Below are positions 1-64,000 of a stretch of DNA of 64,000 nt, in pieces (position 1 is the stretch's first letter; each line of letters starts with the position of its first letter). Below the pieces are notes generated by a model that searched no databases, had not been told where the DNA came from, and saw only the letters and a list, made by a program, of their open reading frames with translations. The stretch is from Daejeonella sp. H1SJ63 (GTDB lineage Bacteria; Bacteroidota; Bacteroidia; Sphingobacteriales; Sphingobacteriaceae). Location of the stretch: NCBI RefSeq assembly GCF_029360775.1, contig NZ_JARKMZ010000039.1:1-64000 (forward strand), in the 5' to 3' direction. The position numbers and the translations under genes are program-made.

Positions 1-36
1 ATCAAAGAGTTATAAATTAATTGTTCCTTCAAAATA

Positions 37-147
37 ATTCTTGCCTTATCCCGAACTCACGTTAATTATGTAGATACTTATCCGGTAGAGGTAAGAGCGG
101 ATGGTATTTATATCGGAATCAGTAAAGCATGGTGGGTATTCTGGTAA
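37..147 (+). pseudogene. possible 3' remnant of a gene (unidentified)
   Basis: A frame opens after a TAA at 34-36 and runs to a TAA at 145-147. It has no ATG, and its end reads like protein (YPVEVRADGIYIG followed by a Trp-rich tail). The stretch has no other explanation. It may be the 3' end of a gene broken or frameshifted near the left edge, or chance. No family is recognised. Confidence 0.2.
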
Positions 148-179
148 TTAAAAAACCCTCCATGTTTTCAGGATGCCCC

Positions 180-1058
180 TTAATATATTTCCTTTTTTGC
201 AGAGGCCAGAGTGTTTTTTAATAAACCAACAATGGTCATAAGTCCAACTCCACCCGGTACCGGAGTAATCCATGATGATTTCGGAGCAACATTATCGAAA
301 TCAACATCTCCGAAAAGCTTGAACCCTGATTTAGTTTCAGTTGAAATTTCACGGTTCATACCTACATCAATTACTACAGCACCTTCCTTTACCATATCAG
401 CGGTAATGAAATTCTTTTTGCCGATAGCCACGATTAGAATGTCTGCATCAAGAGTATGTTTTTTAATATCCGGAGTTTTGCTGTGACAGATCGTTACTGT
501 ACAGTTACCCGGATTTGAATTTCTTGCCATCAGGATACTCATCGGAGAACCTACGATATTGCTTCTTCCAACCACCACACAATGTTTGCCGCTGGTGTCG
601 ATACCATATTCCTTAAGCATTAACAAGATTCCATACGGAGTTGCCGGCAGGAAGGAGGGAAGATTGCGCTGCATACGTCCCAGATTTACCGGATGGAATC
701 CGTCTACATCTTTTTCAGGTGATATCTTCTCTGTTATTTTATCAGCAGAGATGTGTGCCGGCAATGGAAGCTGTACCAGAATGCCATCAGTGTCAGGATC
801 CTGATTTACTTCATCAATTTTCTTCAGCAGTTCTTCCTCTGTAATACTGTTTTCGTAACGGTACAGGCTTGAGTTGAAACCTACCTTTTCACAATTACGG
901 ATTTTGCTTGCAACATATGTTTCAGAACCACCGTCATGTCCAACAAGTATCGCTACCAGATGTGGTTTCCGGCCTCTGTTTTTCAGAACTTGAGCTGCTT
1001 CAACAGCAATTTCCTGCTTTAATTTTTCTGAGACATATTTTCCGTCGAGTAATTGCAT
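180..1058 (-). CDS. folD: FolD, methylenetetrahydrofolate dehydrogenase/cyclohydrolase
   Basis: Bifunctional cytosolic enzyme of one-carbon metabolism. It oxidises 5,10-methylene-THF to methenyl-THF with NADP and hydrolyses that to 10-formyl-THF. Visible motifs are the SETYVASK segment with the catalytic Tyr-x3-Lys, [20 protein letters not shown], the Rossmann stretch [12 protein letters not shown], and the C-terminal signature [10 protein letters not shown]. The frame stays open 17 codons upstream of the chosen ATG (to 1109), but that extension is unlike the family. [11 protein letters not shown] gives the usual length of about 292 residues. It lies 83 bp downstream of lepA on the same strand and may be co-transcribed with it. 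Confidence 0.96.
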
Positions 1059-1141
1059 TTTGGTCGATATATGATATTTATTAACAATTAATAGCTTTTC
1101 AACAGTCAAATTTCGCGATTCGCAAATAGCAAAATTATATA

Positions 1142-2929
1142 TTATTCCAGTTTTAACACGGCCATAAAGGCAGTTTGAGGTATTTCAACATTACCTACCT
1201 GACGCATACGTTTCTTACCTTTCTTTTGCTTTTCAAGCAGTTTCCTTTTTCTGGAAATATCGCCGCCATAACACTTGGCGGTAACGTCTTTACGCAATGC
1301 TCTGACAGTTTCACGGGCTATAATCTTAGCACCGATTGATGCCTGGATTATGATCTCAAATTGCTGACGAGGAATCAGTTCCCTCAGCTTTTCACAGATC
1401 TTTTTGCCGAAAGTGTATGAGTTTGATCTGTGGATCAGTGAAGACAATGCATCCACCGGTTCACTGTTCAGCAGGATATCCAGACGAACAAGATCAGACT
1501 GGCGATAGCCGATCAGGTGATAATCGAATGAAGCATAACCTTTTGAAATTGTTTTCAGCCGGTCATAGAAATCGAATACAATTTCGCCCATTGGCATTTC
1601 AAAAATCAGTTCAACCCGGTCAGAAGTAAGGTATGACTGATTGATGATTGTACCTCTTTTCTGAATACAGAGCGACATGATTGACCCTACAAATTCAGAC
1701 TTGGTAATGATGTTTGCTTTGATATAAGGTTCCTCTACATGATCCAGTTTGCTTGGATCAGGCAGGTCGGATGGATTATGGACGTCGATTTCAATTCCCT
1801 TGGATGTAAATGCCTTGTATGATACGTTAGGGACAGTGGTAATTACTGTCATGTCGAATTCGCGCTCAAGACGTTCCTGGATGATTTCCATGTGAAGCAT
1901 CCCAAGGAATCCGCAGCGGAAACCAAAGCCGAGAGCTGCCGATGATTCAGGCTCAAATACGATTGAAGCATCATTCAGCTGAAGCTTATGCATGCTTTCA
2001 CGCAGATCTTCATATTCGTCGGTATCAACGGGATAGATACCGGCAAATACCATTGGCTTTACTTCTTCAAAACCTTTAATAGGTTCCAGGCTTGGCTTGT
2101 CTTTATGGGTGATCGTATCACCAACCTTTACTTCGCGGGCTTCCTTAATACCAGAAATGATATAACCAACATCACCGGTTTTGATTACGTCTTTAGGCTT
2201 AGGAGTCAGCTTCAGTGTTCCGACTTCTTCTGCAATATAATCCTTATCGGTGGCGACAAACTTTACCTTATCTCCTTTACGGATTTCACCGTTCAGTACC
2301 TTATAGTATGCAATAATCCCACGGAATGAGTTAAATACAGAGTCAAAGATCAGTGCCTGTAATTCTCCGTCAGGATTTCCTTTAGGAGCAGGAATACGGT
2401 GAACAATAGCTTCAAGGATATTGTCTACACCTAATCCGGTTTTGCCGGAAGCAGGGATAATATCTTCACGCCTGCATCCGATAAGTTCAATAATCTGGTC
2501 TTTCACTTCCTCGGGCATTGCTCCGGGAAGATCCATTTTGTTAAGGATCGGAATGATCTCAAGATCGTGCTCCAGCGCAAGGTAAAGATTAGAAATTGTT
2601 TGAGCCTGAATACCCTGAGATGCATCAACGATCAATAATGCACCTTCGCAAGCTGCAATAGAGCGTGATACTTCATAGGAAAAATCCACATGTCCCGGAG
2701 TATCGATCAGGTTTAGTACGTATTGCTGTCCGTCAAGAGTATAATCCATCTGGATTGCGTGACTCTTAATAGTAATCCCACGCTCACGTTCCAGATCCAT
2801 ATCATCAAGCAATTGAGCTTGCGATTCTCTTTGAGTGATCGTATTGGTATACTCCAGAAGACGGTCTGCTAATGTGCTTTTGCCGTGATCAATATGTGCA
2901 ATTATGCAAAAATTACGTATGTGCTTCAT
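1142..2929 (-). CDS. lepA: LepA, elongation factor 4
   Basis: Ribosome-associated translational GTPase (EF4) of 595 residues, the normal family length. The G domain starts at residue 1, with P-loop AHIDHGKST, switch II DTPGH and base-recognition NKMD. The LepA-specific C-terminal domain is intact ([18 protein letters not shown], then a Lys/Arg-rich stretch ending MAVLKLE). It is known to act on translocating or initiating ribosomes, at the membrane or in the cytosol. The start [17 protein letters not shown] matches the family. The gene diverges from the transhydrogenase operon across about 180 bp. Confidence 0.98.
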
Positions 2930-3107
2930 TTGAACCGCAAATATAGGCTTTTAAGAGTAAATTAATGATTAGTTCTTCTAATTCAGGACAAATCACTCTA
3001 TTGGTTCTCATACAATTAAAAAGTTACAGTATTTTTTAAAATAGTGAACCGAGTCATGAATTCTTTTGATTATTTTAGGCATTATCCACTCATTTATAGC
3101 TGAATTC

Positions 3108-4238
3108 ATGACTATTGGTATTTTGCGCGAGCCTTCGTTTGAAACAAGGGTTTCACTGATTCCGGAACACATTCCTGTACTGAAAAAGTTAAATGTCCGG
3201 GTTATTGCTGAAAGTGTTTGCGGGAATCTGGCTTTTGCCTCAGATGATCAATATATTGCACAGGGAGTTGAAATCAGCTCCAGATCATCTGTTTTAGGCG
3301 AATCAGATATAGTCTTATCCATCAATTTATTAAGTGACGATGATCTGAAACTGTTGAAGAAGTCTGCAGTTGTAATTGGAGTGTACAGTCCGCTTTCTAA
3401 TTTTAAACTGATCAAATCCTGGTCTGAGATTGGAATTACTATTTTTAGTATGGATATGCTTCCCCGAACCACAAGAGCTCAAAGTATGGATGTTCTGAGC
3501 TCACAGGCAAATATTGCGGGCTATAAAGCTGTGATTCTTGCTGCAATGCAGTTGCCCAAATATTTTCCGATGTTCATGACTGCTGCCGGCAGTATTGCTC
3601 CGGCAAAGGTTCTGATCCTTGGAGCCGGTGTAGCTGGTTTACAGGCTATTGCAACAGCCAGAAGGCTGGGGGCAGTGGTGGAGGTATTTGACACCCGCCC
3701 TGCAGTAAAAGAGGAAGTAATGAGCCTTGGCGCAAAGTTTATTGAGGTGGAAGGAGCCCTCGATGCATCCAAAGCCGGCGGATATGCGGTAGAGCAGACT
3801 GAAGAGTATAAACAAAAGCAGCAGCAAAGAATTGCTGATGTAGCAGCCAAAGCCGATGTTATTATTACAACTGCACAGATTCCGGGAAAGAAAGCTCCGG
3901 TACTTTTACCTGAAAGTGTTTTGGATACCATGAAAGCCGGTTCATTGATTATTGATTTGGCTTCATCCACAGGAGGGAATACCTCTCATACAAAGGACAG
4001 GGAAACTGTCGTTTATAAAAACGTAACAATCATCGGAAATTCAAATCTGCAGGCTACAATGCCATCAGATGCCAGTAAACTATATGGGAAAAATATTTTG
4101 AATTTCCTGCAGCTGATCATTAATTCTGAAGGTCAGCTCCTGCTAAATTTTGCTGATGATCTGGTTAAAGGAAGTTGTATCTCATATAATAATGAAGTTT
4201 GTAACGAAAGAGTGAATGATTTATTAATAAAAGGATAA
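3108..4238 (+). CDS. pntAA: NAD(P) transhydrogenase alpha subunit, NAD-binding domain (PntAA)
   Basis: Domain I of proton-translocating transhydrogenase, which binds NAD(H) and passes hydride to NADP+ on PntB. Motifs are the N-terminal GILREPSFETRVSLIPEH, the conserved RAQSMDVLSSQANIAGY, and a Rossmann dinucleotide site VLILGAGVAGLQA followed by the acidic residue in VEVFDTRP, typical of NAD specificity. The frame opens at a TTG at 3066, but the ATG at 3108 (MTIGILREP) fits the family. It is first in a three-gene operon with pntAB and pntB. The membrane part of alpha is a separate gene, as in many bacteria other than E. coli. Confidence 0.95.
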   Translation: MTIGILREPSFETRVSLIPEHIPVLKKLNVRVIAESVCGNLAFASDDQYIAQGVEISSRSSVLGESDIVLSINLLSDDDLKLLKKSAVVIGVYSPLSNFKLIKSWSEIGITIFSMDMLPRTTRAQSMDVLSSQANIAGYKAVILAAMQLPKYFPMFMTAAGSIAPAKVLILGAGVAGLQAIATARRLGAVVEVFDTRPAVKEEVMSLGAKFIEVEGALDASKAGGYAVEQTEEYKQKQQQRIADVAAKADVIITTAQIPGKKAPVLLPESVLDTMKAGSLIIDLASSTGGNTSHTKDRETVVYKNVTIIGNSNLQATMPSDASKLYGKNILNFLQLIINSEGQLLLNFADDLVKGSCISYNNEVCNERVNDLLIKG

Positions 4239-4293
4239 GTTGTGTTTTATACCCGTATATAAATTCAGAACCAGTAAATGCTAATACAAAATT

Positions 4294-4602
4294 ATGGAAC
4301 AGATATTTAGCTGGCTTAGCCAGCACCAGCAAATGATTTACATTGTAATTCTGAGTGTTTTTCTTGGAATCGAAGTAATCGGGAGAGTTCCAAGTGTACT
4401 GCATACTCCTTTAATGAGTGGCGCCAATGCAATTCATGGAGTAGTGATTATTGGTGCAATCATTGTAATGGGAAAAGCTGAAAGCGATAATTTGCTTGCA
4501 CTCATATTAGGGTTTTTGGCAGTTATTCTGGGTACTTTAAATGTAGTTGGAGGTTTTGTAGTGACTGACAGAATGCTCGAAATGTTTAAGAAGAAGAAGT
4601 AA
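4294..4602 (+). CDS. pntAB: NAD(P) transhydrogenase alpha-2, membrane subunit (PntAB)
   Basis: A 102-residue membrane protein forming the small hydrophobic part of the alpha subunit. Three hydrophobic segments are visible: near residues 14-32 (MIYIVILSVFLGIEVIGRV), 47-62 (AIHGVVIIGAIIVMG) and 67-92 (LLALILGFLAVILGTLNVVG). It ends in a Lys-rich tail. It sits 55 bp after pntAA and 40 bp before pntB, so the three encode one inner-membrane complex. The conserved GRVPSVLHTPLMSGANAIHG loop identifies the family. Confidence 0.94.
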   Translation: MEQIFSWLSQHQQMIYIVILSVFLGIEVIGRVPSVLHTPLMSGANAIHGVVIIGAIIVMGKAESDNLLALILGFLAVILGTLNVVGGFVVTDRMLEMFKKKK

Positions 4603-4642
4603 AATTAATCAGAACAAACCTCACAATTAGAAATAGCATAAA

Positions 4643-6049
4643 ATGGACTTGAGTATTTTAATCATTTGTTATCTGGTAGGTTCTGTAACGTTCATTATCG
4701 GACTTAAAATGCTGAGCCATCCTGAAAGTGCCAGAAAAGGGAATTTACTGGCGGCAGGTGGTATGGCAATATCAGTATTGGGAACGATATTCCTTTATCA
4801 GGAGGATGGAGAGAAATTAGGAAACTATCCCTGGATATTTTCAGCACTGATTATTGGTTCTGTGTTGGGTACACTTGCTGCCAAAAAAGTAAAGATGACC
4901 GCTATGCCCGAAATGGTGAGCTTGTTTAATGGTATGGGCGGAGCATGTGCGTCTTTAATCTCAATTGTTGAGTTTGACCATCTTTCTCATTTGCTGAGCC
5001 GGGGCGGAAGCGTACATAGTGGAATGCTTCTGATCATATTTGCAGGATTGATTATTGGAACTGTTTCATTTTCAGGAAGTATGGTGGCCTGGGCAAAGCT
5101 GAATGGACGGATTAAGGATTTTTCATTTAAAGGACAACATATTGTAAACCTGTTCATATTTGCTGTTATTATTGGCCTTTCGGCCTATCTGATTATATTT
5201 CCGGAACATATTTCAGATACCTTGTTCTATACCATTCTTGTGTTGTCTGTAGTTTATGGATTGTTTTTCGTACTTCCAATTGGAGGAGCAGATATGCCTG
5301 TGGTTATATCCCTTCTGAATTCATTTACCGGTGTTGCTGCAGCCTTTGGTGGTTTTCTTTATGATAATCCGGTGATGCTGACGGGGGGTATTCTGGTAGG
5401 TTCGGCCGGAACTATTCTTACAATTCTGATGTGTAAAGCAATGAATCGTCCATTAAGTAATGTGCTTATTGGTTCATTTGGCGGCTCTTCTGCTGCTGTA
5501 TCGGGTAAAGATCAGGGTTCATACAAACAGATCAGTATCAGTGATTCTGCTGTGGTTATGAGTTATGCAAAAAAGGTAATGATTGTGCCAGGGTATGGAC
5601 TTGCAGTAGCTCAGGCACAGCATGTTTGTCACGAACTTGAAAAATTATTATCAGAGAAAGGAGTGGAGGTGAATTATGCTATACATCCTGTTGCAGGTCG
5701 TATGCCGGGACATATGAATGTGTTATTGGCAGAAGCTGATGTGGATTATGCAAGACTTTTGGAAATGGAGCAGGCCAACGATGAATTTCCTCAAACGGAT
5801 GTAGTTCTGATTTTGGGTGCAAATGATGTTGTAAATCCTGCTGCCAAGACTGATCCTGCTTCTCCTATTTATGGTATGCCTGTACTTAATGTAGAGTTGT
5901 CTAAAATGGTGATTATCAATAAGAGAAGTATGAATCCGGGCTATGCAGGCATAGAGAACGAGCTTTTTTTTCAGCCTAAATCTTCCATGCTCTTTGGTGA
6001 TGCAAAATCAGTTCTTCAGCAACTGGTGGCCGAGATTAAGACCCTGTAA
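4643..6049 (+). CDS. pntB: NAD(P) transhydrogenase beta subunit (PntB)
   Basis: Beta subunit of proton-translocating transhydrogenase, 468 residues. The N-terminal two-thirds is a run of transmembrane helices forming the proton channel. The C-terminal domain III binds NADP(H): PGYGLAVAQAQH, the VAGRMPGHMNVLLAEADV segment, GANDVVNPAA, and the terminal NPGYAGIENELF loop. Last gene of the pnt operon. The complex uses proton motive force to make NADPH from NADH, or the reverse. No clear terminator follows; a weak AGCAGAAA/TTTCTGCT pairing spans 6056-6114. Confidence 0.96.
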   Translation: MDLSILIICYLVGSVTFIIGLKMLSHPESARKGNLLAAGGMAISVLGTIFLYQEDGEKLGNYPWIFSALIIGSVLGTLAAKKVKMTAMPEMVSLFNGMGGACASLISIVEFDHLSHLLSRGGSVHSGMLLIIFAGLIIGTVSFSGSMVAWAKLNGRIKDFSFKGQHIVNLFIFAVIIGLSAYLIIFPEHISDTLFYTILVLSVVYGLFFVLPIGGADMPVVISLLNSFTGVAAAFGGFLYDNPVMLTGGILVGSAGTILTILMCKAMNRPLSNVLIGSFGGSSAAVSGKDQGSYKQISISDSAVVMSYAKKVMIVPGYGLAVAQAQHVCHELEKLLSEKGVEVNYAIHPVAGRMPGHMNVLLAEADVDYARLLEMEQANDEFPQTDVVLILGANDVVNPAAKTDPASPIYGMPVLNVELSKMVIINKRSMNPGYAGIENELFFQPKSSMLFGDAKSVLQQLVAEIKTL

Positions 6050-6124
6050 ATTTGCAGCAGAAACTTAAGCTAAATGAATAAATCATCATACTTTTTCAGC
6101 TTGATCTTTCTGCTTTTACCTCAA

Positions 6125-7504
6125 CTACTCAGCCCTTTTAAGTCCGTATTTTTCAATCTTACTGTACAAATGACTTCTTTGAATATCGATATCATCGGCA
6201 GTCTTTGATACGTTCCAGTTGTTTTTTTCAAGTTTATACTTGATGTAATCCTTTTCCACAGCATCTTTGTATTCCTGAAAATTAGCATAGCTGTCAAAGT
6301 TTACAGTTGCCGGCAAAATATTGTTTTCGGAATCTGAAGAAACTGATAGCGGACTTGCATGAGTTCTTACATCAGAATCAGTAATTACCTTGTCGCTCAA
6401 AATAATCAGACGTTCGATCATATTTCTGAGTTCACGGATATTACCCGTCCACGGTAGTTTTTTTAAGGCCTCCATGGCTGAATCTGTAATTTTTTTGACA
6501 GGTATACCATAATCATTGCAGATTTCTTCACAGAAATTCTGAGCAATAACCGGAATATCTTCTATACGTTCGGCAAGATGTGGAACATGAATTAAAATCA
6601 CACTCAGACGGTGGTAAAGATCCATACGGAAATTCCCAGCCTCAATTTCTTTCTGAAGATCCTTGTTGGTTGCCGCAATAACACGGGTATCAACTTCAAT
6701 CTCTTTCTCTCCTCCAACTCTGGAGATTTTATTTTCCTGCAGGGCGCGAAGTACTTTGGCCTGAGCCGATAAACTCATATCGCCGATCTCATCCAAAAAT
6801 AAGGTTCCGCCACTTGCCAGTTCAAACTTTCCTATTCTTTGTTTTACTGCCGAGGTAAATGAACCTTTCTCATGACCGAAAAGTTCACTTTCAATTAATT
6901 CTGAGGGAATGGCTGCACAATTAACCTCTATCAGAACCGAATTTGCACGATTTGACTTTTCATGAAGCCAGCGGGCAACCAGTTCCTTTCCACTTCCATT
7001 TGCTCCGGTAATTAATACTCTGGCATCAGTAGGAGCTACCTTATCAATAGTGTCCTTAATCCGCTCAAGTGCAAGTGAATTGCCTAACATTTCACGTGTT
7101 TTACTGACCTTTCTTTTAAGGACTCTGGTTTCTGTAACCAGATCTTTCTTTTCGAGGGCATTTCTTACCGTAATAAGAAGTCTGTTCAGATCTGGTGGTT
7201 TGGAGATAAAGTCGAAAGCACCTTTTTTGCTGGCCTCGACAGCAGTTTCAATAGTTCCGTGGCCAGAAATCATAATGAATGGAAGGTCAGGTCTGATGTT
7301 TAAGCCTTCGCTCAAAACTTCCATACCATCCATTTTATTCATCTTAATATCACATAGTACCAGATCATAATCATTTTTTCTGATCAGATCTAATCCATCA
7401 ATACCATTGTCGATATCATCAACCTGATAGTCCTCATACTCCAGGATTTCTCTCAAGGTATTCCGGATTGCCCGTTCGTCATCAATTATTAGTATTCTTG
7501 CCAT
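6125..7504 (-). CDS. sigma-54-dependent response regulator (NtrC family)
   Basis: A 459-residue transcription activator with receiver, AAA+ and Fis-type HTH domains in order. The receiver has the acidic pair Asp8/Asp9, phospho-acceptor Asp52 in LVLCDIKM, and KPP near residue 103. The AAA+ domain has Walker A GANGSGKE, Walker B GGTLFLDEIGD, and the R-finger region. The sigma-54 contact loop reads GSFTSA instead of the textbook GAFTGA. The C-terminal HTH is VSKTADDIDIQRSHLYSKI. No histidine kinase lies next to it, so its partner and targets are unknown. It is convergent with pntB. Confidence 0.93.
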   Translation of the reverse strand: MARILIIDDERAIRNTLREILEYEDYQVDDIDNGIDGLDLIRKNDYDLVLCDIKMNKMDGMEVLSEGLNIRPDLPFIMISGHGTIETAVEASKKGAFDFISKPPDLNRLLITVRNALEKKDLVTETRVLKRKVSKTREMLGNSLALERIKDTIDKVAPTDARVLITGANGSGKELVARWLHEKSNRANSVLIEVNCAAIPSELIESELFGHEKGSFTSAVKQRIGKFELASGGTLFLDEIGDMSLSAQAKVLRALQENKISRVGGEKEIEVDTRVIAATNKDLQKEIEAGNFRMDLYHRLSVILIHVPHLAERIEDIPVIAQNFCEEICNDYGIPVKKITDSAMEALKKLPWTGNIRELRNMIERLIILSDKVITDSDVRTHASPLSVSSDSENNILPATVNFDSYANFQEYKDAVEKDYIKYKLEKNNWNVSKTADDIDIQRSHLYSKIEKYGLKRAE

Positions 7505-7570
7505 ACTGAGATAGATTCAGGGATTAAAACAATATATTTTTTATCCCAATCATGGGAATTTAAATCAAAA

Positions 7571-7947
7571 AAAGCAAGCCTGTAAGCCGGGTTCTGTTTT
7601 CCGAAATCGAAAATTCTATCATTTATCTGGCCCTGCAATTGCTCGCAGGGTCTAACGACCTACCCATTCCGGATAATCCCGTGCGTACGGGATAAGGAAA
7701 CGAGCAGCTTCGCTTCCGGAACCTATTTGGTCTTTCAACTCCTGGGGTTTACCGCACAGCATGTCGCCATACTGTACCGTGAGCTCTTACCTCACGTTTT
7801 CACCTTTACCCGCCGGGGCGGGAAGTATATTTTCTGTGGCACTTTCCGTCTTCACAGTTGTGAAGCCTTCCCGTTAGGAAGCAGGATGCTCTGTGTTGCC
7901 CGGACTTTCCTCACTGATTTGCATCAGAGCGATAGAACGGCTTGCTG
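7571..7947 (-). ncRNA. rnpB: RNase P RNA (bacterial type A)
   Basis: Catalytic RNA that trims tRNA 5' leaders. On the minus strand the 5' part contains the hallmark GAGGAAAGTCCGGGC and the 3' part contains ACAGAACCCGGCTTACAG. The ends pair as P1: GCAAGCC at 7945-7939 with GGCTTGC at 7580-7574. A T-run follows the 3' strand of P1 immediately (to 7567). Length is about 375 nt, normal for the class. The ends are estimates from P1 and the promoter box. Confidence 0.95.
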
Positions 7948-7949
7948 AA

Positions 7950-7957
7950 CAAAGATA
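7950..7957 (-). promoter_or_regulatory. -7 promoter box of rnpB
   Basis: TATCTTTG on the minus strand matches the Bacteroidota -7 consensus TAnnTTTG exactly and lies 5-6 nt before the P1 5' strand of RNase P RNA. No clear TTTG -33 element is seen at the expected spacing. The box starts 2 bp after the stop codon of the M28 peptidase gene. Confidence 0.55.
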
Positions 7958-7958
7958 G

Positions 7959-8888
7959 CTATTTTGTTGGTAAGGATTTTGGTGAACTTGTCTTAATCTT
8001 ATCCATATTTCTGTCAAATTCAATGACATTTCTCAGAATAGCATTTGAAGCCGAGTGAAAAAAATCGGGGTTTACTTCAGAGAATTTATCGCTGGACTGA
8101 TGATATCCGGCATGATCTTCAACACCAAAATAGATGAATGGGATATTTTCTTTTGCAAATACGCCATGATCACTCTGTAAAGTCCAGTCATCTTTTCCGC
8201 TGCCGGGAATATCATGTCCGAAAAGGATTTTGATTCCGCTGTTTTTGCCTGCCTCTGTAATGAATTCTTTCAGAACGGGATTATAGTAAGTACCGGCCGC
8301 ATATAATTCTGCCCTGTCGTTGCGCGACACCATATCTAAGTTTACATTCAGCTTGATGCCAGATCTGGAAGGTAAGGGCTTTTTTATATAAGATTTAGCA
8401 CCCTGCATGCCCATTTCTTCTGCATCAAAGGCGATAAATATCAAAGTGTTTTCAGGTTTATGCTTGCTGAAATATTCTGAGATTGCTATGAGTACAGAAA
8501 CTCCCGATGCGTTATCATCCGCTCCATTAAATATTTCGTTATTTCTGATCCCTAAATGATCGTAATGAGCGGTGATTACAATGGCATCATTACTTTTGCC
8601 CTTTATAAAGCCAATCAGATTTGTGCCATTGAGCTGTTCATCTTTACTGTTTTTAAAGCTGAATGAATGTTTATATCCGTCATTATAGGATTCCAATCCT
8701 GCTTCTTTAAAGCGGCTGCTAATATATTCGGCGGCAAGCTTGTTGCCATATGAACCGGTCTTTCTGCCTTCAAACCGATCTGAAGAGAGTTTCTCAAGAT
8801 CAGACAGCAGTTTTTTCCGGTCGTTGCTCTGTGCAATTACCTGATTGCTTATCAGGAAAGCAAAAATGAACAGCAATCTAAGAATCAT
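7959..8888 (-). CDS. secreted M28 family zinc aminopeptidase
   Basis: Exported metallopeptidase of 309 residues with a Sec signal peptide (MILRLLFIFAFLISNQVIAQ, cleavage about residue 20). The di-zinc site of family M28 is complete: His and Asp in ITAHYDHLG, bridging Asp in NGADDNASG, catalytic Glu pair in FDAEEMG, Asp in NLDMVSRND, and His in HAGYHQSSD. The family removes N-terminal residues from peptides in the periplasm or outside. It lies 11 bp downstream of smc on the same strand, so the two probably share a transcript, and rnpB follows at once. Confidence 0.92.
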   Translation of the reverse strand: MILRLLFIFAFLISNQVIAQSNDRKKLLSDLEKLSSDRFEGRKTGSYGNKLAAEYISSRFKEAGLESYNDGYKHSFSFKNSKDEQLNGTNLIGFIKGKSNDAIVITAHYDHLGIRNNEIFNGADDNASGVSVLIAISEYFSKHKPENTLIFIAFDAEEMGMQGAKSYIKKPLPSRSGIKLNVNLDMVSRNDRAELYAAGTYYNPVLKEFITEAGKNSGIKILFGHDIPGSGKDDWTLQSDHGVFAKENIPFIYFGVEDHAGYHQSSDKFSEVNPDFFHSASNAILRNVIEFDRNMDKIKTSSPKSLPTK

Positions 8889-8899
8889 AATAATACTGA

Positions 8900-11800
8900 T
8901 TATGCAACTTCACGAATATCTACAGCTACTACCCGCGAAACACCTTGCTCAGCCATAGTAACTCCATAAATGATATCTGTGCTGGCAATTGTTCTTTTAT
9001 TATGAGATACAATGATGAATTGCGACTGGTCTGAAAATTCTCTGATTATATTATTGAATTTATCAATATTGGTATCATCAAGTGGAGCATCCACTTCATC
9101 GAAAATACAGAATGGCGCTGGCTTTAAGAGGTATAATGAGAATAAAATAGCTGTTGCAGTAAGGGTCTTTTCACCGCCGGATAGTTGGTTAATCGATAAT
9201 GGCCTTTTACCTTTTGGCCTTGCAATGATATCAATATCAGATTCAAGCGGGTTTGAAGGATCAACAAGAATAAGGTCGCAGCTGTCTTCCTGATTGAATA
9301 GTGAACGGAAAACCTCTATGAAATGTGTTCTGACACTGCTGAACGCTTGCATGAATTTTTCTTTCGCGGTATCATCAATTTCTTTGATGGTTTGAAGCAG
9401 TGATAATTTAGCCTCAGAAAGATCTTTTTTCTGTTCCTGAATAAAGGTATAGCGTTCATTCATTTCCTGATAAGCTTCCATCGCCATAGGGTTGATTGCT
9501 CCGTAATCATCCAGCTGTCTTTTCAGTCTTTCGGTTTTTTCACGCAGTTCCGGTTCATTTTCTGTTTGATTTTCATCACTGATATCTTCATCGATCAATT
9601 CAGCAATATCAACTGAAAACTCAACTGATAATCTTTCCTTTAGAGCATTTAATTCTAACTTAATAGCTGTCTTCTGATCTTTTAATTCGCTGCTGATCAG
9701 ATCGGCCTGCTCTTTGCTGCGTCTTAAGGAAGTGATTTTCTCTTCAGCCTCAGTAATATTTCCACGAGAAGCATAATATTCCTGCTCAGCTTCCCTTACC
9801 GCAGTTTCGAATTCCTCTTTCTGTGCGTACATAGCAATCAGATCTTCATCAGAATTGTCAGTATGTTTTATAGTTTCCTGAATACTGATCTGAGTTTTTT
9901 CAAGCTCAGCCTGATTAATCTCTATTCTCGACTCCAGACTTCGTTGCTGACTTTCGCGGTATTCAAGATCCTTATCAATTCCCGAAACTTTATTCTGCTG
10001 CTGATGGTATCGAATGTTTTCCTGATTGTAGTGAGTTGATTTTGAGTTCAGTATTTCTGAAAGTTCATTGTATTCCTGCTGGGAGGCGATGAGTTGTTCC
10101 TGTCTGATCTGTTTATCCACTTTAAGCTCTGCAAGTAGAGGCTCTGAGGCTATAATTTCATTATTGATGCTATTGATTTTAAGCTCGATATCCTGTTTTC
10201 TGTTAAGACTGTTCTCGATAAATGCAAGATATTGCTCCTGTTTGGTCTTTATGGACGTAAATTCATTGCTTAACCTGTTGATCTCCATCTGCCAGATTTG
10301 CAGCTGATCTTTGAGTGATGAATCCTGCAATTCTTTCAATAGTTCTTCCTGCTCAGCAATGGATTTTTTTAATTTGATGATGGAAGTTTCGGTAGAACTG
10401 ATCTCCTTACTTAACTTTTCCAGGTTTTTTGCCCGGCCAATTCGCTTTCCTTCGAAAAGTCCCACAGAACCTCCGGACATGCCAGCCCTTGTCTTTGAGA
10501 AGGTACCTGTTTTACTAAGTATCACAATCTGCTGCTCAGGTAATGAAGATTTCAATTCATTTTCATCCCCTGATTCAAGTAAAAATACATTATGAAGCAA
10601 CATTTCACATAGAGGCCGATACTTTGTATCTGCATCTATGATTTCGAGAGCCGGAATCAGTTTAGCACCTTCAGGTTTAAATTCCTGAATCTTTTTTATC
10701 TTGTTTATTGATTCAAGAATGAAAAAATTTGCCCTGCCTCTTGAAGAATCTTTAAGAAGCTGAATGGCATTTACAGCTTCATTTTGTGTTTCTACAACAT
10801 AATGATTCATGACAGGTTCAAGATAATTTTCAATGGCAATCCTGTAATCCTCCCTGCAGAATAAAATATCAGAGAACAGGGGAGCCTGTTTGGCCCAGCC
10901 TGCATTTTTCTTCAGAAAGCGAATTGATTCAGGGAACCCTTCCAGATTATCAACCATCGATTTAGTCAGGTTATATTCATTCTGTTTGGAATCCAGTTTT
11001 CTGCTTTCCTGATTCAGGAGTTCTTTCTTTTCCCTGACCTGTTCGGTATTTCTCTGAATCTGACGGATCAGTTCATCTTCAAGGGCCTTATTTTCTTCAA
11101 ATGCTTTTTCTTTCGATTCCAGCTGCTCCTTAATTTCCGAGATTACCTTATTGAATTCATTCAATTCACTTTCCTTGGAAACTGTGTCGGCCATATTCCG
11201 GCTGCTTTCCTGGTGAAGAGCCTCCTTTTGAATATTCAGAATTGCTATGTCTTTTTCAAGTTTATATACCTGATTCTGAAGTTCATTGTTTGCTTTATTA
11301 AGTAGGTCAAGATCTGTTTTAGAATTTTGCTGCTGAGTTCTGAGATCGCTAAGGCCCTGGTGCTGCGATTCTACACTTATTTTCAGCTTTTCTAATAATT
11401 CCGTCTCCTGTAAAAGTTCCTCATTTAATCTTTTCTGATTGTAAAAAACATGGTTTAGCTGGTTTTTGTCTTTTTCCAGTTCTTCACTGAGTCTTCCTTT
11501 TTTATCTTCCAGATGTCTTAACTGCTCATTTTTCAGCTTTTTATCGCTTTCATAAGCTCTGATCTTTGCAATGAATTCATTGCTTGCCTTTTGTTGAATA
11601 GAAAGGTTTTTCTCAAGATTCAGATTGTCAAGTTTTTGTTTCTGAAGAGCAGCCTCCAGATTACTGATGGCAGTGCTTATACTGCTATTGTCTACAGCAT
11701 GTTCCTGCTCTTTGTTTTCAAGCCTTTCGAGTGCTTCCCTGAATCCTGTAATTCTGAAAGAAGCAAGAGTAATGCTTAGATTTTTATATTGCTCTTTTAG

Positions 11801-12451
11801 TTTGTAATATCTTTCTGCTTTTTTTGCCTGATTTTCAAGAGTTTTAAGATTTTTTTCGATTTCGAAGAGCAGATCCTCAACCCGGCTAAGGTCTGCTTCG
11901 GTGTCTTTTAACTTATTGAATGTCTGTTTTTTACGGAGTTTGTATTTTGAAATCCCTGATGCTTCCTCAAAAAGTGCCCGTCTTGAATTGTCCTTGTTTG
12001 CAATGATCTCATCAATCATTTTCAATTCAATGATGGAGTAGGAGTCTGAGCCAATTCCTGTATCCAGAAAAAGGTCGGTGATGTCTTTCAGCCGGCATTG
12101 AACATCATTGAGCCTGTATTCACTTTCTCCTGAGCGGTAAAGCTTTCTGGTTATGGTTACCTTAGTGAAATCTGTGGGAAGGATGTTTTTGGTATTGTCA
12201 AAAGTCAGTGAAACTTCTGCAAGATTGGAGGGTTTTCTGGTTTTAGTTCCATTGAAGATAATGTTCTCCATTTTCTCTGAACGAAGCATCCTCGTGCTTT
12301 GCTCTCCCAGAACCCAACGTATTGCATCTACTACATTTGATTTTCCGCAGCCATTCGGACCAACAATAGCCGTAACACCATCATTAAAATTGATGGTGAT
12401 CTTATCGCCAAAGCTTTTGAATCCTTTGATTTCCAGTTGGGTAAGCTGCAT
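8900..12451 (-). CDS. smc: chromosome segregation protein SMC
   Basis: Condensin ATPase, 1183 residues, full family length. The N-terminal head has Walker A GPNGCGKSNVVDAIRWVLGE. Two long coiled coils (about 170-500 and 670-1010, rich in Glu/Lys/Gln heptads) flank a hinge near 520-640. The C-terminal head has the ABC signature LSGGEKTLTATA, Walker B FCIFDEVDAPLDD and the switch His in VSHNKRT. It dimerises through the hinge and compacts and resolves sister chromosomes with ScpA and ScpB, which are not in this window. Confidence 0.98.
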   Translation of the reverse strand: MQLTQLEIKGFKSFGDKITINFNDGVTAIVGPNGCGKSNVVDAIRWVLGEQSTRMLRSEKMENIIFNGTKTRKPSNLAEVSLTFDNTKNILPTDFTKVTITRKLYRSGESEYRLNDVQCRLKDITDLFLDTGIGSDSYSIIELKMIDEIIANKDNSRRALFEEASGISKYKLRKKQTFNKLKDTEADLSRVEDLLFEIEKNLKTLENQAKKAERYYKLKEQYKNLSITLASFRITGFREALERLENKEQEHAVDNSSISTAISNLEAALQKQKLDNLNLEKNLSIQQKASNEFIAKIRAYESDKKLKNEQLRHLEDKKGRLSEELEKDKNQLNHVFYNQKRLNEELLQETELLEKLKISVESQHQGLSDLRTQQQNSKTDLDLLNKANNELQNQVYKLEKDIAILNIQKEALHQESSRNMADTVSKESELNEFNKVISEIKEQLESKEKAFEENKALEDELIRQIQRNTEQVREKKELLNQESRKLDSKQNEYNLTKSMVDNLEGFPESIRFLKKNAGWAKQAPLFSDILFCREDYRIAIENYLEPVMNHYVVETQNEAVNAIQLLKDSSRGRANFFILESINKIKKIQEFKPEGAKLIPALEIIDADTKYRPLCEMLLHNVFLLESGDENELKSSLPEQQIVILSKTGTFSKTRAGMSGGSVGLFEGKRIGRAKNLEKLSKEISSTETSIIKLKKSIAEQEELLKELQDSSLKDQLQIWQMEINRLSNEFTSIKTKQEQYLAFIENSLNRKQDIELKINSINNEIIASEPLLAELKVDKQIRQEQLIASQQEYNELSEILNSKSTHYNQENIRYHQQQNKVSGIDKDLEYRESQQRSLESRIEINQAELEKTQISIQETIKHTDNSDEDLIAMYAQKEEFETAVREAEQEYYASRGNITEAEEKITSLRRSKEQADLISSELKDQKTAIKLELNALKERLSVEFSVDIAELIDEDISDENQTENEPELREKTERLKRQLDDYGAINPMAMEAYQEMNERYTFIQEQKKDLSEAKLSLLQTIKEIDDTAKEKFMQAFSSVRTHFIEVFRSLFNQEDSCDLILVDPSNPLESDIDIIARPKGKRPLSINQLSGGEKTLTATAILFSLYLLKPAPFCIFDEVDAPLDDTNIDKFNNIIREFSDQSQFIIVSHNKRTIASTDIIYGVTMAEQGVSRVVAVDIREVA

Positions 12452-12624
12452 TTCCTAATTTCGTCGGCTTGTAAATTCAGATTAGTTTTAAAAGGTCAAT
12501 TTATAAAAATCCTCAGATCAAAATAATTTTTTAATGATGAAATCATAAATGTTTTTTTGCTTTACAAAATGTATTTTTAAACCTTAAATCAATCATTAAT
12601 ATTAATAATATAAAAATCTAAAAA

Positions 12625-13608
12625 ATGGAATACAGACGCTTAGGTAAATCCGGATTAAAGGTCAGCGCACTTTCTTTGGGGAGCTGGTTAACTTTTGGTC
12701 AGCAGATTGAAGATAAAGTAGCAGAAGAGTTAATGGACATTGCTTATGATGGTGGTGTTAACTTCTTTGATAACGCAGAAGGTTATGCAGGAGGTAAGTC
12801 AGAGATCGTAATGGGCAAGATTCTAAAAAAGAAAAACTGGGATCGCAATTCTTACGTTGTTTCTACCAAAATCTATTTTGGAGCAGAGGAGAAGAAGCCC
12901 AATATGATCGGACTTTCCAAAAAACATATTTTTGAAGGGACAAACAATGCACTGAAGCGTCTGCAGCTTGATTATGTAGACCTTTTATTTGCGCACAGAC
13001 CAGACAAAGAAACACCGATTGAGGAGACTGTATGGGCAATGCATCAGCTGGTTATGCAGGGTAAGGCTTTATACTGGGGTACTTCTGAGTGGAGTGCTTC
13101 AGAGATTATGCAGGCTCATTATTTTGCTGAGAAAAACCATCTTGTGGGTCCGGTTATGGAACAGCCGCAATATAATATGCTCTGGCGTGATAAAATGGAA
13201 ATGGAGTTCCAGTTATTGTTCAGAGATTTTGGTATGGGTACTACAATCTGGAGTCCTCTGGCATCCGGTTTACTTTCAGGGAAGTATGACGATGCAGATC
13301 CTAAAGATGCCCGTTTCAGTATGGATAATATAGAATGGCTTAGAAACAGACTTCTGGTTGAAGATAATATCCGTAAAGTAAAATTATTAAAAAGTCTTGC
13401 TGACAGATTAAATACAACCCTGCCTAAGTTATCAATTGCCTGGTGTTTGAGAAATCCAAATGTGAGCACAGTAATCCTTGGAGCATCCAAGACTTCGCAA
13501 TTAGTGGAAAATCTGACTTCACTTGAAGTAGTTCCACTGATGACAGATGAAGTAATGGAGGAAATAGATCAGATTACAGGTACTAAACCAAAGGTTATCA
13601 TTCCATAA
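12625..13608 (+). CDS. aldo/keto reductase, potassium-channel beta-subunit-like
   Basis: NADPH-dependent oxidoreductase of 327 residues with a TIM-barrel fold. The catalytic tetrad is present: Asp and Tyr in [11 protein letters not shown], Lys in VSTKIYFG, and His in LLFAHRPD. C-terminal cofactor residues lie in [15 protein letters not shown]. The combination [13 protein letters not shown] with [13 protein letters not shown] places it in the AKR6/YghZ-like branch, which reduces small aldehydes such as methylglyoxal. It is a single-gene unit, divergent from smc and ended by the hairpin at 13615. It is intact, unlike the AKR copies near 31-32 kb. Confidence 0.93.
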
Positions 13609-13614
13609 AACACA

Positions 13615-13642
13615 ACAGGTCAGGATTTTAATCCTGACCTGT
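13615..13642. terminator. hairpin between convergent genes
   Basis: A perfect 13-bp inverted repeat, ACAGGTCAGGATT and its complement, with a 2-nt loop. It lies between the convergent aldo/keto reductase and metallo-beta-lactamase-fold genes. It lacks a long T-run on either side, so it is probably a bidirectional terminator or mRNA end stabiliser. Confidence 0.65.
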
Positions 13643-13644
13643 GC

Positions 13645-14490
13645 TTATAAAATATCTGTTAATTTAAAGGTATCCTTAACCCGGATGCCTTTTTCTGTTT
13701 CCTGAAGCGTACAGCACTCATTTACAGGGTCGTGTTCAAGATATAGAACATATCCGTTTTGTGTAGCTTCCTCAAAAAACTTCTTTTTTTCATTCAGGGT
13801 TTTCATTGGAAACATATCATAAGACATCACATAAGGCATTGGAATGTGTCCTACTGAAGGGAGCATATCTGCCATATAAAGAATGGTTTTGCCTTTATAA
13901 CTAATCTGCGGCAGCATCATGGATTCTGTATGTCCGAATGCAAAACGGATCTTTATATTTTGGGTGAATGGGATTCCGTCTACAGTATCAATGAATTTTA
14001 GTTTACCACTTTCCTGGATCGGCAAAATATTTTCCTTGAGAAAGGATGCTTTTTCACGATCATTTGGATTTACAGCCCAGTCCCAGTGGGCTTTATTACT
14101 CCAGTAAACAGCATTTTTAAATGCCGGAACAAGACTTCCGTCTTCCAGTCTTTCTATAGAGCCTCCGCAGTGGTCAAAATGTAAATGAGTCAGAAAAACA
14201 TCGGTAATATCATCCTTAGAGAATCCGTGAAATGCAAGTGATTTTTCCAGCGAATCATCACCATGCAGGTAATAATGCTTTAAAAACCGCTCATCCTGTT
14301 TATAACCAATTCCATTGTCGATAAGAATTAATCTGTCTTCATCCTGTACCAGCAGGCATCTCATTGCCCATGTGCAAAGGTTGTTCTCATCTGCCGGATT
14401 GGTTTTCTGCCAGATCGACTTAGGGACAACACCAAACATTGCACCGCCGTCCAGTTTAAAGAATCCTGCGTTTACGGTAAATAATTTCAT
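13645..14490 (-). CDS. metallo-beta-lactamase-fold hydrolase
   Basis: A 281-residue MBL-fold protein without a signal peptide. The zinc motif is HLHFDHCGG (HxHxDH), with a downstream metal His in FGHTESMM and a late His in YLEHDP. The N-terminal strand LILIDNGIGYK is typical. Such proteins include lactonases, glyoxalase-II-like thioesterases and AttM/AiiB-type quorum-quenching lactonases; the substrate cannot be told here. The gene stops 1 bp before the SMR gene and is on the same strand, so SMR and MBL form a two-gene operon. Confidence 0.88.
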   Translation of the reverse strand: MKLFTVNAGFFKLDGGAMFGVVPKSIWQKTNPADENNLCTWAMRCLLVQDEDRLILIDNGIGYKQDERFLKHYYLHGDDSLEKSLAFHGFSKDDITDVFLTHLHFDHCGGSIERLEDGSLVPAFKNAVYWSNKAHWDWAVNPNDREKASFLKENILPIQESGKLKFIDTVDGIPFTQNIKIRFAFGHTESMMLPQISYKGKTILYMADMLPSVGHIPMPYVMSYDMFPMKTLNEKKKFFEEATQNGYVLYLEHDPVNECCTLQETEKGIRVKDTFKLTDIL

Positions 14491-14491
14491 A

Positions 14492-14821
14492 TCAGACTTT
14501 ACTTGAAAGTTTTAAACCAATAATTGATGAGATCAGCAGAAACAGAAAAAATATTCTCCAGAAATCTGTCGGTTCCTTAAATAATAATATTCCTGTAATT
14601 ACTGATCCAACAGCTCCGATACCTGCCCAAACAGCATAGGAGGTACCCATAGGTAATGTGCGTGATGCAAGATATAGCAGATACATGCTTACAGAAACAC
14701 TGAAAAGAAAGCCCAGAATCCACAGCCAAAACTCTGCCCCTGATGCCGTTCTTGCTTTTCCAAGACATGCTGTGAATGCAACTTCAAACATGCCGCCTAT
14801 GATCAGGTATAACCAGGCCAT
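14492..14821 (-). CDS. small multidrug resistance (SMR) family transporter
   Basis: A 109-residue inner-membrane protein with four hydrophobic helices. The essential proton/substrate Glu is at position 13 (GGMFEVAF), and the family loop SYAVWAGIGAVGSVITG follows. These proteins work as antiparallel dimers exchanging protons for quaternary ammonium compounds or guanidinium. The sequence features resemble the SugE/Gdx side as much as EmrE, so the substrate is open. First gene of a pair with the MBL-fold hydrolase. A long inverted repeat lies just upstream. Confidence 0.9.
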   Translation of the reverse strand: MAWLYLIIGGMFEVAFTACLGKARTASGAEFWLWILGFLFSVSVSMYLLYLASRTLPMGTSYAVWAGIGAVGSVITGILLFKEPTDFWRIFFLFLLISSIIGLKLSSKV

Positions 14822-14833
14822 GGTTGTTTAGTT

Positions 14834-14879
14834 GACAATTGACAGTTGACAATGATTTAATTGTCAACTGTCAATTGTC
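14834..14879. repeat. perfect 20-bp inverted repeat made of TTGACA units
   Basis: Arms 14834-14853 and 14860-14879 are exactly complementary around a 6-nt loop (GATTTA). With the two flanking bases the left arm carries three TTGACA units spaced 7-8 bp apart. It fills most of the gap between lpd and the SMR gene, both on the minus strand. It has no T-run, so it is not a classical terminator. It looks like a dispersed palindromic intergenic element or an mRNA-stabilising hairpin. Confidence 0.85.
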
Positions 14880-14881
14880 CA

Positions 14882-16270
14882 TTATAAATGTATTACTTCT
14901 CCGTATGCATCAGCCGCCGCTTCCATAATGGCTTCACTCATGGTAGGGTGCGGGTGAACCGACTTAACGATATCCATTCCGGTAGTTTCCAGCTTACGTG
15001 CAACAACAACCTCAGCAATCATCTCTGTAACATTTGTTCCGATCATATGAGCACCAAGGAATTCGCCGTATTTTGCATCGAATATCACTTTTACAAAACC
15101 ATCTTTTGCACCTGCCGCACTTGCTTTTCCTGATGCAGAGAATGGGAATTTACCAACTTTGATTTCGTATCCTGCTTCTTTTGCGGCTTTTTCAGTATAT
15201 CCGACAGATGCGATCTCAGGTGAGCAATAGGTACAGCCCGGGATATTGTTATAATTTAATGGTTCAGGATGATGACCTCCAATTTTTTCTACGCAGATTA
15301 TTCCTTCTGCCGATGCAACATGGGCAAGTGCCTGTCCCTTAACAATGTCGCCGATTGCATAAACCCCCGGAACATTTGTCTGGTAAAAGTCGTCTACTTT
15401 AACACGGCCTTTTTCAAGTTCAATTCCAACTTCTTCAAGACCTATATTTTCGATATTCGGACTAACTCCGATTGCAGAAAGTACAACATCACATTCAATT
15501 GTTTCAGTACCAACTGCCGTTTTAACCTGAACTTTGCAGCCTTTACCCGAAGTGTCAACTGATTCAACAGTAGAACCGGTCATAACGGTAATTCCCGCTT
15601 TTTTGAAACTTCTGATCAGTTGCTTTGAAATGTCTTCATCTTCAACAGGGACAATATTATCAAGGTATTCAACAATGGTAACTTTTGTTCCGATTGCATT
15701 ATAGAAATAGGCAAACTCAACCCCAATTGCTCCTGAACCTACCACTACCATTGATTTAGGTTGCTGTGGCAGAACCATTGCCTGACGGTAACCAATTACC
15801 TTTACACCATCCTGCTTCAGGTTAGGCAATTCTCTTGAGCGACCGCCCGTAGCCAGAATAATATGTTTTGCAGAATATTCCTTTACAGAGCCATCGGGTC
15901 CTTTGACCTCTATTTTACCACCTTTTTTTACTTTTCCGGTACCAGAAATTACTTCTATCTTATTCTTCTTCATCAGGAACTGAACTCCTTTGCTCATTCC
16001 TTCGGCAACCCCTCTGCTTCTTTTAATGATCGCGCCAAAATCTGCTTCAGAACCCTGCACTTTAATTCCATAATCTGCAGCATGAGAGATATATTCAAAT
16101 ACATTGGCACTTTTTAAAAGTGCTTTTGTTGGAATACAACCCCAGTTTAAACATATTCCACCCAGGGACTCACGTTCTACAATAGCAACTTTGAAGCCTA
16201 ATTGTGCTGCTCTGATAGCTGCAACGTAACCGCCAGGTCCGCTTCCGATAATGATGATGTCGTAATTCAT
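14882..16270 (-). CDS. lpdA: dihydrolipoyl dehydrogenase (E3)
   Basis: Flavoprotein disulfide reductase, 462 residues. It reoxidises dihydrolipoamide for pyruvate, 2-oxoglutarate or branched-chain dehydrogenase complexes or the glycine cleavage system. Motifs are FAD-binding IIGSGPGGYVAAI, redox disulfide GGICLNWGCIPTKALL (Cys-x4-Cys), the NAD-binding VVGSGAIGVEFA, the second FAD motif YAIGDIVKG, and the catalytic His-Glu pair in HPHPTMSEAI. No E2 or E1 gene is adjacent. Upstream it diverges from the TonB receptor across 241 bp. Confidence 0.96.
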   Translation of the reverse strand: MNYDIIIIGSGPGGYVAAIRAAQLGFKVAIVERESLGGICLNWGCIPTKALLKSANVFEYISHAADYGIKVQGSEADFGAIIKRSRGVAEGMSKGVQFLMKKNKIEVISGTGKVKKGGKIEVKGPDGSVKEYSAKHIILATGGRSRELPNLKQDGVKVIGYRQAMVLPQQPKSMVVVGSGAIGVEFAYFYNAIGTKVTIVEYLDNIVPVEDEDISKQLIRSFKKAGITVMTGSTVESVDTSGKGCKVQVKTAVGTETIECDVVLSAIGVSPNIENIGLEEVGIELEKGRVKVDDFYQTNVPGVYAIGDIVKGQALAHVASAEGIICVEKIGGHHPEPLNYNNIPGCTYCSPEIASVGYTEKAAKEAGYEIKVGKFPFSASGKASAAGAKDGFVKVIFDAKYGEFLGAHMIGTNVTEMIAEVVVARKLETTGMDIVKSVHPHPTMSEAIMEAAADAYGEVIHL

Positions 16271-16454
16271 ATAATATTATTCTGGTACAAAAGAGAATTT
16301 GGGCAAATCTAAGAAAATACTAGCCGGGTTTAAAATATTTGATCTCAGGAAATAAGAGATTATAAAATATTGATCAATAATATAATATAAGTAAGCACCC
16401 TGATATTTAACAGTAAGTTAATATCACAAATGTTACAAAGTCAAAATTGCTGTT

Positions 16455-16462
16455 TATATTTG
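16455..16462 (+). promoter_or_regulatory. -7 promoter box for the TonB receptor gene
   Basis: TATATTTG matches the Bacteroidota TAnnTTTG box exactly, 50 bp before the ATG at 16512. The -33 element is not convincing. The resulting leader would be about 43 nt. Confidence 0.4.
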
Positions 16463-16511
16463 CCCCGATTTCTTATTAACCAATTAAAATCAGTCCATTA
16501 AAAACGAATTT

Positions 16512-19500
16512 ATGAAGAAGTTTTTACTCTCAACACTTGTTGGGGTATTAGCGGCAATTAGCCTTTATGCCCAGGTCACAACAAGTAGCTTGTCGGGTAC
16601 TATCCGTGATTCAAAAGAATCATTGATCGGCGCGACAATTAAGGCAACTCACCAGCCAACCGGAACCGTATATGGTTCTTCTTCAGGTATTGACGGAAGG
16701 TTTAATATTCCTAACATGCGTGTAGGAGGACCTTATGTAGTTGTTGTATCCTATATTGGATATAATTCAGAAACCTTTAATGATGTACAGTTAAAACTTG
16801 GAGAGCCTTTTGTTCTTAATGTTACCTTAAATGCCTCAGGGCGTGAATTACAGGAAGTTGTGATTACAGCAGCAGATCCAAATTCTGTTTTGAATGCGAA
16901 TCGTACCGGTTCAACAACCAATATTAGCCGTGCTTTAATCCAGAATGTTCCAACAATAAGCAGGAGCGTAAACGACCTGACTAAATTTACTCCTCAGGCA
17001 AACGGTGCTTCGATTGGTGGTGGTAACTATCGTCAGAACAACTTCACTGTTGACGGGTCTGATTTTAATAATCAGTTCGGTATTGGCAGTAATCTTCCGG
17101 CGGGCGGATCTCCGATTTCAATTGATGCGATTGAAGAGGTTTCTGTAAATGTTGCCCCTTATGATGTAAGAATGTCTGGTTTCGTAGGTAGTGCTATTAA
17201 TGCTGTTACCCGTTCAGGTAGAAATAACTTCTTCGGGAATGCTTTCCTGGGTTTTAGAAACGAAAAATATCAGGGTGATAAAGTTGCCGGAAATCCAATC
17301 ACTTTACAATCAATGGATGTTACTCAATTTGCTTTGAGTTTAGGCGGACCGATTGTGAAGAATAAGCTATTTTTCTTTGTTAACGTAGATCGGGCTAAAG
17401 AAATAAGACCTGGTCAGGCCAGAGTTGCCGCTTCGGCATCTGCTCCATTTGGGTCAAACAATAACGTTGCAAGACCAACAGCAGGAGAGATGGATATGAT
17501 CCGTAGTTACCTGATCAACAAATATTCTTATGATCCCGGAATTTATCAGGGTTACAGCAACAAGTCTTATAACAATAAATTTCTCGCCCGTTTAGACTGG
17601 AATATCAGTAAGGATCATAGATTCAATGTTCGTTATAATCAGGTAGAAAGTGCTACTCCATCATTTATCAGTACATCTACAGGAGGAACCGGGTTTAACT
17701 TTCCAAATAATGGAGGTCGTTTAGCTCCCGGACACCTACACTTTGCTAATTCAAACTATACTCAGGAGGCAAATCAGTACTCACTTGCTGCAGAGTTGAA
17801 CTCTTCATTCGGTTCTAAGCTTTCTAATACTTTAAGAGGAAGTTTCACTCATCAGAATGATCCGAGAGGCTCTGAAAGTGATGTTTTTCCATTGGTTGAT
17901 ATCATGAAGGATGGTACTGCATTTACTACTTTCGGATATGAGCCCTTTACTTATGGTAACCTCAGGGATGTAAAGACCTATTCATTTACCGATAACTTCA
18001 CCATGAGTTTGGGGAATCATGAGCTAACCTTAGGCGCCCAGGCAGATTTCAGTACAACACAAAATGGTTTCCAGCGTTTTGGAACAGGATATTATCGATT
18101 CAATTCATGGGATGATTTTGTGAACGGAGCGAAACCAAATGATTATGCAATCACTTATTCATTGTCTCCGGGTTATGCTCAGGCATTCCCAACTTTTAAA
18201 TTCCAGCAGTATTCTGCTTATGTTCAGGACGTATTTAAAGTAGGAGAAAAATTGAATCTGACAGCAGGTTTACGTTTTGAATTGCCAACATATCCTGACG
18301 TCCCTGAAATTAAAACACATCCTTTAGTTGCTCCTTTGACTTTCTCAGGTGGCCAGAAATATGATACCGGACTGCTTCCTAAAGAAAGAATTATGTTTTC
18401 TCCAAGATTTGGGTTTAACTATGATGTGAAGGGAGACCGTTCTATACAGCTACGTGGTGGTAGCGGTATCTTTACTACCAAAGTTCCGTTTGTATGGATT
18501 GTTGCCCAATCAGGGGATGCCGGACTTATCCAGTTCACGCAGGCATGGAACGGACAGACTAATACACCGGGGCCGTTTGATCCGAATATGAGAAAATACC
18601 TTCCGGCAACACCTCCTGCGGCAGGAACTTCAATTCCATCAACTTTGAGTGCAATGGATCCGAACTTCAAGTTTCCTCAAACCTGGAAAAGCAGTCTTGC
18701 CCTTGATGTAAAACTGCCATGGGGAGTTATTGGAACTCTGGAAGGAATTTATAACAAGGATCTGAATATTGCTAATGGAATCAATGTTAACCTGGTTAAT
18801 CCAAGTCCATTGAACGTTTCAGGATATCCTGATAACCGTCCGATGTATCCAGGTGCTAACGTAGATAAGTTTATCAATAAGCTTACCAGCACCGGTCAGG
18901 CAAGTGCTACCGCAACAGGGGCATTCAATCCGATCTTGCTTTCTAATGCGAAGGATGGTCATTCGTGGTTTCTTACTGCTTCTTTGAATAAAACATTCAG
19001 TAAAGGATTGTCAGGCTCTCTGGCTTATACCAGAAGCGAGCAAAAAGTACTGTTTGATGGTAATGGTGATCAGCTATTGAATACGTGGTCATTAAAACCA
19101 ATTTCTAATACAGCTAATGATCCGGGACTCAGCTATTCAAGCTTTAACGTTCCACACCGTGTAGTTGCAGGACTTAGCTATAGAAAAGAGTATTTTAAAA
19201 ATCTGGGCACTTCAGTTTCAATGTTCTTTGAAGCTTCTCATCAGGGAAGATTCTCTTATACCTATACTACCGATTTTAACCGTGACGGTCAGACCAATGA
19301 TTTGATCTATATTCCAAAGAATGCTTCTGAAATTACTTTCGTTAATCGTCCTGCATCTTCTGCAACCGGTGGAGTTGCATATACTGCACAACAACAAAGT
19401 GACTTGTTCTTTGCCTATATCGAACAGGATGATTATCTGAAGAAAAATAAAGGTAAGTATGCAGAACGTAATGGAGGATTGATGCCATGGAGAAATCAGA

Positions 19501-19808
19501 TGGATATCAGATTAACTCAGGAAATTTTCAAGGATTACGGAAAATCTAAAAACTCCTTCCTGTTTACTCTGGATATCATGAATTTCGGTAACCTGGTAAA
19601 CAGTAAATGGGGGAATATTGATTTCGTAAAATCAGCGGGTATTCTTGTACCTCAGAACGTTTCTTCACTTACTCCGGGAGGAACAACCAAACCAACTTTC
19701 TGGTTAAATACATTTAATAATAAACCGGTAGACTCAACTTTTGGAACTACGCAGACTTTTGCGTCAACGTACTACATGCAGTTTGGTTTCCGTTATAATT
19801 TCCTGTAA
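16512..19808 (+). CDS. TonB-dependent outer-membrane receptor (Oar-like)
   Basis: A 1098-residue outer-membrane transporter. It has a Sec signal peptide (MKKFLLSTLVGVLAAISLYAQ), a carboxypeptidase-regulatory-like beta-sandwich (about 27-110), a plug domain (about 130-230, with FTVDGSDFNNQFG), and a long beta-barrel ending FGFRYNFL with a C-terminal aromatic-hydrophobic end. It lacks the SusC signature and has no SusD partner, so it resembles the Oar/OmpA-related TonB group rather than a glycan importer. Substrate unknown. It is a single-gene unit with its own promoter box and a strong terminator. Confidence 0.93.
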   Translation: MKKFLLSTLVGVLAAISLYAQVTTSSLSGTIRDSKESLIGATIKATHQPTGTVYGSSSGIDGRFNIPNMRVGGPYVVVVSYIGYNSETFNDVQLKLGEPFVLNVTLNASGRELQEVVITAADPNSVLNANRTGSTTNISRALIQNVPTISRSVNDLTKFTPQANGASIGGGNYRQNNFTVDGSDFNNQFGIGSNLPAGGSPISIDAIEEVSVNVAPYDVRMSGFVGSAINAVTRSGRNNFFGNAFLGFRNEKYQGDKVAGNPITLQSMDVTQFALSLGGPIVKNKLFFFVNVDRAKEIRPGQARVAASASAPFGSNNNVARPTAGEMDMIRSYLINKYSYDPGIYQGYSNKSYNNKFLARLDWNISKDHRFNVRYNQVESATPSFISTSTGGTGFNFPNNGGRLAPGHLHFANSNYTQEANQYSLAAELNSSFGSKLSNTLRGSFTHQNDPRGSESDVFPLVDIMKDGTAFTTFGYEPFTYGNLRDVKTYSFTDNFTMSLGNHELTLGAQADFSTTQNGFQRFGTGYYRFNSWDDFVNGAKPNDYAITYSLSPGYAQAFPTFKFQQYSAYVQDVFKVGEKLNLTAGLRFELPTYPDVPEIKTHPLVAPLTFSGGQKYDTGLLPKERIMFSPRFGFNYDVKGDRSIQLRGGSGIFTTKVPFVWIVAQSGDAGLIQFTQAWNGQTNTPGPFDPNMRKYLPATPPAAGTSIPSTLSAMDPNFKFPQTWKSSLALDVKLPWGVIGTLEGIYNKDLNIANGINVNLVNPSPLNVSGYPDNRPMYPGANVDKFINKLTSTGQASATATGAFNPILLSNAKDGHSWFLTASLNKTFSKGLSGSLAYTRSEQKVLFDGNGDQLLNTWSLKPISNTANDPGLSYSSFNVPHRVVAGLSYRKEYFKNLGTSVSMFFEASHQGRFSYTYTTDFNRDGQTNDLIYIPKNASEITFVNRPASSATGGVAYTAQQQSDLFFAYIEQDDYLKKNKGKYAERNGGLMPWRNQMDIRLTQEIFKDYGKSKNSFLFTLDIMNFGNLVNSKWGNIDFVKSAGILVPQNVSSLTPGGTTKPTFWLNTFNNKPVDSTFGTTQTFASTYYMQFGFRYNFL

Positions 19809-19820
19809 GAACTAATCAAT

Positions 19821-19858
19821 AAAAAAAGACCTGATCCGAGTGGATCAGGTCTTTTTTT
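19821..19858 (+). terminator. Rho-independent terminator (bidirectional)
   Basis: Stem AGACCTGATCC / GGATCAGGTCT with a GAGT loop, flanked by A7 on the left and T7 on the right, so it can work from both strands. It separates the TonB receptor gene from the convergent purM. Confidence 0.93.
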
Positions 19859-19958
19859 ATTGACTTTATTCTGCTCAGCAGGAAAAGCAGATCGAAGGGG
19901 AATATGCAAAAAAGTCCTTCTGAATCAACTGAATAACTTTTTTGTGAATTAGCTTTGA

Positions 19959-21152
19959 TCAGTTATACACAAACTCCCCAAATTCAGAACGGATTGTCAC
20001 CTGTTTCTTATCTGAAGATTCAACCCGTCCGATAATTTGGGCGTCAACATTAAATTCCTTTGAAATTTTAATTATTTCGGAGGCAATGGCTTCAGGTATA
20101 TAGAATTCCATTCTGTGACCCATATTGAAAACTTTATACATTTCTTTCCATTCCGTTTTTGATTGTTCCTGTATCAGATGGAAAAGCGGGGGTACCGGGA
20201 GCATGTTATCTTTAATGATGTGAAGATTATCAATAAAATGCAGAATTTTTGTTTGTGCACCTCCGCTGCAATGAACCATTCCGTGTATTTCTGAACGGTG
20301 CAGATCAAGAATTCTTTTGATAATCGGGGCATAGGTACGGGTAGGTGAGAGTACCAGCTTGCCTGCAGTAATGTTCAGTGCTTCATTAAATTCTGTTGCC
20401 GGAATGCTGATTGTATCAGTTAATTTTTTTGAACCTGAAAATAATAGTTCATACGGTACAGCAGGATCATAACTTTCAGGATATTTTTCAGCAATGTATT
20501 TATGGAACACATCATGCCTGGCAGAAGTCAGACCATTCGATCCCATACCTCCGTTGTATTCCTGCTCATAGTTTGCTTTGCCATAAGACGACAGACCTAC
20601 GATGACATCGCCCGGACGTATTCTGTCATTAGAGATAATATCTGAACGCTTCATTCTGCAGGTTACAGTAGAATCGACAATAATTGTTCTTACTATATCG
20701 CCAACATCAGCTGTTTCACCCCCTGTTGAATAAATTCCAATACCAAGCTCTCTCAGTTCACTCAGAATTTCCTCAGTGCCATTAATTAGCTCTGCAATAA
20801 CCTCACCCGGCACAAGGTTTTTATTTCTTCCTATAGTAGATGAAAGCAGAATATTGTCAGTAGCACCTACGCATAGCAAATCATCAAGATTCATGATAAT
20901 TGCATCCTGAGCAATTCCTTTCCAGACAGACAGATCCCCTGTCTCTTTCCAGTAAACGTATGCTAATGAAGATTTAGTTCCTGCACCATCTGCATGCATA
21001 ATATTGCAGTAGGCTTCATCTGAACCTAAAATATCGGGGATGATCTTGCAAAAAGCCTTAGGGAAAATACCCTTGTCTATATTTTTGATGGCATTGTGCA
21101 CATCTTCTTTATCAGCAGAAACTCCGCGTAGGTTATATTTAAGGTCTGACAT
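19959..21152 (-). CDS. purM: phosphoribosylformylglycinamidine cyclo-ligase (AIR synthase)
   Basis: Purine biosynthesis enzyme that closes FGAM to AIR using ATP. It has 397 residues, longer than the E. coli enzyme (345) but usual for the Bacteroidota form. Motifs are HADGAGTKSSLAY (ATP/phosphate site), AIIMNLDDLLCVGA, STGGETADVGDIVRT, and the late GHRMEFYIPE with Asn-Met-Gly-His before the end. It is cytosolic. A TATTTTTG box (21158-21165, minus strand) lies only 6 bp before the ATG, which would make the mRNA nearly leaderless. Confidence 0.92.
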   Translation of the reverse strand: MSDLKYNLRGVSADKEDVHNAIKNIDKGIFPKAFCKIIPDILGSDEAYCNIMHADGAGTKSSLAYVYWKETGDLSVWKGIAQDAIIMNLDDLLCVGATDNILLSSTIGRNKNLVPGEVIAELINGTEEILSELRELGIGIYSTGGETADVGDIVRTIIVDSTVTCRMKRSDIISNDRIRPGDVIVGLSSYGKANYEQEYNGGMGSNGLTSARHDVFHKYIAEKYPESYDPAVPYELLFSGSKKLTDTISIPATEFNEALNITAGKLVLSPTRTYAPIIKRILDLHRSEIHGMVHCSGGAQTKILHFIDNLHIIKDNMLPVPPLFHLIQEQSKTEWKEMYKVFNMGHRMEFYIPEAIASEIIKISKEFNVDAQIIGRVESSDKKQVTIRSEFGEFVYN

Positions 21153-21218
21153 CGATGCAAAAATAGTACTTAGATACGAGATGTAATATAAAAGATATAA
21201 GATTTGGTATAAAACAAG

Positions 21219-21242
21219 AAAGTCCTGCCGAAGCAGGACTTT
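21219..21242 (-). terminator. terminator of glnN
   Basis: A 10-bp stem (AAAGTCCTGC and its complement) with a CGAA loop, 25 bp after the glnN stop. On the minus strand it is followed by CTTGTTTTAT, a modest T-rich tail. Confidence 0.8.
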
Positions 21243-21266
21243 GATTTAACATTATAATTATGGAGA

Positions 21267-23441
21267 TTATTTCATAAACAGCAGCTCTCTGAATTTTGGA
21301 AGAGGCCATTTTGAATCATCAACTAATTGCTCCAGTTTATCAACATGGTAGCGGATAGGCTCGAAATAAGATTTTACTTTTTCATCGTAAGCGATTGATT
21401 TTTCTCTTATATCTTCAATGTTATTAGCCTTTTTACGCTCATTTACCATTTCAATAACACTCTTTCTGATAAAGTTAACGTGTACAGAAATTTTCTTGAT
21501 GATTTCAAGCTGAGCATCATAAGTTTCTTCACCCAATCCAAGTTCTTTCAAGCCTTTTACGTTTTGGATAAGTGTAGTCTGGTAATTAATTGCAGTAGGA
21601 ATAATTACGTTGTCAGCCAGATCACCCATTACTCTGGCTTCAATCTGAAGTTTCTTGAAATATTCTTCAAGAAGGATCTCATGACGGGCATGTGATTCGC
21701 GTTTGCTGAATATTCCGGTTTCTTCGAATAATTTATCAGTTTTAGGATCAACTAAAATATCTAAAGCTTTTGGAGTGGTTTTGATATTAGACAGACCTCT
21801 CTTCGCTGCTTCCTGAGCCCATTCGTCGCTATATCCATTTCCTTCAAAGCGAATGTTTTTAGACTCTTTGATATAACGTTTGATTACCGTCATGATGGCC
21901 ACATCCTTTTTCTCGCCTTTTTTGATCAGTTTGTCGACCTCTGTTTTGAATTTAATTAACTGATCACCAACAATTGTATTAAGGATAGTCATTGGATTTG
22001 CAGAGTTTGCAGATGAACCAACAGCACGTAACTCAAACTTATTGCCGGTAAAGGCCATCGGAGAGGTTCTGTTACGATCAGTATTATCCAGTAATATATG
22101 AGGTATTTTTGGAATATTAGCCCATAATGATGGCTCCTGCTTCATTTTGGATGTCACTCTTGATGTTTCTATATCATCAAGAAGGTCATTCAACTGAGAT
22201 CCAAGGAACATGGAAATGATAGCCGGAGGAGCCTCATTTGCCCCAAGGCGGTGATCATTGTTTACAGAAGCAATTGATGCTCTTAAAAGATCTGCGTGTT
22301 CATAAACTGCTCTGATTGTATTTACAAAGAAGGTAAGGAACATCAGGTTGTTCTTCGGGGTCTTTCCAGGAGAAAGAAGGTTTTTTCCTGTATTTGTGAT
22401 TAAAGACCAGTTATTATGTTTTCCTGAACCATTAATACCTGCATATGGTTTCTCATGTAAAAGCACCTTGAAATTATGTCTTCTGGCAACTTTGTCCATC
22501 AAATCCATTAATAGTGAGTTATGGTCGATAGCAAGGTTCATTTCTTCATACAAAGGAGCACATTCAAACTGAGAAGGAGCAACCTCATTATGTCTTGTTT
22601 TTAATGGAATGCCGAGTTTTACAGATTCAGTTTCCAGATCCTGCATATAAGCGATCACACGATCAGGGATTGAACCAAAATAATGATCGTCTAACTGTTG
22701 ATTTTTTGCAGATAAATGTCCGAATAATGCTCTTCCTGTAAGGCTTAGGTCGGGTCTTGCATTAAATAATGCAAGATCTACCAGGAAATACTCCTGTTCA
22801 ATACCGAGAGAGCTGTTAACCTTCTCAATACTTTTATCAAAATACTGTGCAACTGCAACAGCTGCTTTATCCATAAAATGAATAGCCTTTAATAAAGGCG
22901 CTTTATAATCTAAAGCCTCACCGGTATAAGAAACGAATACGGTAGGAATACATAAAGTTGTTCCGGTAACAAATGCCGGAGACGATGGATCCCATGCAGT
23001 ATATCCGCGTGCCTCAAATGTGCTTCTTATTCCACCGTTAGGGAAACTTGAAGCATCCGGCTCCTGCTGAGCTAATGCATCACCCGAAAATTTTTCGATT
23101 CCCTGCCCATCTGATCCAGGCTCAAAGAAAGAATCATGCTTTTCAGCAGTGGTTCCTGTTAAAGGCTGAAACCAATGTGTATAGTGGGTAGCACCCTTGG
23201 CCATTGCCCATGATTTCATTGCTGTTGCAACCTGCTCAGAAATACCTCTGTCTATCGGACTTCCTGAATTAATAGATTCTATAATGCTGTTATAGGCCTC
23301 TTTCGATAAAGTGTCTTTCATCTTTTTTTGATCAAAGACATTGATACAATATAGTTCTGAAAGTTTGGATGGATGCGCTTTTACTTCAGGAGTAGTTCTT
23401 GAAAGCACTGCATTTAAAGCTTGAAATCTTAAAGATGACAT
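21267..23441 (-). CDS. glnN: glutamine synthetase type III
   Basis: Ammonia-assimilating enzyme joining glutamate and NH3 with ATP. At 724 residues it is the long GSIII (GlnN) form common in Bacteroidota and cyanobacteria, not the 450-residue GSI. Motifs are metal-binding LGIEQEYFLVD, RHNEVAPSQFECAP (glutamate/metal site), and the ATP region NGSGKHNNWS. A Lys-rich C-terminal helical part completes the dodecameric subunit. No nitrogen-regulator gene is adjacent. It is monocistronic, with its own terminator. Confidence 0.96.
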   Translation of the reverse strand: MSSLRFQALNAVLSRTTPEVKAHPSKLSELYCINVFDQKKMKDTLSKEAYNSIIESINSGSPIDRGISEQVATAMKSWAMAKGATHYTHWFQPLTGTTAEKHDSFFEPGSDGQGIEKFSGDALAQQEPDASSFPNGGIRSTFEARGYTAWDPSSPAFVTGTTLCIPTVFVSYTGEALDYKAPLLKAIHFMDKAAVAVAQYFDKSIEKVNSSLGIEQEYFLVDLALFNARPDLSLTGRALFGHLSAKNQQLDDHYFGSIPDRVIAYMQDLETESVKLGIPLKTRHNEVAPSQFECAPLYEEMNLAIDHNSLLMDLMDKVARRHNFKVLLHEKPYAGINGSGKHNNWSLITNTGKNLLSPGKTPKNNLMFLTFFVNTIRAVYEHADLLRASIASVNNDHRLGANEAPPAIISMFLGSQLNDLLDDIETSRVTSKMKQEPSLWANIPKIPHILLDNTDRNRTSPMAFTGNKFELRAVGSSANSANPMTILNTIVGDQLIKFKTEVDKLIKKGEKKDVAIMTVIKRYIKESKNIRFEGNGYSDEWAQEAAKRGLSNIKTTPKALDILVDPKTDKLFEETGIFSKRESHARHEILLEEYFKKLQIEARVMGDLADNVIIPTAINYQTTLIQNVKGLKELGLGEETYDAQLEIIKKISVHVNFIRKSVIEMVNERKKANNIEDIREKSIAYDEKVKSYFEPIRYHVDKLEQLVDDSKWPLPKFRELLFMK

Positions 23442-23885
23442 CGTTTTTCTGATTAATTTGTTAAAACTTTTGTAAAAATAGTACTAAAATGAATAAAACA
23501 AGAAATTTTTGTTTAAAAATGAGTTAAAATTTAAAAATGAGTCAATTTTTGTCTGTATTTTTAATGATAAATTGAAAATCGATCCGGATTTTCATTAAAA
23601 ATTGGAAATTGTTTCGTTTGTTCCTGAATTTTAATCGCAGATAGCAAGTTGGTATCCTGTATATAATTAAGCTGCCGGGCAGGCTTAGTATAAATAGGGT
23701 ATGTTTTATATCATACAGGGTTAATTAAAACAACATCTGTACAGATTTTCAGTCTTTTTTCTACTTTTGAGAAATCTCAGATTAATGCATTAGCCGGAAT
23801 CCCCAGGTGCTTTTTAAATAGATAGTATGCGACGAAAATTTGTCGCGATTGATGAGCATTTAATAATATTTCGATACAATTGAAT
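23442..23885. other. divergent intergenic region, 444 bp
   Basis: Holds the upstream regions of glnN and the VOC gene. No ORF or RNA gene is recognised. The one structured element is GCGAC...GTCGC at 23829-23846, a short imperfect palindrome about 40 bp before the VOC start that could be an operator. The glnN side is very AT-rich (23470-23600). Confidence 0.5.
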
Positions 23886-24272
23886 ATGAAACTTAAGAAA
23901 ATTCATCATATAGCTGTGATTTGTTCAGATTATACAGCTTCGAAGGTTTTTTATACTGAAATTTTGGGCTTAAAGATTATAAGTGAAGTGTACAGAGAGG
24001 AAAGGAAATCATTCAAGCTCGATCTGTCACTGAATGGAGATTACCAGATTGAATTGTTTTCATTTCCTGCATCACCACCCCGCCCTTCTTTTCCGGAAGC
24101 ATGTGGTCTCAGACATCTGGCATTTGAGATAGATGATATTAATTCTGCTGTTGCAGAATTGAAAATTAAGGGGATTCCAGTGGAAGCTGTCAGGACCGAT
24201 GAATATACTGGCAAAAAGTTTTTCTTTTTTTCTGATCCTGACGGACTGCCTATTGAATTATATGAAAGTTAA
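23886..24272 (+). CDS. VOC family protein (glyoxalase-like, YaeR type)
   Basis: A 128-residue vicinal-oxygen-chelate protein, two beta-alpha-beta3 modules. Likely metal ligands are His in IHHIAVICSDY, Glu in YQIELFSF, His in LRHLAFEID and Glu in GLPIELYE. The arrangement matches YaeR/GloA2-type proteins, whose substrate is uncertain; methylglyoxal-glutathione lyase activity should not be assumed. I chose the ATG at 23886 over a TTG two codons upstream. The stop overlaps the trmN6 start (TAATG), so the two are translationally coupled. Confidence 0.88.
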   Translation: MKLKKIHHIAVICSDYTASKVFYTEILGLKIISEVYREERKSFKLDLSLNGDYQIELFSFPASPPRPSFPEACGLRHLAFEIDDINSAVAELKIKGIPVEAVRTDEYTGKKFFFFSDPDGLPIELYES

Positions 24273-24985
24273 TGTCGGATATTTTTCATTTTAAGCAATT
24301 TAGCATCAATCAGAAAAACTGTGCGATGAAAGTAAATACAGATGGTGTTTTACTTGCTGTATTATGCAATTCATTCAAGCCTTCCAGAATTCTGGATATC
24401 GGAACAGGTACCGGCCTGATTTCGTTAATGCTGGCGCAAAGATTTGATCACGCAAAGATTGATGCCGTGGAAATAGATGAATCAGCTGCAGCGACTGCCG
24501 GGATGAATTTCGGAAATTCAAAATTTTCATCAAATCTTAAAATTATTAGCTCTTCGATCGGGGATTATTTTATGAACAGCAATGAAAGTTATGATATGAT
24601 TGTATCTAACCCTCCGTTTTTTATTAATTCATTAAGATCAGATAGTCCGAAGAAGGATGTGGCAAGGCATACAGATATTGATTTTTTTGAAACTATTCTG
24701 AATAGTTCTGAATCTCATTTAACAGAGAATGGATCCTTGTGGTTGATTTTACCTTTGGATACTTCTCAAATGATAAAAATGATAAAAACTTCAAAGGGGT
24801 CTATCAGGCTTCAAAATGAAATATTGATCAGCTCATTTTCAGATTCAGTACCCCACAGAAGTGTATTAAAATTTGGTTTTGGAGGTGCTGAAGCCTTAGT
24901 ACAAAATTTTGTGATTTATGAGAAACAGGGGGTGTATTCAAATGAATATCGTGAACTTTTAAGCGATTTTTTCACAATTTTCTGA
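24272..24985 (+). CDS. trmN6: tRNA1(Val) (adenine(37)-N6)-methyltransferase
   Basis: SAM-dependent methyltransferase of the YfiC/TrmN6 family, 237 residues, which modifies A37 of tRNA-Val. The SAM-binding motif I is LDIGTGTGLISLMLAQR and the catalytic N6-adenine motif is SNPPFF. The N-terminal FHFKQFSINQKNCAMKVNTDG, with the VNTDG variant of the family, supports the assignment over other Class I enzymes. It starts on the stop codon of the VOC gene and is followed 4 bp later by a phosphodiesterase gene: a compact operon. Confidence 0.9.
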   Translation: MSDIFHFKQFSINQKNCAMKVNTDGVLLAVLCNSFKPSRILDIGTGTGLISLMLAQRFDHAKIDAVEIDESAAATAGMNFGNSKFSSNLKIISSSIGDYFMNSNESYDMIVSNPPFFINSLRSDSPKKDVARHTDIDFFETILNSSESHLTENGSLWLILPLDTSQMIKMIKTSKGSIRLQNEILISSFSDSVPHRSVLKFGFGGAEALVQNFVIYEKQGVYSNEYRELLSDFFTIF

Positions 24986-24989
24986 GTAT

Positions 24990-25484
24990 ATGACTCGTAT
25001 AGGATTGATATCGGATACACACGGATTCCTTGATGATGCTGTTTTTAGCCATTTTGATAAATGTGATGAGATCTGGCATGCTGGTGATTTTGGCACCATT
25101 GAACTTGCAGACAAGCTGAGTGCATTTAAGCCACTAAAAGGGGTGTATGGTAATATAGATGGCCGGGATATAAGATTGGCTTTTCCTGAGAATCTCAGAT
25201 TCACCTGCGAGGCAACTGATGTTTGGATAACTCATATCGGCGGTTATCCCGGAAAGTATGACCTGCGGATACGTGAGGAGATCAATCGCAATCCACCTGC
25301 CTTATTTATCTCCGGACATTCGCATATACTTAAAGTAATGTATGATAAAAAATTGCATTGTTTACACTTAAATCCTGGAGCAGCCGGAATGCAGGGGTGG
25401 CAAAAAGTTCGTACATTGCTTAGATTTTGCATTTCAGAAGAAAAAATTCATACCTTAGAAGCCATAGAATTGGCAATAAGATAA
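24990..25484 (+). CDS. YfcE/MJ0936-type metallophosphoesterase
   Basis: A 164-residue calcineurin-like phosphodiesterase. The dimetal motifs are all present: ISDTHGF (D-x-H), WHAGDFG (GD), YGNIDGRD (GNxD), ISGHSH (GHxH), and the trailing LNPGAAG. Family members hydrolyse phosphodiesters in vitro with manganese; the physiological substrate is unknown. It has no signal peptide. It begins 4 bp after trmN6 and is followed 21 bp later by fbp on the same strand. Confidence 0.9.
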   Translation: MTRIGLISDTHGFLDDAVFSHFDKCDEIWHAGDFGTIELADKLSAFKPLKGVYGNIDGRDIRLAFPENLRFTCEATDVWITHIGGYPGKYDLRIREEINRNPPALFISGHSHILKVMYDKKLHCLHLNPGAAGMQGWQKVRTLLRFCISEEKIHTLEAIELAIR

Positions 25485-25505
25485 TGTATAAAGTACACTA
25501 AGTAT

Positions 25506-26576
25506 ATGCAGGGCGTTTTAACACTGGGACAATTTATTATTGAGAAGCAAAGTGACTTCCCATATGCAAAAGGAGAGTTATCCAGATTATTAAGAGATAT
25601 AGGAATCGCCGCAAAAATTGTAAACCGGGAGGTGAATAAAGCGGGTCTGATGGATATTCTTGGAGATGTTGGTACGATTAATATACAGGGTGAATCTCAG
25701 AAGAAATTAGATGTTTTTGCCAATGAGCAGTTTATTTCAGCTTTGAAGAGCGGGGGGGAGTGTTGTATTGTTGCGTCGGAGGAGAATGATGATTTTGTTT
25801 ATATTGATGGTGAAGTCTCCAAAAATGCTAAATATATCGTCGCTATTGATCCCCTGGATGGATCATCAAATATTGATGTTAATGTTGCTGTGGGTACTAT
25901 CTTTTCTATTTACAGACGTAAATCTGTTAATGGGAAAGCCAATCTTTCAGATGTACTTCAGAAAGGCACAGAGCAGGTTGCTGCAGGTTATGTGATATAC
26001 GGATCTTCAACCATGCTGGTATATACCACAGGAAAAGGGGTAAATGGTTTCACTCTTGATCCTTCAATCGGAGAGTTCTGCCTTTCTCATCCAAAGATGA
26101 AAATTCCGCAGGACGGTACGATTTATTCAATAAATGAAGGGAATTATGTTCATTTTCCTGATGGAGTGAAAAAATATCTGAAGTATTGTCAGGTTGAAGA
26201 TAATAAAACTTCAAGGCCATATACGTCCCGTTATATTGGTTCAATGGTTGCGGATATTCATCGTAATATGATTAAGGGAGGAATTTTTATCTATCCAACT
26301 ACGTCCAGCGCTCCAAATGGAAAGCTTCGCCTTGTTTATGAATGTAATCCGATGGCCTTTATTATAGAGCAGGCGGGAGGGCGTGCTACCGACGGATTTG
26401 AAAGAATTCTTAATAAAGACGTAAGCTCTCTTCACCAGCGTTCAGCAATATTTATTGGTTCAGAGAATATGGTACTGAAAGTAGAAGAGCTGATGCAGGA
26501 ATATTCATCTCAAAGTCCCGAGCAGAAAGCAGAAGCCAGACTTGAAAATTTAGGTATAGTTGGCGGAGTTGATTAG
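25506..26576 (+). CDS. fbp: fructose-1,6-bisphosphatase class I
   Basis: Gluconeogenic phosphatase removing the 1-phosphate of fructose-1,6-bisphosphate, 356 residues. Class I motifs are the acidic metal site [17 protein letters not shown] with the preceding VASEEND, the sugar-binding [14 protein letters not shown], and [20 protein letters not shown]. It is last in the VOC-trmN6-phosphodiesterase-fbp run. Its stop overlaps the stop of the convergent rnhA by 4 bp, so no room exists for a separate terminator. Confidence 0.96.
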
Positions 26577-27040
26577 ATATTAAGTTTCAATTCCTCTCTT
26601 TCAAAATAAGTATCAATCAGCAAATCTTTTTTTTGTGCTGCCATAACAGCCAGCTCGTCACAGCGTTCATTTTCAGGATGGCCATTATGGCCTTTTACCC
26701 ATGTAAAGCGAACCTGATGTAATTTATACACATCCAGAAACCTTAGCCAGAGATCCTTGTTCTTTTTATTTTTAAAGCCTGTTTTTAGCCAGTTGAATAA
26801 CCATTTTTTTTCAACTGAATCTATGATGTATTTAGAATCCGAAAAAATCATAATCTGCTGACCGGCCAGCTTTATGCTCTCAAGTCCGCAAATTACCGCC
26901 ATCAGCTCCATTCTGTTATTGGTAGTTTTACGGTAGCCCTCCGACAATTCCTTATAATGCTTACCTGAACGTAGTATTACTCCATAACCACCCGGACCCG
27001 GATTGCCGCTTGATGCCCCGTCAGTAAATATTTCTATCAT
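26573..27040 (-). CDS. rnhA: ribonuclease HI
   Basis: Cuts the RNA of RNA-DNA hybrids (primers, R-loops). It has 155 residues, the standard single-domain length. The carboxylate tetrad is complete: Asp in [13 protein letters not shown], Glu in [12 protein letters not shown], Asp in [12 protein letters not shown], and Asp in NERCDELA, with the catalytic His in [11 protein letters not shown]. It lies 22 bp downstream of the P-type ATPase gene on the same strand and may be co-transcribed. Confidence 0.96.
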
Positions 27041-27062
27041 GAAAAATGCATTTATGGCGCAA

Positions 27063-29162
27063 TTATACTGATTTAGTTTTTAAGCGGATAGAGTTTCCGA
27101 TAACAATTACATCTGAAAATGCCATTGCAAGTGCTCCCACCATTGGATTAAGAAAGCCCAATGCAGCTACAGGAATTGCAACAATGTTATAGAAAAATGC
27201 CCAGAAGAGATTTTGTTTGATGGTTAACAAGGTATGCCTTCCAATTCTCAGCATTTTATCAATAGCTACAAGGTCGTTTTTAAGCAGGATAACCTCAGCA
27301 GATTGAATGGCAATCTGACTTGAATTACTCATTGAAATACCAACATCTGAACTGGTCAGTGCCGGTGCATCATTAATGCCGTCGCCAACCATAGCCGTTT
27401 TCCCTTCAGTTTTGAACTGCTCAATAATTTTTAGTTTCTGATCGGGTAAAGTTTCAGCAAATATTTTTTCAATGCCTAATTCCCTGCCAAGGTCTTCGCA
27501 TTTCTTTTTCTGATCACCACTAAGCAGCACGGGTATAATACCAGTTTTTTTGAGATTGCTGATTAATTGATAAGCATCAGGCTTTATTTCATCCTCAATG
27601 GCTATTTTCGCAACTAGTTTTTCATTCATTTTGAGAAATAAGCTGAAATCTCCGCTTTCCTCTCCCTGATTAAGAATTTGAACTGAGCCAAATTGATAGA
27701 CATTCCCTTCAGAGTCAGTGCCTGTCATTCCAAGTCCCTTTTCTTCTGAAATTTTGGTGAAAATGATCTTTTCAGTTTGTTTGCTGCTTAGTTCATTAAC
27801 CAGTGAACGTGCAATGGGATGGTTTGAGTATGCTTCAATTCCTGATATGATGGCTTCTGTCTTTTCTTGACCTAAAGAATCACATTGCATGGATTTGATC
27901 CTGAATTTACCGGTGGTTAATGTTCCGGTTTTGTCAAAAACCATATATTTTAGTCGGGCAATTTCTTCAATGGTATTTCCACCCTTAATTAATATCCCAT
28001 TTTTAGCAGCTCTTCCAAGTCCGACCATAACTGCAGTAGGAGTGGCAAGCCCCATTGCACAGGGGCAGGAGATGACAAGTACCGCAATTGAGTTTAACAT
28101 GGCTTTCTGAAAATCAGTATCAAATACATAGTAAGCCATCAGGAAGGTTAGTATTGCAATGCCAACAACAACAGGAACAAATATTGCAGCTACCTTATCA
28201 CCAAGTTTTTGAATTTCAGGTTTAGCCGCCTGTGCTCTTTTCATAAGTTCTATAATCTGAGCAAGTATGGTATGTTTTCCGGTTTTTGTTACAAGTATTT
28301 GGATGCTTCCTTTTTCAATAAGCGTTCCGCCGATTGCCTGATCATATTTGGATTTCTCAACAGGAAGACTTTCGCCTGTTAGCATCGCCTCATTTACTGA
28401 AGCTTCTCCCCAGATTATATCCCCGTCAGCAGGAATTTTATCACCGGTATTGATCACAAGAACATCTCCGGGAAGTATTTCTGCAGAATTTATTTCAATA
28501 ATTTTACCATTCAATAATTTTTTGGCTTTCAATTCCTGAAATTTCATAAGGTCTCTGACTGCAGAAGTTGTTTGAGTAACTGACCGCTTTTCAAGTACAT
28601 TTCCAAGCAGAACAAGAGATATGATCGTTGCTGTTGTTTCATAAAAAAGGAAATCCGGACCCAGATTATTTATCGTGCCATAAAGGCTGTAAAAAAATGC
28701 TGCACTTGATCCAATGAAAATCAGTACATCCATATTTGGGATTCCATTTTTCAGAGAGTTAATTGCGCTTTTGCCAAAATGGATACAGCTCAAAATGAAT
28801 ACAGGAATGCATAGAGCCAGTTGTACTTCAGCTTGATGCAACCAATGGAATGGCAGAAACATATGTGAGAAAAGCGGTATACTGAACAAGAGGCTGAAAT
28901 AAAATTTATTTTCAATCTTTTCGTAAAATTTTTCTCTGATCGGTATGCTCTCTTCACTTACTTTATATCCCAGTCCTTCAATATCTTTGATAATTAATGA
29001 GGTACCTGAAGGGTCATTGGTGCGGAATTTAACTTCGTCGTTTGCAAAATCAACATACACATCCTTCATGCCCTTTTTTTCCAGAAGTTTATGTACAGAA
29101 AGTGCACAATTATTGCAATGCATTCCGCTTACCTGCAGTTCAATTAACTCTTCATTTTCCAT
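27063..29162 (-). CDS. copA: copper-type P1B ATPase (CopA-like)
   Basis: Inner-membrane metal-exporting ATPase, 699 residues. It has one N-terminal heavy-metal domain with GMHCNNCA (the usual GMTCxxC with His for Thr), and about eight transmembrane helices. The CPC ion site is VISCPCAMGLATPT, the actuator is MLTGESLPVEK, phosphorylation is at DKTGTLTTGK, and the hinge is GDGINDAPAL. The CPC motif and HMA point to Cu(I) or Ag(I), by family knowledge. No CueR-like regulator is adjacent. The upstream 300 bp before tRNA-His holds no other gene. Confidence 0.93.
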   Translation of the reverse strand: MENEELIELQVSGMHCNNCALSVHKLLEKKGMKDVYVDFANDEVKFRTNDPSGTSLIIKDIEGLGYKVSEESIPIREKFYEKIENKFYFSLLFSIPLFSHMFLPFHWLHQAEVQLALCIPVFILSCIHFGKSAINSLKNGIPNMDVLIFIGSSAAFFYSLYGTINNLGPDFLFYETTATIISLVLLGNVLEKRSVTQTTSAVRDLMKFQELKAKKLLNGKIIEINSAEILPGDVLVINTGDKIPADGDIIWGEASVNEAMLTGESLPVEKSKYDQAIGGTLIEKGSIQILVTKTGKHTILAQIIELMKRAQAAKPEIQKLGDKVAAIFVPVVVGIAILTFLMAYYVFDTDFQKAMLNSIAVLVISCPCAMGLATPTAVMVGLGRAAKNGILIKGGNTIEEIARLKYMVFDKTGTLTTGKFRIKSMQCDSLGQEKTEAIISGIEAYSNHPIARSLVNELSSKQTEKIIFTKISEEKGLGMTGTDSEGNVYQFGSVQILNQGEESGDFSLFLKMNEKLVAKIAIEDEIKPDAYQLISNLKKTGIIPVLLSGDQKKKCEDLGRELGIEKIFAETLPDQKLKIIEQFKTEGKTAMVGDGINDAPALTSSDVGISMSNSSQIAIQSAEVILLKNDLVAIDKMLRIGRHTLLTIKQNLFWAFFYNIVAIPVAALGFLNPMVGALAMAFSDVIVIGNSIRLKTKSV

Positions 29163-29413
29163 ATTCAGCCTACTAACTCTAACAAATTTAAGATTATATA
29201 CAGCTAAATTTAACAGGGCAGGAATTTAATGGGATTTAGATGACTATTGCCCTGAAGTGATTGTGATATCAGTTCTTGATTATAGTGTTCTGATAATCAG
29301 GAAAGAGGAATCAGGAATGAAGATCAGTTAACAGATTAAATTCTTTTTTATCCCATATTCCGGTCTGAAGAATTCCTTAAGCCTGAAAAAACATTTTAAT
29401 TCTTCCGAAAAAA

Positions 29414-29444
29414 TTTGCAAAACATTGCTAAATGCTTACTTTTG
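29414..29444 (+). promoter_or_regulatory. promoter of tRNA-His
   Basis: TTTG at 29414-29417, 19 nt, then TACTTTTG at 29437-29444. This fits the Bacteroidota TTTG-N19-TAnnTTTG promoter in both boxes and spacing. The predicted start is near 29451, about 9 nt before the tRNA. Confidence 0.85.
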
Positions 29445-29459
29445 CAGTCACAAAAAACG

Positions 29460-29533
29460 GTGGATGTAGCTCAGTTGGTTAGAGCATCGGTTTGTGGTGC
29501 CGAGGGTCGTGGGTTCGAGCCCCATCTTCCACC
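29460..29533 (+). tRNA. tRNA-His (anticodon GTG)
   Basis: All arms fold: acceptor GTGGATG/CTTCCAC (one U-U mismatch at 6:67), D-arm GCTC/GAGC, anticodon stem TCGGT/GCCGA with loop TTGTGGT, T-arm with TTCGAGC. G at 29459 can serve as G-1 opposite C73, the histidine identity element. CCA is not fully encoded. It is followed by a terminator. Confidence 0.97.
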
Positions 29534-29541
29534 CCGTTTAT

Positions 29542-29576
29542 AAAAGCAGCTTTGAAAAAGGGCTGCTTTTTTGTTT
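29542..29576 (+). terminator. terminator of tRNA-His
   Basis: Stem AAAAGCAGC/GCTGCTTTT with an 11-nt loop and a T-rich tail (TTTTTTGTTTT), 8 bp after the tRNA. Confidence 0.88.
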
Positions 29577-29639
29577 TATCCATTCCTGAAAGATATTTAT
29601 TTTCATTATGTTTTGCATATACCACAATAGCAAACTACT

Positions 29640-29879
29640 ATGGAGCTCATTTTAAAATCAAATAAGGAGGAGAGTCTTGCGAAGATTATTGCTTTAGCTA
29701 AGAAGTTAAATGTGGTGATTGAAAGGAAGAATACTGACTTTAATAAGACTGCAAGGGTTAATCTCAAAAGCCGCATTCTTAATTTCAAAGCCGCATCGCC
29801 TTCTTCTTTTGGTGATGCAGCAGAATGGGAACAACGCCAACGTTCAGATCGTGAGTCAATTAAGCGTTCGAAATTCTAA
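29640..29879 (+). CDS. antitoxin-like small protein, C-terminus probably altered
   Basis: A 79-residue hydrophilic protein. The segment SLAKIIALAKKLNVVIERKN, then LKSRILNFKA and SSFGDAAEWEQRQRSDRE, resembles small Bacteroidota antitoxins that usually precede a toxin gene. No toxin ORF follows. Instead the last codons (ending RSKF) are read through the antisense 3' end of the AraC gene, overlapping it by 24 bp. The likely native end was therefore replaced at a junction near 29850. A near -7 box (TATGTTTTG) lies just upstream. Function is inferred by pattern only. Confidence 0.55.
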   Translation: MELILKSNKEESLAKIIALAKKLNVVIERKNTDFNKTARVNLKSRILNFKAASPSSFGDAAEWEQRQRSDRESIKRSKF

Positions 29880-30752
29880 AGGTGTATACCCCACACGTTG
29901 CTTAAACAGCCGTGTGAAATGTTGTGGATATTTAAATCCTAATTCGAATGCAATTTGGCTGACGGTCTTGCTTGTATCAAATATCCTCTCTTTAGCCAGG
30001 TCAATTAGTTTGGATTGTATATATTCCTGTGCTGTTTTGCCGGTTTCTTTCTTTACCATATCGCCAAAATAGTTTGGAGATAGGTTGAGTTTATCCGCAC
30101 AATAGGCAACAGAGGGCAGTCCTACCATCTGAGGCCTTTCAGACTGGAAGTACTCATTCAGCAAGCTTTCAAACTTTTCCAGAATACCGTGATGTACATG
30201 ATCACGAGTTACAAACTGGCGGTCATAAAAACGGACACAATAGTCCAGAAGTAATTCTATATTGGATACAATAAGTCTTTTGCTGTGCTTATCGATAGCC
30301 CGTTCCAGTTCGTACTCAATTTTCAACAAGCAATCCAATACGATCTTCCTTTCGCGTTCAGATAAATGCAAGGCTTCGTTTGATTGATAACTGAAGAAAG
30401 TATAGTCCTGTATATGCTTTCCGAGGGCGGTGCCATAAATTAAATCTGGATGAAATACAAGTGCGTAACCTTTAGGTTGATAGGTCTCGCCCTTACTGTT
30501 AACGCCGGCCACTTGTCCGGGTGCCAGAAAGACTAATGTTCCTTCCTGATAATCATACGTGTTTCTACCATATATCATGTCACCACATTTCACATCTTTT
30601 AAAAAGATGGTGTAGAAGCCAAAGTACATACGGGAACCTTGTCTCGGAGCCGCCTTAGAGAGATCAACCACACTTACCAAAGGATGCAATGTCTCATTGT
30701 TATTAAAGGCATTGTATTGAGTTATCGTCTCAAATCGTCTCATGTCTTCCAT
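29856..30752 (-). CDS. AraC family transcriptional regulator
   Basis: A 298-residue activator. The N-terminal half (about 1-190) is a cupin-like sensing domain (TLVFLAPGQVAG, YALVFHPDLI). The C-terminal 100 residues hold the two AraC HTHs: VAYCADKLNLSPNYFGDMVK and VSQIAFELGFKYPQHFTRLF, then GYTPLEFR. The ligand is unknown. It is divergent from the aldo/keto reductase remnant, and the shared 33-bp element at 30824 and 34412 is a good candidate for its binding site. Starts at residue 1 or 4 (30752 or 30743) are both possible. Confidence 0.93.
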   Translation of the reverse strand: MEDMRRFETITQYNAFNNNETLHPLVSVVDLSKAAPRQGSRMYFGFYTIFLKDVKCGDMIYGRNTYDYQEGTLVFLAPGQVAGVNSKGETYQPKGYALVFHPDLIYGTALGKHIQDYTFFSYQSNEALHLSERERKIVLDCLLKIEYELERAIDKHSKRLIVSNIELLLDYCVRFYDRQFVTRDHVHHGILEKFESLLNEYFQSERPQMVGLPSVAYCADKLNLSPNYFGDMVKKETGKTAQEYIQSKLIDLAKERIFDTSKTVSQIAFELGFKYPQHFTRLFKQRVGYTPLEFRTLN

Positions 30753-30823
30753 ATTATTCTCTCTTATTTACTCAAAAGTAAGGCTTCTACCCACATATTT
30801 TCTTATCAGGATTAACAGATCAG

Positions 30824-30856
30824 TAATATTGGTACACATTACCGTAATCCATATAC
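30824..30856 (+). promoter_or_regulatory. candidate AraC-type operator, copy 1
   Basis: The element has the core ACCGTAATCC, preceded by TAATATTGGTA and followed by ATATAC. It matches 34412-34444 at 27 of 33 positions. About 24 bp downstream comes AACTTTG, a weak -7-like box (30880-30886). It sits between the AraC gene and the decayed aldo/keto reductase it would control. Binding is inferred. Confidence 0.6.
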
Positions 30857-30920
30857 AAGGTATAAGAAATTTCGGTTGGAACTTTGTTGTATATTGAAAG
30901 ACAACTACTTAAAGAATGTT

Positions 30921-31533
30921 ATGAACAGTATGGTTTTAAATAATGATGTAAAAATGCCCATGCCGGGATTTGGCGTTTCCCGGGTAACAGATCCGGAAGA
31001 GTGTGAGAGAAGTGTATTTGATACCATTAACACTGGCTTATATACGATGCATCAGCTGTATGGCGATGTGTATGTAGGACTTGTACAAAGTAGGACGGTT
31101 CAGAGCCATATTGTTAGCAACTTCAATACCGATAGACTTAAAGACTTAATCGTTCAAAGCGAAATTGTCCCTGCAGTTAATCAAATTGAAACACCCCCCT
31201 TCCACCAGCAACCGGAAACTCAAAGAGGATAATAAGGTACAATTTGAATCCTTGGAATCTTTACGGAAGGTAAAAACAACCTGTTTCAGAATGATTTGTT
31301 GCTTTTAACAGGAATGAAGTACAGCAAAACAATTGTCCGGATCGTACTTCGGTGGATGACATAAAGGAGGTATCGTTGCCATTCCAAAATCTGTTCGTAA
31401 GGAATAGATGGAAGAAAAACCTCAATATATTCGATTTTGAATCAAATCGCTTGATACGAAGAAGAGTAGCTTCTTCGACCATCCTGATCCTGCAATGGTG
31501 AAATGGTTGGGTGAAATAAAATATGAAACTTAA
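30921..31533 (+). pseudogene. decayed aldo/keto reductase
   Basis: Remnant of a roughly 280-residue AKR. The start (VKMPMPGFGVSRVTDPEE) and the later segment VSNFNTDRLKDLIVQSEIVP, followed by AVNQIETPPFHQQ, are clear. About 70 residues carrying the catalytic Tyr and Lys are missing between NTGLYT and HQLYGDVY. The frame then stops at 31232. Fragments of the C-terminus continue in other frames to the original end, which reads SSFFDHPDPAMVKWLGEI before TAA at 31531-31533. Several deletions and frameshifts make it non-functional. It lies downstream of AraC operator copy 1. Confidence 0.8.
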
Positions 31534-31547
31534 AACGTGAGACTAAT

Positions 31548-32000
31548 ATGAAATTATCAATTCCAAAATTGTGTTTATTACTGATATCTTTTTCAGGACT
31601 CGGCGCACAAGCACAAACTGCTCTAAATACACAAGCCGAACAAGAGCTTATTAATCTCTCTAAAGAGAAGTGGCGCTGGATGTCAGAGAAAAAGGTCGAT
31701 ACACTGGCGGCTCTCTTCCATGAAAAGGCAGTCTTTGTTCACATGGGAGGCACTATGAACAAAGATAGGGAACTTAATACCATTAAAAGTGGAGGAATTC
31801 ACTACAAACAAGCAGATATCCAGGAGACATCTGTGCAATTAATTGGCAATACAGCAATCCTCTTAAGCCGACTTCGCCTGTTAGCGGTTGTAGGTGGCAA
31901 TGAAGTCACAAATCCTTTTGTAGTTACCGAAGTGTATGTGAGGCAGGACGGTAAATGGACCTTAGGCTCAATGTCGTTCACCAGGCTGCTTGGACAGTAG
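31548..32000 (+). CDS. secreted NTF2-like (SnoaL/DUF4440-type) protein
   Basis: A 150-residue protein with a Sec signal peptide (MKLSIPKLCLLLISFSGLGAQA, cleavage near AQA-QT). The mature part has the cone-shaped NTF2 pattern: an N-terminal helix pair (ELINLSKEKWRWMSEKKVD), FHEKAVFVHMGG, then alternating strands ending DGKWTLGSMSFTRL. Such domains bind small hydrophobic molecules or act as isomerases; no catalytic residues can be assigned. It sits 15 bp after the AKR remnant and is intact. Confidence 0.85.
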   Translation: MKLSIPKLCLLLISFSGLGAQAQTALNTQAEQELINLSKEKWRWMSEKKVDTLAALFHEKAVFVHMGGTMNKDRELNTIKSGGIHYKQADIQETSVQLIGNTAILLSRLRLLAVVGGNEVTNPFVVTEVYVRQDGKWTLGSMSFTRLLGQ

Positions 32001-32044
32001 TTTTTTGAATGCTGCGACAGAAATGTGACCTTAGTAATATTATC

Positions 32045-32524
32045 ATGGAAGACTCCATAAATAAAAAGACAAATTCAGGTTTAAACCATCGCAAACTTCT
32101 TAAATCGGGACTTGCACTTGCAGCAATGTTATCATCAGCCTGCAAAGTGCCGATGATGTCTGCTACCGCAGGCGCCTCTTCCAATCGGTATGGGAGCCAA
32201 GTAAAAGGACGGCATAAGCCTGGAACACCGGAAGTTTCCAGTGTAGGTCCCGGCGTTCATTACATGAGCCGAAAGTACGCAACTGAAGTTCCTTCCCGGC
32301 CTGAAATGCAAAATATTATCCGGACGGCTTTCGACCATGACTCCATTTTTTACGATGCAGCCGGAGCCTATAGTCTTATTGAGGTAGAACATGGCATCGC
32401 ACCTTTTCGGGACAAAGTAGTTATTACGTCTAAGTTTGGCTGGAACATTGATTTAAATACCGGCCAGCGTCTTCCGAAGGCAGTGCTTCAATGTCCAGGT
32501 GTTGTAGTGCCATCAAAAAAGTAA
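32045..32524 (+). pseudogene. aldo/keto reductase with large in-frame internal deletion
   Basis: The first 135 or so residues follow a Tat/lipoprotein-leader AKR (NHRKLLKSGLALAAMLSSAC, then VITSKFGWNIDLNTGQRLP). The sequence then jumps to what looks like the extreme C-terminus of the same family (LPKAVLQCPGVVVPSKK). About 190 residues with the active-site His and the cofactor site are absent. The join lies at RLP, a tripeptide occurring at both places in intact relatives, so deletion between short direct repeats is likely. In the N-part, AAGAYSLIEVEHG has also lost consensus residues. The ATG at 32045 was preferred to 32009. Confidence 0.72.
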
Positions 32525-32579
32525 TAGAGAAAATAGATTGTTGTTATTCAAACGCTTGTATTTGTAAAGTCATTTAATC

Positions 32580-33686
32580 ATGAAAAAATCAGAAATCATA
32601 AATCGGAAGATATTCTTTGTTTCTATATCACTCGCGGTTTCAATTCTCATTTCTGCATGTGCTGTAACCAGAACCGGCAATAACACAGAAGCGTTGGTAA
32701 TACAGAGCCAAGGCAGCTTTGCAGTCGGAGGAACAAAAGTTACTGCACCGGGGAACTTCGATTTAAATAATGCTTTAAAACCTCAGGGACAAACTATTCA
32801 CGGTGACCATGCTTATGCTTTTTATCAGATTCCGGTAAAAGCCCGTAAATATTCTTTAGTTTTCCTGCATGGGGCCGGACAGTCCAAAAAAACATGGGAA
32901 ACAACACCCGATGGAAGAGAGGGATTTCAGAATATTTTTCTGAGACGGGGCTTTGGCGTTTATCTGCTTGACCAACCCAGACGTGGCGAGGCCGGGAAGA
33001 GTACCGTAGCAGCAACGATAACTCCAACTCCCGACGAACAGTTTTGGTTCACCCAATTCAGAATTGGCAACTACCCCAATTACTATCCGAATGTTGAGTT
33101 TCCAAAAGATTCTGTATCCCTTGAACAGTTTTTCAGGCAAATGACCCCCAATACAGGCAATTTTGATGCGGCTATTGTTTCGGATGCTGTTTCACAATTA
33201 TTTGATAAAATAGGACAGGGAATCCTGGTTACTCATTCACAAGGCGGTGGTCCCGGCTGGCTTACAGCTATTAAAAATGACAAAATTAAAGCTGTAGTGG
33301 CTTACGAGCCATATAGTGGGTTCGTATTTCCGCAAGGTGAGCTGCCCCAACCAATAATGTCATCAGGACTTTTTGGCGGGTTGAAAGGAGTGGAAATACC
33401 CCTGGCCGATTTCGTCAAGCTAACCCGAAAACCAATCATTATTTATTACGGAGATAACATCGCCCTGGAACCAAATAAAGTATGGAATGAAGACCATTGG
33501 CGTTCGGGCCTCGAAATGGCAAGAATGTGGGCTGCTACAATCAATAAGTATGGTGGCGATGCAACGGTAGTACATTTGCCAGAGATTGGAATAAAAGGCA
33601 ATACGCACTTTCCTTTTTCTGATTTGAACAATATTGAAATAGCTGATCAGTTATCAAAATGGTTAGAAGTGAAGAGGTTAGACTAA
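32580..33686 (+). CDS. alpha/beta hydrolase lipoprotein
   Basis: A 368-residue hydrolase. It has a lipoprotein signal peptide (lipobox near ISACAV, Cys about residue 27), so it is membrane-anchored. The oxyanion segment is VFLHGAGQSKKTWE. The nucleophile elbow is VTHSQGGGPGW, with Thr in place of the first Gly of GxSxG. A late catalytic His lies in KGNTHFPF. Esterase activity is plausible; the substrate is unknown. It is in a same-strand series with the flavodoxin 28 bp downstream. Confidence 0.87.
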   Translation: MKKSEIINRKIFFVSISLAVSILISACAVTRTGNNTEALVIQSQGSFAVGGTKVTAPGNFDLNNALKPQGQTIHGDHAYAFYQIPVKARKYSLVFLHGAGQSKKTWETTPDGREGFQNIFLRRGFGVYLLDQPRRGEAGKSTVAATITPTPDEQFWFTQFRIGNYPNYYPNVEFPKDSVSLEQFFRQMTPNTGNFDAAIVSDAVSQLFDKIGQGILVTHSQGGGPGWLTAIKNDKIKAVVAYEPYSGFVFPQGELPQPIMSSGLFGGLKGVEIPLADFVKLTRKPIIIYYGDNIALEPNKVWNEDHWRSGLEMARMWAATINKYGGDATVVHLPEIGIKGNTHFPFSDLNNIEIADQLSKWLEVKRLD

Positions 33687-33714
33687 TTTAAAATATTAAA
33701 GTGATTTCTCAACT

Positions 33715-34341
33715 ATGAAAAAGGAAGCTCTGCTAATATGCTTGCTGATAGTAAATTGTATGTTTTCAGTATGTGCAAATCCACAAAATTCGTCAGTGAG
33801 TAAAGCGGCTAAACCGTCAACAGATAAAAAAATCCTGATCGTGTATTTATCCCGCACGAATAATACAAAAGCAGTTGCCGAAATCATTCATAACAATGTT
33901 GGCGGGAATTTGGTGGGATTGGAATTGCAAAATCCTTATCCTGAGGATTATAAGACGACTGTGGACCAAGTGGCAAAAGAAGGTGCCACAGGATTTTTGC
34001 CGCCCCTTAAAACGAAGATTAGCAGTATTGATCAATATGATGTGGTGTTTGTAGGCTTTCCTACCTGGGGCATGCAATTGCCGCCGCCAATGAAAAGCTT
34101 TCTAAAGCAGTATAATCTAAGCGGTAAAACTATAATCCCTTTTAATACTCATGCAGGCTATGGGATCGGCAGCACGTTTCAAACCGTAAAGGAGTTATGC
34201 CCGAACAGTAAAATTTTGGAAGGGTTCTCAACAAAAGGGGGAATAGAAAGAGACGGTATTTTATTCGTGATGGAGGGAGAAAAAGAAAAGCAGGTGCAGG
34301 TTGAGGTACAAAATTGGTTGAAGAAAATAGGTTTGCTTTAA
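33715..34341 (+). CDS. secreted flavodoxin
   Basis: A 208-residue flavodoxin-fold protein with an N-terminal hydrophobic leader (about 1-22, ending SVCANPQ). The FMN phosphate loop is YLSRTNNTKAVAEII, the 50s loop is VGFPTWGMQLPPPM, and the 90s loop is FNTHAGYGIGSTF. Family members bind FMN and carry electrons. The apparent export leader is odd for an FMN protein but recurs in Bacteroidota. Genes around it encode small-molecule oxidoreductases and hydrolases. It is followed by an AraC operator copy, so it ends a transcription unit. Confidence 0.88.
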   Translation: MKKEALLICLLIVNCMFSVCANPQNSSVSKAAKPSTDKKILIVYLSRTNNTKAVAEIIHNNVGGNLVGLELQNPYPEDYKTTVDQVAKEGATGFLPPLKTKISSIDQYDVVFVGFPTWGMQLPPPMKSFLKQYNLSGKTIIPFNTHAGYGIGSTFQTVKELCPNSKILEGFSTKGGIERDGILFVMEGEKEKQVQVEVQNWLKKIGLL

Positions 34342-34411
34342 TGATAGTTCGAAACCCATGTCTTAGGTAGATGGAACATCGGTACCTGGTGCGGCCAATT
34401 CATCGGATAAG

Positions 34412-34444
34412 TAATTTTGGTAGCAATAACCGTAATCCTTATAC
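34412..34444 (+). promoter_or_regulatory. candidate AraC-type operator, copy 2
   Basis: Same element as at 30824: TAATTTTGGTA, then ACCGTAATCC, then TTATAC. It is followed after 23 bp by ACTTTTG (34468-34474), a -7-like box at almost the same spacing as copy 1. It lies 80 bp before the decarboxylase-like gene. Confidence 0.6.
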
Positions 34445-34523
34445 CAATTGCCTGACTTTCAACTCCGACTTTTGTATTATACTCTTCAATTAAGAAAAAC
34501 GTATAGTAACCGGCAATATAAAA

Positions 34524-35243
34524 ATGAGCAGACTCTTAACATTGATACTCTTCGCAGTGGTAATTATTACGACCTCTGTAAACGCCCAAACGCAAACCGA
34601 TCAAGGATTAAGTAATAAATACCAGGCTATTGTTCGCATTGCGGCTGTTACTGCTAAAGGTGATTTGTCAAAGCTAAAAACTGAATTAGTTGCAGGGCTT
34701 GAGGCGGGCTTGACCGTTAATCAGATAAAGGAAGCTATTGTTCATCTCTATGCCTACTCAGGGTTTCCCCGCAGTATTCGCGGATTGCAAACTTTTATGA
34801 GCGTATTAGATGAACGGAAAGCCAGAGGCATTAATGATATAATAGGTGCTGAAGCGTCGCCAGTTAATGATGAACGCAGCAAATACGACCGTGGTAAAGC
34901 AATACTGGCAAAATTAACTGGCGTACCTGAGATGGGACCGAAAACCGGGTATTCAGCATTTGCACCTCAAATAGAGATATTCCTTAAAGAGCATCTTTTC
35001 GCCGATATTTTTGAACGGGATGTGCTGACGTATGCTGAACGGGAATTGGCGACTGTATCGGTACTCAGCAGTATCGGTGGGGTGGAACCTATGTTACAAT
35101 CGCATCTGAGAATCTGCCTCAATCTAGGCTTGACACCGCAGCAATTGCATCAATTCGTGGGACTTATCAAAGAGACGATCGGCAAAAAAGAAGCTAAAGC
35201 TGTGCAGAAGGTTCTGGACGAAATTCTGAATAATAAGAAGTAA
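34524..35243 (+). CDS. secreted carboxymuconolactone decarboxylase family protein
   Basis: A 239-residue protein with a Sec signal peptide (MSRLLTLILFAVVIITTSVNAQ). It has two CMD repeats. The first (about 30-95) contains VAGLEAGLTVNQIKEAIVHLYAY; the second (about 150-230) contains YAERELATVSVLSSIGG and HLRICLNLGLTPQQLHQF. The Cys-x2-Cys of AhpD-type members is absent, so peroxidase activity is unlikely. Family knowledge suggests action on lactones or quinone-like compounds. First gene after AraC operator copy 2. Confidence 0.87.
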   Translation: MSRLLTLILFAVVIITTSVNAQTQTDQGLSNKYQAIVRIAAVTAKGDLSKLKTELVAGLEAGLTVNQIKEAIVHLYAYSGFPRSIRGLQTFMSVLDERKARGINDIIGAEASPVNDERSKYDRGKAILAKLTGVPEMGPKTGYSAFAPQIEIFLKEHLFADIFERDVLTYAERELATVSVLSSIGGVEPMLQSHLRICLNLGLTPQQLHQFVGLIKETIGKKEAKAVQKVLDEILNNKK

Positions 35244-35294
35244 TATTTTAAGTATTCAAACCATGAAAAGTTATCGTTAATAATCGCATTCACA

Positions 35295-36320
35295 ATGACA
35301 TTATCAGCTATAGATACGCCAGATTCACAATCTACTCAAAAGGCACAACAAAACCCCTATACACTAGTATACGAAGGAGCTATAACCCAAAATGAAAAAG
35401 GAAAATTAAACATCCATCCCGTAACCTATAAGCTGAACGGGATAGATATCTCGGCTAATGTTTACACACCGGCAAATTACGATGCGTCAAAGAAATATCC
35501 GGCAGTGGTGGTTGCACACCCTAACGGTGGTATAAAAGAACAGACAGCCGGGCTATATGCGCAGCGTTTGGCAGAGGTGGGTTATATAACCATTGCTGCC
35601 GATGCTGCATACCAGGGAGCAAGCGGCGGAGAGCCGCGTCATACGGATAAACCTGCATGCCGTATTGAAGATATTCATGGAATGGCTGACTTTATTACTC
35701 AATACGCAGGGGTAGATGCGAACCGTTTGGGTGTTTTAGGTATCTGTGGTGGCGGTGGCTATACTTTAAAAGCGGCCCAATCGGACAAAAGGTTTAAAGC
35801 CGTTGCAACCTTGAGTATGTTTAATTCAGGTGAGGTAAGACGTAATGGCTTTCAGAATTCCGGATTAGCTACAATTCAGGAGCGTTTAAAGCAAGCTACA
35901 GATGCCCGGGCGCAAGAAGCTGCAGGTGGTGAAATGATTTATGCAGGTGTGGCGAGCATAACAGATGAAGAAATCGCTAAAATCCCAACTGATCTATATC
36001 GTGAAGGATACGTGTACTATTATAGAACCCATGCACATCCAAATTCAACCTTTATATACACCAAAAGCAGCCTGCTCGATTTAATGACCTGGGATGCCGC
36101 TACTAATATGGATCTGATCAATCAACCCTTGTTGATGATTGCTGGAAGTAAAGCCGATACAAAATATATGACAGATGAAGCATTTCGCAAAGCAACCAAT
36201 GCAAAAAACAAGGAATTATTTCTGATTGATGGGGCTACTCACGTACAATGCTACTGGAAGCCCGGGTATGTATCGCAAGCCATAAATAAATTGTTGAACT
36301 TTTATCAAACCAACCTTTAA
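35295..36320 (+). CDS. dienelactone-hydrolase-like alpha/beta hydrolase, signal peptide out of frame
   Basis: A 341-residue hydrolase. The nucleophile elbow is LGICGGGGYTL with Cys, as in dienelactone hydrolases. The catalytic His is in DGATHVQCYW, and the oxyanion segment is VVAHPNGGIKEQ. No leader is seen at the in-frame ATG. Upstream an ATG at 35263 with one more A in the AAAA run (35266-35269) would give MKKLSLIIAFTMTLSA, a clear signal peptide, in frame. So either a base was lost (mutation or sequencing) or the tract is slippery. As sequenced it would be a cytosolic enzyme. Confidence 0.82.
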   Translation: MTLSAIDTPDSQSTQKAQQNPYTLVYEGAITQNEKGKLNIHPVTYKLNGIDISANVYTPANYDASKKYPAVVVAHPNGGIKEQTAGLYAQRLAEVGYITIAADAAYQGASGGEPRHTDKPACRIEDIHGMADFITQYAGVDANRLGVLGICGGGGYTLKAAQSDKRFKAVATLSMFNSGEVRRNGFQNSGLATIQERLKQATDARAQEAAGGEMIYAGVASITDEEIAKIPTDLYREGYVYYYRTHAHPNSTFIYTKSSLLDLMTWDAATNMDLINQPLLMIAGSKADTKYMTDEAFRKATNAKNKELFLIDGATHVQCYWKPGYVSQAINKLLNFYQTNL

Positions 36321-36327
36321 ATTTAGA

Positions 36328-36813
36328 ATGATGAACCTTAAAAACATAGCTATAATATACCTTTTTGGAGTTTTGGCATTTTCTTGTAAACAACAAAACA
36401 AAGCAGAAAGCAGCAAAGAAGAAGGAGAGCTGATTTTTGCAAGAGGGGAAATGATAAACAATGAAAATTTTACCGGTACTGCCTGGCTAAATAATTTGGT
36501 ACAGGCAGATAGTGTCAATCAGATTGCAGCAGGAAGTGTAACCTTTGAACCAGGGGCGAGAACTAAATGGCACTTGCATCCCGCTGGACAGATTATATTA
36601 GCCTTAGAGGGTGTAGGATACTATCAGGAGAAAGGAAAGGGGAAAGTCATTATAAAAAAAGGTGAAGTGGTAAAATGCCCGGCTGATATCCCTCATTGGC
36701 ATGGCGCAAGCGCTGATACTGCATTCATTCAGATCGCTATTACAGGAAGAGAAAAAGGAGAGACAGTTTGGCTGGAAAGGGTAACTGATGACGAATATAA
36801 CAGCATTAAATAG
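36328..36813 (+). CDS. cupin-domain lipoprotein
   Basis: A 161-residue lipoprotein (leader NIAIIYLFGVLAFSC, Cys near residue 20). The single cupin domain has the metal motif WHLHPAGQIILALEG (G-x5-HxH-x3,4-E type with Gln) and the second motif CPADIPHWHGASAD. Cupins of this type often accompany carboxymuconolactone decarboxylase genes, as here two genes upstream. The start may be the first or second ATG of an ATGATG. It sits 7 bp after the hydrolase and 15 bp before the aldo/keto reductase. Confidence 0.87.
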   Translation: MMNLKNIAIIYLFGVLAFSCKQQNKAESSKEEGELIFARGEMINNENFTGTAWLNNLVQADSVNQIAAGSVTFEPGARTKWHLHPAGQIILALEGVGYYQEKGKGKVIIKKGEVVKCPADIPHWHGASADTAFIQIAITGREKGETVWLERVTDDEYNSIK

Positions 36814-36822
36814 CTAATCTAA

Positions 36823-37841
<1,019 letters not shown>

Positions 37842-37953
37842 CTAAAGATAAGGAGATAATTCAGCAAATATGTCATACAGTTGTTGCGGGGATTAAAATC
37901 CGCATAATGGGTAAATTGGTCTACATAGTGGGAAGTTTGATTTTTTGACATCC

Positions 37954-37961
37954 TATTTTTG
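37954..37961 (+). promoter_or_regulatory. -7 promoter box in the island's right flank
   Basis: TATTTTTG fits TAnnTTTG exactly. A TTTG at 37936 is only 14 nt upstream, so the -33 element is uncertain. It could start the candidate small RNA ending at 38078. Confidence 0.4.
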
Positions 37962-37966
37962 CAGAT

Positions 37967-38078
37967 ATTTTCTGTAATTGTTAAGTGGCATATAATTTGT
38001 TAATGAATAATTGCCCCCAAAGGGCATGTTTTTCATAGGTAGATGTAGGGTCGAGTACTTGTTATTCGGCCCTTTTTT
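37967..38078 (+). ncRNA. candidate small RNA
   Basis: A gene-free stretch of about 395 bp (37825-38219) holds a -7 box, a TGCCC/GGGCA hairpin (38012-38026) followed by T5, and then a strong terminator (38047-38078). A transcript of about 110 nt with two hairpins would result. It could instead be the double 3' end of the island operon. No known RNA family was recognised. From 38079 to 38219 nothing else is seen but the leader of the next gene. Confidence 0.28.
38047..38078 (+). terminator. Rho-independent terminator
   Basis: Stem AGGGTCGA/TCGGCCCT (one G-U pair), 11-nt loop, followed by a T6 run and ATT. Confidence 0.8.
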
Positions 38079-38219
38079 ATTAAAAATTTAGCCTTAAATA
38101 ACATTATCAAACCATCATGATTTTGCTAAAACCCGCAGGGGGATGATTGTTAAATTATGATCGTCCTTTCTACCGCAGGCAGGAAGGCTCATCACCTTTA
38201 AAAAATAAAAAATAAACAG

Positions 38220-38648
38220 ATGAAACAATTTGCAGCTTTAGCTTTACTTCTCATTATTTTAATCAGTTTCTCCTGTAATTCTGTAACTGAAAAAAGCAAA
38301 GAATCCTCTAATCCAGCCGGAGATCTCCAGTCGGAAAATGATCCTTTTAAAGCCGAGGATAAGCTTCATGAAATTATTCTGAATCTTCCTGAAGTTAAGG
38401 CAAAGACAAATGAACTTAGAAAGATAAATCCGGATATCCGGCTGGTGACAATGATTCAGGGTTATCCCGAAGCTCAATCGCCTTATTATATTGTTGAGTT
38501 TGCTGAGATGCAGGAGACTCACAAAGTAAATATTTATTGGTTTTACGTACACGAAAAGACGTTTGACATTTACCTTAATGATCTTGTGTCAGATGAGATT
38601 ATTCCAATCGAATCTTACAGACTAAAGCAGAAAAAATCTGATTTGTAA
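38220..38648 (+). CDS. hypothetical lipoprotein
   Basis: A 142-residue protein of no recognised family. It has a lipoprotein leader (LALLLIILISFSC, Cys at about residue 19), then a Ser/Glu-rich linker. A compact C-terminal part contains YPEAQSPYYIVEFAEMQET and NIYWFYVHEKTFDIY, which suggests a small alternating beta-sheet domain. It probably faces the periplasm. It is convergent with the anti-sigma gene. Confidence 0.75.
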   Translation: MKQFAALALLLIILISFSCNSVTEKSKESSNPAGDLQSENDPFKAEDKLHEIILNLPEVKAKTNELRKINPDIRLVTMIQGYPEAQSPYYIVEFAEMQETHKVNIYWFYVHEKTFDIYLNDLVSDEIIPIESYRLKQKKSDL

Positions 38649-38682
38649 CCTAAACAAAGTATTTATAATAGAATAGCTGATA

Positions 38683-39501
38683 TCAGATATTGCCCATTGC
38701 CATCATTTGTTCAAGGCTGGGACTTATACTTCCTCCCCGGGGTTCAAGAGTAACGGCAAAGGCCTCAGCTGATTTTACTGACTTCATTTTCTTCATGCCG
38801 GCAGTAGAAGATCCTGAATCAAAAACACCAAGATCAACAGGCTTTCCGTCAACAATTGCCCATAGCTGATATTGATGTTCATTGTCGTTTGAAGGCATTT
38901 TCAGGTTTGACATATCAATCATAACCTCTTCACGGTCAGGGTTGAAAGCAAGGGTGACGCGTGCATCAGGAGCTTTTTCTGAACCTTTCAGTGTAATTAA
39001 TTTATAGGAAGCAGGATTTCTGTAGTATTGAAGCGTGTTCTTTGCTTCAGTCAATTCATTCTCAATATAGTTTACCTGATTAGAGAATTTTTGATTCCCG
39101 GATTCAAGAACTGCTATTTGAGTATAGGATTCTCTCAGTTTATTATTCAGGTTAATCAATAATATAATGCTGATAAACAAAAGACTTAGAGAAGCTGCAA
39201 ATGCATATTTGTAAAACTTTGTTGTTCCCGAAGCTTTTTCAATTTGCTTCACCGGGACTTCATTTTTATTGCCGGGAATTTCCAGCGCATCAATAATTTT
39301 GGATCTGTTCCTTACTGAAGGTTCAATAGCATTTTGCTGTGCATATTTCTGCAAAGCATTTTCAATCTCTTCCAGCTCACGCCTGATTTCAGGATATTGA
39401 ACAACATACCTTTCAACCTCAAGCATTTCGTCTTTGCTCAGGTCGCCAAGAACATACTGCTCAAGTATTCCGCTTTCCAAATATGTTTTCAGGTCTTTCA
39501 C
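38683..39501 (-). CDS. anti-sigma factor (RskA-like)
   Basis: A 272-residue single-pass membrane protein. The N-terminal cytosolic anti-sigma domain (about 1-60; LEQYVLGDLSKDEMLEVERY) binds the sigma factor. One transmembrane helix sits near 95-117 (YAFAASLSLLFISIILLINL), then a coiled-coil segment. A periplasmic RskA-type domain (about 165-272) has HQYQLWAIVDGKPVDLGVF and FAVTLEPRGGS. It starts right after the sigma gene stop, so the pair is translationally coupled. It likely holds the sigma factor at the membrane until a periplasmic signal triggers release. Confidence 0.9.
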   Translation of the reverse strand: MKDLKTYLESGILEQYVLGDLSKDEMLEVERYVVQYPEIRRELEEIENALQKYAQQNAIEPSVRNRSKIIDALEIPGNKNEVPVKQIEKASGTTKFYKYAFAASLSLLFISIILLINLNNKLRESYTQIAVLESGNQKFSNQVNYIENELTEAKNTLQYYRNPASYKLITLKGSEKAPDARVTLAFNPDREEVMIDMSNLKMPSNDNEHQYQLWAIVDGKPVDLGVFDSGSSTAGMKKMKSVKSAEAFAVTLEPRGGSISPSLEQMMAMGNI

Positions 39502-40053
39502 TTAATTAAATACCTTTCTTAACGTAATAATAGCATTTCTTAGTCTTGTTTTTACAGTCCCTAATGGAATTTCCAGTTGTTCTGCCACTTCAACATGTGT
39601 ATAACCTTTATAATAGACAAGATCAAGCACCATTTTTTGATCAGGTTTTAATTTTTCTACCAGCTCTTTTAGTCCAAGAGTTTCGGGATTCATTTCTGAT
39701 TGAAAATTTCCTTCTATAGATAGTACGTTATTCTCTATGTTTTCGGTTTTGGAACTGTTACGGAAATCTTTTGACCTGGTTTTATCGATCGCAATATTTC
39801 TTGCAATATTAACCATCCATGTAAATAATTTACCTCTTGAAGTATCATAGGATGAAAAGGAATTCCAGATTCTGATAAAAGTCTCCTGCAGCAGGTCTTC
39901 GGCTATTTCTTCATGAAGCACAATTCTGTAAATAACACCATACAGTGAAGAAGAATACATATCATATAATGCTTCTGCTCCGATTTTATCCTTATTCTGT
40001 ATAGCCTGAATAAGTTCCGGTTCTGTAAGTGATATTTTAGTTTTTCGGCCCAA
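39502..40053 (-). CDS. ECF RNA polymerase sigma factor
   Basis: A 183-residue sigma-70 family factor of the ECF type. Region 2 is YDMYSSSLYGVIYRIVLHEE to LLQETFIRIWNSF, with the WMVNIARNIAIDKTR element. Region 4 is MVLDLVYYKGYTHVEVAEQL, followed by EIPLGTVKTRLRNAI. Together with the downstream RskA-like gene it resembles SigK/RskA pairs. The upstream fasciclin gene, on the same strand but separated by a terminator, may be its target, a common arrangement in Bacteroidota. Confidence 0.93.
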   Translation of the reverse strand: MGRKTKISLTEPELIQAIQNKDKIGAEALYDMYSSSLYGVIYRIVLHEEIAEDLLQETFIRIWNSFSSYDTSRGKLFTWMVNIARNIAIDKTRSKDFRNSSKTENIENNVLSIEGNFQSEMNPETLGLKELVEKLKPDQKMVLDLVYYKGYTHVEVAEQLEIPLGTVKTRLRNAIITLRKVFN

Positions 40054-40118
40054 TGTTTATGATCGTTCCTTTAATTTTGATTATTATTCATTAAATCAAC
40101 AGGCACAATATAAATAGA

Positions 40119-40148
40119 ATTAAAGCTCCGGATTTTTGCCGGAGCTTT
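40119..40148 (-). terminator. terminator of the fasciclin gene
   Basis: Stem AAAGCTCCGG/CCGGAGCTTT with a 7-nt loop, located 26-52 bp after the fasciclin stop. On the minus strand the tail is TTTAATTC. It parts the fasciclin gene from sigma/anti-sigma. Confidence 0.8.
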
Positions 40149-40173
40149 TTTTACATTTTTTTGATTAAGTTAA

Positions 40174-40725
40174 TTATTTGGGTAATACAACATTATCGAT
40201 AACATGGATTACACCATTTTTCTGATTCACATCTGCAATGCTTACCATTGATGTTCCGCCATTTTCATCTTTAAGAATCAATTCTTTGCCCTTCATCATG
40301 GCCCATAGCTTTCCACCGCTAACAGTAGTGAATTCTGCACTTCCTTTACCCGCTTTTATCGCTTTCACAATTTCTGCTGAATCGTATTTTCCTGATAGGA
40401 CGTGATAGGTGAGTATTTTGGTCAGCATTGCTTTATTTTCAGGTTTAACAAGATTGGAAACGGTTCCATCAGGGAGTTTATTGAACGCATCATTGGTAGG
40501 TGCAAAAACTGTGAAAGGTCCATCACTTTTCAATGTTTCTACCAGGCCTGCTGCTTTTACCGCAGTTACAAGTGTGGTATGGTCTTTGGAATTTACGGCA
40601 TTGTCAACAATGTCTTTGCCTGGATACATGGCCGCACCACCAACCATTTTAGTATTCTGAGCCATTGTTTGAGTGCTGATTGCAGAAGCTGCTAGTGCAA
40701 TCGCAAGAATAAATATCTGTTTCAT
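40174..40725 (-). CDS. secreted fasciclin (FAS1) domain protein
   Basis: A 183-residue protein with a Sec signal peptide (MKQIFILAIALAASAISTQTMAQ). It has one FAS1 domain (about 40-183), with the H1 motif GPFTVFAPTNDAFNKLP, the YH element ILTYHVLSGKY, and H2-like NGVIHVIDNVVLPK. FAS1 domains mediate adhesion or matrix interactions. The adjoining ECF sigma/anti-sigma pair hints at envelope-stress or surface control of this gene. Confidence 0.92.
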   Translation of the reverse strand: MKQIFILAIALAASAISTQTMAQNTKMVGGAAMYPGKDIVDNAVNSKDHTTLVTAVKAAGLVETLKSDGPFTVFAPTNDAFNKLPDGTVSNLVKPENKAMLTKILTYHVLSGKYDSAEIVKAIKAGKGSAEFTTVSGGKLWAMMKGKELILKDENGGTSMVSIADVNQKNGVIHVIDNVVLPK

Positions 40726-40898
40726 AATTCATTTTTTGTTTGATGCAATGAATTACGAACTAAGATTGATTTTGGATTTTTATTATTTAATTTATTTATA
40801 AAATCTGTCTTCGAAACATTTTAAATAGCTGATTGTCAGTAATTAATAACGATTTAATTGCTTTCTTTAAATTGAAGTTGTAATGCCGGATATTAGAT

Positions 40899-41003
40899 TC
40901 AGGCTATGATTAACTGAATGTTTGTTAGAATATCAAGCAGCTCATTTAAACTCAATTCATTGTTCTCTAATTTTTCAATTGCTTCATTTATTGCTTGCTC
41001 CAT
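40899..41003 (-). CDS. small acidic ORF, 34 residues (uncertain)
   Basis: ATG at 41003-41001 to TGA at 40901-40899. It encodes MEQAINEAIEKLENN..., an amphipathic, Glu/Leu-rich peptide likely to form one or two helices, ending in a hydrophobic tail (IQLIIA). An AGGAAA lies 3-8 bp upstream. It sits in an otherwise gene-free 508-bp gap (40726-41233). No family is recognised, and chance is possible. Confidence 0.3.
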   Translation of the reverse strand: MEQAINEAIEKLENNELSLNELLDILTNIQLIIA

Positions 41004-41042
41004 AATTTCCTGTTTTTATTGTGACAATCAGATGCCGTTTTA

Positions 41043-41053
41043 CCCCCCCCCCC
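41043..41053. repeat. C11 homopolymer followed by T-rich run
   Basis: Eleven consecutive C in an AT-rich intergenic region, followed by a T9 run near 41066-41075. It is about 110 bp upstream of the heparinase-like gene promoter. Such tracts are prone to slippage, in vivo or in sequencing. Confidence 0.9.
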
Positions 41054-41163
41054 TAAATAACTGATCTTTTTTTTTATTTTAATTCAGACTCTTTGCTTAT
41101 CAACCGGTTACAGTTTATTTTAATAAAAAAAATATTTATCAGGCTAAGGTTTTTTTAGCTCTG

Positions 41164-41212
41164 TTTGACATTCCCAAAAAATAACAATAGATTCGGGTAC
41201 GTACACGATTAA
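41164..41212 (+). promoter_or_regulatory. promoter with overlapping operator, site 1
   Basis: TTTG at 41164-41167, 20 nt, then TAGATTCG at 41188-41195 (TAnnTTTG with one change). The operator GGGTACGTACACGATTAA (41195-41212) overlaps it, right where transcription would start. The ATG of the heparinase-like gene follows at 41234. The layout fits repression by promoter occlusion. Confidence 0.65.
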
Positions 41213-41233
41213 TTGAATGTAAAAATACATGGT

Positions 41234-43732
41234 ATGAAGTTCAGATCACTATTTTGTAAAGTGCTTATCTCCGGAATCAGCATGTTCTACTGTTCGAATG
41301 TTTATGCTCAGGCAGATCAGCAGCGGGTCGAAAGTTTGAAACGCAATGTTGAATCATTGATTAAAATGAGTCTTGAAGAGGTGAAATCACAAGTGCCGAT
41401 TGCTTCAGGTATACATTTTATCGGGTGTCCAAATTGTAATGGAGGAGCTCAGGAGATGAATGTACTTGGCTGGACACCCGAACTGGGCGAAAGTGTGAAG
41501 TGTAATTTTTGCGGTATGACTTTCCCAAATGAGAAATTTCCGGATAATAAGGAGAAAGTGATTATTGCTCCGGGTGGGGCTAAGCAGGTTTACCGGTATT
41601 ATGAAAACCAGGAGGGGACGCAATATTTTTATCAGGCACATGCATGGTTTGAGCGCTGGAAATGGATTCAGCAGCAGGGGCAGCAACTTGCACAGGTATG
41701 GGCAGCTACCAGAGATAATGCCTATGGCGACAGGGCAGCGGCAATTGCGGGGCGATTTGCCCAGGTGTTTCCTGATTATGCTATTCGTTATGATTATCCG
41801 AGTGCGGCAAAGAAGTTCTTTCCGGCAGATCAGAAGTGGCCCTATCAGGGACTTGTTCCATACCGGGGCGCTAAATGGAACTGGTGGGCTTATGGCGATA
41901 TTCCCTCTCAGATGGCTAATGTTTATGATATTCTTAAAGATGGCTATGAATGGGCAAGAATGGATAAGCTGATAGGTAAAGATACTGACAAGAGAATCGT
42001 GACTGACCTTCTGGTGATGGGATATGATTTTACAGCGGCAAATCCTGAAATTTATACTAATATGTCGCCGGGAATGTATCGTGATATGGTGCGTTTGGGA
42101 AGAATTCTGAACAGACCTGATATGGTACATGATGGTGTCGGTAGGTTTACCGAATTTTTAAAACTCGGGTTCTATTCTGACGGCTGGTGGAAAGAGGGAA
42201 CGGCTTCTTATCATGACCAGACGATCGGCGGCTTAAGAAGTGTGGCGGAGGCAGCATATGGATATACTGACCCGGCCGACCTGAAGGCAGAGCGTTTTGA
42301 TAATCTGGATCTTACGAAATCAATGCCATTTTTTAAAGGTGCCCTGGCTGTGACTCAGAATGCAATTCTGCCTAACGGACGTAAAATTCCTCTAAATGAT
42401 ACCTGGGCAATCAGGGGCACGAAACAGAAGCCTTTGGATGTCTCCGTTTCAAAATTATGGGCTGCCTACGGAAATGCGGCATTCGGTGCAGGAAGTGCTG
42501 ATAATCAGTTTATGTTAAATATGAACTGGAGTGGTAATTATGGTCACCATCACCTTGATAATGCATCAATTATACTTTATGCTTCAGGTCAGGAGTTATT
42601 GTCTGATATAGGCTATACCCATTCAAAATACAGGGGGTGGACTCTCCATACCGCTTCACACAATACAGTTGTAATTAATCAGAAAGTGCAGGATACAGGT
42701 ACTAAGGAAAATCCGGCAAGTGGTAAACTGAAATTTTATGATGACCTGAATCCAAATGTAAAAGTGATGGACATTGATGCTTCACCTGCCTATAAATCTG
42801 CAAATCAATATCGCAGAAGGCTGATTCATATTCATGCTGCAGAAGGGAAAGATTATGTGATAGACCGATTTGATGTTAGGGGTGGTACTACTCACGATTG
42901 GTTTCTGCACGGTATGTGCGAAGAAGAAGGAGTATTTGAAAGCAGTATTCCGGTTAATACTTCTGTGACTACACTGGTTCCTTCATGGGGCGGCACTGCA
43001 AAACCCAAAAATCAGTACGAGGCCGATAATGAGGGTAAAAGAATTCACGCTTATAGCTATTTAAGGGATATTAAGACAGCTGAAGCAGATAAATCCTGGA
43101 CAGCAACATGGAGATACCAGAATTCGGGCTTGAGAACACATAACATTTCGCAGGCGGGAACAAAAATTTACACTTTTAAGGCTCCTTCAGTCAGACTTGC
43201 CGATGAGAATGATAATAAACTGGATGATTATATGCGTTTGGGATACATGCAAAGGCATGAAGGAGGGCAGTCATCTTTCATCGCTGTGCATGAACCATTT
43301 AAAACTAATCCCTGGATTAAATCTGTTAAAGCTGCGGAAGACACATATATTATAACGTATGAACTTGAAGGTAAAACGGTTCAGGACCGTGTTAAAATTA
43401 ATGGAGACAGAGTTCAGGTTGTTTCAGGGGCAGGGTGGAAGTATGATTCAGGCGGAGAGGTGAAAGGCGGAGTGAAGGATCTGGTAAATATCAATGAAAA
43501 GTGGACTCTTAAAACTGATCGTACAGTTCCTGATGTTTCTTTTGTACGTCTTGATTTTCCAAATGGTGATACCGTTTATTGTCGTGTAAGTGGGGTTAAA
43601 GGAAATATGATTGAGCTTGAAGAAGATCCGGGCTTGAGGATGGAAAATGAGGAGAAAATGCGTTTTATAACCTTCCCTCATACCGAATATTCAGGAAAGT
43701 TGAACTTTACAGTATTCCAATCAACAAAATAG
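41234..43732 (+). CDS. heparinase II/III-like polysaccharide lyase, secreted
   Basis: An approximately 832-residue exported protein (leader RSLFCKVLISGISMFYC to VYAQ). Near the N-terminus two CPNC/CNFC pairs (GCPNCNGG and VKCNFCGMTF) form a zinc-ribbon-like knuckle. An (alpha/alpha) toroid follows (about 100-400; WWKEGTASYHDQTIGG). The heparinase II/III-like beta domain has GNYGHHHLDNASIILYASG and LLSDIGYTHSKYRGW. The family eliminates uronic-acid-containing polysaccharides. I chose the ATG at 41234 over an upstream TTG (41213). It is a single-gene unit under operator site 1. Confidence 0.88.
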   Translation: MKFRSLFCKVLISGISMFYCSNVYAQADQQRVESLKRNVESLIKMSLEEVKSQVPIASGIHFIGCPNCNGGAQEMNVLGWTPELGESVKCNFCGMTFPNEKFPDNKEKVIIAPGGAKQVYRYYENQEGTQYFYQAHAWFERWKWIQQQGQQLAQVWAATRDNAYGDRAAAIAGRFAQVFPDYAIRYDYPSAAKKFFPADQKWPYQGLVPYRGAKWNWWAYGDIPSQMANVYDILKDGYEWARMDKLIGKDTDKRIVTDLLVMGYDFTAANPEIYTNMSPGMYRDMVRLGRILNRPDMVHDGVGRFTEFLKLGFYSDGWWKEGTASYHDQTIGGLRSVAEAAYGYTDPADLKAERFDNLDLTKSMPFFKGALAVTQNAILPNGRKIPLNDTWAIRGTKQKPLDVSVSKLWAAYGNAAFGAGSADNQFMLNMNWSGNYGHHHLDNASIILYASGQELLSDIGYTHSKYRGWTLHTASHNTVVINQKVQDTGTKENPASGKLKFYDDLNPNVKVMDIDASPAYKSANQYRRRLIHIHAAEGKDYVIDRFDVRGGTTHDWFLHGMCEEEGVFESSIPVNTSVTTLVPSWGGTAKPKNQYEADNEGKRIHAYSYLRDIKTAEADKSWTATWRYQNSGLRTHNISQAGTKIYTFKAPSVRLADENDNKLDDYMRLGYMQRHEGGQSSFIAVHEPFKTNPWIKSVKAAEDTYIITYELEGKTVQDRVKINGDRVQVVSGAGWKYDSGGEVKGGVKDLVNINEKWTLKTDRTVPDVSFVRLDFPNGDTVYCRVSGVKGNMIELEEDPGLRMENEEKMRFITFPHTEYSGKLNFTVFQSTK

Positions 43733-43822
43733 GATGTCATGCCTGATTTGCTTATTTATAGTTTAACAGGAGGGACTGTACTTTCGCTTCAAAATAAATT
43801 TTAATATCCCGTTTATATACTC

Positions 43823-43847
43823 TAATTTCGGGTACGTAACCGCAAAG
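43823..43847 (+). promoter_or_regulatory. promoter box and operator, site 2
   Basis: TAATTTCG (43823-43830) directly followed by GGTACGTAACCGCAAAGG. It lies in the 322-bp gap before the PVC-type protein gene, about 207 bp upstream of its ATG. Nothing else was recognised in that gap. Confidence 0.55.
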
Positions 43848-44054
43848 GGGTTTGATTACCTGTTAAACTGGATTTTAAGGGGCTTACCAGGTATAAAGAG
43901 TACATATGTCAGTTAAATCCGGATGTAATATCTCAGTAATTAAGCTTTGATTGAGGATTATTGAAATTTTAATAAATAATTTAGGTTCGTGAAATTCATC
44001 ATGATAGTTGAAAACGGTGCTTTCACATAAATGATTTTAAGAAAAATAGCAAGA

Positions 44055-46154
44055 ATGAATACTAATTTAAAAGGCAGATCAGCCTTACTGGCAACTTTAA
44101 TCTTATTGGCTGGTAACAGCTTTGCACAACGTTATCCATCGGCATTGAGTCCGGAAGAATCAATGAAGAAAATGAGTGTTGCCGATGGTTTTTCGGTGCA
44201 GTTATTTGCTTCTGAACCACATGTTTTCGATCCTGTGGCACTCGAATTTGATGAACAGGGAAATGCTTATGTTGTAGAAATGCCTGATTATCCCTATGAA
44301 GTTGAACCGGGTAAAGGCCATGGACGTATTCGCATTCTGAAAGACACCAATGGCGATGGGAAAATTGACAAATCGATCATTTTTGCTGAAAATGTCACAG
44401 AGGCGACAAGTATTTTGCCATGGAAAGGTGGTTTAATTGTTACAGCGGCACCCAATATCCTCTACTTAAAAGACAACAATGGTGACGGGAAATCAGATAG
44501 CTCCGAAATTTTGTTCTCAGGTTTTTTTCAGAACAATTCTGAAGCTCAGGTTACCAGCCTCAGACTGGGAGTTGATAACTGGATATACGCCAATAACCGC
44601 GGTCAAAGCGGTAAAGTTGTTTACAGCAAAACTCCCGGGGCAGCACCGCTTGAAGTAAGAGGAGCTGATTTTCGTTTCAGGTTAGATCGTAATGTTTTTG
44701 AATTGGAAACCGGTCCCGGACAATTTGGTCAGACCATTGATGACTGGGGACATCGTTTCTTCACTGAAAATTCTATTCACCTGCAGCAGGCTATCATTCC
44801 ATGGAGATATACTCACCGGCATGCGTTTATGCCAGGCAGTAAGTTTAATGTATCAATTACAGATCATGAGGAAATCATGTTTCAGGAAATTCCGCCGGCT
44901 TATTGGAGAGCCGAAAGAAGTGCCCGTAGAAATAAAATGTATAAAGAGGCAAATCTGAACAGAATAGAGTATGCTGAAGATCGTTTTACAGGTGCATCAG
45001 GCGGTACTATATATAATGGCGATGCTTTGTCTAAAGAATTTTATGGTAATGTATTTACAACAGATGTGTCGGGTAGTTTGATCCACAGGGATATTTTGAT
45101 TCCTTCTGAAACCAGTCCTGTACTTGTAGCAAAGCGTGCCGGTTCTGAAAAAAGCAGAGAGTTTATCTACTCCACTGATACCTGGTTCCGCCCGGTTACC
45201 TTTTCTGTAGGTCCTGATGGATATTTATATGTTCTGGATTATTACAGACAGCATATTGAAACTCCGGTATCAATTCCTGATGATCTTAAGGCTGAAATGG
45301 ATTTCATGGCAGGAAGCGATATGGGAAGGATTTATCGTGTAGTTCCGGCTAATACAAGTTATAAAGGTGTTAGTGTGAATTTAAGAGATGCATCCAGTGA
45401 AAAATTATTAGAGTATTTATCGCACAATAATGGATGGTATCGTTCTAATGCGCAGCGTTTACTTTTAGAGCGTCAGGATAAATCAATTATTCCTGCAGTT
45501 AAAGTATTAGTTTCAAAAGCACAGAGTTCAAGAGCAAGACTTCATGCATTATATGTGCTTGAAGGTATGGATGCACTTGATGTTGCCATAATCAAACAGG
45601 CGCTTCAGGATTCTGAGCCCGGTGTTCGTGAGAATGCGATCATTCTGGCCGAAAGGTTTCCTAAAACATTGCCATTAGTGATAAAAATGATTAATGACCC
45701 CTCTAAGAGAGTGGCATTGCAGGCTGCACTTAGCCTTGGGGAATTTAAAGGGAAATCAGTTTTCCGGTCACTGGCAGAAGTTGTTAAAATGCATGGTCAG
45801 AATGAGTGGTTCAGAAGTGCTGTTTTGAGCTCTGATCAGGGTTCATCTGTTGAAATTTTAAATGAACTTGCTAAGGATGATTCATTCTTCAGTAAGGAAG
45901 AAGCCTGGAAATTAAGCTTTGTTCAGGATCTGTCTAATGTAATTGCAGCAAGGTATGATAAGGCTCAGTTCTCTTCCTATCTGAATTTACTTTCAGGTGC
46001 AGCACTTGCAGGTACTAATATTCAGACCGCAGCGTTAAAAGGATTGAAAATCGGATTAAATAAAAATGAATCAACCAAAGAACTTGCTGCCGGATTGAGC
46101 ACAGGTTCTGCTGAAGATGTAAAAGCAGGTTTTTCTTTGCTAAAAAAGAACTAA
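44055..46154 (+). CDS. PVC-type membrane-bound dehydrogenase-like propeller with HEAT repeats
   Basis: An approximately 699-residue exported protein (leader ALLATLILLAGNSFAQ). The first 400 residues match the beta-propeller of the Planctomycetes-type putative dehydrogenase domain: VADGFSVQLFASEP, VVEMPDYPYE, ILKDTNGDGKIDK, and RFRLDRNVFELETGPGQFGQ. The EF-hand-like DTNGDGK and DNNGDGK loops are probably calcium sites. HEAT-like helical repeats fill the C-terminal 250 residues. The usual C-terminal cytochrome c (CxxCH) is absent; the HiPIP gene 45 bp downstream may replace it. The ATG at 44055 was preferred over 44031. Confidence 0.85.
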   Translation: MNTNLKGRSALLATLILLAGNSFAQRYPSALSPEESMKKMSVADGFSVQLFASEPHVFDPVALEFDEQGNAYVVEMPDYPYEVEPGKGHGRIRILKDTNGDGKIDKSIIFAENVTEATSILPWKGGLIVTAAPNILYLKDNNGDGKSDSSEILFSGFFQNNSEAQVTSLRLGVDNWIYANNRGQSGKVVYSKTPGAAPLEVRGADFRFRLDRNVFELETGPGQFGQTIDDWGHRFFTENSIHLQQAIIPWRYTHRHAFMPGSKFNVSITDHEEIMFQEIPPAYWRAERSARRNKMYKEANLNRIEYAEDRFTGASGGTIYNGDALSKEFYGNVFTTDVSGSLIHRDILIPSETSPVLVAKRAGSEKSREFIYSTDTWFRPVTFSVGPDGYLYVLDYYRQHIETPVSIPDDLKAEMDFMAGSDMGRIYRVVPANTSYKGVSVNLRDASSEKLLEYLSHNNGWYRSNAQRLLLERQDKSIIPAVKVLVSKAQSSRARLHALYVLEGMDALDVAIIKQALQDSEPGVRENAIILAERFPKTLPLVIKMINDPSKRVALQAALSLGEFKGKSVFRSLAEVVKMHGQNEWFRSAVLSSDQGSSVEILNELAKDDSFFSKEEAWKLSFVQDLSNVIAARYDKAQFSSYLNLLSGAALAGTNIQTAALKGLKIGLNKNESTKELAAGLSTGSAEDVKAGFSLLKKN

Positions 46155-46199
46155 TACTATTCGTCTTATTTAATAATGAGCCGATCAAATTAAATTGAT

Positions 46200-46586
46200 A
46201 TGGAAAACAAATATTCAAGAAGAAAATTCTTAGGTAAATATTTATTTGCCGGATCAGTGACTCTGGGTGCAGGTATTGTCATTGCAGGAAGTTCACTCAA
46301 GGCATTGGCTGAAGGATCAGATAAAAGTAAGGATCAGCAACCTAAGACGCCCCAGCCGGCACAGAAGAACCCATGTGATAACATGGCAGGAGTGAGTGCG
46401 GAAGAGCTTGAAAAGCGTAAAAAACTGGCATATGTTAACAAGACCCCAATAGCTGACAGTCATTGCAGTAATTGTACTTTATACATTCCGCCGGGCAAAG
46501 ATAAGCCTTGCGGAGGTTGTATGTTATTCAAAGGTCCTGTTCGTGCTGATGGATATTGTGCTTACTGGGCTCCTGTAAATAATTAA
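46200..46586 (+). CDS. Tat-exported high-potential iron-sulfur protein (HiPIP)
   Basis: A 128-residue protein with a twin-arginine leader (YSRRKFLGKYLFAGSV). The C-terminal part has the HiPIP ligand pattern: CSNC, then CMLFKGPVRADGYCAYW (C-x2-C ... C-x-x-F-x-G-x-V ... G-Y-C). An additional Cys (CGGC) is not part of the usual set. HiPIPs carry a [4Fe-4S] cluster cycling 3+/2+ and shuttle single electrons in the periplasm. Tat export of a prefolded cluster protein fits. It lies between the dehydrogenase-like and RidA genes, so an electron-acceptor role is likely. Confidence 0.85.
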   Translation: MENKYSRRKFLGKYLFAGSVTLGAGIVIAGSSLKALAEGSDKSKDQQPKTPQPAQKNPCDNMAGVSAEELEKRKKLAYVNKTPIADSHCSNCTLYIPPGKDKPCGGCMLFKGPVRADGYCAYWAPVNN

Positions 46587-46610
46587 CAATAGTTCCTTAA
46601 AAGAGCTTAA

Positions 46611-47825
46611 ATGAAAAGGTTTATTCTTATAACTCTGCTGTTTTGTGCTATTGCAGGTTCAGCGCAGGAAAAAGGGGCGGTTTCGGGTAATAAAAAGGGA
46701 GTTCAGTACATTACTTCATCGTCAGGAGACTATTCAGATGCGGTAATTGTAGATGAGCTTCCGCTGGCGCATACAGTACAGTTTTTACCAATCGGCAAGA
46801 CCGGCAAAATTGCAGGCTCCGGTTTAAGGGAGCAAAGCAGCCAGGTATTTCAAAACCTATCTAAGGCGCTTAATAAATCAGGTTCCGGAATAGATAAGAT
46901 TATTAAGCTTAATGTTTATATCAGCAGTCATGAACTGAAAGATGAAGCAGTTTCTCTGATTAAAGAACGGTTTAAATCAGGAAAGGTACCTGCAATAAGT
47001 TTTGTGGCAGGTAAACTTGCTCATGAAGATGCCCTGATATGTATTGATGCAATTGCTGTTGCTTCAGGTTATCGGGGCCGGGAGGTAAAATATATAAATT
47101 CAGATTCTGCAGAGGGAATGGCAGATGTGGCTATAATGCCTGCAGGTTCAGCTGTTTATGTTTCCGGACAGGCAGATAAAGGGATGCTTTCTGCCGCAAG
47201 CAGAGGTACTTTAAAGCAGCTCGGTGAAACACTTGATCATCTCGGACTTAAGAAGAAGGATGTGGTACAGATCAAATCTTTTGTTAATCCGGTAACAAAT
47301 ATAGCTGTTGTAGAGCGCGAGATAGCTGATTTTTTTAAAGGTGAACGCATTCCTCCATTGGTATATGTAGAATGGTTAAGTAAAGATCCCCTGGTAGAAA
47401 TTGAACTCATTGCATCTTCTGTTAATACTCAAACTGATTCCAGAGAACAACTTGATTTTATTACACCTCCCGGAATGACAGCTTCACCGGTTTACAGTAA
47501 GGTTACCAGAATTAATTATGGCAATAAGATTTATATATCCGGGCTATTTGGTAATAATCCGGGAGAGGCTAAGCCTGAGATAATGGATATTTTTAATTCA
47601 ATGGATGCTATTCTTAAGAAATCAGGAAGTGATTTTAAGCATCTTGTGAAAGCAACATATTACGTAAGTAAAGATGCTCACAGTTCAGGTCTTAATGAAT
47701 TACGCCCGAAATTTTATGACCCTAAGCGACCACCTGCTGCATCTAAAGCTTTGGTTAAAGATGTAGGACTGAGAGGAGCAGGGCTTACAATTGATATGAT
47801 CGCTGTGCTAACTGAAAATAAATAA
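46611..47825 (+). CDS. secreted protein with three tandem RidA/YjgF-like domains
   Basis: A 404-residue exported protein (leader FILITLLFCAIAGSAQ). Three RidA-type repeats follow one another. The first (about 50-155) has GKTGKIAGSGLREQSSQVFQ. The second (about 160-275) has GSAVYVSGQADKG and LGETLDHLGLKKKDVV. The third (about 285-400) has GNKIYISGLFGNNPGE and DAILKKSGSDFKHLV. RidA proteins hydrolyse reactive enamine/imine intermediates in the cytosol; a periplasmic triple version is unusual. The catalytic Arg position is not clear in every repeat. It ends the three-gene operon with the propeller and HiPIP. Confidence 0.85.
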   Translation: MKRFILITLLFCAIAGSAQEKGAVSGNKKGVQYITSSSGDYSDAVIVDELPLAHTVQFLPIGKTGKIAGSGLREQSSQVFQNLSKALNKSGSGIDKIIKLNVYISSHELKDEAVSLIKERFKSGKVPAISFVAGKLAHEDALICIDAIAVASGYRGREVKYINSDSAEGMADVAIMPAGSAVYVSGQADKGMLSAASRGTLKQLGETLDHLGLKKKDVVQIKSFVNPVTNIAVVEREIADFFKGERIPPLVYVEWLSKDPLVEIELIASSVNTQTDSREQLDFITPPGMTASPVYSKVTRINYGNKIYISGLFGNNPGEAKPEIMDIFNSMDAILKKSGSDFKHLVKATYYVSKDAHSSGLNELRPKFYDPKRPPAASKALVKDVGLRGAGLTIDMIAVLTENK

Positions 47826-47901
47826 CGGGGGTATAATTTCATTTTTGCTTTTTAAGATCAAATTATTCGTGCTTTTCTATTGTTTAAACGAAAAAAATTT
47901 A

Positions 47902-47926
47902 TATTTTCGGGTACGTAAACGTTAAC
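47902..47926 (+). promoter_or_regulatory. promoter box and operator, site 3
   Basis: TATTTTCG (47902-47909) runs into GGGTACGTAAACGTTAAC (47909-47926). A near -33 element, ATTG, ends at 47882, 19 nt upstream. The half sites TACGT and ACGTTA give this copy the clearest dyad. It precedes the DegT-type gene by 110 bp. Confidence 0.6.
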
Positions 47927-48035
47927 TATAAAGACGTGAAAATCAGTGCAGATGCGTCTGAAATAATTTCAGACTATTTTCCTGAAGGTTTTATGGAGTG
48001 ATACTCCTGATTATTTGTTGCCTTATATTATTATC

Positions 48036-49424
48036 ATGAAAAATAAAAACACCGATGCTTCAAGACGTAAGTTTTTAAAGCAAACATCTGTTGCAGGAGC
48101 AGGAGCTATGTTGTCTATGGGTATAAGCCCTTCATTGATGGCTAAAGGTCTTGATAACACTTCACGACCTGCAATTCTTGGCGGACCAGCAGCCTGGGAT
48201 AAGGCGAGATGGATTAAATGGCCAATTTGGATTCCTGAAACTGATGAGAAACGCGTTCTGGAAGTATTGAGAAGCGGAGTTTGGTCGCGTGCATCTGTTG
48301 TTTCAGAATTTGAGAAGGTTTGGTCAGATACTCTTGGCGTAAAGCGTACATTGCTTGTTAGCAACGGAACAAATGCACTTATAGTAGCTTTGAACCAGCT
48401 TGATATTAAAGCAGGTGATGAGGTTCTTGTTCCGCCATATACCTTTATTTCTACAGTTCAGGCTATTTTGATGAATGGGGCAATGCCGATATTTGTTGAT
48501 ATTGATCCTGAAACTTATCAGATTGATCCTGCAAAGATTGAAGCTAAGATTACTCCCAGAACCAAAGCAATATTGCCGGTGCACATCTTAGGAATGCCAG
48601 CCGATATGCCAAGAATAATGGAAATTGCTAAAAAGCATAATTTGTTAGTGGTTGAAGATGCTTGTCAGGCACCGCTTACAGAAATTAATAATAAGAAGGT
48701 AGGTACAATTGGCCATGCAGGCTGTTTCAGTTTCCAGAATTCTAAAAATATTCCAATTGGCGAGGGTGGTGCTGTAGTTAGTAATGATGAGGCATTTATC
48801 GATCGTTGTTTTTCATTTCAGAACCTTGGCTTGCCTTATGGTACTGCAGTTGGTACTTTTAATGCCGGAAGTGTAAGGATTGGCACTAAGGTCAGGTTAA
48901 CTGAATACCAGGCAGCTATTGGTTTGGCTCAGCTTAAGAGACTGGATGCGCAGACCACCACTCGTGAACAGAATGCCGCATACCTGAAATCTAAGATTGA
49001 AAACATTCCGGGTATTGTGCCTTATAAAACATATGATTCTGCAACCAGAATCTCATTCCATTTATTTTCCTTCAGATATAAGAAAGAATTTTTCCAGGGA
49101 TTGTCCAGAAATGCATTTATGCAGGCCTTAAGGGCAGAAGGAGTTCCTTGTTCGGGCGGGTATACCCCTTTAAATAAGCAGGAATTCTTAAAGGAAGCAT
49201 TTGCATCAAAGAATTACAAGCGGATGTATCATAAAGATATGCTTGACTATAACAAGTATATGGAGCAAAATCAATGTCCTGAAAACGACCTTTTATGTAC
49301 TGAAGCTGTATGGTTTACCCAAAATCTGCTTTTGGGAAGTAAAGAAGATATGGATTCGATTGCTTCAGCAATTGCAAAGATTCATGCAAATGCAGGCGAA
49401 GTTAAAAAGACTCTGGAAAAATAG
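48036..49424 (+). CDS. Tat-exported DegT/DnrJ/EryC1 family PLP-dependent enzyme
   Basis: An approximately 462-residue protein. A twin-arginine leader (ASRRKFLKQTSVAGAGAML) precedes a complete fold-type I sugar aminotransferase domain. The PLP site is visible: phosphate-binding LVSNGTNALIVAL, Asp in VVEDACQAPL, and Schiff-base Lys in SFQNSKNIPIGEGG. Cytosolic relatives transaminate keto-sugars for antibiotics and LPS. Export of a folded PLP enzyme by Tat is uncommon. It may aminate or deaminate a 3-keto- or 4-keto-sugar in the periplasm (inference). The ATG at 48036 was chosen over 48015. Confidence 0.87.
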   Translation: MKNKNTDASRRKFLKQTSVAGAGAMLSMGISPSLMAKGLDNTSRPAILGGPAAWDKARWIKWPIWIPETDEKRVLEVLRSGVWSRASVVSEFEKVWSDTLGVKRTLLVSNGTNALIVALNQLDIKAGDEVLVPPYTFISTVQAILMNGAMPIFVDIDPETYQIDPAKIEAKITPRTKAILPVHILGMPADMPRIMEIAKKHNLLVVEDACQAPLTEINNKKVGTIGHAGCFSFQNSKNIPIGEGGAVVSNDEAFIDRCFSFQNLGLPYGTAVGTFNAGSVRIGTKVRLTEYQAAIGLAQLKRLDAQTTTREQNAAYLKSKIENIPGIVPYKTYDSATRISFHLFSFRYKKEFFQGLSRNAFMQALRAEGVPCSGGYTPLNKQEFLKEAFASKNYKRMYHKDMLDYNKYMEQNQCPENDLLCTEAVWFTQNLLLGSKEDMDSIASAIAKIHANAGEVKKTLEK

Positions 49425-49476
49425 TCCCCCTGTTTAAAATTCAGGAAGCGGAATTAAAAAAGACAAATCAAGATAC

Positions 49477-50814
49477 ATGAATAAAATTGAAGGAATTGAA
49501 GAGGGGATAGTTATGCCCTTTACTTCAGATCTGGGCAGTACTTTGACTGCAAAAACATATAATTCGGGCTTCCTGCAAGCTCATGATACGTATAATGCCC
49601 TCTCAGCGGCAAGTGACGGAAAAATCTATTATGTACTTTCATCTGATCGGGTAGACGTTGGTGGTAAAATGTATGTCTATGATCCTTCAACGGATCAGAC
49701 AAAATTTATTGCTGACCTTACTGAAGTCTGCGGTGAGAAGGATCATGGCTGTATCCCTCAGGGGAAGAGTCATACACGGTTTTATGAGAAAAATGGCAAG
49801 CTGTATTTTTCAACCCATGTAGGTTTTTATGAATTAATCAAAGGGATGGATCGTTTACCTGTAAATCCGCCTGCAGGCTATAAGCTATATCCCGGAGGTC
49901 ATATTCTTTCCTATGATCTGAAAAGCGGTGAATTTGAGGATCTGGCTGTTTTGCCTAATGGTGAGGGTATGGTTTCCATGACAATGGATATTGAACGTGG
50001 CCATATTTATGGTATTACATGGCCAAAAGGCAGGTTTGTTCATTATGATATCAATACGGGAGTACTTAGAAATTTAGGACAGATATCCCATAATGGTGAG
50101 GATGGTGAGCCCGGTGACGATTTTCGTTCATTGTGTCGTTCACTGGTGATAAACCCACTTAATGGCACTGTTTATTTTTCAATTTCTGAAGGGGATATTT
50201 GGGGTTATAATCCTGAGGAGGGTGTAATTAAAAAATTAGAAAATACTAATCTGAGACTTGATTATTTTGGAAAGTATGATCCCACCCGTCCGGGTAGTAT
50301 GGGTTATAACTGGAGGAAGATTTTTTGGTATAAACCTGAAAACACCGCATATGGAGTACATGGGAATTCCGGATACTTATTCAGATTCCATCCTGAAAAG
50401 CCGAACATTGAGCTCGTGCAAAGGATTACTTCAGAGCCCTCTCAAAAAAGTGGGATGTTCGACCAGTTTAGTTATGGTTACCTTGGATTTCAATTAGGTC
50501 CGGATGGTAAAACGATTTATTATCTGACCGGTGGACCTATTTATGTTGATGGAAAGAGGGTTGCAGGAGCGTCAGAGATAGCGAAAGGTGCAGCCAAGGG
50601 ACTTGAAAACCTTCATCTGATTACTTATAATATCCCGGAAGGCAGGTATCAGGATCATGGTCCCATATTTTATGAAGATGGTGATCGTCCCCTTTATGTA
50701 AATTCAATCGCAGTAGGAAAAGGTGGAGAAGTTTATGCATTAGCAAGAGTTACTGAAAATGATCATACGCGTACGGATTTGATCAAGATACCTAATCCAT
50801 TCGTCCAGTTTTAA
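49477..50814 (+). CDS. predicted beta-propeller protein of unknown function
   Basis: A 445-residue protein, no signal peptide. Repeating WD/NHL-like strands are apparent: DGKIYYVLSSDR, MYVYDPSTDQTKF, ILSYDLKSGEFED, FVHYDINTGVLRN and IWGYNPEEGVIKK. Each blade has a Y-D-x-x-(T/S)-G style turn, which suggests a seven-bladed propeller. It is probably cytoplasmic, unlike most of the locus, although an upstream leader may have been lost. The family is not recognised. It follows the DegT gene by 52 bp and ends at a strong terminator. Confidence 0.75.
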   Translation: MNKIEGIEEGIVMPFTSDLGSTLTAKTYNSGFLQAHDTYNALSAASDGKIYYVLSSDRVDVGGKMYVYDPSTDQTKFIADLTEVCGEKDHGCIPQGKSHTRFYEKNGKLYFSTHVGFYELIKGMDRLPVNPPAGYKLYPGGHILSYDLKSGEFEDLAVLPNGEGMVSMTMDIERGHIYGITWPKGRFVHYDINTGVLRNLGQISHNGEDGEPGDDFRSLCRSLVINPLNGTVYFSISEGDIWGYNPEEGVIKKLENTNLRLDYFGKYDPTRPGSMGYNWRKIFWYKPENTAYGVHGNSGYLFRFHPEKPNIELVQRITSEPSQKSGMFDQFSYGYLGFQLGPDGKTIYYLTGGPIYVDGKRVAGASEIAKGAAKGLENLHLITYNIPEGRYQDHGPIFYEDGDRPLYVNSIAVGKGGEVYALARVTENDHTRTDLIKIPNPFVQF

Positions 50815-50824
50815 TAATTATTTC

Positions 50825-50858
50825 AACAGAGGGTGTGATTCATGCCCTCTGTTTTTTT
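50825..50858 (+). terminator. terminator of the DegT-propeller operon
   Basis: Stem AACAGAGGG/CCCTCTGTT, 11-nt loop, T7 tail. It starts 10 bp after the propeller gene stop. Confidence 0.92.
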
Positions 50859-50895
50859 AAGGATATTTTTAATTGTTAAATAATTATTTATATTA

Positions 50896-50913
50896 GTGTA
50901 CGTAAACGTTAAT
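50896..50913 (+). promoter_or_regulatory. operator, site 4
   Basis: GTGTACGTAAACGTTAAT, nearly identical to site 3 and 240 bp before susC. It lies just after the terminator, in the 336-bp gap that also holds site 5. Paired with site 5, it could allow looping between two bound repressors. Confidence 0.55.
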
Positions 50914-51098
50914 TGTTTAATTAGCATTTACAGATCTTGTTTTCGGTCTTTAGTTTCCAGATAGTTTAGTTTTTCTGAAAAATACTTTATGAATTTGAAG
51001 TGTTTTTTGAGATCGTTAGGTTGCACCCTACTCGATGTGTAATAATTTAACAGTTTGATTTTTTAATTGAGCGGTTGATATTTTTAAAAACAAATTGC

Positions 51099-51116
51099 GG
51101 GTACGCACCCGTAACA
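51099..51116 (+). promoter_or_regulatory. operator, site 5
   Basis: GGGTACGCACCCGTAACA, 34 bp before the susC ATG. It is the most divergent copy, and the box before it (AAATTGCG) is a poor -7 element. Confidence 0.5.
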
Positions 51117-51150
51117 AAAGAGCCTATTTATTCACTTTTAATTATAAACT

Positions 51151-54100
51151 ATGCTAAAAATTTACATGATGGCGTTTAAAAAACACAGGTACTTTCCCTC
51201 CGGAGCAGGGATGGTAATGCTGATGATGCTTCTGCTCAGTTTTTCCGGGCAGGCAGTTTCTCAGCAACTAAAGAACATTACCGGTACTGTTCTTGAAGCA
51301 GGGCAGCCTTTACCCGGTGTAACCGTAAGGGTTAAAGGAACCAGCAGAGGAACTACTACTCTGGCTAATGGAAAATACAGTATACAGGCAGCAAATAATG
51401 AAACGATTGTATTTGCGTTTTTAGGGATGGTCACTCAGGAAACTGTTGTTGGCAATCGTACTACAATTAATATAAGCCTTCAGGCATCAAGTGCTTCATT
51501 AAGTGAGGTAGTTGTGATTGGTTATGGAACTGTTGCAAAACCTGATCTTACCGGTTCTGTTGGTGTGGTACCAATGGATGAAATGTTAAAAGCGCCGGTT
51601 GGAACATTTGCAGAAGCTTTGGCTGGTCGTGTTGCCGGTGTAAAAGTTAATGCTGCCGATGGTCAGCCGGGTGGTGGTATTAATATCGTAATCCGTGGTG
51701 CGGGTTCCCTTACTCAAAGTACTTCTCCTCTGTATGTAATTGATGGCTTCCCGGTGGAAGATCCGGATCCGGCATCTATCAACCCTGAGGAGATTGAATC
51801 AATGACCATCTTAAAGGATGCTTCGTCAACTGCGATCTACGGATCGAGAGCGGCAAACGGAGTAATTTTGATTCAAACGAAACGTGGTAAAGTAGGAAAA
51901 CCGGTTATTAATTTCTCAAGTTCCTATGGAATGCAGGCAGTTCCGAAACCAATGGATCTGATGAGCCCGTATGAGTTCATTAAATACCAGATGGAGCTGA
52001 ATCCGGCATCTGCAACTACAACTGCATTCTTTGCCGGCGGTAAAACTCTGGAAGATTACAAAAACGTTGAAGGAATTAATTTCCAGGATTATGTATTGCA
52101 GCAAGGTACGGTGCAGAATTATAATCTGGCATTGAGAGGTGGTACTGAGCAAACAAAGTATTCTATTTCAGGTTCATTATTTGATCAGGTTGGTTCAATT
52201 ATAAATACCGGCTTCAACCGTTATTCAGGTCGTGTAACAGTTGACCAAACGATCAGTAATAAGATCAAAGCGGGTGTTACTGCAAATTATAGTGGAATCA
52301 AACAAAACGGACAAATCATTAACCAGGGTGCATTGACTTCGGGCAACCCTACTGCTTTTGCATTATCAAGAGCATGGTTGTATCGTCCGATTACACCAAA
52401 TCCAACTGATGATCTATTGGCTGATGCAGTGGATGATGAAGCGATGAATGCATCTGACTTCAGGGTTAATCCATTTATTGATCTTCAAAATCAGCACTCT
52501 TATAATATCACCAACCTTGTTGAAGGAAACGGATATGTTAGTTATGATATCAACAAAGATTTCACATTGAAGTCTACTGCAGGTGTACGTCATAATAAAC
52601 TGACCTTAGAGCGCTTTTATAATTCAAAAACTGCACAAGGCGGATCAAGTCCGAATAACGTAAATGGTGTTAATGGTTCGATTAATAATATTTTTTCGAA
52701 CAGTTTCTCCAATGAGACTACGCTGAATTACAAGAAAACCATTAAAAAGGATCATAATATTACCGGTCTGGCATTATTCGCTATTAACAGCAGTAATACG
52801 AGCGGTAAAGGATACGGCGGCAGATTGTTGCCAAACGAGAATCTTGGTATGGATGGATTGGATGAAGGTTTAGCATTTAATCAGACTTCATATTCCAGCC
52901 GTAATACCATGGCATCTTATGCAGGCCGCTTAGATTATAATTACAAATCTAAATACATTATAACCGGTACTTTCAGGGCTGACGGTTCGTCTAAGTTTAA
53001 GAATCACTGGGGATATTTTCCAGGAGCAGCATTAGCATGGAATATGCATAAAGAAGGTTTCTTTGCTAAGATTTTCCCGGGTATTTCAACTTCCAAACTT
53101 AGAACCAGTTATGGCAGCAATGGAAATAACAGGGTAGGTGATTTTGATACTTATGCACGTTTACTGCAAAATATCGATGGTTATTCATTCAATAACTCTA
53201 CCCCAATCGCTTCTAACTATGTTTCTGCTGTAGGTAATCCGGATCTGGCATGGGAAAAGGTAAATACAATAGATTTAGGTTATGAAATTGGTGTGCTGAA
53301 AGACAGGATCACTTTTGAAGTAGATTTATACAGAAAAACAACAGAAGATTTGTTGCTGAATGCAATTTTGCCTCCTTCAACAGGCTTTGGTTCAGCTGTT
53401 AAGAATATAGGAAAATTGAGGAATGATGGTCTTGAATTTACTTTAAATACCGTAAACGTGCAGTCTAAGAACTTCATGTGGGAAAGTAATTTTAACATCA
53501 GTTTCAACAGAAATAAAGTAATGGAACTAACCCGTGGGCAGCGTTCATTACCAAGTAACTCTGAATATGTTTCTCAGTTTAATAAGCCTTTATACGTAGC
53601 TGAAATTGGAAAACCTGCAGGTATGATGATCGGATATATCTGGGAAGGTAATTATCAGTATGGGGATTTTGATAATCCTTCTCCTGGTGTTTACATCCTG
53701 AAACCGAATATCCCAACCAATGGTGCAGTTAGAAATACTATTCTGCCGGGTGATATTAAATACAGAGATATCAATGGCGACGGAATCATGAATGATGCCG
53801 ATCTTACTTTTATTGGAAGAGGTCAGCCAATTCATACCGGTGGTTTTTCTAATAATTTTACATATAAAGCTTTCAGCCTGAATGTTTTCATGCAGTGGTC
53901 GTATGGTAATGATCTATACAATGCCAACAGACTGATTATGGAAGGTAATAGTAATGGCTGGGCTAATATCAATCAGTTTGCGAGCTATTCTAATCGTTGG
54001 TCGCCAACTAATCCAACAAATGCTAATTATCGTACCCGCGGACAAGGTCCAATTGGATTCCACTCTTCAAGAGTTGTTGAAGATGGTTCTTTCATTCGTC

Positions 54101-54327
54101 TTAAAACAGTTTCTTTGAATTACAACTTACCTGAGAAACTAATTAAGTCTGCTTACCTGAGTAGTTTAAGTGTAAACGTTTCTGCACAGAATCTGGTTAC
54201 CTGGACAAATTACTCAGGAATGGATCCGGAAGTATCAACCCGTAACAATACTCTGACTCCGGGCTTTGACTTCTCGTCCTATCCAAGATCACCGACAATT
54301 GCTTTTGGTATTAAAGCAGGATTTTAA
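51151..54327 (+). CDS. SusC/RagA-type TonB-dependent outer-membrane transporter
   Basis: A 1058-residue outer-membrane importer. It has a hydrophobic leader ending near SQQ, then a carboxypeptidase-D-like domain (about 40-115; NITGTVLEAGQPLPGVTVRV). The plug has the SusC signature DPASINPEEIESMTILKDAS and YGSRAANGVILIQTKRG. The barrel ends PTIAFGIKAGF. With SusD it binds oligosaccharides or similar ligands and imports them using TonB energy. It is first in the operon susC - susD - surface lipoprotein, controlled by sites 4 and 5. Confidence 0.96.
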   Translation: MLKIYMMAFKKHRYFPSGAGMVMLMMLLLSFSGQAVSQQLKNITGTVLEAGQPLPGVTVRVKGTSRGTTTLANGKYSIQAANNETIVFAFLGMVTQETVVGNRTTINISLQASSASLSEVVVIGYGTVAKPDLTGSVGVVPMDEMLKAPVGTFAEALAGRVAGVKVNAADGQPGGGINIVIRGAGSLTQSTSPLYVIDGFPVEDPDPASINPEEIESMTILKDASSTAIYGSRAANGVILIQTKRGKVGKPVINFSSSYGMQAVPKPMDLMSPYEFIKYQMELNPASATTTAFFAGGKTLEDYKNVEGINFQDYVLQQGTVQNYNLALRGGTEQTKYSISGSLFDQVGSIINTGFNRYSGRVTVDQTISNKIKAGVTANYSGIKQNGQIINQGALTSGNPTAFALSRAWLYRPITPNPTDDLLADAVDDEAMNASDFRVNPFIDLQNQHSYNITNLVEGNGYVSYDINKDFTLKSTAGVRHNKLTLERFYNSKTAQGGSSPNNVNGVNGSINNIFSNSFSNETTLNYKKTIKKDHNITGLALFAINSSNTSGKGYGGRLLPNENLGMDGLDEGLAFNQTSYSSRNTMASYAGRLDYNYKSKYIITGTFRADGSSKFKNHWGYFPGAALAWNMHKEGFFAKIFPGISTSKLRTSYGSNGNNRVGDFDTYARLLQNIDGYSFNNSTPIASNYVSAVGNPDLAWEKVNTIDLGYEIGVLKDRITFEVDLYRKTTEDLLLNAILPPSTGFGSAVKNIGKLRNDGLEFTLNTVNVQSKNFMWESNFNISFNRNKVMELTRGQRSLPSNSEYVSQFNKPLYVAEIGKPAGMMIGYIWEGNYQYGDFDNPSPGVYILKPNIPTNGAVRNTILPGDIKYRDINGDGIMNDADLTFIGRGQPIHTGGFSNNFTYKAFSLNVFMQWSYGNDLYNANRLIMEGNSNGWANINQFASYSNRWSPTNPTNANYRTRGQGPIGFHSSRVVEDGSFIRLKTVSLNYNLPEKLIKSAYLSSLSVNVSAQNLVTWTNYSGMDPEVSTRNNTLTPGFDFSSYPRSPTIAFGIKAGF

Positions 54328-54346
54328 CGATTAAAATTGAAAGAAA

Positions 54347-56161
54347 ATGAAAATTAAACATTATATACTCGCAGCATTTTTCTTAATGAGTTTAGGCTCA
54401 TGTAAGAAATACCTGGAAACGGAACCTTCTGACTTTCTGAATCCGGATAATTACTATCAAACAGAAGCTCAGTTACAATTTGCCCGTGCAGGTGTTTATC
54501 ATCATCTGGGTGCAGGTGGTCTTCACGGAACTTATGCCAGCTATTTGCTCGCATGGACTGCTGATGAAGGCTATATGAACAGAGCTACCCTGACTACAGG
54601 TCCATGGAACTATTTCTATTCATCTGCCGACCAGTATAATGCAGGTTTATGGAATAACCTTTGGGCAGGTATCAATAAAGCAAACGTATTGATTAAAAAT
54701 GTAGATAAAAATACAGCAATCCCTCAGTCAAAGCGTGATCCGATCAGAGGGGAAGCTTTATTTTTAAGAGCTTACTATTACTTTACTTTGGTACAATATT
54801 ATGGTGGCGTTCCTCTGAAGCTTGAGCCTACGTCTTCCGTAATTGATGTAGACATTGCAAGAGCTTCTGCAAAGGATGTATATACTCAAATCATTAAGGA
54901 TATGGAAGCAGCTGAAAAGCTTGTGCCAGGTATTAAAACTTTAGGGTTTGGTGGTGCAATCAGTAAATCAGCTGTTCGTGGTATGCTTGCCCGTGTTAAT
55001 CTTCATATGGCCGGAGAGCCTGTAAAAGATAAAACCAGATATGCAGAGGCCAGTAAATGGGCTAAAATGGTTATTGATGATGCAGAGGCAGGTCATGCTT
55101 TAAATCCAAGTTATTCTGATATTTTCATGAAACTTGCCGGTGATAAATATGATATCAAGGAAAGTATCTGGGAAGTTGAATTCTATGGTAACCTTACAGA
55201 CCAATACGTAGAAACTGGAAATATTGGCTGGATCAATGGTCCTGCTGCCGGAGTTAATTCGAAAACAGGAAGAGCAGATGCCTATATGAATATCACTTCA
55301 GAGCTTTATAACAAGTTTGAATCTGGTGATAACCGCAAATGGTTTAGTATTGCTCATTTTACTTATACAGCTACCGGAGATAAGACGATGAGTTTATTAC
55401 CTGTAAATGAGAATGCCAAGAATCTCATGAAACCGGCAAAATGGAGGAGGGAATATGAGACTTTATTACCAAAGAGCCCAACTAGAACTCCGATTAATAT
55501 GGTTCTTTTAAGATATTCTGATATTTTGTTAATGTATGCAGAAGCTGAGAATGAATTAAAAGGCCCAACTGCCGATGCCGTAGAAGCATTCAATAAGGTA
55601 AGAAGAAGAGCCTGGTCAACCGGTATTAAAACAATCGCGGTAACAAATGGTGGTGCAGGGTATACCACAGCTCCAACCGTAACGATCAGTGGCAATGGCG
55701 GTGCAACAGCTACTGCAACAGTTTCAGGAGGAATAGTAACTGCTATTACTCTTGATCGTGATCCGATGGCTGTTACTTTCTTTAATGAAGGTAAATATTC
55801 TGCTGTTCCAACAATAACCATTTCAGGTGGAGGGGGTTCAGGCGCTACCGCAACTGCAACCATCAGTAAGGATACGGAAGGTAATCTTGCTCCTGCTTCA
55901 AAAGAAGAGTTCCTTGCAGCTATTCAGGATGAAAGAATGAGAGAATTTAACTTTGAGAATCTTAGGAAAGGAGACCTGTTACGTTGGGGAACATTCCTTA
56001 AAGTTCATCAGGATATGGGCAATAAATTGCAGCAGCAGAGTCCTGGACAATTCTTTGTTAAATACTACTCAAACGTAAGTTCAAGAGATTTGTTAATGCC
56101 TGTTCCTATTAACGAAATGTCTTCAAACTTAAAAATGACTCAGAATCCTGGTTGGGAATAA
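54347..56161 (+). CDS. SusD/RagB family lipoprotein with inserted repeat module
   Basis: A 604-residue surface lipoprotein (lipobox LMSLGSC, Cys about residue 19). It has the SusD fold: [39 protein letters not shown], and the late [20 protein letters not shown]. It binds substrate above SusC. Between residues about 423 and 510 there is an insert of two similar strands-rich repeats, [18 protein letters not shown], then [19 protein letters not shown]. Most SusD proteins lack this. The insert may form a small beta-domain. Position: 20 bp after susC. Confidence 0.93.
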
Positions 56162-56182
56162 CATTAATTTAATATAGAAATT

Positions 56183-57256
56183 ATGAAACTTAAAATATAC
56201 AGTATTATCGCAGCGGCGCTATTTATGGCATCCTGCGAAAAACCAACGCTTGATGCAGAGACACCGGCATTTGATGTCACGGCAGAAAAGACCACTGTTA
56301 AAGCAGGAGAGGTTATTAAATTTAAGATAAGCGGAGGAGAGACTCAGAATATTTCTTTCTATTCCGGTGAGTTACTTAAACAATTCGAATCCAATACTGG
56401 TCGTGTTGTTGATGTTGCCGGGCAGGGAGCTACTCTTGCCTTTTCAAGCAGCGTACAATTAGGTACTCAGGCGAATCAGGTTTCATTGCTTGCATCTACT
56501 AATTTTACTGGCGACTACAGTAGTGTTGCAAAAGTAAAAGCGGCAACCTGGGTTGATATTACCAGCAGATTTAAACTGGGTACCAGTGCAGCTTTCCTTG
56601 CTTCAGGTACAGTGGATGTGTCTGATCTTATTGTTGCAGGAAAGCCTATTTATTTTGCTTTCCGTTACAATACTAAAGCACAGGCAACTAATGGTATTGC
56701 ACGTCAGTGGTTTATTCAAACTTTTACTTTAAACAGCAAGAAGTTGTTGGATAATACGCTTACTTTAACAATTGCAGATCAGGCAAGTACAGGTTTTAGA
56801 ATTGTTGATGATCTGAAAGATAAAGCACCTGCCTTATCTTCAGTAACGGCTACAAGATTAACACTTCAGGGTAATACTTATCTTAATGCAGGTCTTCCGC
56901 AATTTGATCCTAAGAATCCTATTTTTGATCCGCTTAACCCAATTTATAATCCAAAGGAACCGGCGTATCAGCCAACCGCGGTTTATAAACCTTTCGTACC
57001 TTTTGATCCTGCAAGTCCGTATAATGATCCAGAAAGCGAGCATTGGGCAGTTAGTAAGGGTATCACAATTGATAAAGTTGATTTAGGACCAGACTGGTCA
57101 ACTGCTATAAAAGGTCTTACAAGTCCTGTTTTAAGTGAGTATCGTTATACTTATGCTAAAGCAGGAACTTACAAAGCAGTCTTTGTTGCATCAAATGGAA
57201 ATATTGATCAGCAAAAGAAGGTAACTAAGGAAATTTCAATAACTGTAACTCCATAA
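56183..57256 (+). CDS. surface glycan-binding-type lipoprotein (DUF5017-like)
   Basis: A 357-residue lipoprotein (AALFMASC, Cys about residue 18). The N-terminal Ig/PKD-like domain (FDVTAEKTTVKAGEVIKFKI) and C-terminal PKD-like strand pattern (YRYTYAKAGTYKAVFVAS) flank a middle domain resembling DUF5017 of SusD-linked proteins. Around residues 237-280 there is a repeat of Asp/Asn-Pro units (FDPKNPIFDPLNPIYNP). It probably helps the SusCD complex capture its ligand at the surface. Third gene of the operon. Confidence 0.8.
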   Translation: MKLKIYSIIAAALFMASCEKPTLDAETPAFDVTAEKTTVKAGEVIKFKISGGETQNISFYSGELLKQFESNTGRVVDVAGQGATLAFSSSVQLGTQANQVSLLASTNFTGDYSSVAKVKAATWVDITSRFKLGTSAAFLASGTVDVSDLIVAGKPIYFAFRYNTKAQATNGIARQWFIQTFTLNSKKLLDNTLTLTIADQASTGFRIVDDLKDKAPALSSVTATRLTLQGNTYLNAGLPQFDPKNPIFDPLNPIYNPKEPAYQPTAVYKPFVPFDPASPYNDPESEHWAVSKGITIDKVDLGPDWSTAIKGLTSPVLSEYRYTYAKAGTYKAVFVASNGNIDQQKKVTKEISITVTP

Positions 57257-57274
57257 GTTATTCTTTACAAGTGG

Positions 57275-57314
57275 CAAAAGGATCAATCTGATAAAGATTG
57301 ATCCTTTTGTTTTT
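57275..57314 (+). terminator. terminator of the SusCD operon
   Basis: A 15-bp perfect stem (CAAAAGGATCAATCT and complement), GATAA loop, T5 tail. It comes 19 bp after the lipoprotein stop. The next gene begins 28 bp later with no operator copy, so that gene may rely on readthrough. Confidence 0.92.
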
Positions 57315-57341
57315 ATAGAGAGAGCTGACAAAATTCCTATT

Positions 57342-58460
57342 ATGAGAACCATTCTGAATTATCCTGTTTATCTGTTACTGTTTACAGGCCTTTTTTTTAA
57401 TACAACAGCTGTAGTTGCAGACCACAAAGTTTATACTTCCGGCGATAAGGAAATTGGGTTTAACTCAGTTGATCCTGATAAATTTTCATCTCATTTAAGA
57501 AAGAGAATCCTGAAGAATATGGAGAAGGTAATGGGGAAATTACCTGATCGTAAAAATCTACCAGATTTGGATATTAAAATAACTGATAGCCTTAAGGATA
57601 ATGGTTTCACACGCTATTCTCTGAATTTTGCTACCGCTGAAAATGAAAGACTGACGGTTTATCTGTATGTTCCTAATCAAAGAGGAACGATCAAAAGACT
57701 TCCCGCAATGCTGGTTTTACATGGAACCCATGAATTGGGCAAAGGTGTTGTTGACGGTCAGGGGACCCGGCCGAACCGTGCACATGCACGTGAGCTTGCC
57801 CAACGAGGTTATGTTGTAATTGCACCGGATTATCCAGGTTTTGGTGAATTAAAAGATTATAATTTTGAAACTGACCGTTACCAATCTGGTACAATGCTGG
57901 CAATTTTTAATCATATGCGTTGCGTTGATCTGCTTCAGAGCAGGGCAGATGTTGATCCGGATAGGATTGGAGTAATAGGTCATTCATTAGGAGGACATAA
58001 CTCTATGTTTGTTGCGGCATTCGATGATCGGCTGAAAGTAACGGTATCAAGCTGCGGATGGACTCAGTTTGAAAATTATGATATCGGGGAGGCCGGAAGC
58101 AAAAGGTATGGTGGGAAATTGGGGCCATGGGCTCAGGACAGGTATATGCCTCTGGTCAGAACGAAGTATAATCTTGATGCTGCAAAACTTCCATTTAACT
58201 TTAGTGATGTTATTTCTGCTATTGCACCCCGGGCTTTCTTCTCAGTGTCTCCCCTGAATGACAGCAATTTCAATCTGGCTGGGGTAAAAAAGGGTATAGC
58301 AATTGCAAAAAAGGCCTATGAACAACTTGGGGCAGAAGAAATGATACAGATCAGATATCCTGATGCCGAACATGATTTTCCGGTTGAAAGCAGAAAAGAA
58401 GCCTATGTATTTATTGATAAGATTTTGCAATTTACACCCGGAAGTACAGAGCTGAAGTGA
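57342..58460 (+). CDS. secreted alpha/beta hydrolase, paralogue A
   Basis: A 372-residue exported hydrolase (leader VYLLLFTGLFFNTTAVVA). The triad elements are visible: oxyanion MLVLHGTHELG, nucleophile GVIGHSLGGHNS, Asp in SPLNDSNF, and His in PDAEHDFPVESRKEAY. The fold and elbow resemble acetyl-xylan esterase/dienelactone hydrolase-like enzymes; the substrate is unknown. A second copy follows 78 bp downstream, and the two are alike along almost the full length, so they are a tandem duplication. First gene of a four-gene unit ending at 62041. Confidence 0.9.
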   Translation: MRTILNYPVYLLLFTGLFFNTTAVVADHKVYTSGDKEIGFNSVDPDKFSSHLRKRILKNMEKVMGKLPDRKNLPDLDIKITDSLKDNGFTRYSLNFATAENERLTVYLYVPNQRGTIKRLPAMLVLHGTHELGKGVVDGQGTRPNRAHARELAQRGYVVIAPDYPGFGELKDYNFETDRYQSGTMLAIFNHMRCVDLLQSRADVDPDRIGVIGHSLGGHNSMFVAAFDDRLKVTVSSCGWTQFENYDIGEAGSKRYGGKLGPWAQDRYMPLVRTKYNLDAAKLPFNFSDVISAIAPRAFFSVSPLNDSNFNLAGVKKGIAIAKKAYEQLGAEEMIQIRYPDAEHDFPVESRKEAYVFIDKILQFTPGSTELK

Positions 58461-58538
58461 TCTTTTAGGGGAGTTATTAAAGACAGATTTACCCTATTTT
58501 AATTATTGATTTTATTCAACTTACCAGAAGATATTTTA

Positions 58539-59636
58539 ATGGATTATTTAATGCTAAATTTCAGGAAAGTCATAATTCTTTGCTTACTGATTCCTGTAAT
58601 CGGGTTCGCTCAGGATAATAATGCAGGTCAAAAAGCACTTTACGGCAATCATTCAGGAACACACGAAAAGCACAGAAAAGCTATTCTCAGGAATATGGAA
58701 GAAGTAATGGGTAAATTACCCTCAAGAGACCGTATTCGTATATCTGATATCAATATTTTAGATAGCCTTAAAGAAAAAACCTTTACCCGCTATAATATTT
58801 TATTTACCGTAGCCGCAAATGAAACTTTGCCTGTATATCTTTATGTACCTCATAGTTCAGCCGGAGGAAAGAAGCTTCCGGCTATGCTGGTTCTGCACGA
58901 AACAGATAATCTGGGCAGAAAAGCGGTCGACGGACAAGCAAATAAACCTAACAGAGCACATGCCAGAGAGCTTGCAGAGCGGGGATACGTGGTAATTGCA
59001 CCTGATTTTCCAAGCTTTGGGGAAACGGCTGATTATAATTTTGAAACAGACAGATATGACTCTGGTACGATGAAGGGTATTTTTAATCATATGCGTTGCA
59101 TTGATCTGCTGCAAAGTAAATCCTATGTAGATCCTGAACGTATAGGAGTAATCGGACACTCTCTGGGTGGTCATAATTCAATTTTTGTTGCAGCATTTGA
59201 TTCCAGAATTAAAGTAGCTGTAAGCAGTTGCGGATGGACACAATTTGAATACTACAGCATTGGAGAAGCTGCTGAAAAGAGATACGGTGGACGGCTTGGT
59301 CCATGGGCTCAGACCAGATATATGCCATTCATGAAGTCAAAGTTTGATCTTGATGGGGATCGTATTCCTTTCAATTTTGACAAAGCTATTGCAGCAATCG
59401 CTCCAAGAGCATTTTTCTCAGTTTCACCAATCCATGATTCGAACTTTGATTATAAAGGAGTTAAAGCCGGAATAGCACTGGTCGGACCTGTTTATAAGTC
59501 ACTCGGGGCCTCTGATCAATTACAGGTCAGGTATCCTGATGCAGAGCATGACTTTCCTGTAGAAAGCCGAAAAGAGGCTTATGCATTCATAGATAAAATA
59601 CTCAGTCATAAACCTGAGAACACAATAGTTAAATAA
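58539..59636 (+). CDS. secreted alpha/beta hydrolase, paralogue B
   Basis: Tandem duplicate of the gene before it, with a Sec leader (FRKVIILCLLIPVIGFAQ). The triad is conserved: GVIGHSLGGHNS, SPIHDSNF and DAEHDFPVESRKEAY. The GERGYVVIAPDFPSFGET-type and NFETDRYDSGTMKG segments differ only slightly from paralogue A. Oxyanion position: HETDN here versus HGTHE in A, the main active-site difference, which suggests different ester or lactone specificity. The frame starts at a TTG at 58506; ATG 58539 or 58551 is more likely. Confidence 0.88.
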   Translation: MDYLMLNFRKVIILCLLIPVIGFAQDNNAGQKALYGNHSGTHEKHRKAILRNMEEVMGKLPSRDRIRISDINILDSLKEKTFTRYNILFTVAANETLPVYLYVPHSSAGGKKLPAMLVLHETDNLGRKAVDGQANKPNRAHARELAERGYVVIAPDFPSFGETADYNFETDRYDSGTMKGIFNHMRCIDLLQSKSYVDPERIGVIGHSLGGHNSIFVAAFDSRIKVAVSSCGWTQFEYYSIGEAAEKRYGGRLGPWAQTRYMPFMKSKFDLDGDRIPFNFDKAIAAIAPRAFFSVSPIHDSNFDYKGVKAGIALVGPVYKSLGASDQLQVRYPDAEHDFPVESRKEAYAFIDKILSHKPENTIVK

Positions 59637-59643
59637 TTTAATT

Positions 59644-60627
59644 ATGAGCATTAAAAATTATTCAAGACGAGAATTTCTGATAAAGAATTCAGTTGCAGGT
59701 TTGGGAACTGTATTATCTATGGGTATGATGCCATCATTGCTTGCAATGACCAAAAATGATGATTTGAGAAATCAGGCAGAACCGATCATAGATATTCATC
59801 AGCATACTGATTATAGCGGCAGAAGTAACGATTTGGTTCTTGCTCACCAAAGAGCAATGGGAGTAACTACAACTATATTGCTTCCTTCCGGTCGTCCTTT
59901 GGCTTATGGATCAACCTATTACGGCTACAGTAACGGACTTCAGGCTGGTGCAACTGGTAATGAAGTGTGTTATGAATTTGCCCAAAAGCATCCCGGAGAA
60001 TTTGTATCGGGTGCAAATGAAGTTCCGGATATGCCAGGTGCAATTGAGGAGATTGAGAAATATCTGAAAAAGGGAGCTCCGGTTATCGGCGAATTAAAAT
60101 TCGGTCTGGATTGCGATTCTGCAGCAATGCAAGCTATTTATGAGCTCGCTCAGTCTTACAATGTTCCGGTTCTGATGCACTGGCAATATAACATATACAA
60201 CAGGGGCTTTGATCGGTTTCATGCTATGCTTAAGAAATATCCAAAAGTGAATTTTATCGGGCATGCGCAAACCTGGTGGGCCAATATTGATAAAGCACAT
60301 ACAGATCAAAATATTTTGTATCCCAAAACCAGGGTTACAACGGGAGGGTTAACTGACAGACTATTGAGCGAATACCCAAATCTATATGGTGATTTTTCTG
60401 CAGGATCTGGATTGGGTTCATTGACCAGAGACGAAGAACAGGCCTCAAAATTTATTGAACGCCATCAGGATAAACTACTTTTTGGAAGCGATTGTTCAGA
60501 TAAAATCGGTTCAGGAAAAACATGCCTTGGAGCGAATATCATTACAGCCATCAAGAGAATATCATCTTCAAAAGCAATTGAGCGCAAAGTACTTTACGGG
60601 AATGCAAAAAGTTTATTTAAACTTTAA
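59644..60627 (+). CDS. Tat-exported amidohydrolase-2 family hydrolase
   Basis: A 327-residue TIM-barrel metal hydrolase with a twin-arginine leader (YSRREFLIKNSVAGLGTVL). Metal ligands: HxH in IDIHQHTDYSG, His in VLMHWQYN, His in FIGHAQTWW, and Asp in LFGSDCSDKIG. The family includes decarboxylases and lactonases acting on small carboxylates. The leader closely resembles that of the DegT gene at 48036, so the two probably evolved or were recruited together. It begins 7 bp after paralogue B. Confidence 0.88.
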   Translation: MSIKNYSRREFLIKNSVAGLGTVLSMGMMPSLLAMTKNDDLRNQAEPIIDIHQHTDYSGRSNDLVLAHQRAMGVTTTILLPSGRPLAYGSTYYGYSNGLQAGATGNEVCYEFAQKHPGEFVSGANEVPDMPGAIEEIEKYLKKGAPVIGELKFGLDCDSAAMQAIYELAQSYNVPVLMHWQYNIYNRGFDRFHAMLKKYPKVNFIGHAQTWWANIDKAHTDQNILYPKTRVTTGGLTDRLLSEYPNLYGDFSAGSGLGSLTRDEEQASKFIERHQDKLLFGSDCSDKIGSGKTCLGANIITAIKRISSSKAIERKVLYGNAKSLFKL

Positions 60628-60667
60628 TTTATCAACCAATACTTATAGAAAATAAATTAAACACAGA

Positions 60668-62041
60668 ATGAAAATTTCAATAATCAGTCTAACCACTGCA
60701 GTATTATTATTTATTACATCCGGCTCTAAAGCTCAGAATTCATCAGTCAATTACAAGTGGAAAGCCGGAGTAGCGAAAGTTAACATTACACCTGCTGATC
60801 CAATGCCAATGGCCGGGTTTGCTTCAAGAACTCATGATTCTGAAGGGAAATTACATGATATCTGGGTAAAGGCACTGGCAATTGAAGATGCCAAAGGCAA
60901 AAAAGCCGTAATGGTTAGTAGCGACCTGCTTGGATTTCCAAAGATTGTGTCAGACAAGATCAGAGACCGTATTAAAACCAGTTTTGGTTTAGGTCGCGAT
61001 CAGATTCTTCTGAACAGTTCTCATACCCATTCTGGTCCGGTGATTGGTGATGCACTTACTGATGTCTATCTGCTGGATGATAAACAAAGGAAAAGTATTA
61101 TTAGTTATACAGCAATTCTTGAGGATCAGGTAGTAAAAGTGGTTGGTGATGCATTGAAAAATCTGGAACCTGCCGAGTTGTTCTCTCAGAACGGTGTGGT
61201 AAGATTTCAGGTAAATCGCCGTAATAATCCAGCAAATTTACTGACTCAGTTAACAGAACTTCAGGGGCCTAATGATTATGCAGTACCTGTTATTAAAGTT
61301 GTTAATGCTAAGGGTGATCTTAAAGCAATTTCTTTCGGATATGCCTGTCATCCAACTGTATTGAGTGGTTATGAATGGTCAGGTGATTACCCTGGATACG
61401 CTCAGGTCGAACTTGAGCAGGATCATCCGGGTACAGTAGCATTATTCTTCCAGAGTTCTGGTGCTGATCAGAATCCGCTGCCACGTCATACTGTTCCTCT
61501 TGCAAAACAATATGGCAGAGAACTTGCAGCAGCAGTAGATCGTGTTCTTGAAGAAGAAATGAATAAAATACCTTCTAACCTGGTAACCAGCTATTCTGAA
61601 GTAGTATTGCCTTTGGATAAAACTCCAACAGCTGATGACCTGACTAAGTTTATAAGTAAATCAACCGTTCCATATCAAAAAAGATGGGCAGAACGTCATT
61701 TAAATAAATTAAAGGCAGGAGAGAAGTTAATTGATTCCTATCCTTTTCCTGTTCAGGTTTGGTCGATAGGTAATCTTCCCCTGGTAAGTTTAGGAGGGGA
61801 GTTATTAATGGAGTATGGAATTAAAGTAAAACAAATGCTCGGCGAGAATACATTTGTTTACGGATATTCAAATGATGTTATGAATTATGTTCCTTCTTCA
61901 CTGGTGTTAAAGCAGGGTGGATATGAAGGCGAAGCACATACCGTATATGGTTTACCCGCAAAATGGCAGGTAGGGGTTGAAACCCGTATTCTTAATGAAG
62001 TGATTAAGCTTTCTGAGAAAACAGGCTTGATAAAAAAATAA
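60668..62041 (+). CDS. secreted neutral/alkaline ceramidase-like protein
   Basis: A 457-residue exported protein (leader SLTTAVLLFITSGSKAQ). It matches the N-terminal domain of neutral/alkaline non-lysosomal ceramidase: WKAGVAKVNITPADPMPMAG, ASRTHDSEG, zinc-site NSSHTHSGP, YACHPTVLSG, and SSGADQNPLPR. The C-terminal ceramidase domain is absent, as in many bacterial homologues. These truncated forms often occur in glycan-degradation loci, where their role is undefined; ceramide as substrate is not implied. Last gene before a strong terminator. Confidence 0.87.
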   Translation: MKISIISLTTAVLLFITSGSKAQNSSVNYKWKAGVAKVNITPADPMPMAGFASRTHDSEGKLHDIWVKALAIEDAKGKKAVMVSSDLLGFPKIVSDKIRDRIKTSFGLGRDQILLNSSHTHSGPVIGDALTDVYLLDDKQRKSIISYTAILEDQVVKVVGDALKNLEPAELFSQNGVVRFQVNRRNNPANLLTQLTELQGPNDYAVPVIKVVNAKGDLKAISFGYACHPTVLSGYEWSGDYPGYAQVELEQDHPGTVALFFQSSGADQNPLPRHTVPLAKQYGRELAAAVDRVLEEEMNKIPSNLVTSYSEVVLPLDKTPTADDLTKFISKSTVPYQKRWAERHLNKLKAGEKLIDSYPFPVQVWSIGNLPLVSLGGELLMEYGIKVKQMLGENTFVYGYSNDVMNYVPSSLVLKQGGYEGEAHTVYGLPAKWQVGVETRILNEVIKLSEKTGLIKK

Positions 62042-62050
62042 TTTCACAAA

Positions 62051-62096
62051 AATAAAGCAGCTGTTTATTCTGATACAGCTGCTTTATTTTTTATTT
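62051..62096 (+). terminator. terminator of the hydrolase-ceramidase operon
   Basis: A 14-bp stem (AATAAAGCAGCTGT and complement), 10-nt loop, T-rich tail TTTTTTATTT. Confidence 0.93.
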
Positions 62097-62139
62097 AAAA
62101 CTAGATTCTGTCGTTTTATTTTTAATCTTATATATTTAC

Positions 62140-62157
62140 GTGTACGTTAACGCAATC
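62140..62157 (+). promoter_or_regulatory. operator, site 6, abutting the start codon
   Basis: GTGTACGTTAACGCAATC, with TATTTACG just before it as a weak -7 box. Only 3 bp separate it from the ATG of the DUF1080 gene at 62161. If transcription starts here, the mRNA would be almost leaderless. Confidence 0.55.
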
Positions 62158-62160
62158 AAA

Positions 62161-62889
62161 ATGATTAGGTTTTTGTCTTTGATATTTTTACTCCTGGCCG
62201 GAATAAAGGTATCTGCATCTGAAGGTTCTGGATTGGAGCCTGATTTAAAATCCAATAAGCCGCCTAAAGGCGAATGGATCAGTTTGTTTGATGGCAAGAG
62301 TCTGAATGGCTGGCATCTTTTTAACCGGAAAGGTGTTGAGATCAGAAGCTGGAAAGTGGAAGATGGATCGCTGGTTTGTTTAGGTGCTAAAGGTCCAAGT
62401 GGTTCGGGAGATATTATCTCTGACCGCTCATTTGAAAATTTCGAACTGAAATGGGAATGGAAGGTAGATAAAGGGAGTAATAGTGGTGTTTTTTATCATA
62501 TTGTTGAAGCTCCCAAATATAAAAGGGCAATTGAGACCTCGCCTGAATATCAGATTATTGATGATATTAATTTCCCTGCTAAACTTGAAGAATCTCAGAA
62601 AGCCGGGGCTGATTATGGAATGTATATCCCATCAGATAAGAAGAAGCTAATGCCGGTAGGTGAATGGAATACCAGCCGTATCATATTTAATAAGGGTAAA
62701 GTGGAATACTGGCTGAACGGTATCAGAATTATAAAGTTCAGAGCCTGGAGTGAAGATTGGCATAAGCTTAAAAACGAAGGAAAGTGGAAAGATTATCCTG
62801 ATTATGGCTTATCTAAAGATGGCAGGATAGGTTTACAGGATCATGGTAATAAGGCCTATTTTAGGAATATTCTAATTCGCGAATTATAA
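62161..62889 (+). CDS. DUF1080 (3-keto-disaccharide hydrolase) family protein, secreted
   Basis: An approximately 242-residue exported protein (leader FLSLIFLLLAGIKVSAS). It has the concanavalin-like sandwich of DUF1080: LFDGKSLNGWHLF, WKVEDGSLVC, GDIISDRSFENFELKWEWKV, GSNSGVFYHI, and EYQIIDDIN. The Pfam family is named for hydrolysis or elimination on 3-keto-glycosides, an alternative glycan-breakdown route. The frame is open to a GTG at 62140, but that lies within the operator; ATG 62161 starts the leader. A Gfo/Idh/MocA gene follows 24 bp later. Confidence 0.88.
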   Translation: MIRFLSLIFLLLAGIKVSASEGSGLEPDLKSNKPPKGEWISLFDGKSLNGWHLFNRKGVEIRSWKVEDGSLVCLGAKGPSGSGDIISDRSFENFELKWEWKVDKGSNSGVFYHIVEAPKYKRAIETSPEYQIIDDINFPAKLEESQKAGADYGMYIPSDKKKLMPVGEWNTSRIIFNKGKVEYWLNGIRIIKFRAWSEDWHKLKNEGKWKDYPDYGLSKDGRIGLQDHGNKAYFRNILIREL

Positions 62890-62913
62890 ATTTAAGTATA
62901 ACAAATTGATTCT

Positions 62914-64000
62914 ATGAATACCCAACAACTATTTTCAAATGGCAGGAGTTTCTTTATGAGCCTTGGTCTGGCATCTTTCTTGTTATCAGTGAACAGCTGT
63001 GGCAATAAGCAGGCATCTACAGAAAAGAAAGATGAAAAAATACGGATCATAACTCTCGATCCGGGACATTTTCATGCAGCTCTATTACAGAAGTCAATGT
63101 ACAATGAAATCGATTCTGTAGTTCATGTTTATGCACCTGATGGTACTGAACTAGATAATCATATGAAGCTGGTTGAGAGTTATAATACCAGAAATGAAAA
63201 TCCTACTGCCTGGAAACACGAAATTTACCGTGGTGCAGATTATCTGGAAAAAATGTTCAGTGATAAGGCCGGGAATGTGGTAATTATTTCAGGAAACAAT
63301 AAGCTCAAAACAAATTATATCAGCCGGTCAATTGATTCGGGTTTGAATGTTCTGGCTGATAAGCCATTAGCTATAAATCAGGAAGGGTTCAAATCGCTTG
63401 AAAAAGCATTTTCTGCAGCTAAGGATAAGAATGTTCTTTTATATGATATCATGACAGAGCGTTTTAATGTTTACTATGTATTGCAAAGGGCATTAAGTCA
63501 GGATACTACATTCTTTGGAGCTTTAGAGAAAGGTACTCCGGATAATCCGGCAGTTGAACAACGCAGCGTTCATCATTTTTACAAGAATGTATCCGGCAAG
63601 CCACTTGTAAGACCCGCCTGGTTTTTTGATGTTGAGCAGGAGGGGCGTGGTTTGGTTGATATTACAACCCATATGGTAGACCTGATACAGTGGGGATGCT
63701 TCCCGGATATTACACTTGATTATAAAAAAGACATCAATATGATCTCTGCCAGAGAGTGGTCAACTCAACTAAGCCTTGAACAGTTTCAGAAATCAACTTT
63801 GAAGGATAAATTCCCTGATTATTTGACTAAATACATCAAAGACGGCAAGCTTAACGTGATGTCGAATGGCGAAATGAATTATAGCATTAAAGGGGTGCAC
63901 GCAAGGGTTGGTATTCAGTGGAATTATGAAGCTCCGGCAGGTACGGGTGATACCCACTTTGCCAGAATGCGTGGAACTAAGGCCAATATCCTGATTAAGC
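62914..64000 (+). CDS. Gfo/Idh/MocA-type oxidoreductase lipoprotein (partial, runs off right edge)
   Basis: Open from ATG 62914 to the window end (about 362 residues seen). It has a lipoprotein-like leader (SLGLASFLLSVNSC). The Rossmann part is atypical at its start (IRIITLDPGHFHAALL), with the EKP-like motif as LADKPLAINQEG. Then comes a substrate-binding part with VHHFYKNVSGKPLVRPAWFFD and DITTHMVDLIQW. This fits NAD(P)-dependent sugar oxidoreductases, perhaps a glycoside 3-oxidase or reductase paired with DUF1080. The exported form is usual for Bacteroidota loci of this sort. Confidence 0.85.
   Translation, partial: MNTQQLFSNGRSFFMSLGLASFLLSVNSCGNKQASTEKKDEKIRIITLDPGHFHAALLQKSMYNEIDSVVHVYAPDGTELDNHMKLVESYNTRNENPTAWKHEIYRGADYLEKMFSDKAGNVVIISGNNKLKTNYISRSIDSGLNVLADKPLAINQEGFKSLEKAFSAAKDKNVLLYDIMTERFNVYYVLQRALSQDTTFFGALEKGTPDNPAVEQRSVHHFYKNVSGKPLVRPAWFFDVEQEGRGLVDITTHMVDLIQWGCFPDITLDYKKDINMISAREWSTQLSLEQFQKSTLKDKFPDYLTKYIKDGKLNVMSNGEMNYSIKGVHARVGIQWNYEAPAGTGDTHFARMRGTKANILIK

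Follow-up and report, generated by a model that had tools for sequence, protein, structure and literature searches.

The window analysed here is a 64,000-nucleotide stretch of Daejeonella sp. H1SJ63 DNA (contig NZ_JARKMZ010000039.1, positions 1 to 64,000), from a genome of 3.65 Mb (G000 in our surveys). It contains a gene for a PVC-type beta-propeller/HEAT-repeat protein, followed on the same strand by a gene for a HiPIP. The main features are given below, with the number of loci, among the 29 of the subfamily described later, in which neighbouring families recur; these neighbour counts are lower bounds, the flanks being about 8 kb or less except in the window.

41213..43732 (+): upstream neighbour, protein with a heparinase II/III-like C-terminal domain (PF07940, 39 bits; 8/29 loci)
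44055..46154 (+): hemeless PVC-type beta-propeller (DUF7133/TIGR02604) plus HEAT protein (PF23500, TIGR02604, HEAT_2)
46155..46199 (+): intergenic gap of 45 bp from propeller to HiPIP, read from the sequence (-1 to 101 bp in the 29 loci)
46200..46586 (+): Tat-exported HiPIP (PF01355, 3h31 match, twin-arginine motif)
46611..47825 (+): RidA-like protein with three Ribonuc_L-PSP stretches and a signal-like N-terminus (PF01042, 126 bits; 11/29 loci)
48039..49424 (+): DegT/DnrJ aminotransferase with a Tat-like N-terminus, the ORF having a TTG start at 48015 (PF01041, 329 bits; 17/29 loci)
49477..50814 (+): conserved protein of 445 aa without Pfam or NCBIfam match, here named PROP (16/29 loci)
51151-54327 (+): SusC-like protein
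54347-56161 (+): SusD-like protein, forming a SusC/SusD pair with the preceding one (PF07715, PF13715, PF07980, PF14322)
57342..59636 (+): two tandem alpha/beta hydrolases resembling glucuronyl esterases (PF22244, PF00326)
59644-60627 (+): Amidohydro_2 protein (PF04909)
60668-62041 (+): Ceramidase_alk protein (PF04734)
62140-62889 (+): 3-keto-disaccharide hydrolase/DUF1080 protein (PF06439)

Upstream, on the opposite strand (38683-40725), are genes for an RskA_C anti-sigma protein, a probable ECF sigma factor and a fasciclin-like protein, the last two recognized by eye.

By its gene content, with a SusC/SusD pair and sugar-related hydrolases around the propeller and HiPIP genes, the locus appears PUL-like. 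Only the PVC and HiPIP families are found in all 29 loci; the next commonest are DegT (at least 17), SusC-like (at least 16), PROP (at least 16), ceramidase-like (at least 12) and RidA-like (at least 11), and the HiPIP gene stays beside the PVC gene across these differing neighbourhoods. One DUF1080 protein, BT2157, is a characterised 3-ketotrehalose hydrolase, and a second is proposed to act on 3'-ketolactose (PMC9007349); the presence of such keto-sugar hydrolases makes a glycoside-oxidising role plausible for the window locus. Exported RidA-like proteins adjoin periplasmic propeller/cytochrome genes both in the window (46611-47825) and at L179:12086-12550 (the latter by eye), and may clear reactive imines or enamines formed in the periplasm.

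The propeller ORF (44031-46154, +) has an upstream ATG at 44031 and an internal ATG at 44055, the start used by several homologues. Its product scores well above the family cut-offs for DUF7133 (PF23500, 383 bits against 27) and TIGR02604 (264 bits against 122.2), with a HEAT_2 match at residues 521-587 and, by eye, a Sec-type signal. It shares the DUF7133/TIGR02604 propeller, the HEAT repeats and export with the PVC-type CxxCH proteins (TIGR02604 + HEAT + TIGR02603), the nearest of which are 43, 40 and 38% identical to it. Unlike them it is about 300 residues shorter and lacks the heme domain, and its redox centre would lie in the separate HiPIP gene. No cysteine occurs anywhere in the protein, hence no CxxCH, and the ORF gives no match to TIGR02603, the model for the C-terminal heme domain. 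Eleven heme-type relatives, when aligned, extend 280-309 residues past its end, a length that exceeds the 133 residues of the heme domain, so extra HEAT-type sequence is missing as well. The initial annotation had described HEAT repeats that end without a CxxCH domain and a Tat-exported HiPIP starting 45 bp downstream; both statements hold, the first with the refinement just given.

The HiPIP itself reaches 27.2 bits with PF01355 (gathering cut-off 22) and is the sole PF01355 match in the window genome. It carries the twin-arginine motif SRRKF, lacks a lipobox, and has as its best solved match 3h31 (1.5e-18 with the single sequence, 2.8e-26 with a profile), the respiratory HiPIP of Rhodothermus marinus. 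Its cysteines lie in CxxC, CGGC and YC, with a sixth, N-terminal one, a six-cysteine pattern shared with 3h31, where the two extra cysteines form a disulfide. All six (C59, C89, C92, C104, C107 and C120) are invariant in 29 HiPIP rows, the four cluster cysteines show HiPIP-type spacing in the alignment to 3h31, and all 29 paired HiPIPs have an export signal of the form RRx[FL]. This Rhodothermus-type pattern is present in 29/29 PVC-linked HiPIPs and also in 27/27 other HiPIPs of our phylum sample, and so is no distinguishing mark of the linked ones. An AlphaFold model of the HiPIP (pLDDT 41.5) was too poor for use. The original remark that HiPIPs are best known from phototrophic Proteobacteria proved incomplete: the nearest solved relative is 3h31, and the window's own phylum contains, in genome G008 of the phylum sample (locus L046), a HiPIP with letters identical to 3h31 over the aligned part.

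Close relatives of the propeller were sought in three surveys, of the phylum (395 genomes), order (400) and class (395), each scoring at most two candidates per genome. The phylum survey gave 53 PVC-type matches falling into two groups, one of four (49-100% identity, 692-759 aa) and one of 49 (at most 39% identity, 860-1310 aa with one exception of 754 aa); more distant third or fourth paralogues lie outside these 53. The order survey gave 23 close copies in 21 genomes, where a third copy could hide only in G615 and G690, each already showing two, and the class survey found close copies in G000, G249 and G162 only. Together these are 26 distinct copies, the window and 25 fetched loci, to which we added two Cyclobacterium species and one Chitinophagaceae MAG, making 29 subfamily loci (L027 and L119 are one locus, counted once).

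Every one of the 29 propellers lacks CxxCH, and in every locus a HiPIP gene lies directly downstream on the same strand, with a gap of -1 to 101 bp. The pair recurs throughout the subfamily and is more than chance. Searching in reverse, a profile of the 29 HiPIPs found 23 HiPIPs in the 400 order genomes, in the same 21 genomes as the propeller and always adjacent to it. Elsewhere in the phylum HiPIPs are more independent: PF01355 has 33 matches in at least 32 of the 395 genomes, and lies beside a PVC-type match only in G000 and G249. Six further genomes (G131, G215, G246, G270, G313 and G392) hold both, on different contigs or separated by over 130 kb. These PF01355 counts are lower bounds, since at E 0.001 the model overlooked the HiPIPs of G162 and G171. 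Around 14 non-linked HiPIP loci with flanks, tblastn found no PVC-type protein (L140 having only 6.2 kb).

As controls we took 51 other PVC-type proteins, namely all 49 other phylum matches and the two nearest heme-type ones from the class survey. Their acceptors are a fused CxxCH in 30, an in-chain cupredoxin motif in 17, a separate cupredoxin gene in two and none visible in two, such that for 49/51 a heme or cupredoxin module is either part of the chain or encoded alongside. No HiPIP was found in the fetched flanks of the 51 (tblastn, 29 HiPIP queries, E 0.01), three of the 3' flanks being short (L155, 422 bp; L196, 760 bp; L195, 973 bp). A low-complexity frame at L154 that matched a loose cysteine pattern had no tblastn support and was taken as chance. 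Within this sample, HiPIP and the heme and cupredoxin modules are mutually exclusive. The proposal in the initial annotation, that the HiPIP takes the place of the missing heme domain, is thereby borne out at the level of gene content: HiPIP adjoins 29/29 hemeless subfamily members, which in the order occupy the same 21 of 400 genomes as the HiPIP, and 0/30 CxxCH-bearing relatives, the case that would have spoken against such a swap.

The window genome shows the same division. Seven of its proteins exceed the TIGR02604 cut-off; five of them also exceed that of TIGR02603, and a sixth, C10 (765 aa), combines CxxCH with a match to Cytochrome_CBB3, leaving the window protein as the only hemeless one. 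No HiPIP was found near four of the heme paralogues (L180-L182). Two oddities among the heme-type relatives may be recorded: L166 has a cupredoxin-like match in its flank on the opposite strand, and G246:C56:4711-6507 (L068, L183) is a heme-type PVC gene with one in-frame TGA reported by the search.

The cupredoxin relatives are, like the window protein, hemeless propeller-HEAT proteins with a metal-centre module of a separate type, blue copper in contrast to the predicted 4Fe-4S of the window pair. Among the 17 in-chain cases 17/17 loci matched the L170 cupredoxin by tblastn; six were scanned with Pfam, which confirmed L186, L187, L190, L193 and L202, where the cupredoxin is C-terminal, at the place otherwise taken by the cytochrome domain, and did not confirm L196. 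The two separate genes, L170:5587-6087 (-) and L185:4920-5423 (-), are directly 3' of hemeless DUF7133-HEAT genes and were confirmed with PF00127. Both lie near TIM-barrel and GFO/IDH/MocA genes and look like a blue-copper equivalent of the propeller and HiPIP genes. ThuA also occurs in the seven cupredoxin-type propellers scanned whole with Pfam (L170, L186, L187, L190, L193, L196 and L202). Two DUF7133-HEAT genes of one genus, L208:4972-7584 (-) and L210:5038-7776 (-), have no heme, cupredoxin or HiPIP visible nearby. A general rule that hemeless means HiPIP is ruled out by these 21 hemeless relatives without HiPIP (19 with cupredoxin and two acceptor-less).

A tree of 84 propeller domains (a quick method, unrooted, with several long branches elsewhere) unites the 29 HiPIP-linked rows in a single clade (SH-aLRT 99) and gives it the heme-type pair L177/L178 as sister (94), all inside a group of 30 heme and 29 HiPIP rows (99). 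The PVC-linked HiPIPs likewise fall all on one side of one branch (100/99) in a 74-column tree with 27 other HiPIPs, these being 27 of the 29 loci L031-L059, leaving out L059 (wrong ORF) and L058 (a duplicate of a linked HiPIP). The simplest reading of these trees is one heme loss and one HiPIP gain, followed by joint descent that would include the two pairs each in G615 and G690. As the pairing apparently arose once, the 29 loci are not independent events. Distances in the two partners correlate at 0.88 (n=29), and those of PVC and PROP at 0.94 (n=16; PVC-HiPIP on the same loci 0.92). The former is not above the latter, so it is high but unspecific, and a claim of co-evolution beyond shared history is unsupported.

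The HiPIP-paired propeller is not decaying, as the 29 HiPIP-paired rows and 18 nearer heme rows (out of 34, leaving out 12 more distant ones and four own-genome paralogues) share 42 positions that are at least 95% conserved in each set. Export of the two partners mostly agrees in type. A lipobox-like cysteine is present in 20/29 paired HiPIPs (the window copy is not among them), a difference from the R. marinus HiPIP in most loci; by eye, 18/29 PVC proteins have a lipobox, each paired with a lipobox HiPIP, and 9 of the 11 without are paired with a lipobox-less HiPIP. L120 and L121, in which a cysteine immediately precedes the putative cleavage site, are unsure and would be two exceptions if lipoproteins. 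This agreement largely mirrors one clade.

The fold of the propeller can be described from a weak model only (mean pLDDT 57, with residues 164-389 below 50). Compared by VIA, it gave AA12 6i1t first (Z 14.9, rmsd 4.5, 271 aligned), then 6jt5 (Z 13.8), the six-bladed hydrolase DFPase (about 13) and sGDH 1qbi (12.8), the DFPase matching as well as sGDH. AA12 came out on top only in this second look; Foldseek placed HEAT/armadillo and other large proteins first, with no dehydrogenase on top and 6jt5 at rank 25. On this weak model the window propeller may resemble PQQ sugar dehydrogenases, possibly sharing a six-bladed fold with sGDH and the AA12 pyranose dehydrogenases (CcPDH, 6jt5; T. reesei, 6i1t), but at only 11-13% identity in structural alignment. 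For neither AA12 enzymes nor sGDH do we know of a HiPIP partner. CcPDH carries a fused cytochrome b domain, and residues of its PQQ-binding and catalytic site have been described (PMC6881789). A PDB profile search with the propeller gave chance-level rows and no credible match, PF07995 (GSDH) matched 1/29 propellers (at 0.0063), and hhalign of the propeller against one GSDH protein of the window genome was null; in that genome L011 matches PF23500 and, below cut-off, PF07995. PQQ, if used, would probably be imported, as pqqE has no match over cut-off in the window genome; 14/14 controls likewise match below cut-off, so that this search had no positive control.

As possible electron sinks the window genome has three COX1 matches in all and a cluster encoding ActD, NrfD, Fe-S/molybdopterin-like, cytochrome c, COX2 and COX1 proteins. 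We read this cluster as a putative alternative complex III (ACIII) together with an oxidase of the aa3/caa3 type, whose COX2 showed no cytochrome domain.

We consider it quite probable that the two genes encode a single two-component periplasmic oxidoreductase, in which the HiPIP would act as a dedicated one-electron acceptor replacing the heme domain in trans. The propeller-HEAT protein would oxidise a substrate outside the cytoplasm, probably some sugar or glycoside that the PUL-like locus sets free; its HiPIP neighbour would take up one electron, as the in trans counterpart of the C-terminal cytochrome c domain of heme-type relatives; and the reduced HiPIP would pass electrons into the respiratory chain, perhaps to the cytochrome oxidase whose genes lie next to those of ACIII. 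We infer the dehydrogenase activity and the direct electron transfer, together with the substrate, cofactor and oxidase named here.

The strongest competitor, itself unlikely, is that the HiPIP is a general respiratory carrier from ACIII to an oxidase that merely shares an operon with the propeller. The R. marinus HiPIP, the closest solved relative, is described as being reduced by ACIII in respiration (PMC5928083, PMC8552683), and the window genome has an ACIII-oxidase cluster, whereas the window HiPIP adjoins a dehydrogenase-like gene. A general carrier would moreover not be expected to be confined to one gene neighbour, yet the 400 order genomes gave no HiPIP-profile match away from the hemeless propeller gene, and the pair persists while its surroundings change. 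Less probable again is a propeller that acts as a hydrolase or lyase, with the HiPIP serving another step of the locus. The six-bladed fold is common to DFPase-type hydrolases, and Lac161_ORF7, a TIGR02604-HEAT-cytochrome protein, is reported to hydrolyse lactose, as a beta-galactosidase (PMC5342196); but a hydrolase needs none of the heme or cupredoxin modules present in or beside nearly all the controls, and no third gene family was found in all 29 loci for the HiPIP to serve. That the propeller instead passes electrons to another periplasmic cytochrome, with a sensory or protective HiPIP, is very improbable: the 30 PF13442 cytochrome matches of the window genome would allow it, but it leaves the one-to-one presence of the partners and the mutual exclusion with built-in acceptors unexplained.

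Taken with its relatives, the pair of propeller and dedicated HiPIP acceptor suggests a family-wide pattern. The acceptor module of DUF7133 proteins looks interchangeable between heme c, blue copper and a detached HiPIP, because the propellers sampled include 30 cases of fused heme, 19 of cupredoxin and 29 of HiPIP. That three unrelated metal centres alternate here points strongly, if indirectly, to the DUF7133 propeller being a one-electron-coupled oxidoreductase. We lean, with somewhat less assurance than for the two-component system itself, towards a plug-in acceptor that may be any of the three and either fused or separate, the 4Fe-4S HiPIP being here the direct, dedicated acceptor of a sugar dehydrogenase of the propeller type, possibly a quinoprotein. 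To our knowledge there is no precedent for a HiPIP as the direct, dedicated physiological acceptor of such an enzyme, and open-access titles and abstract beginnings, among the matches listed, mention no pairing of a HiPIP and a PVC-type protein. Annotations of PVC-type CxxCH proteins are widespread, and the one functional report that we found on them is PMC5342196. With its HiPIP detached, the pair forms a system of two proteins that allows separate assays of substrate oxidation and of electron transfer, and the proposed role would place HiPIPs in the carbohydrate catabolism of non-phototrophic Bacteroidota.
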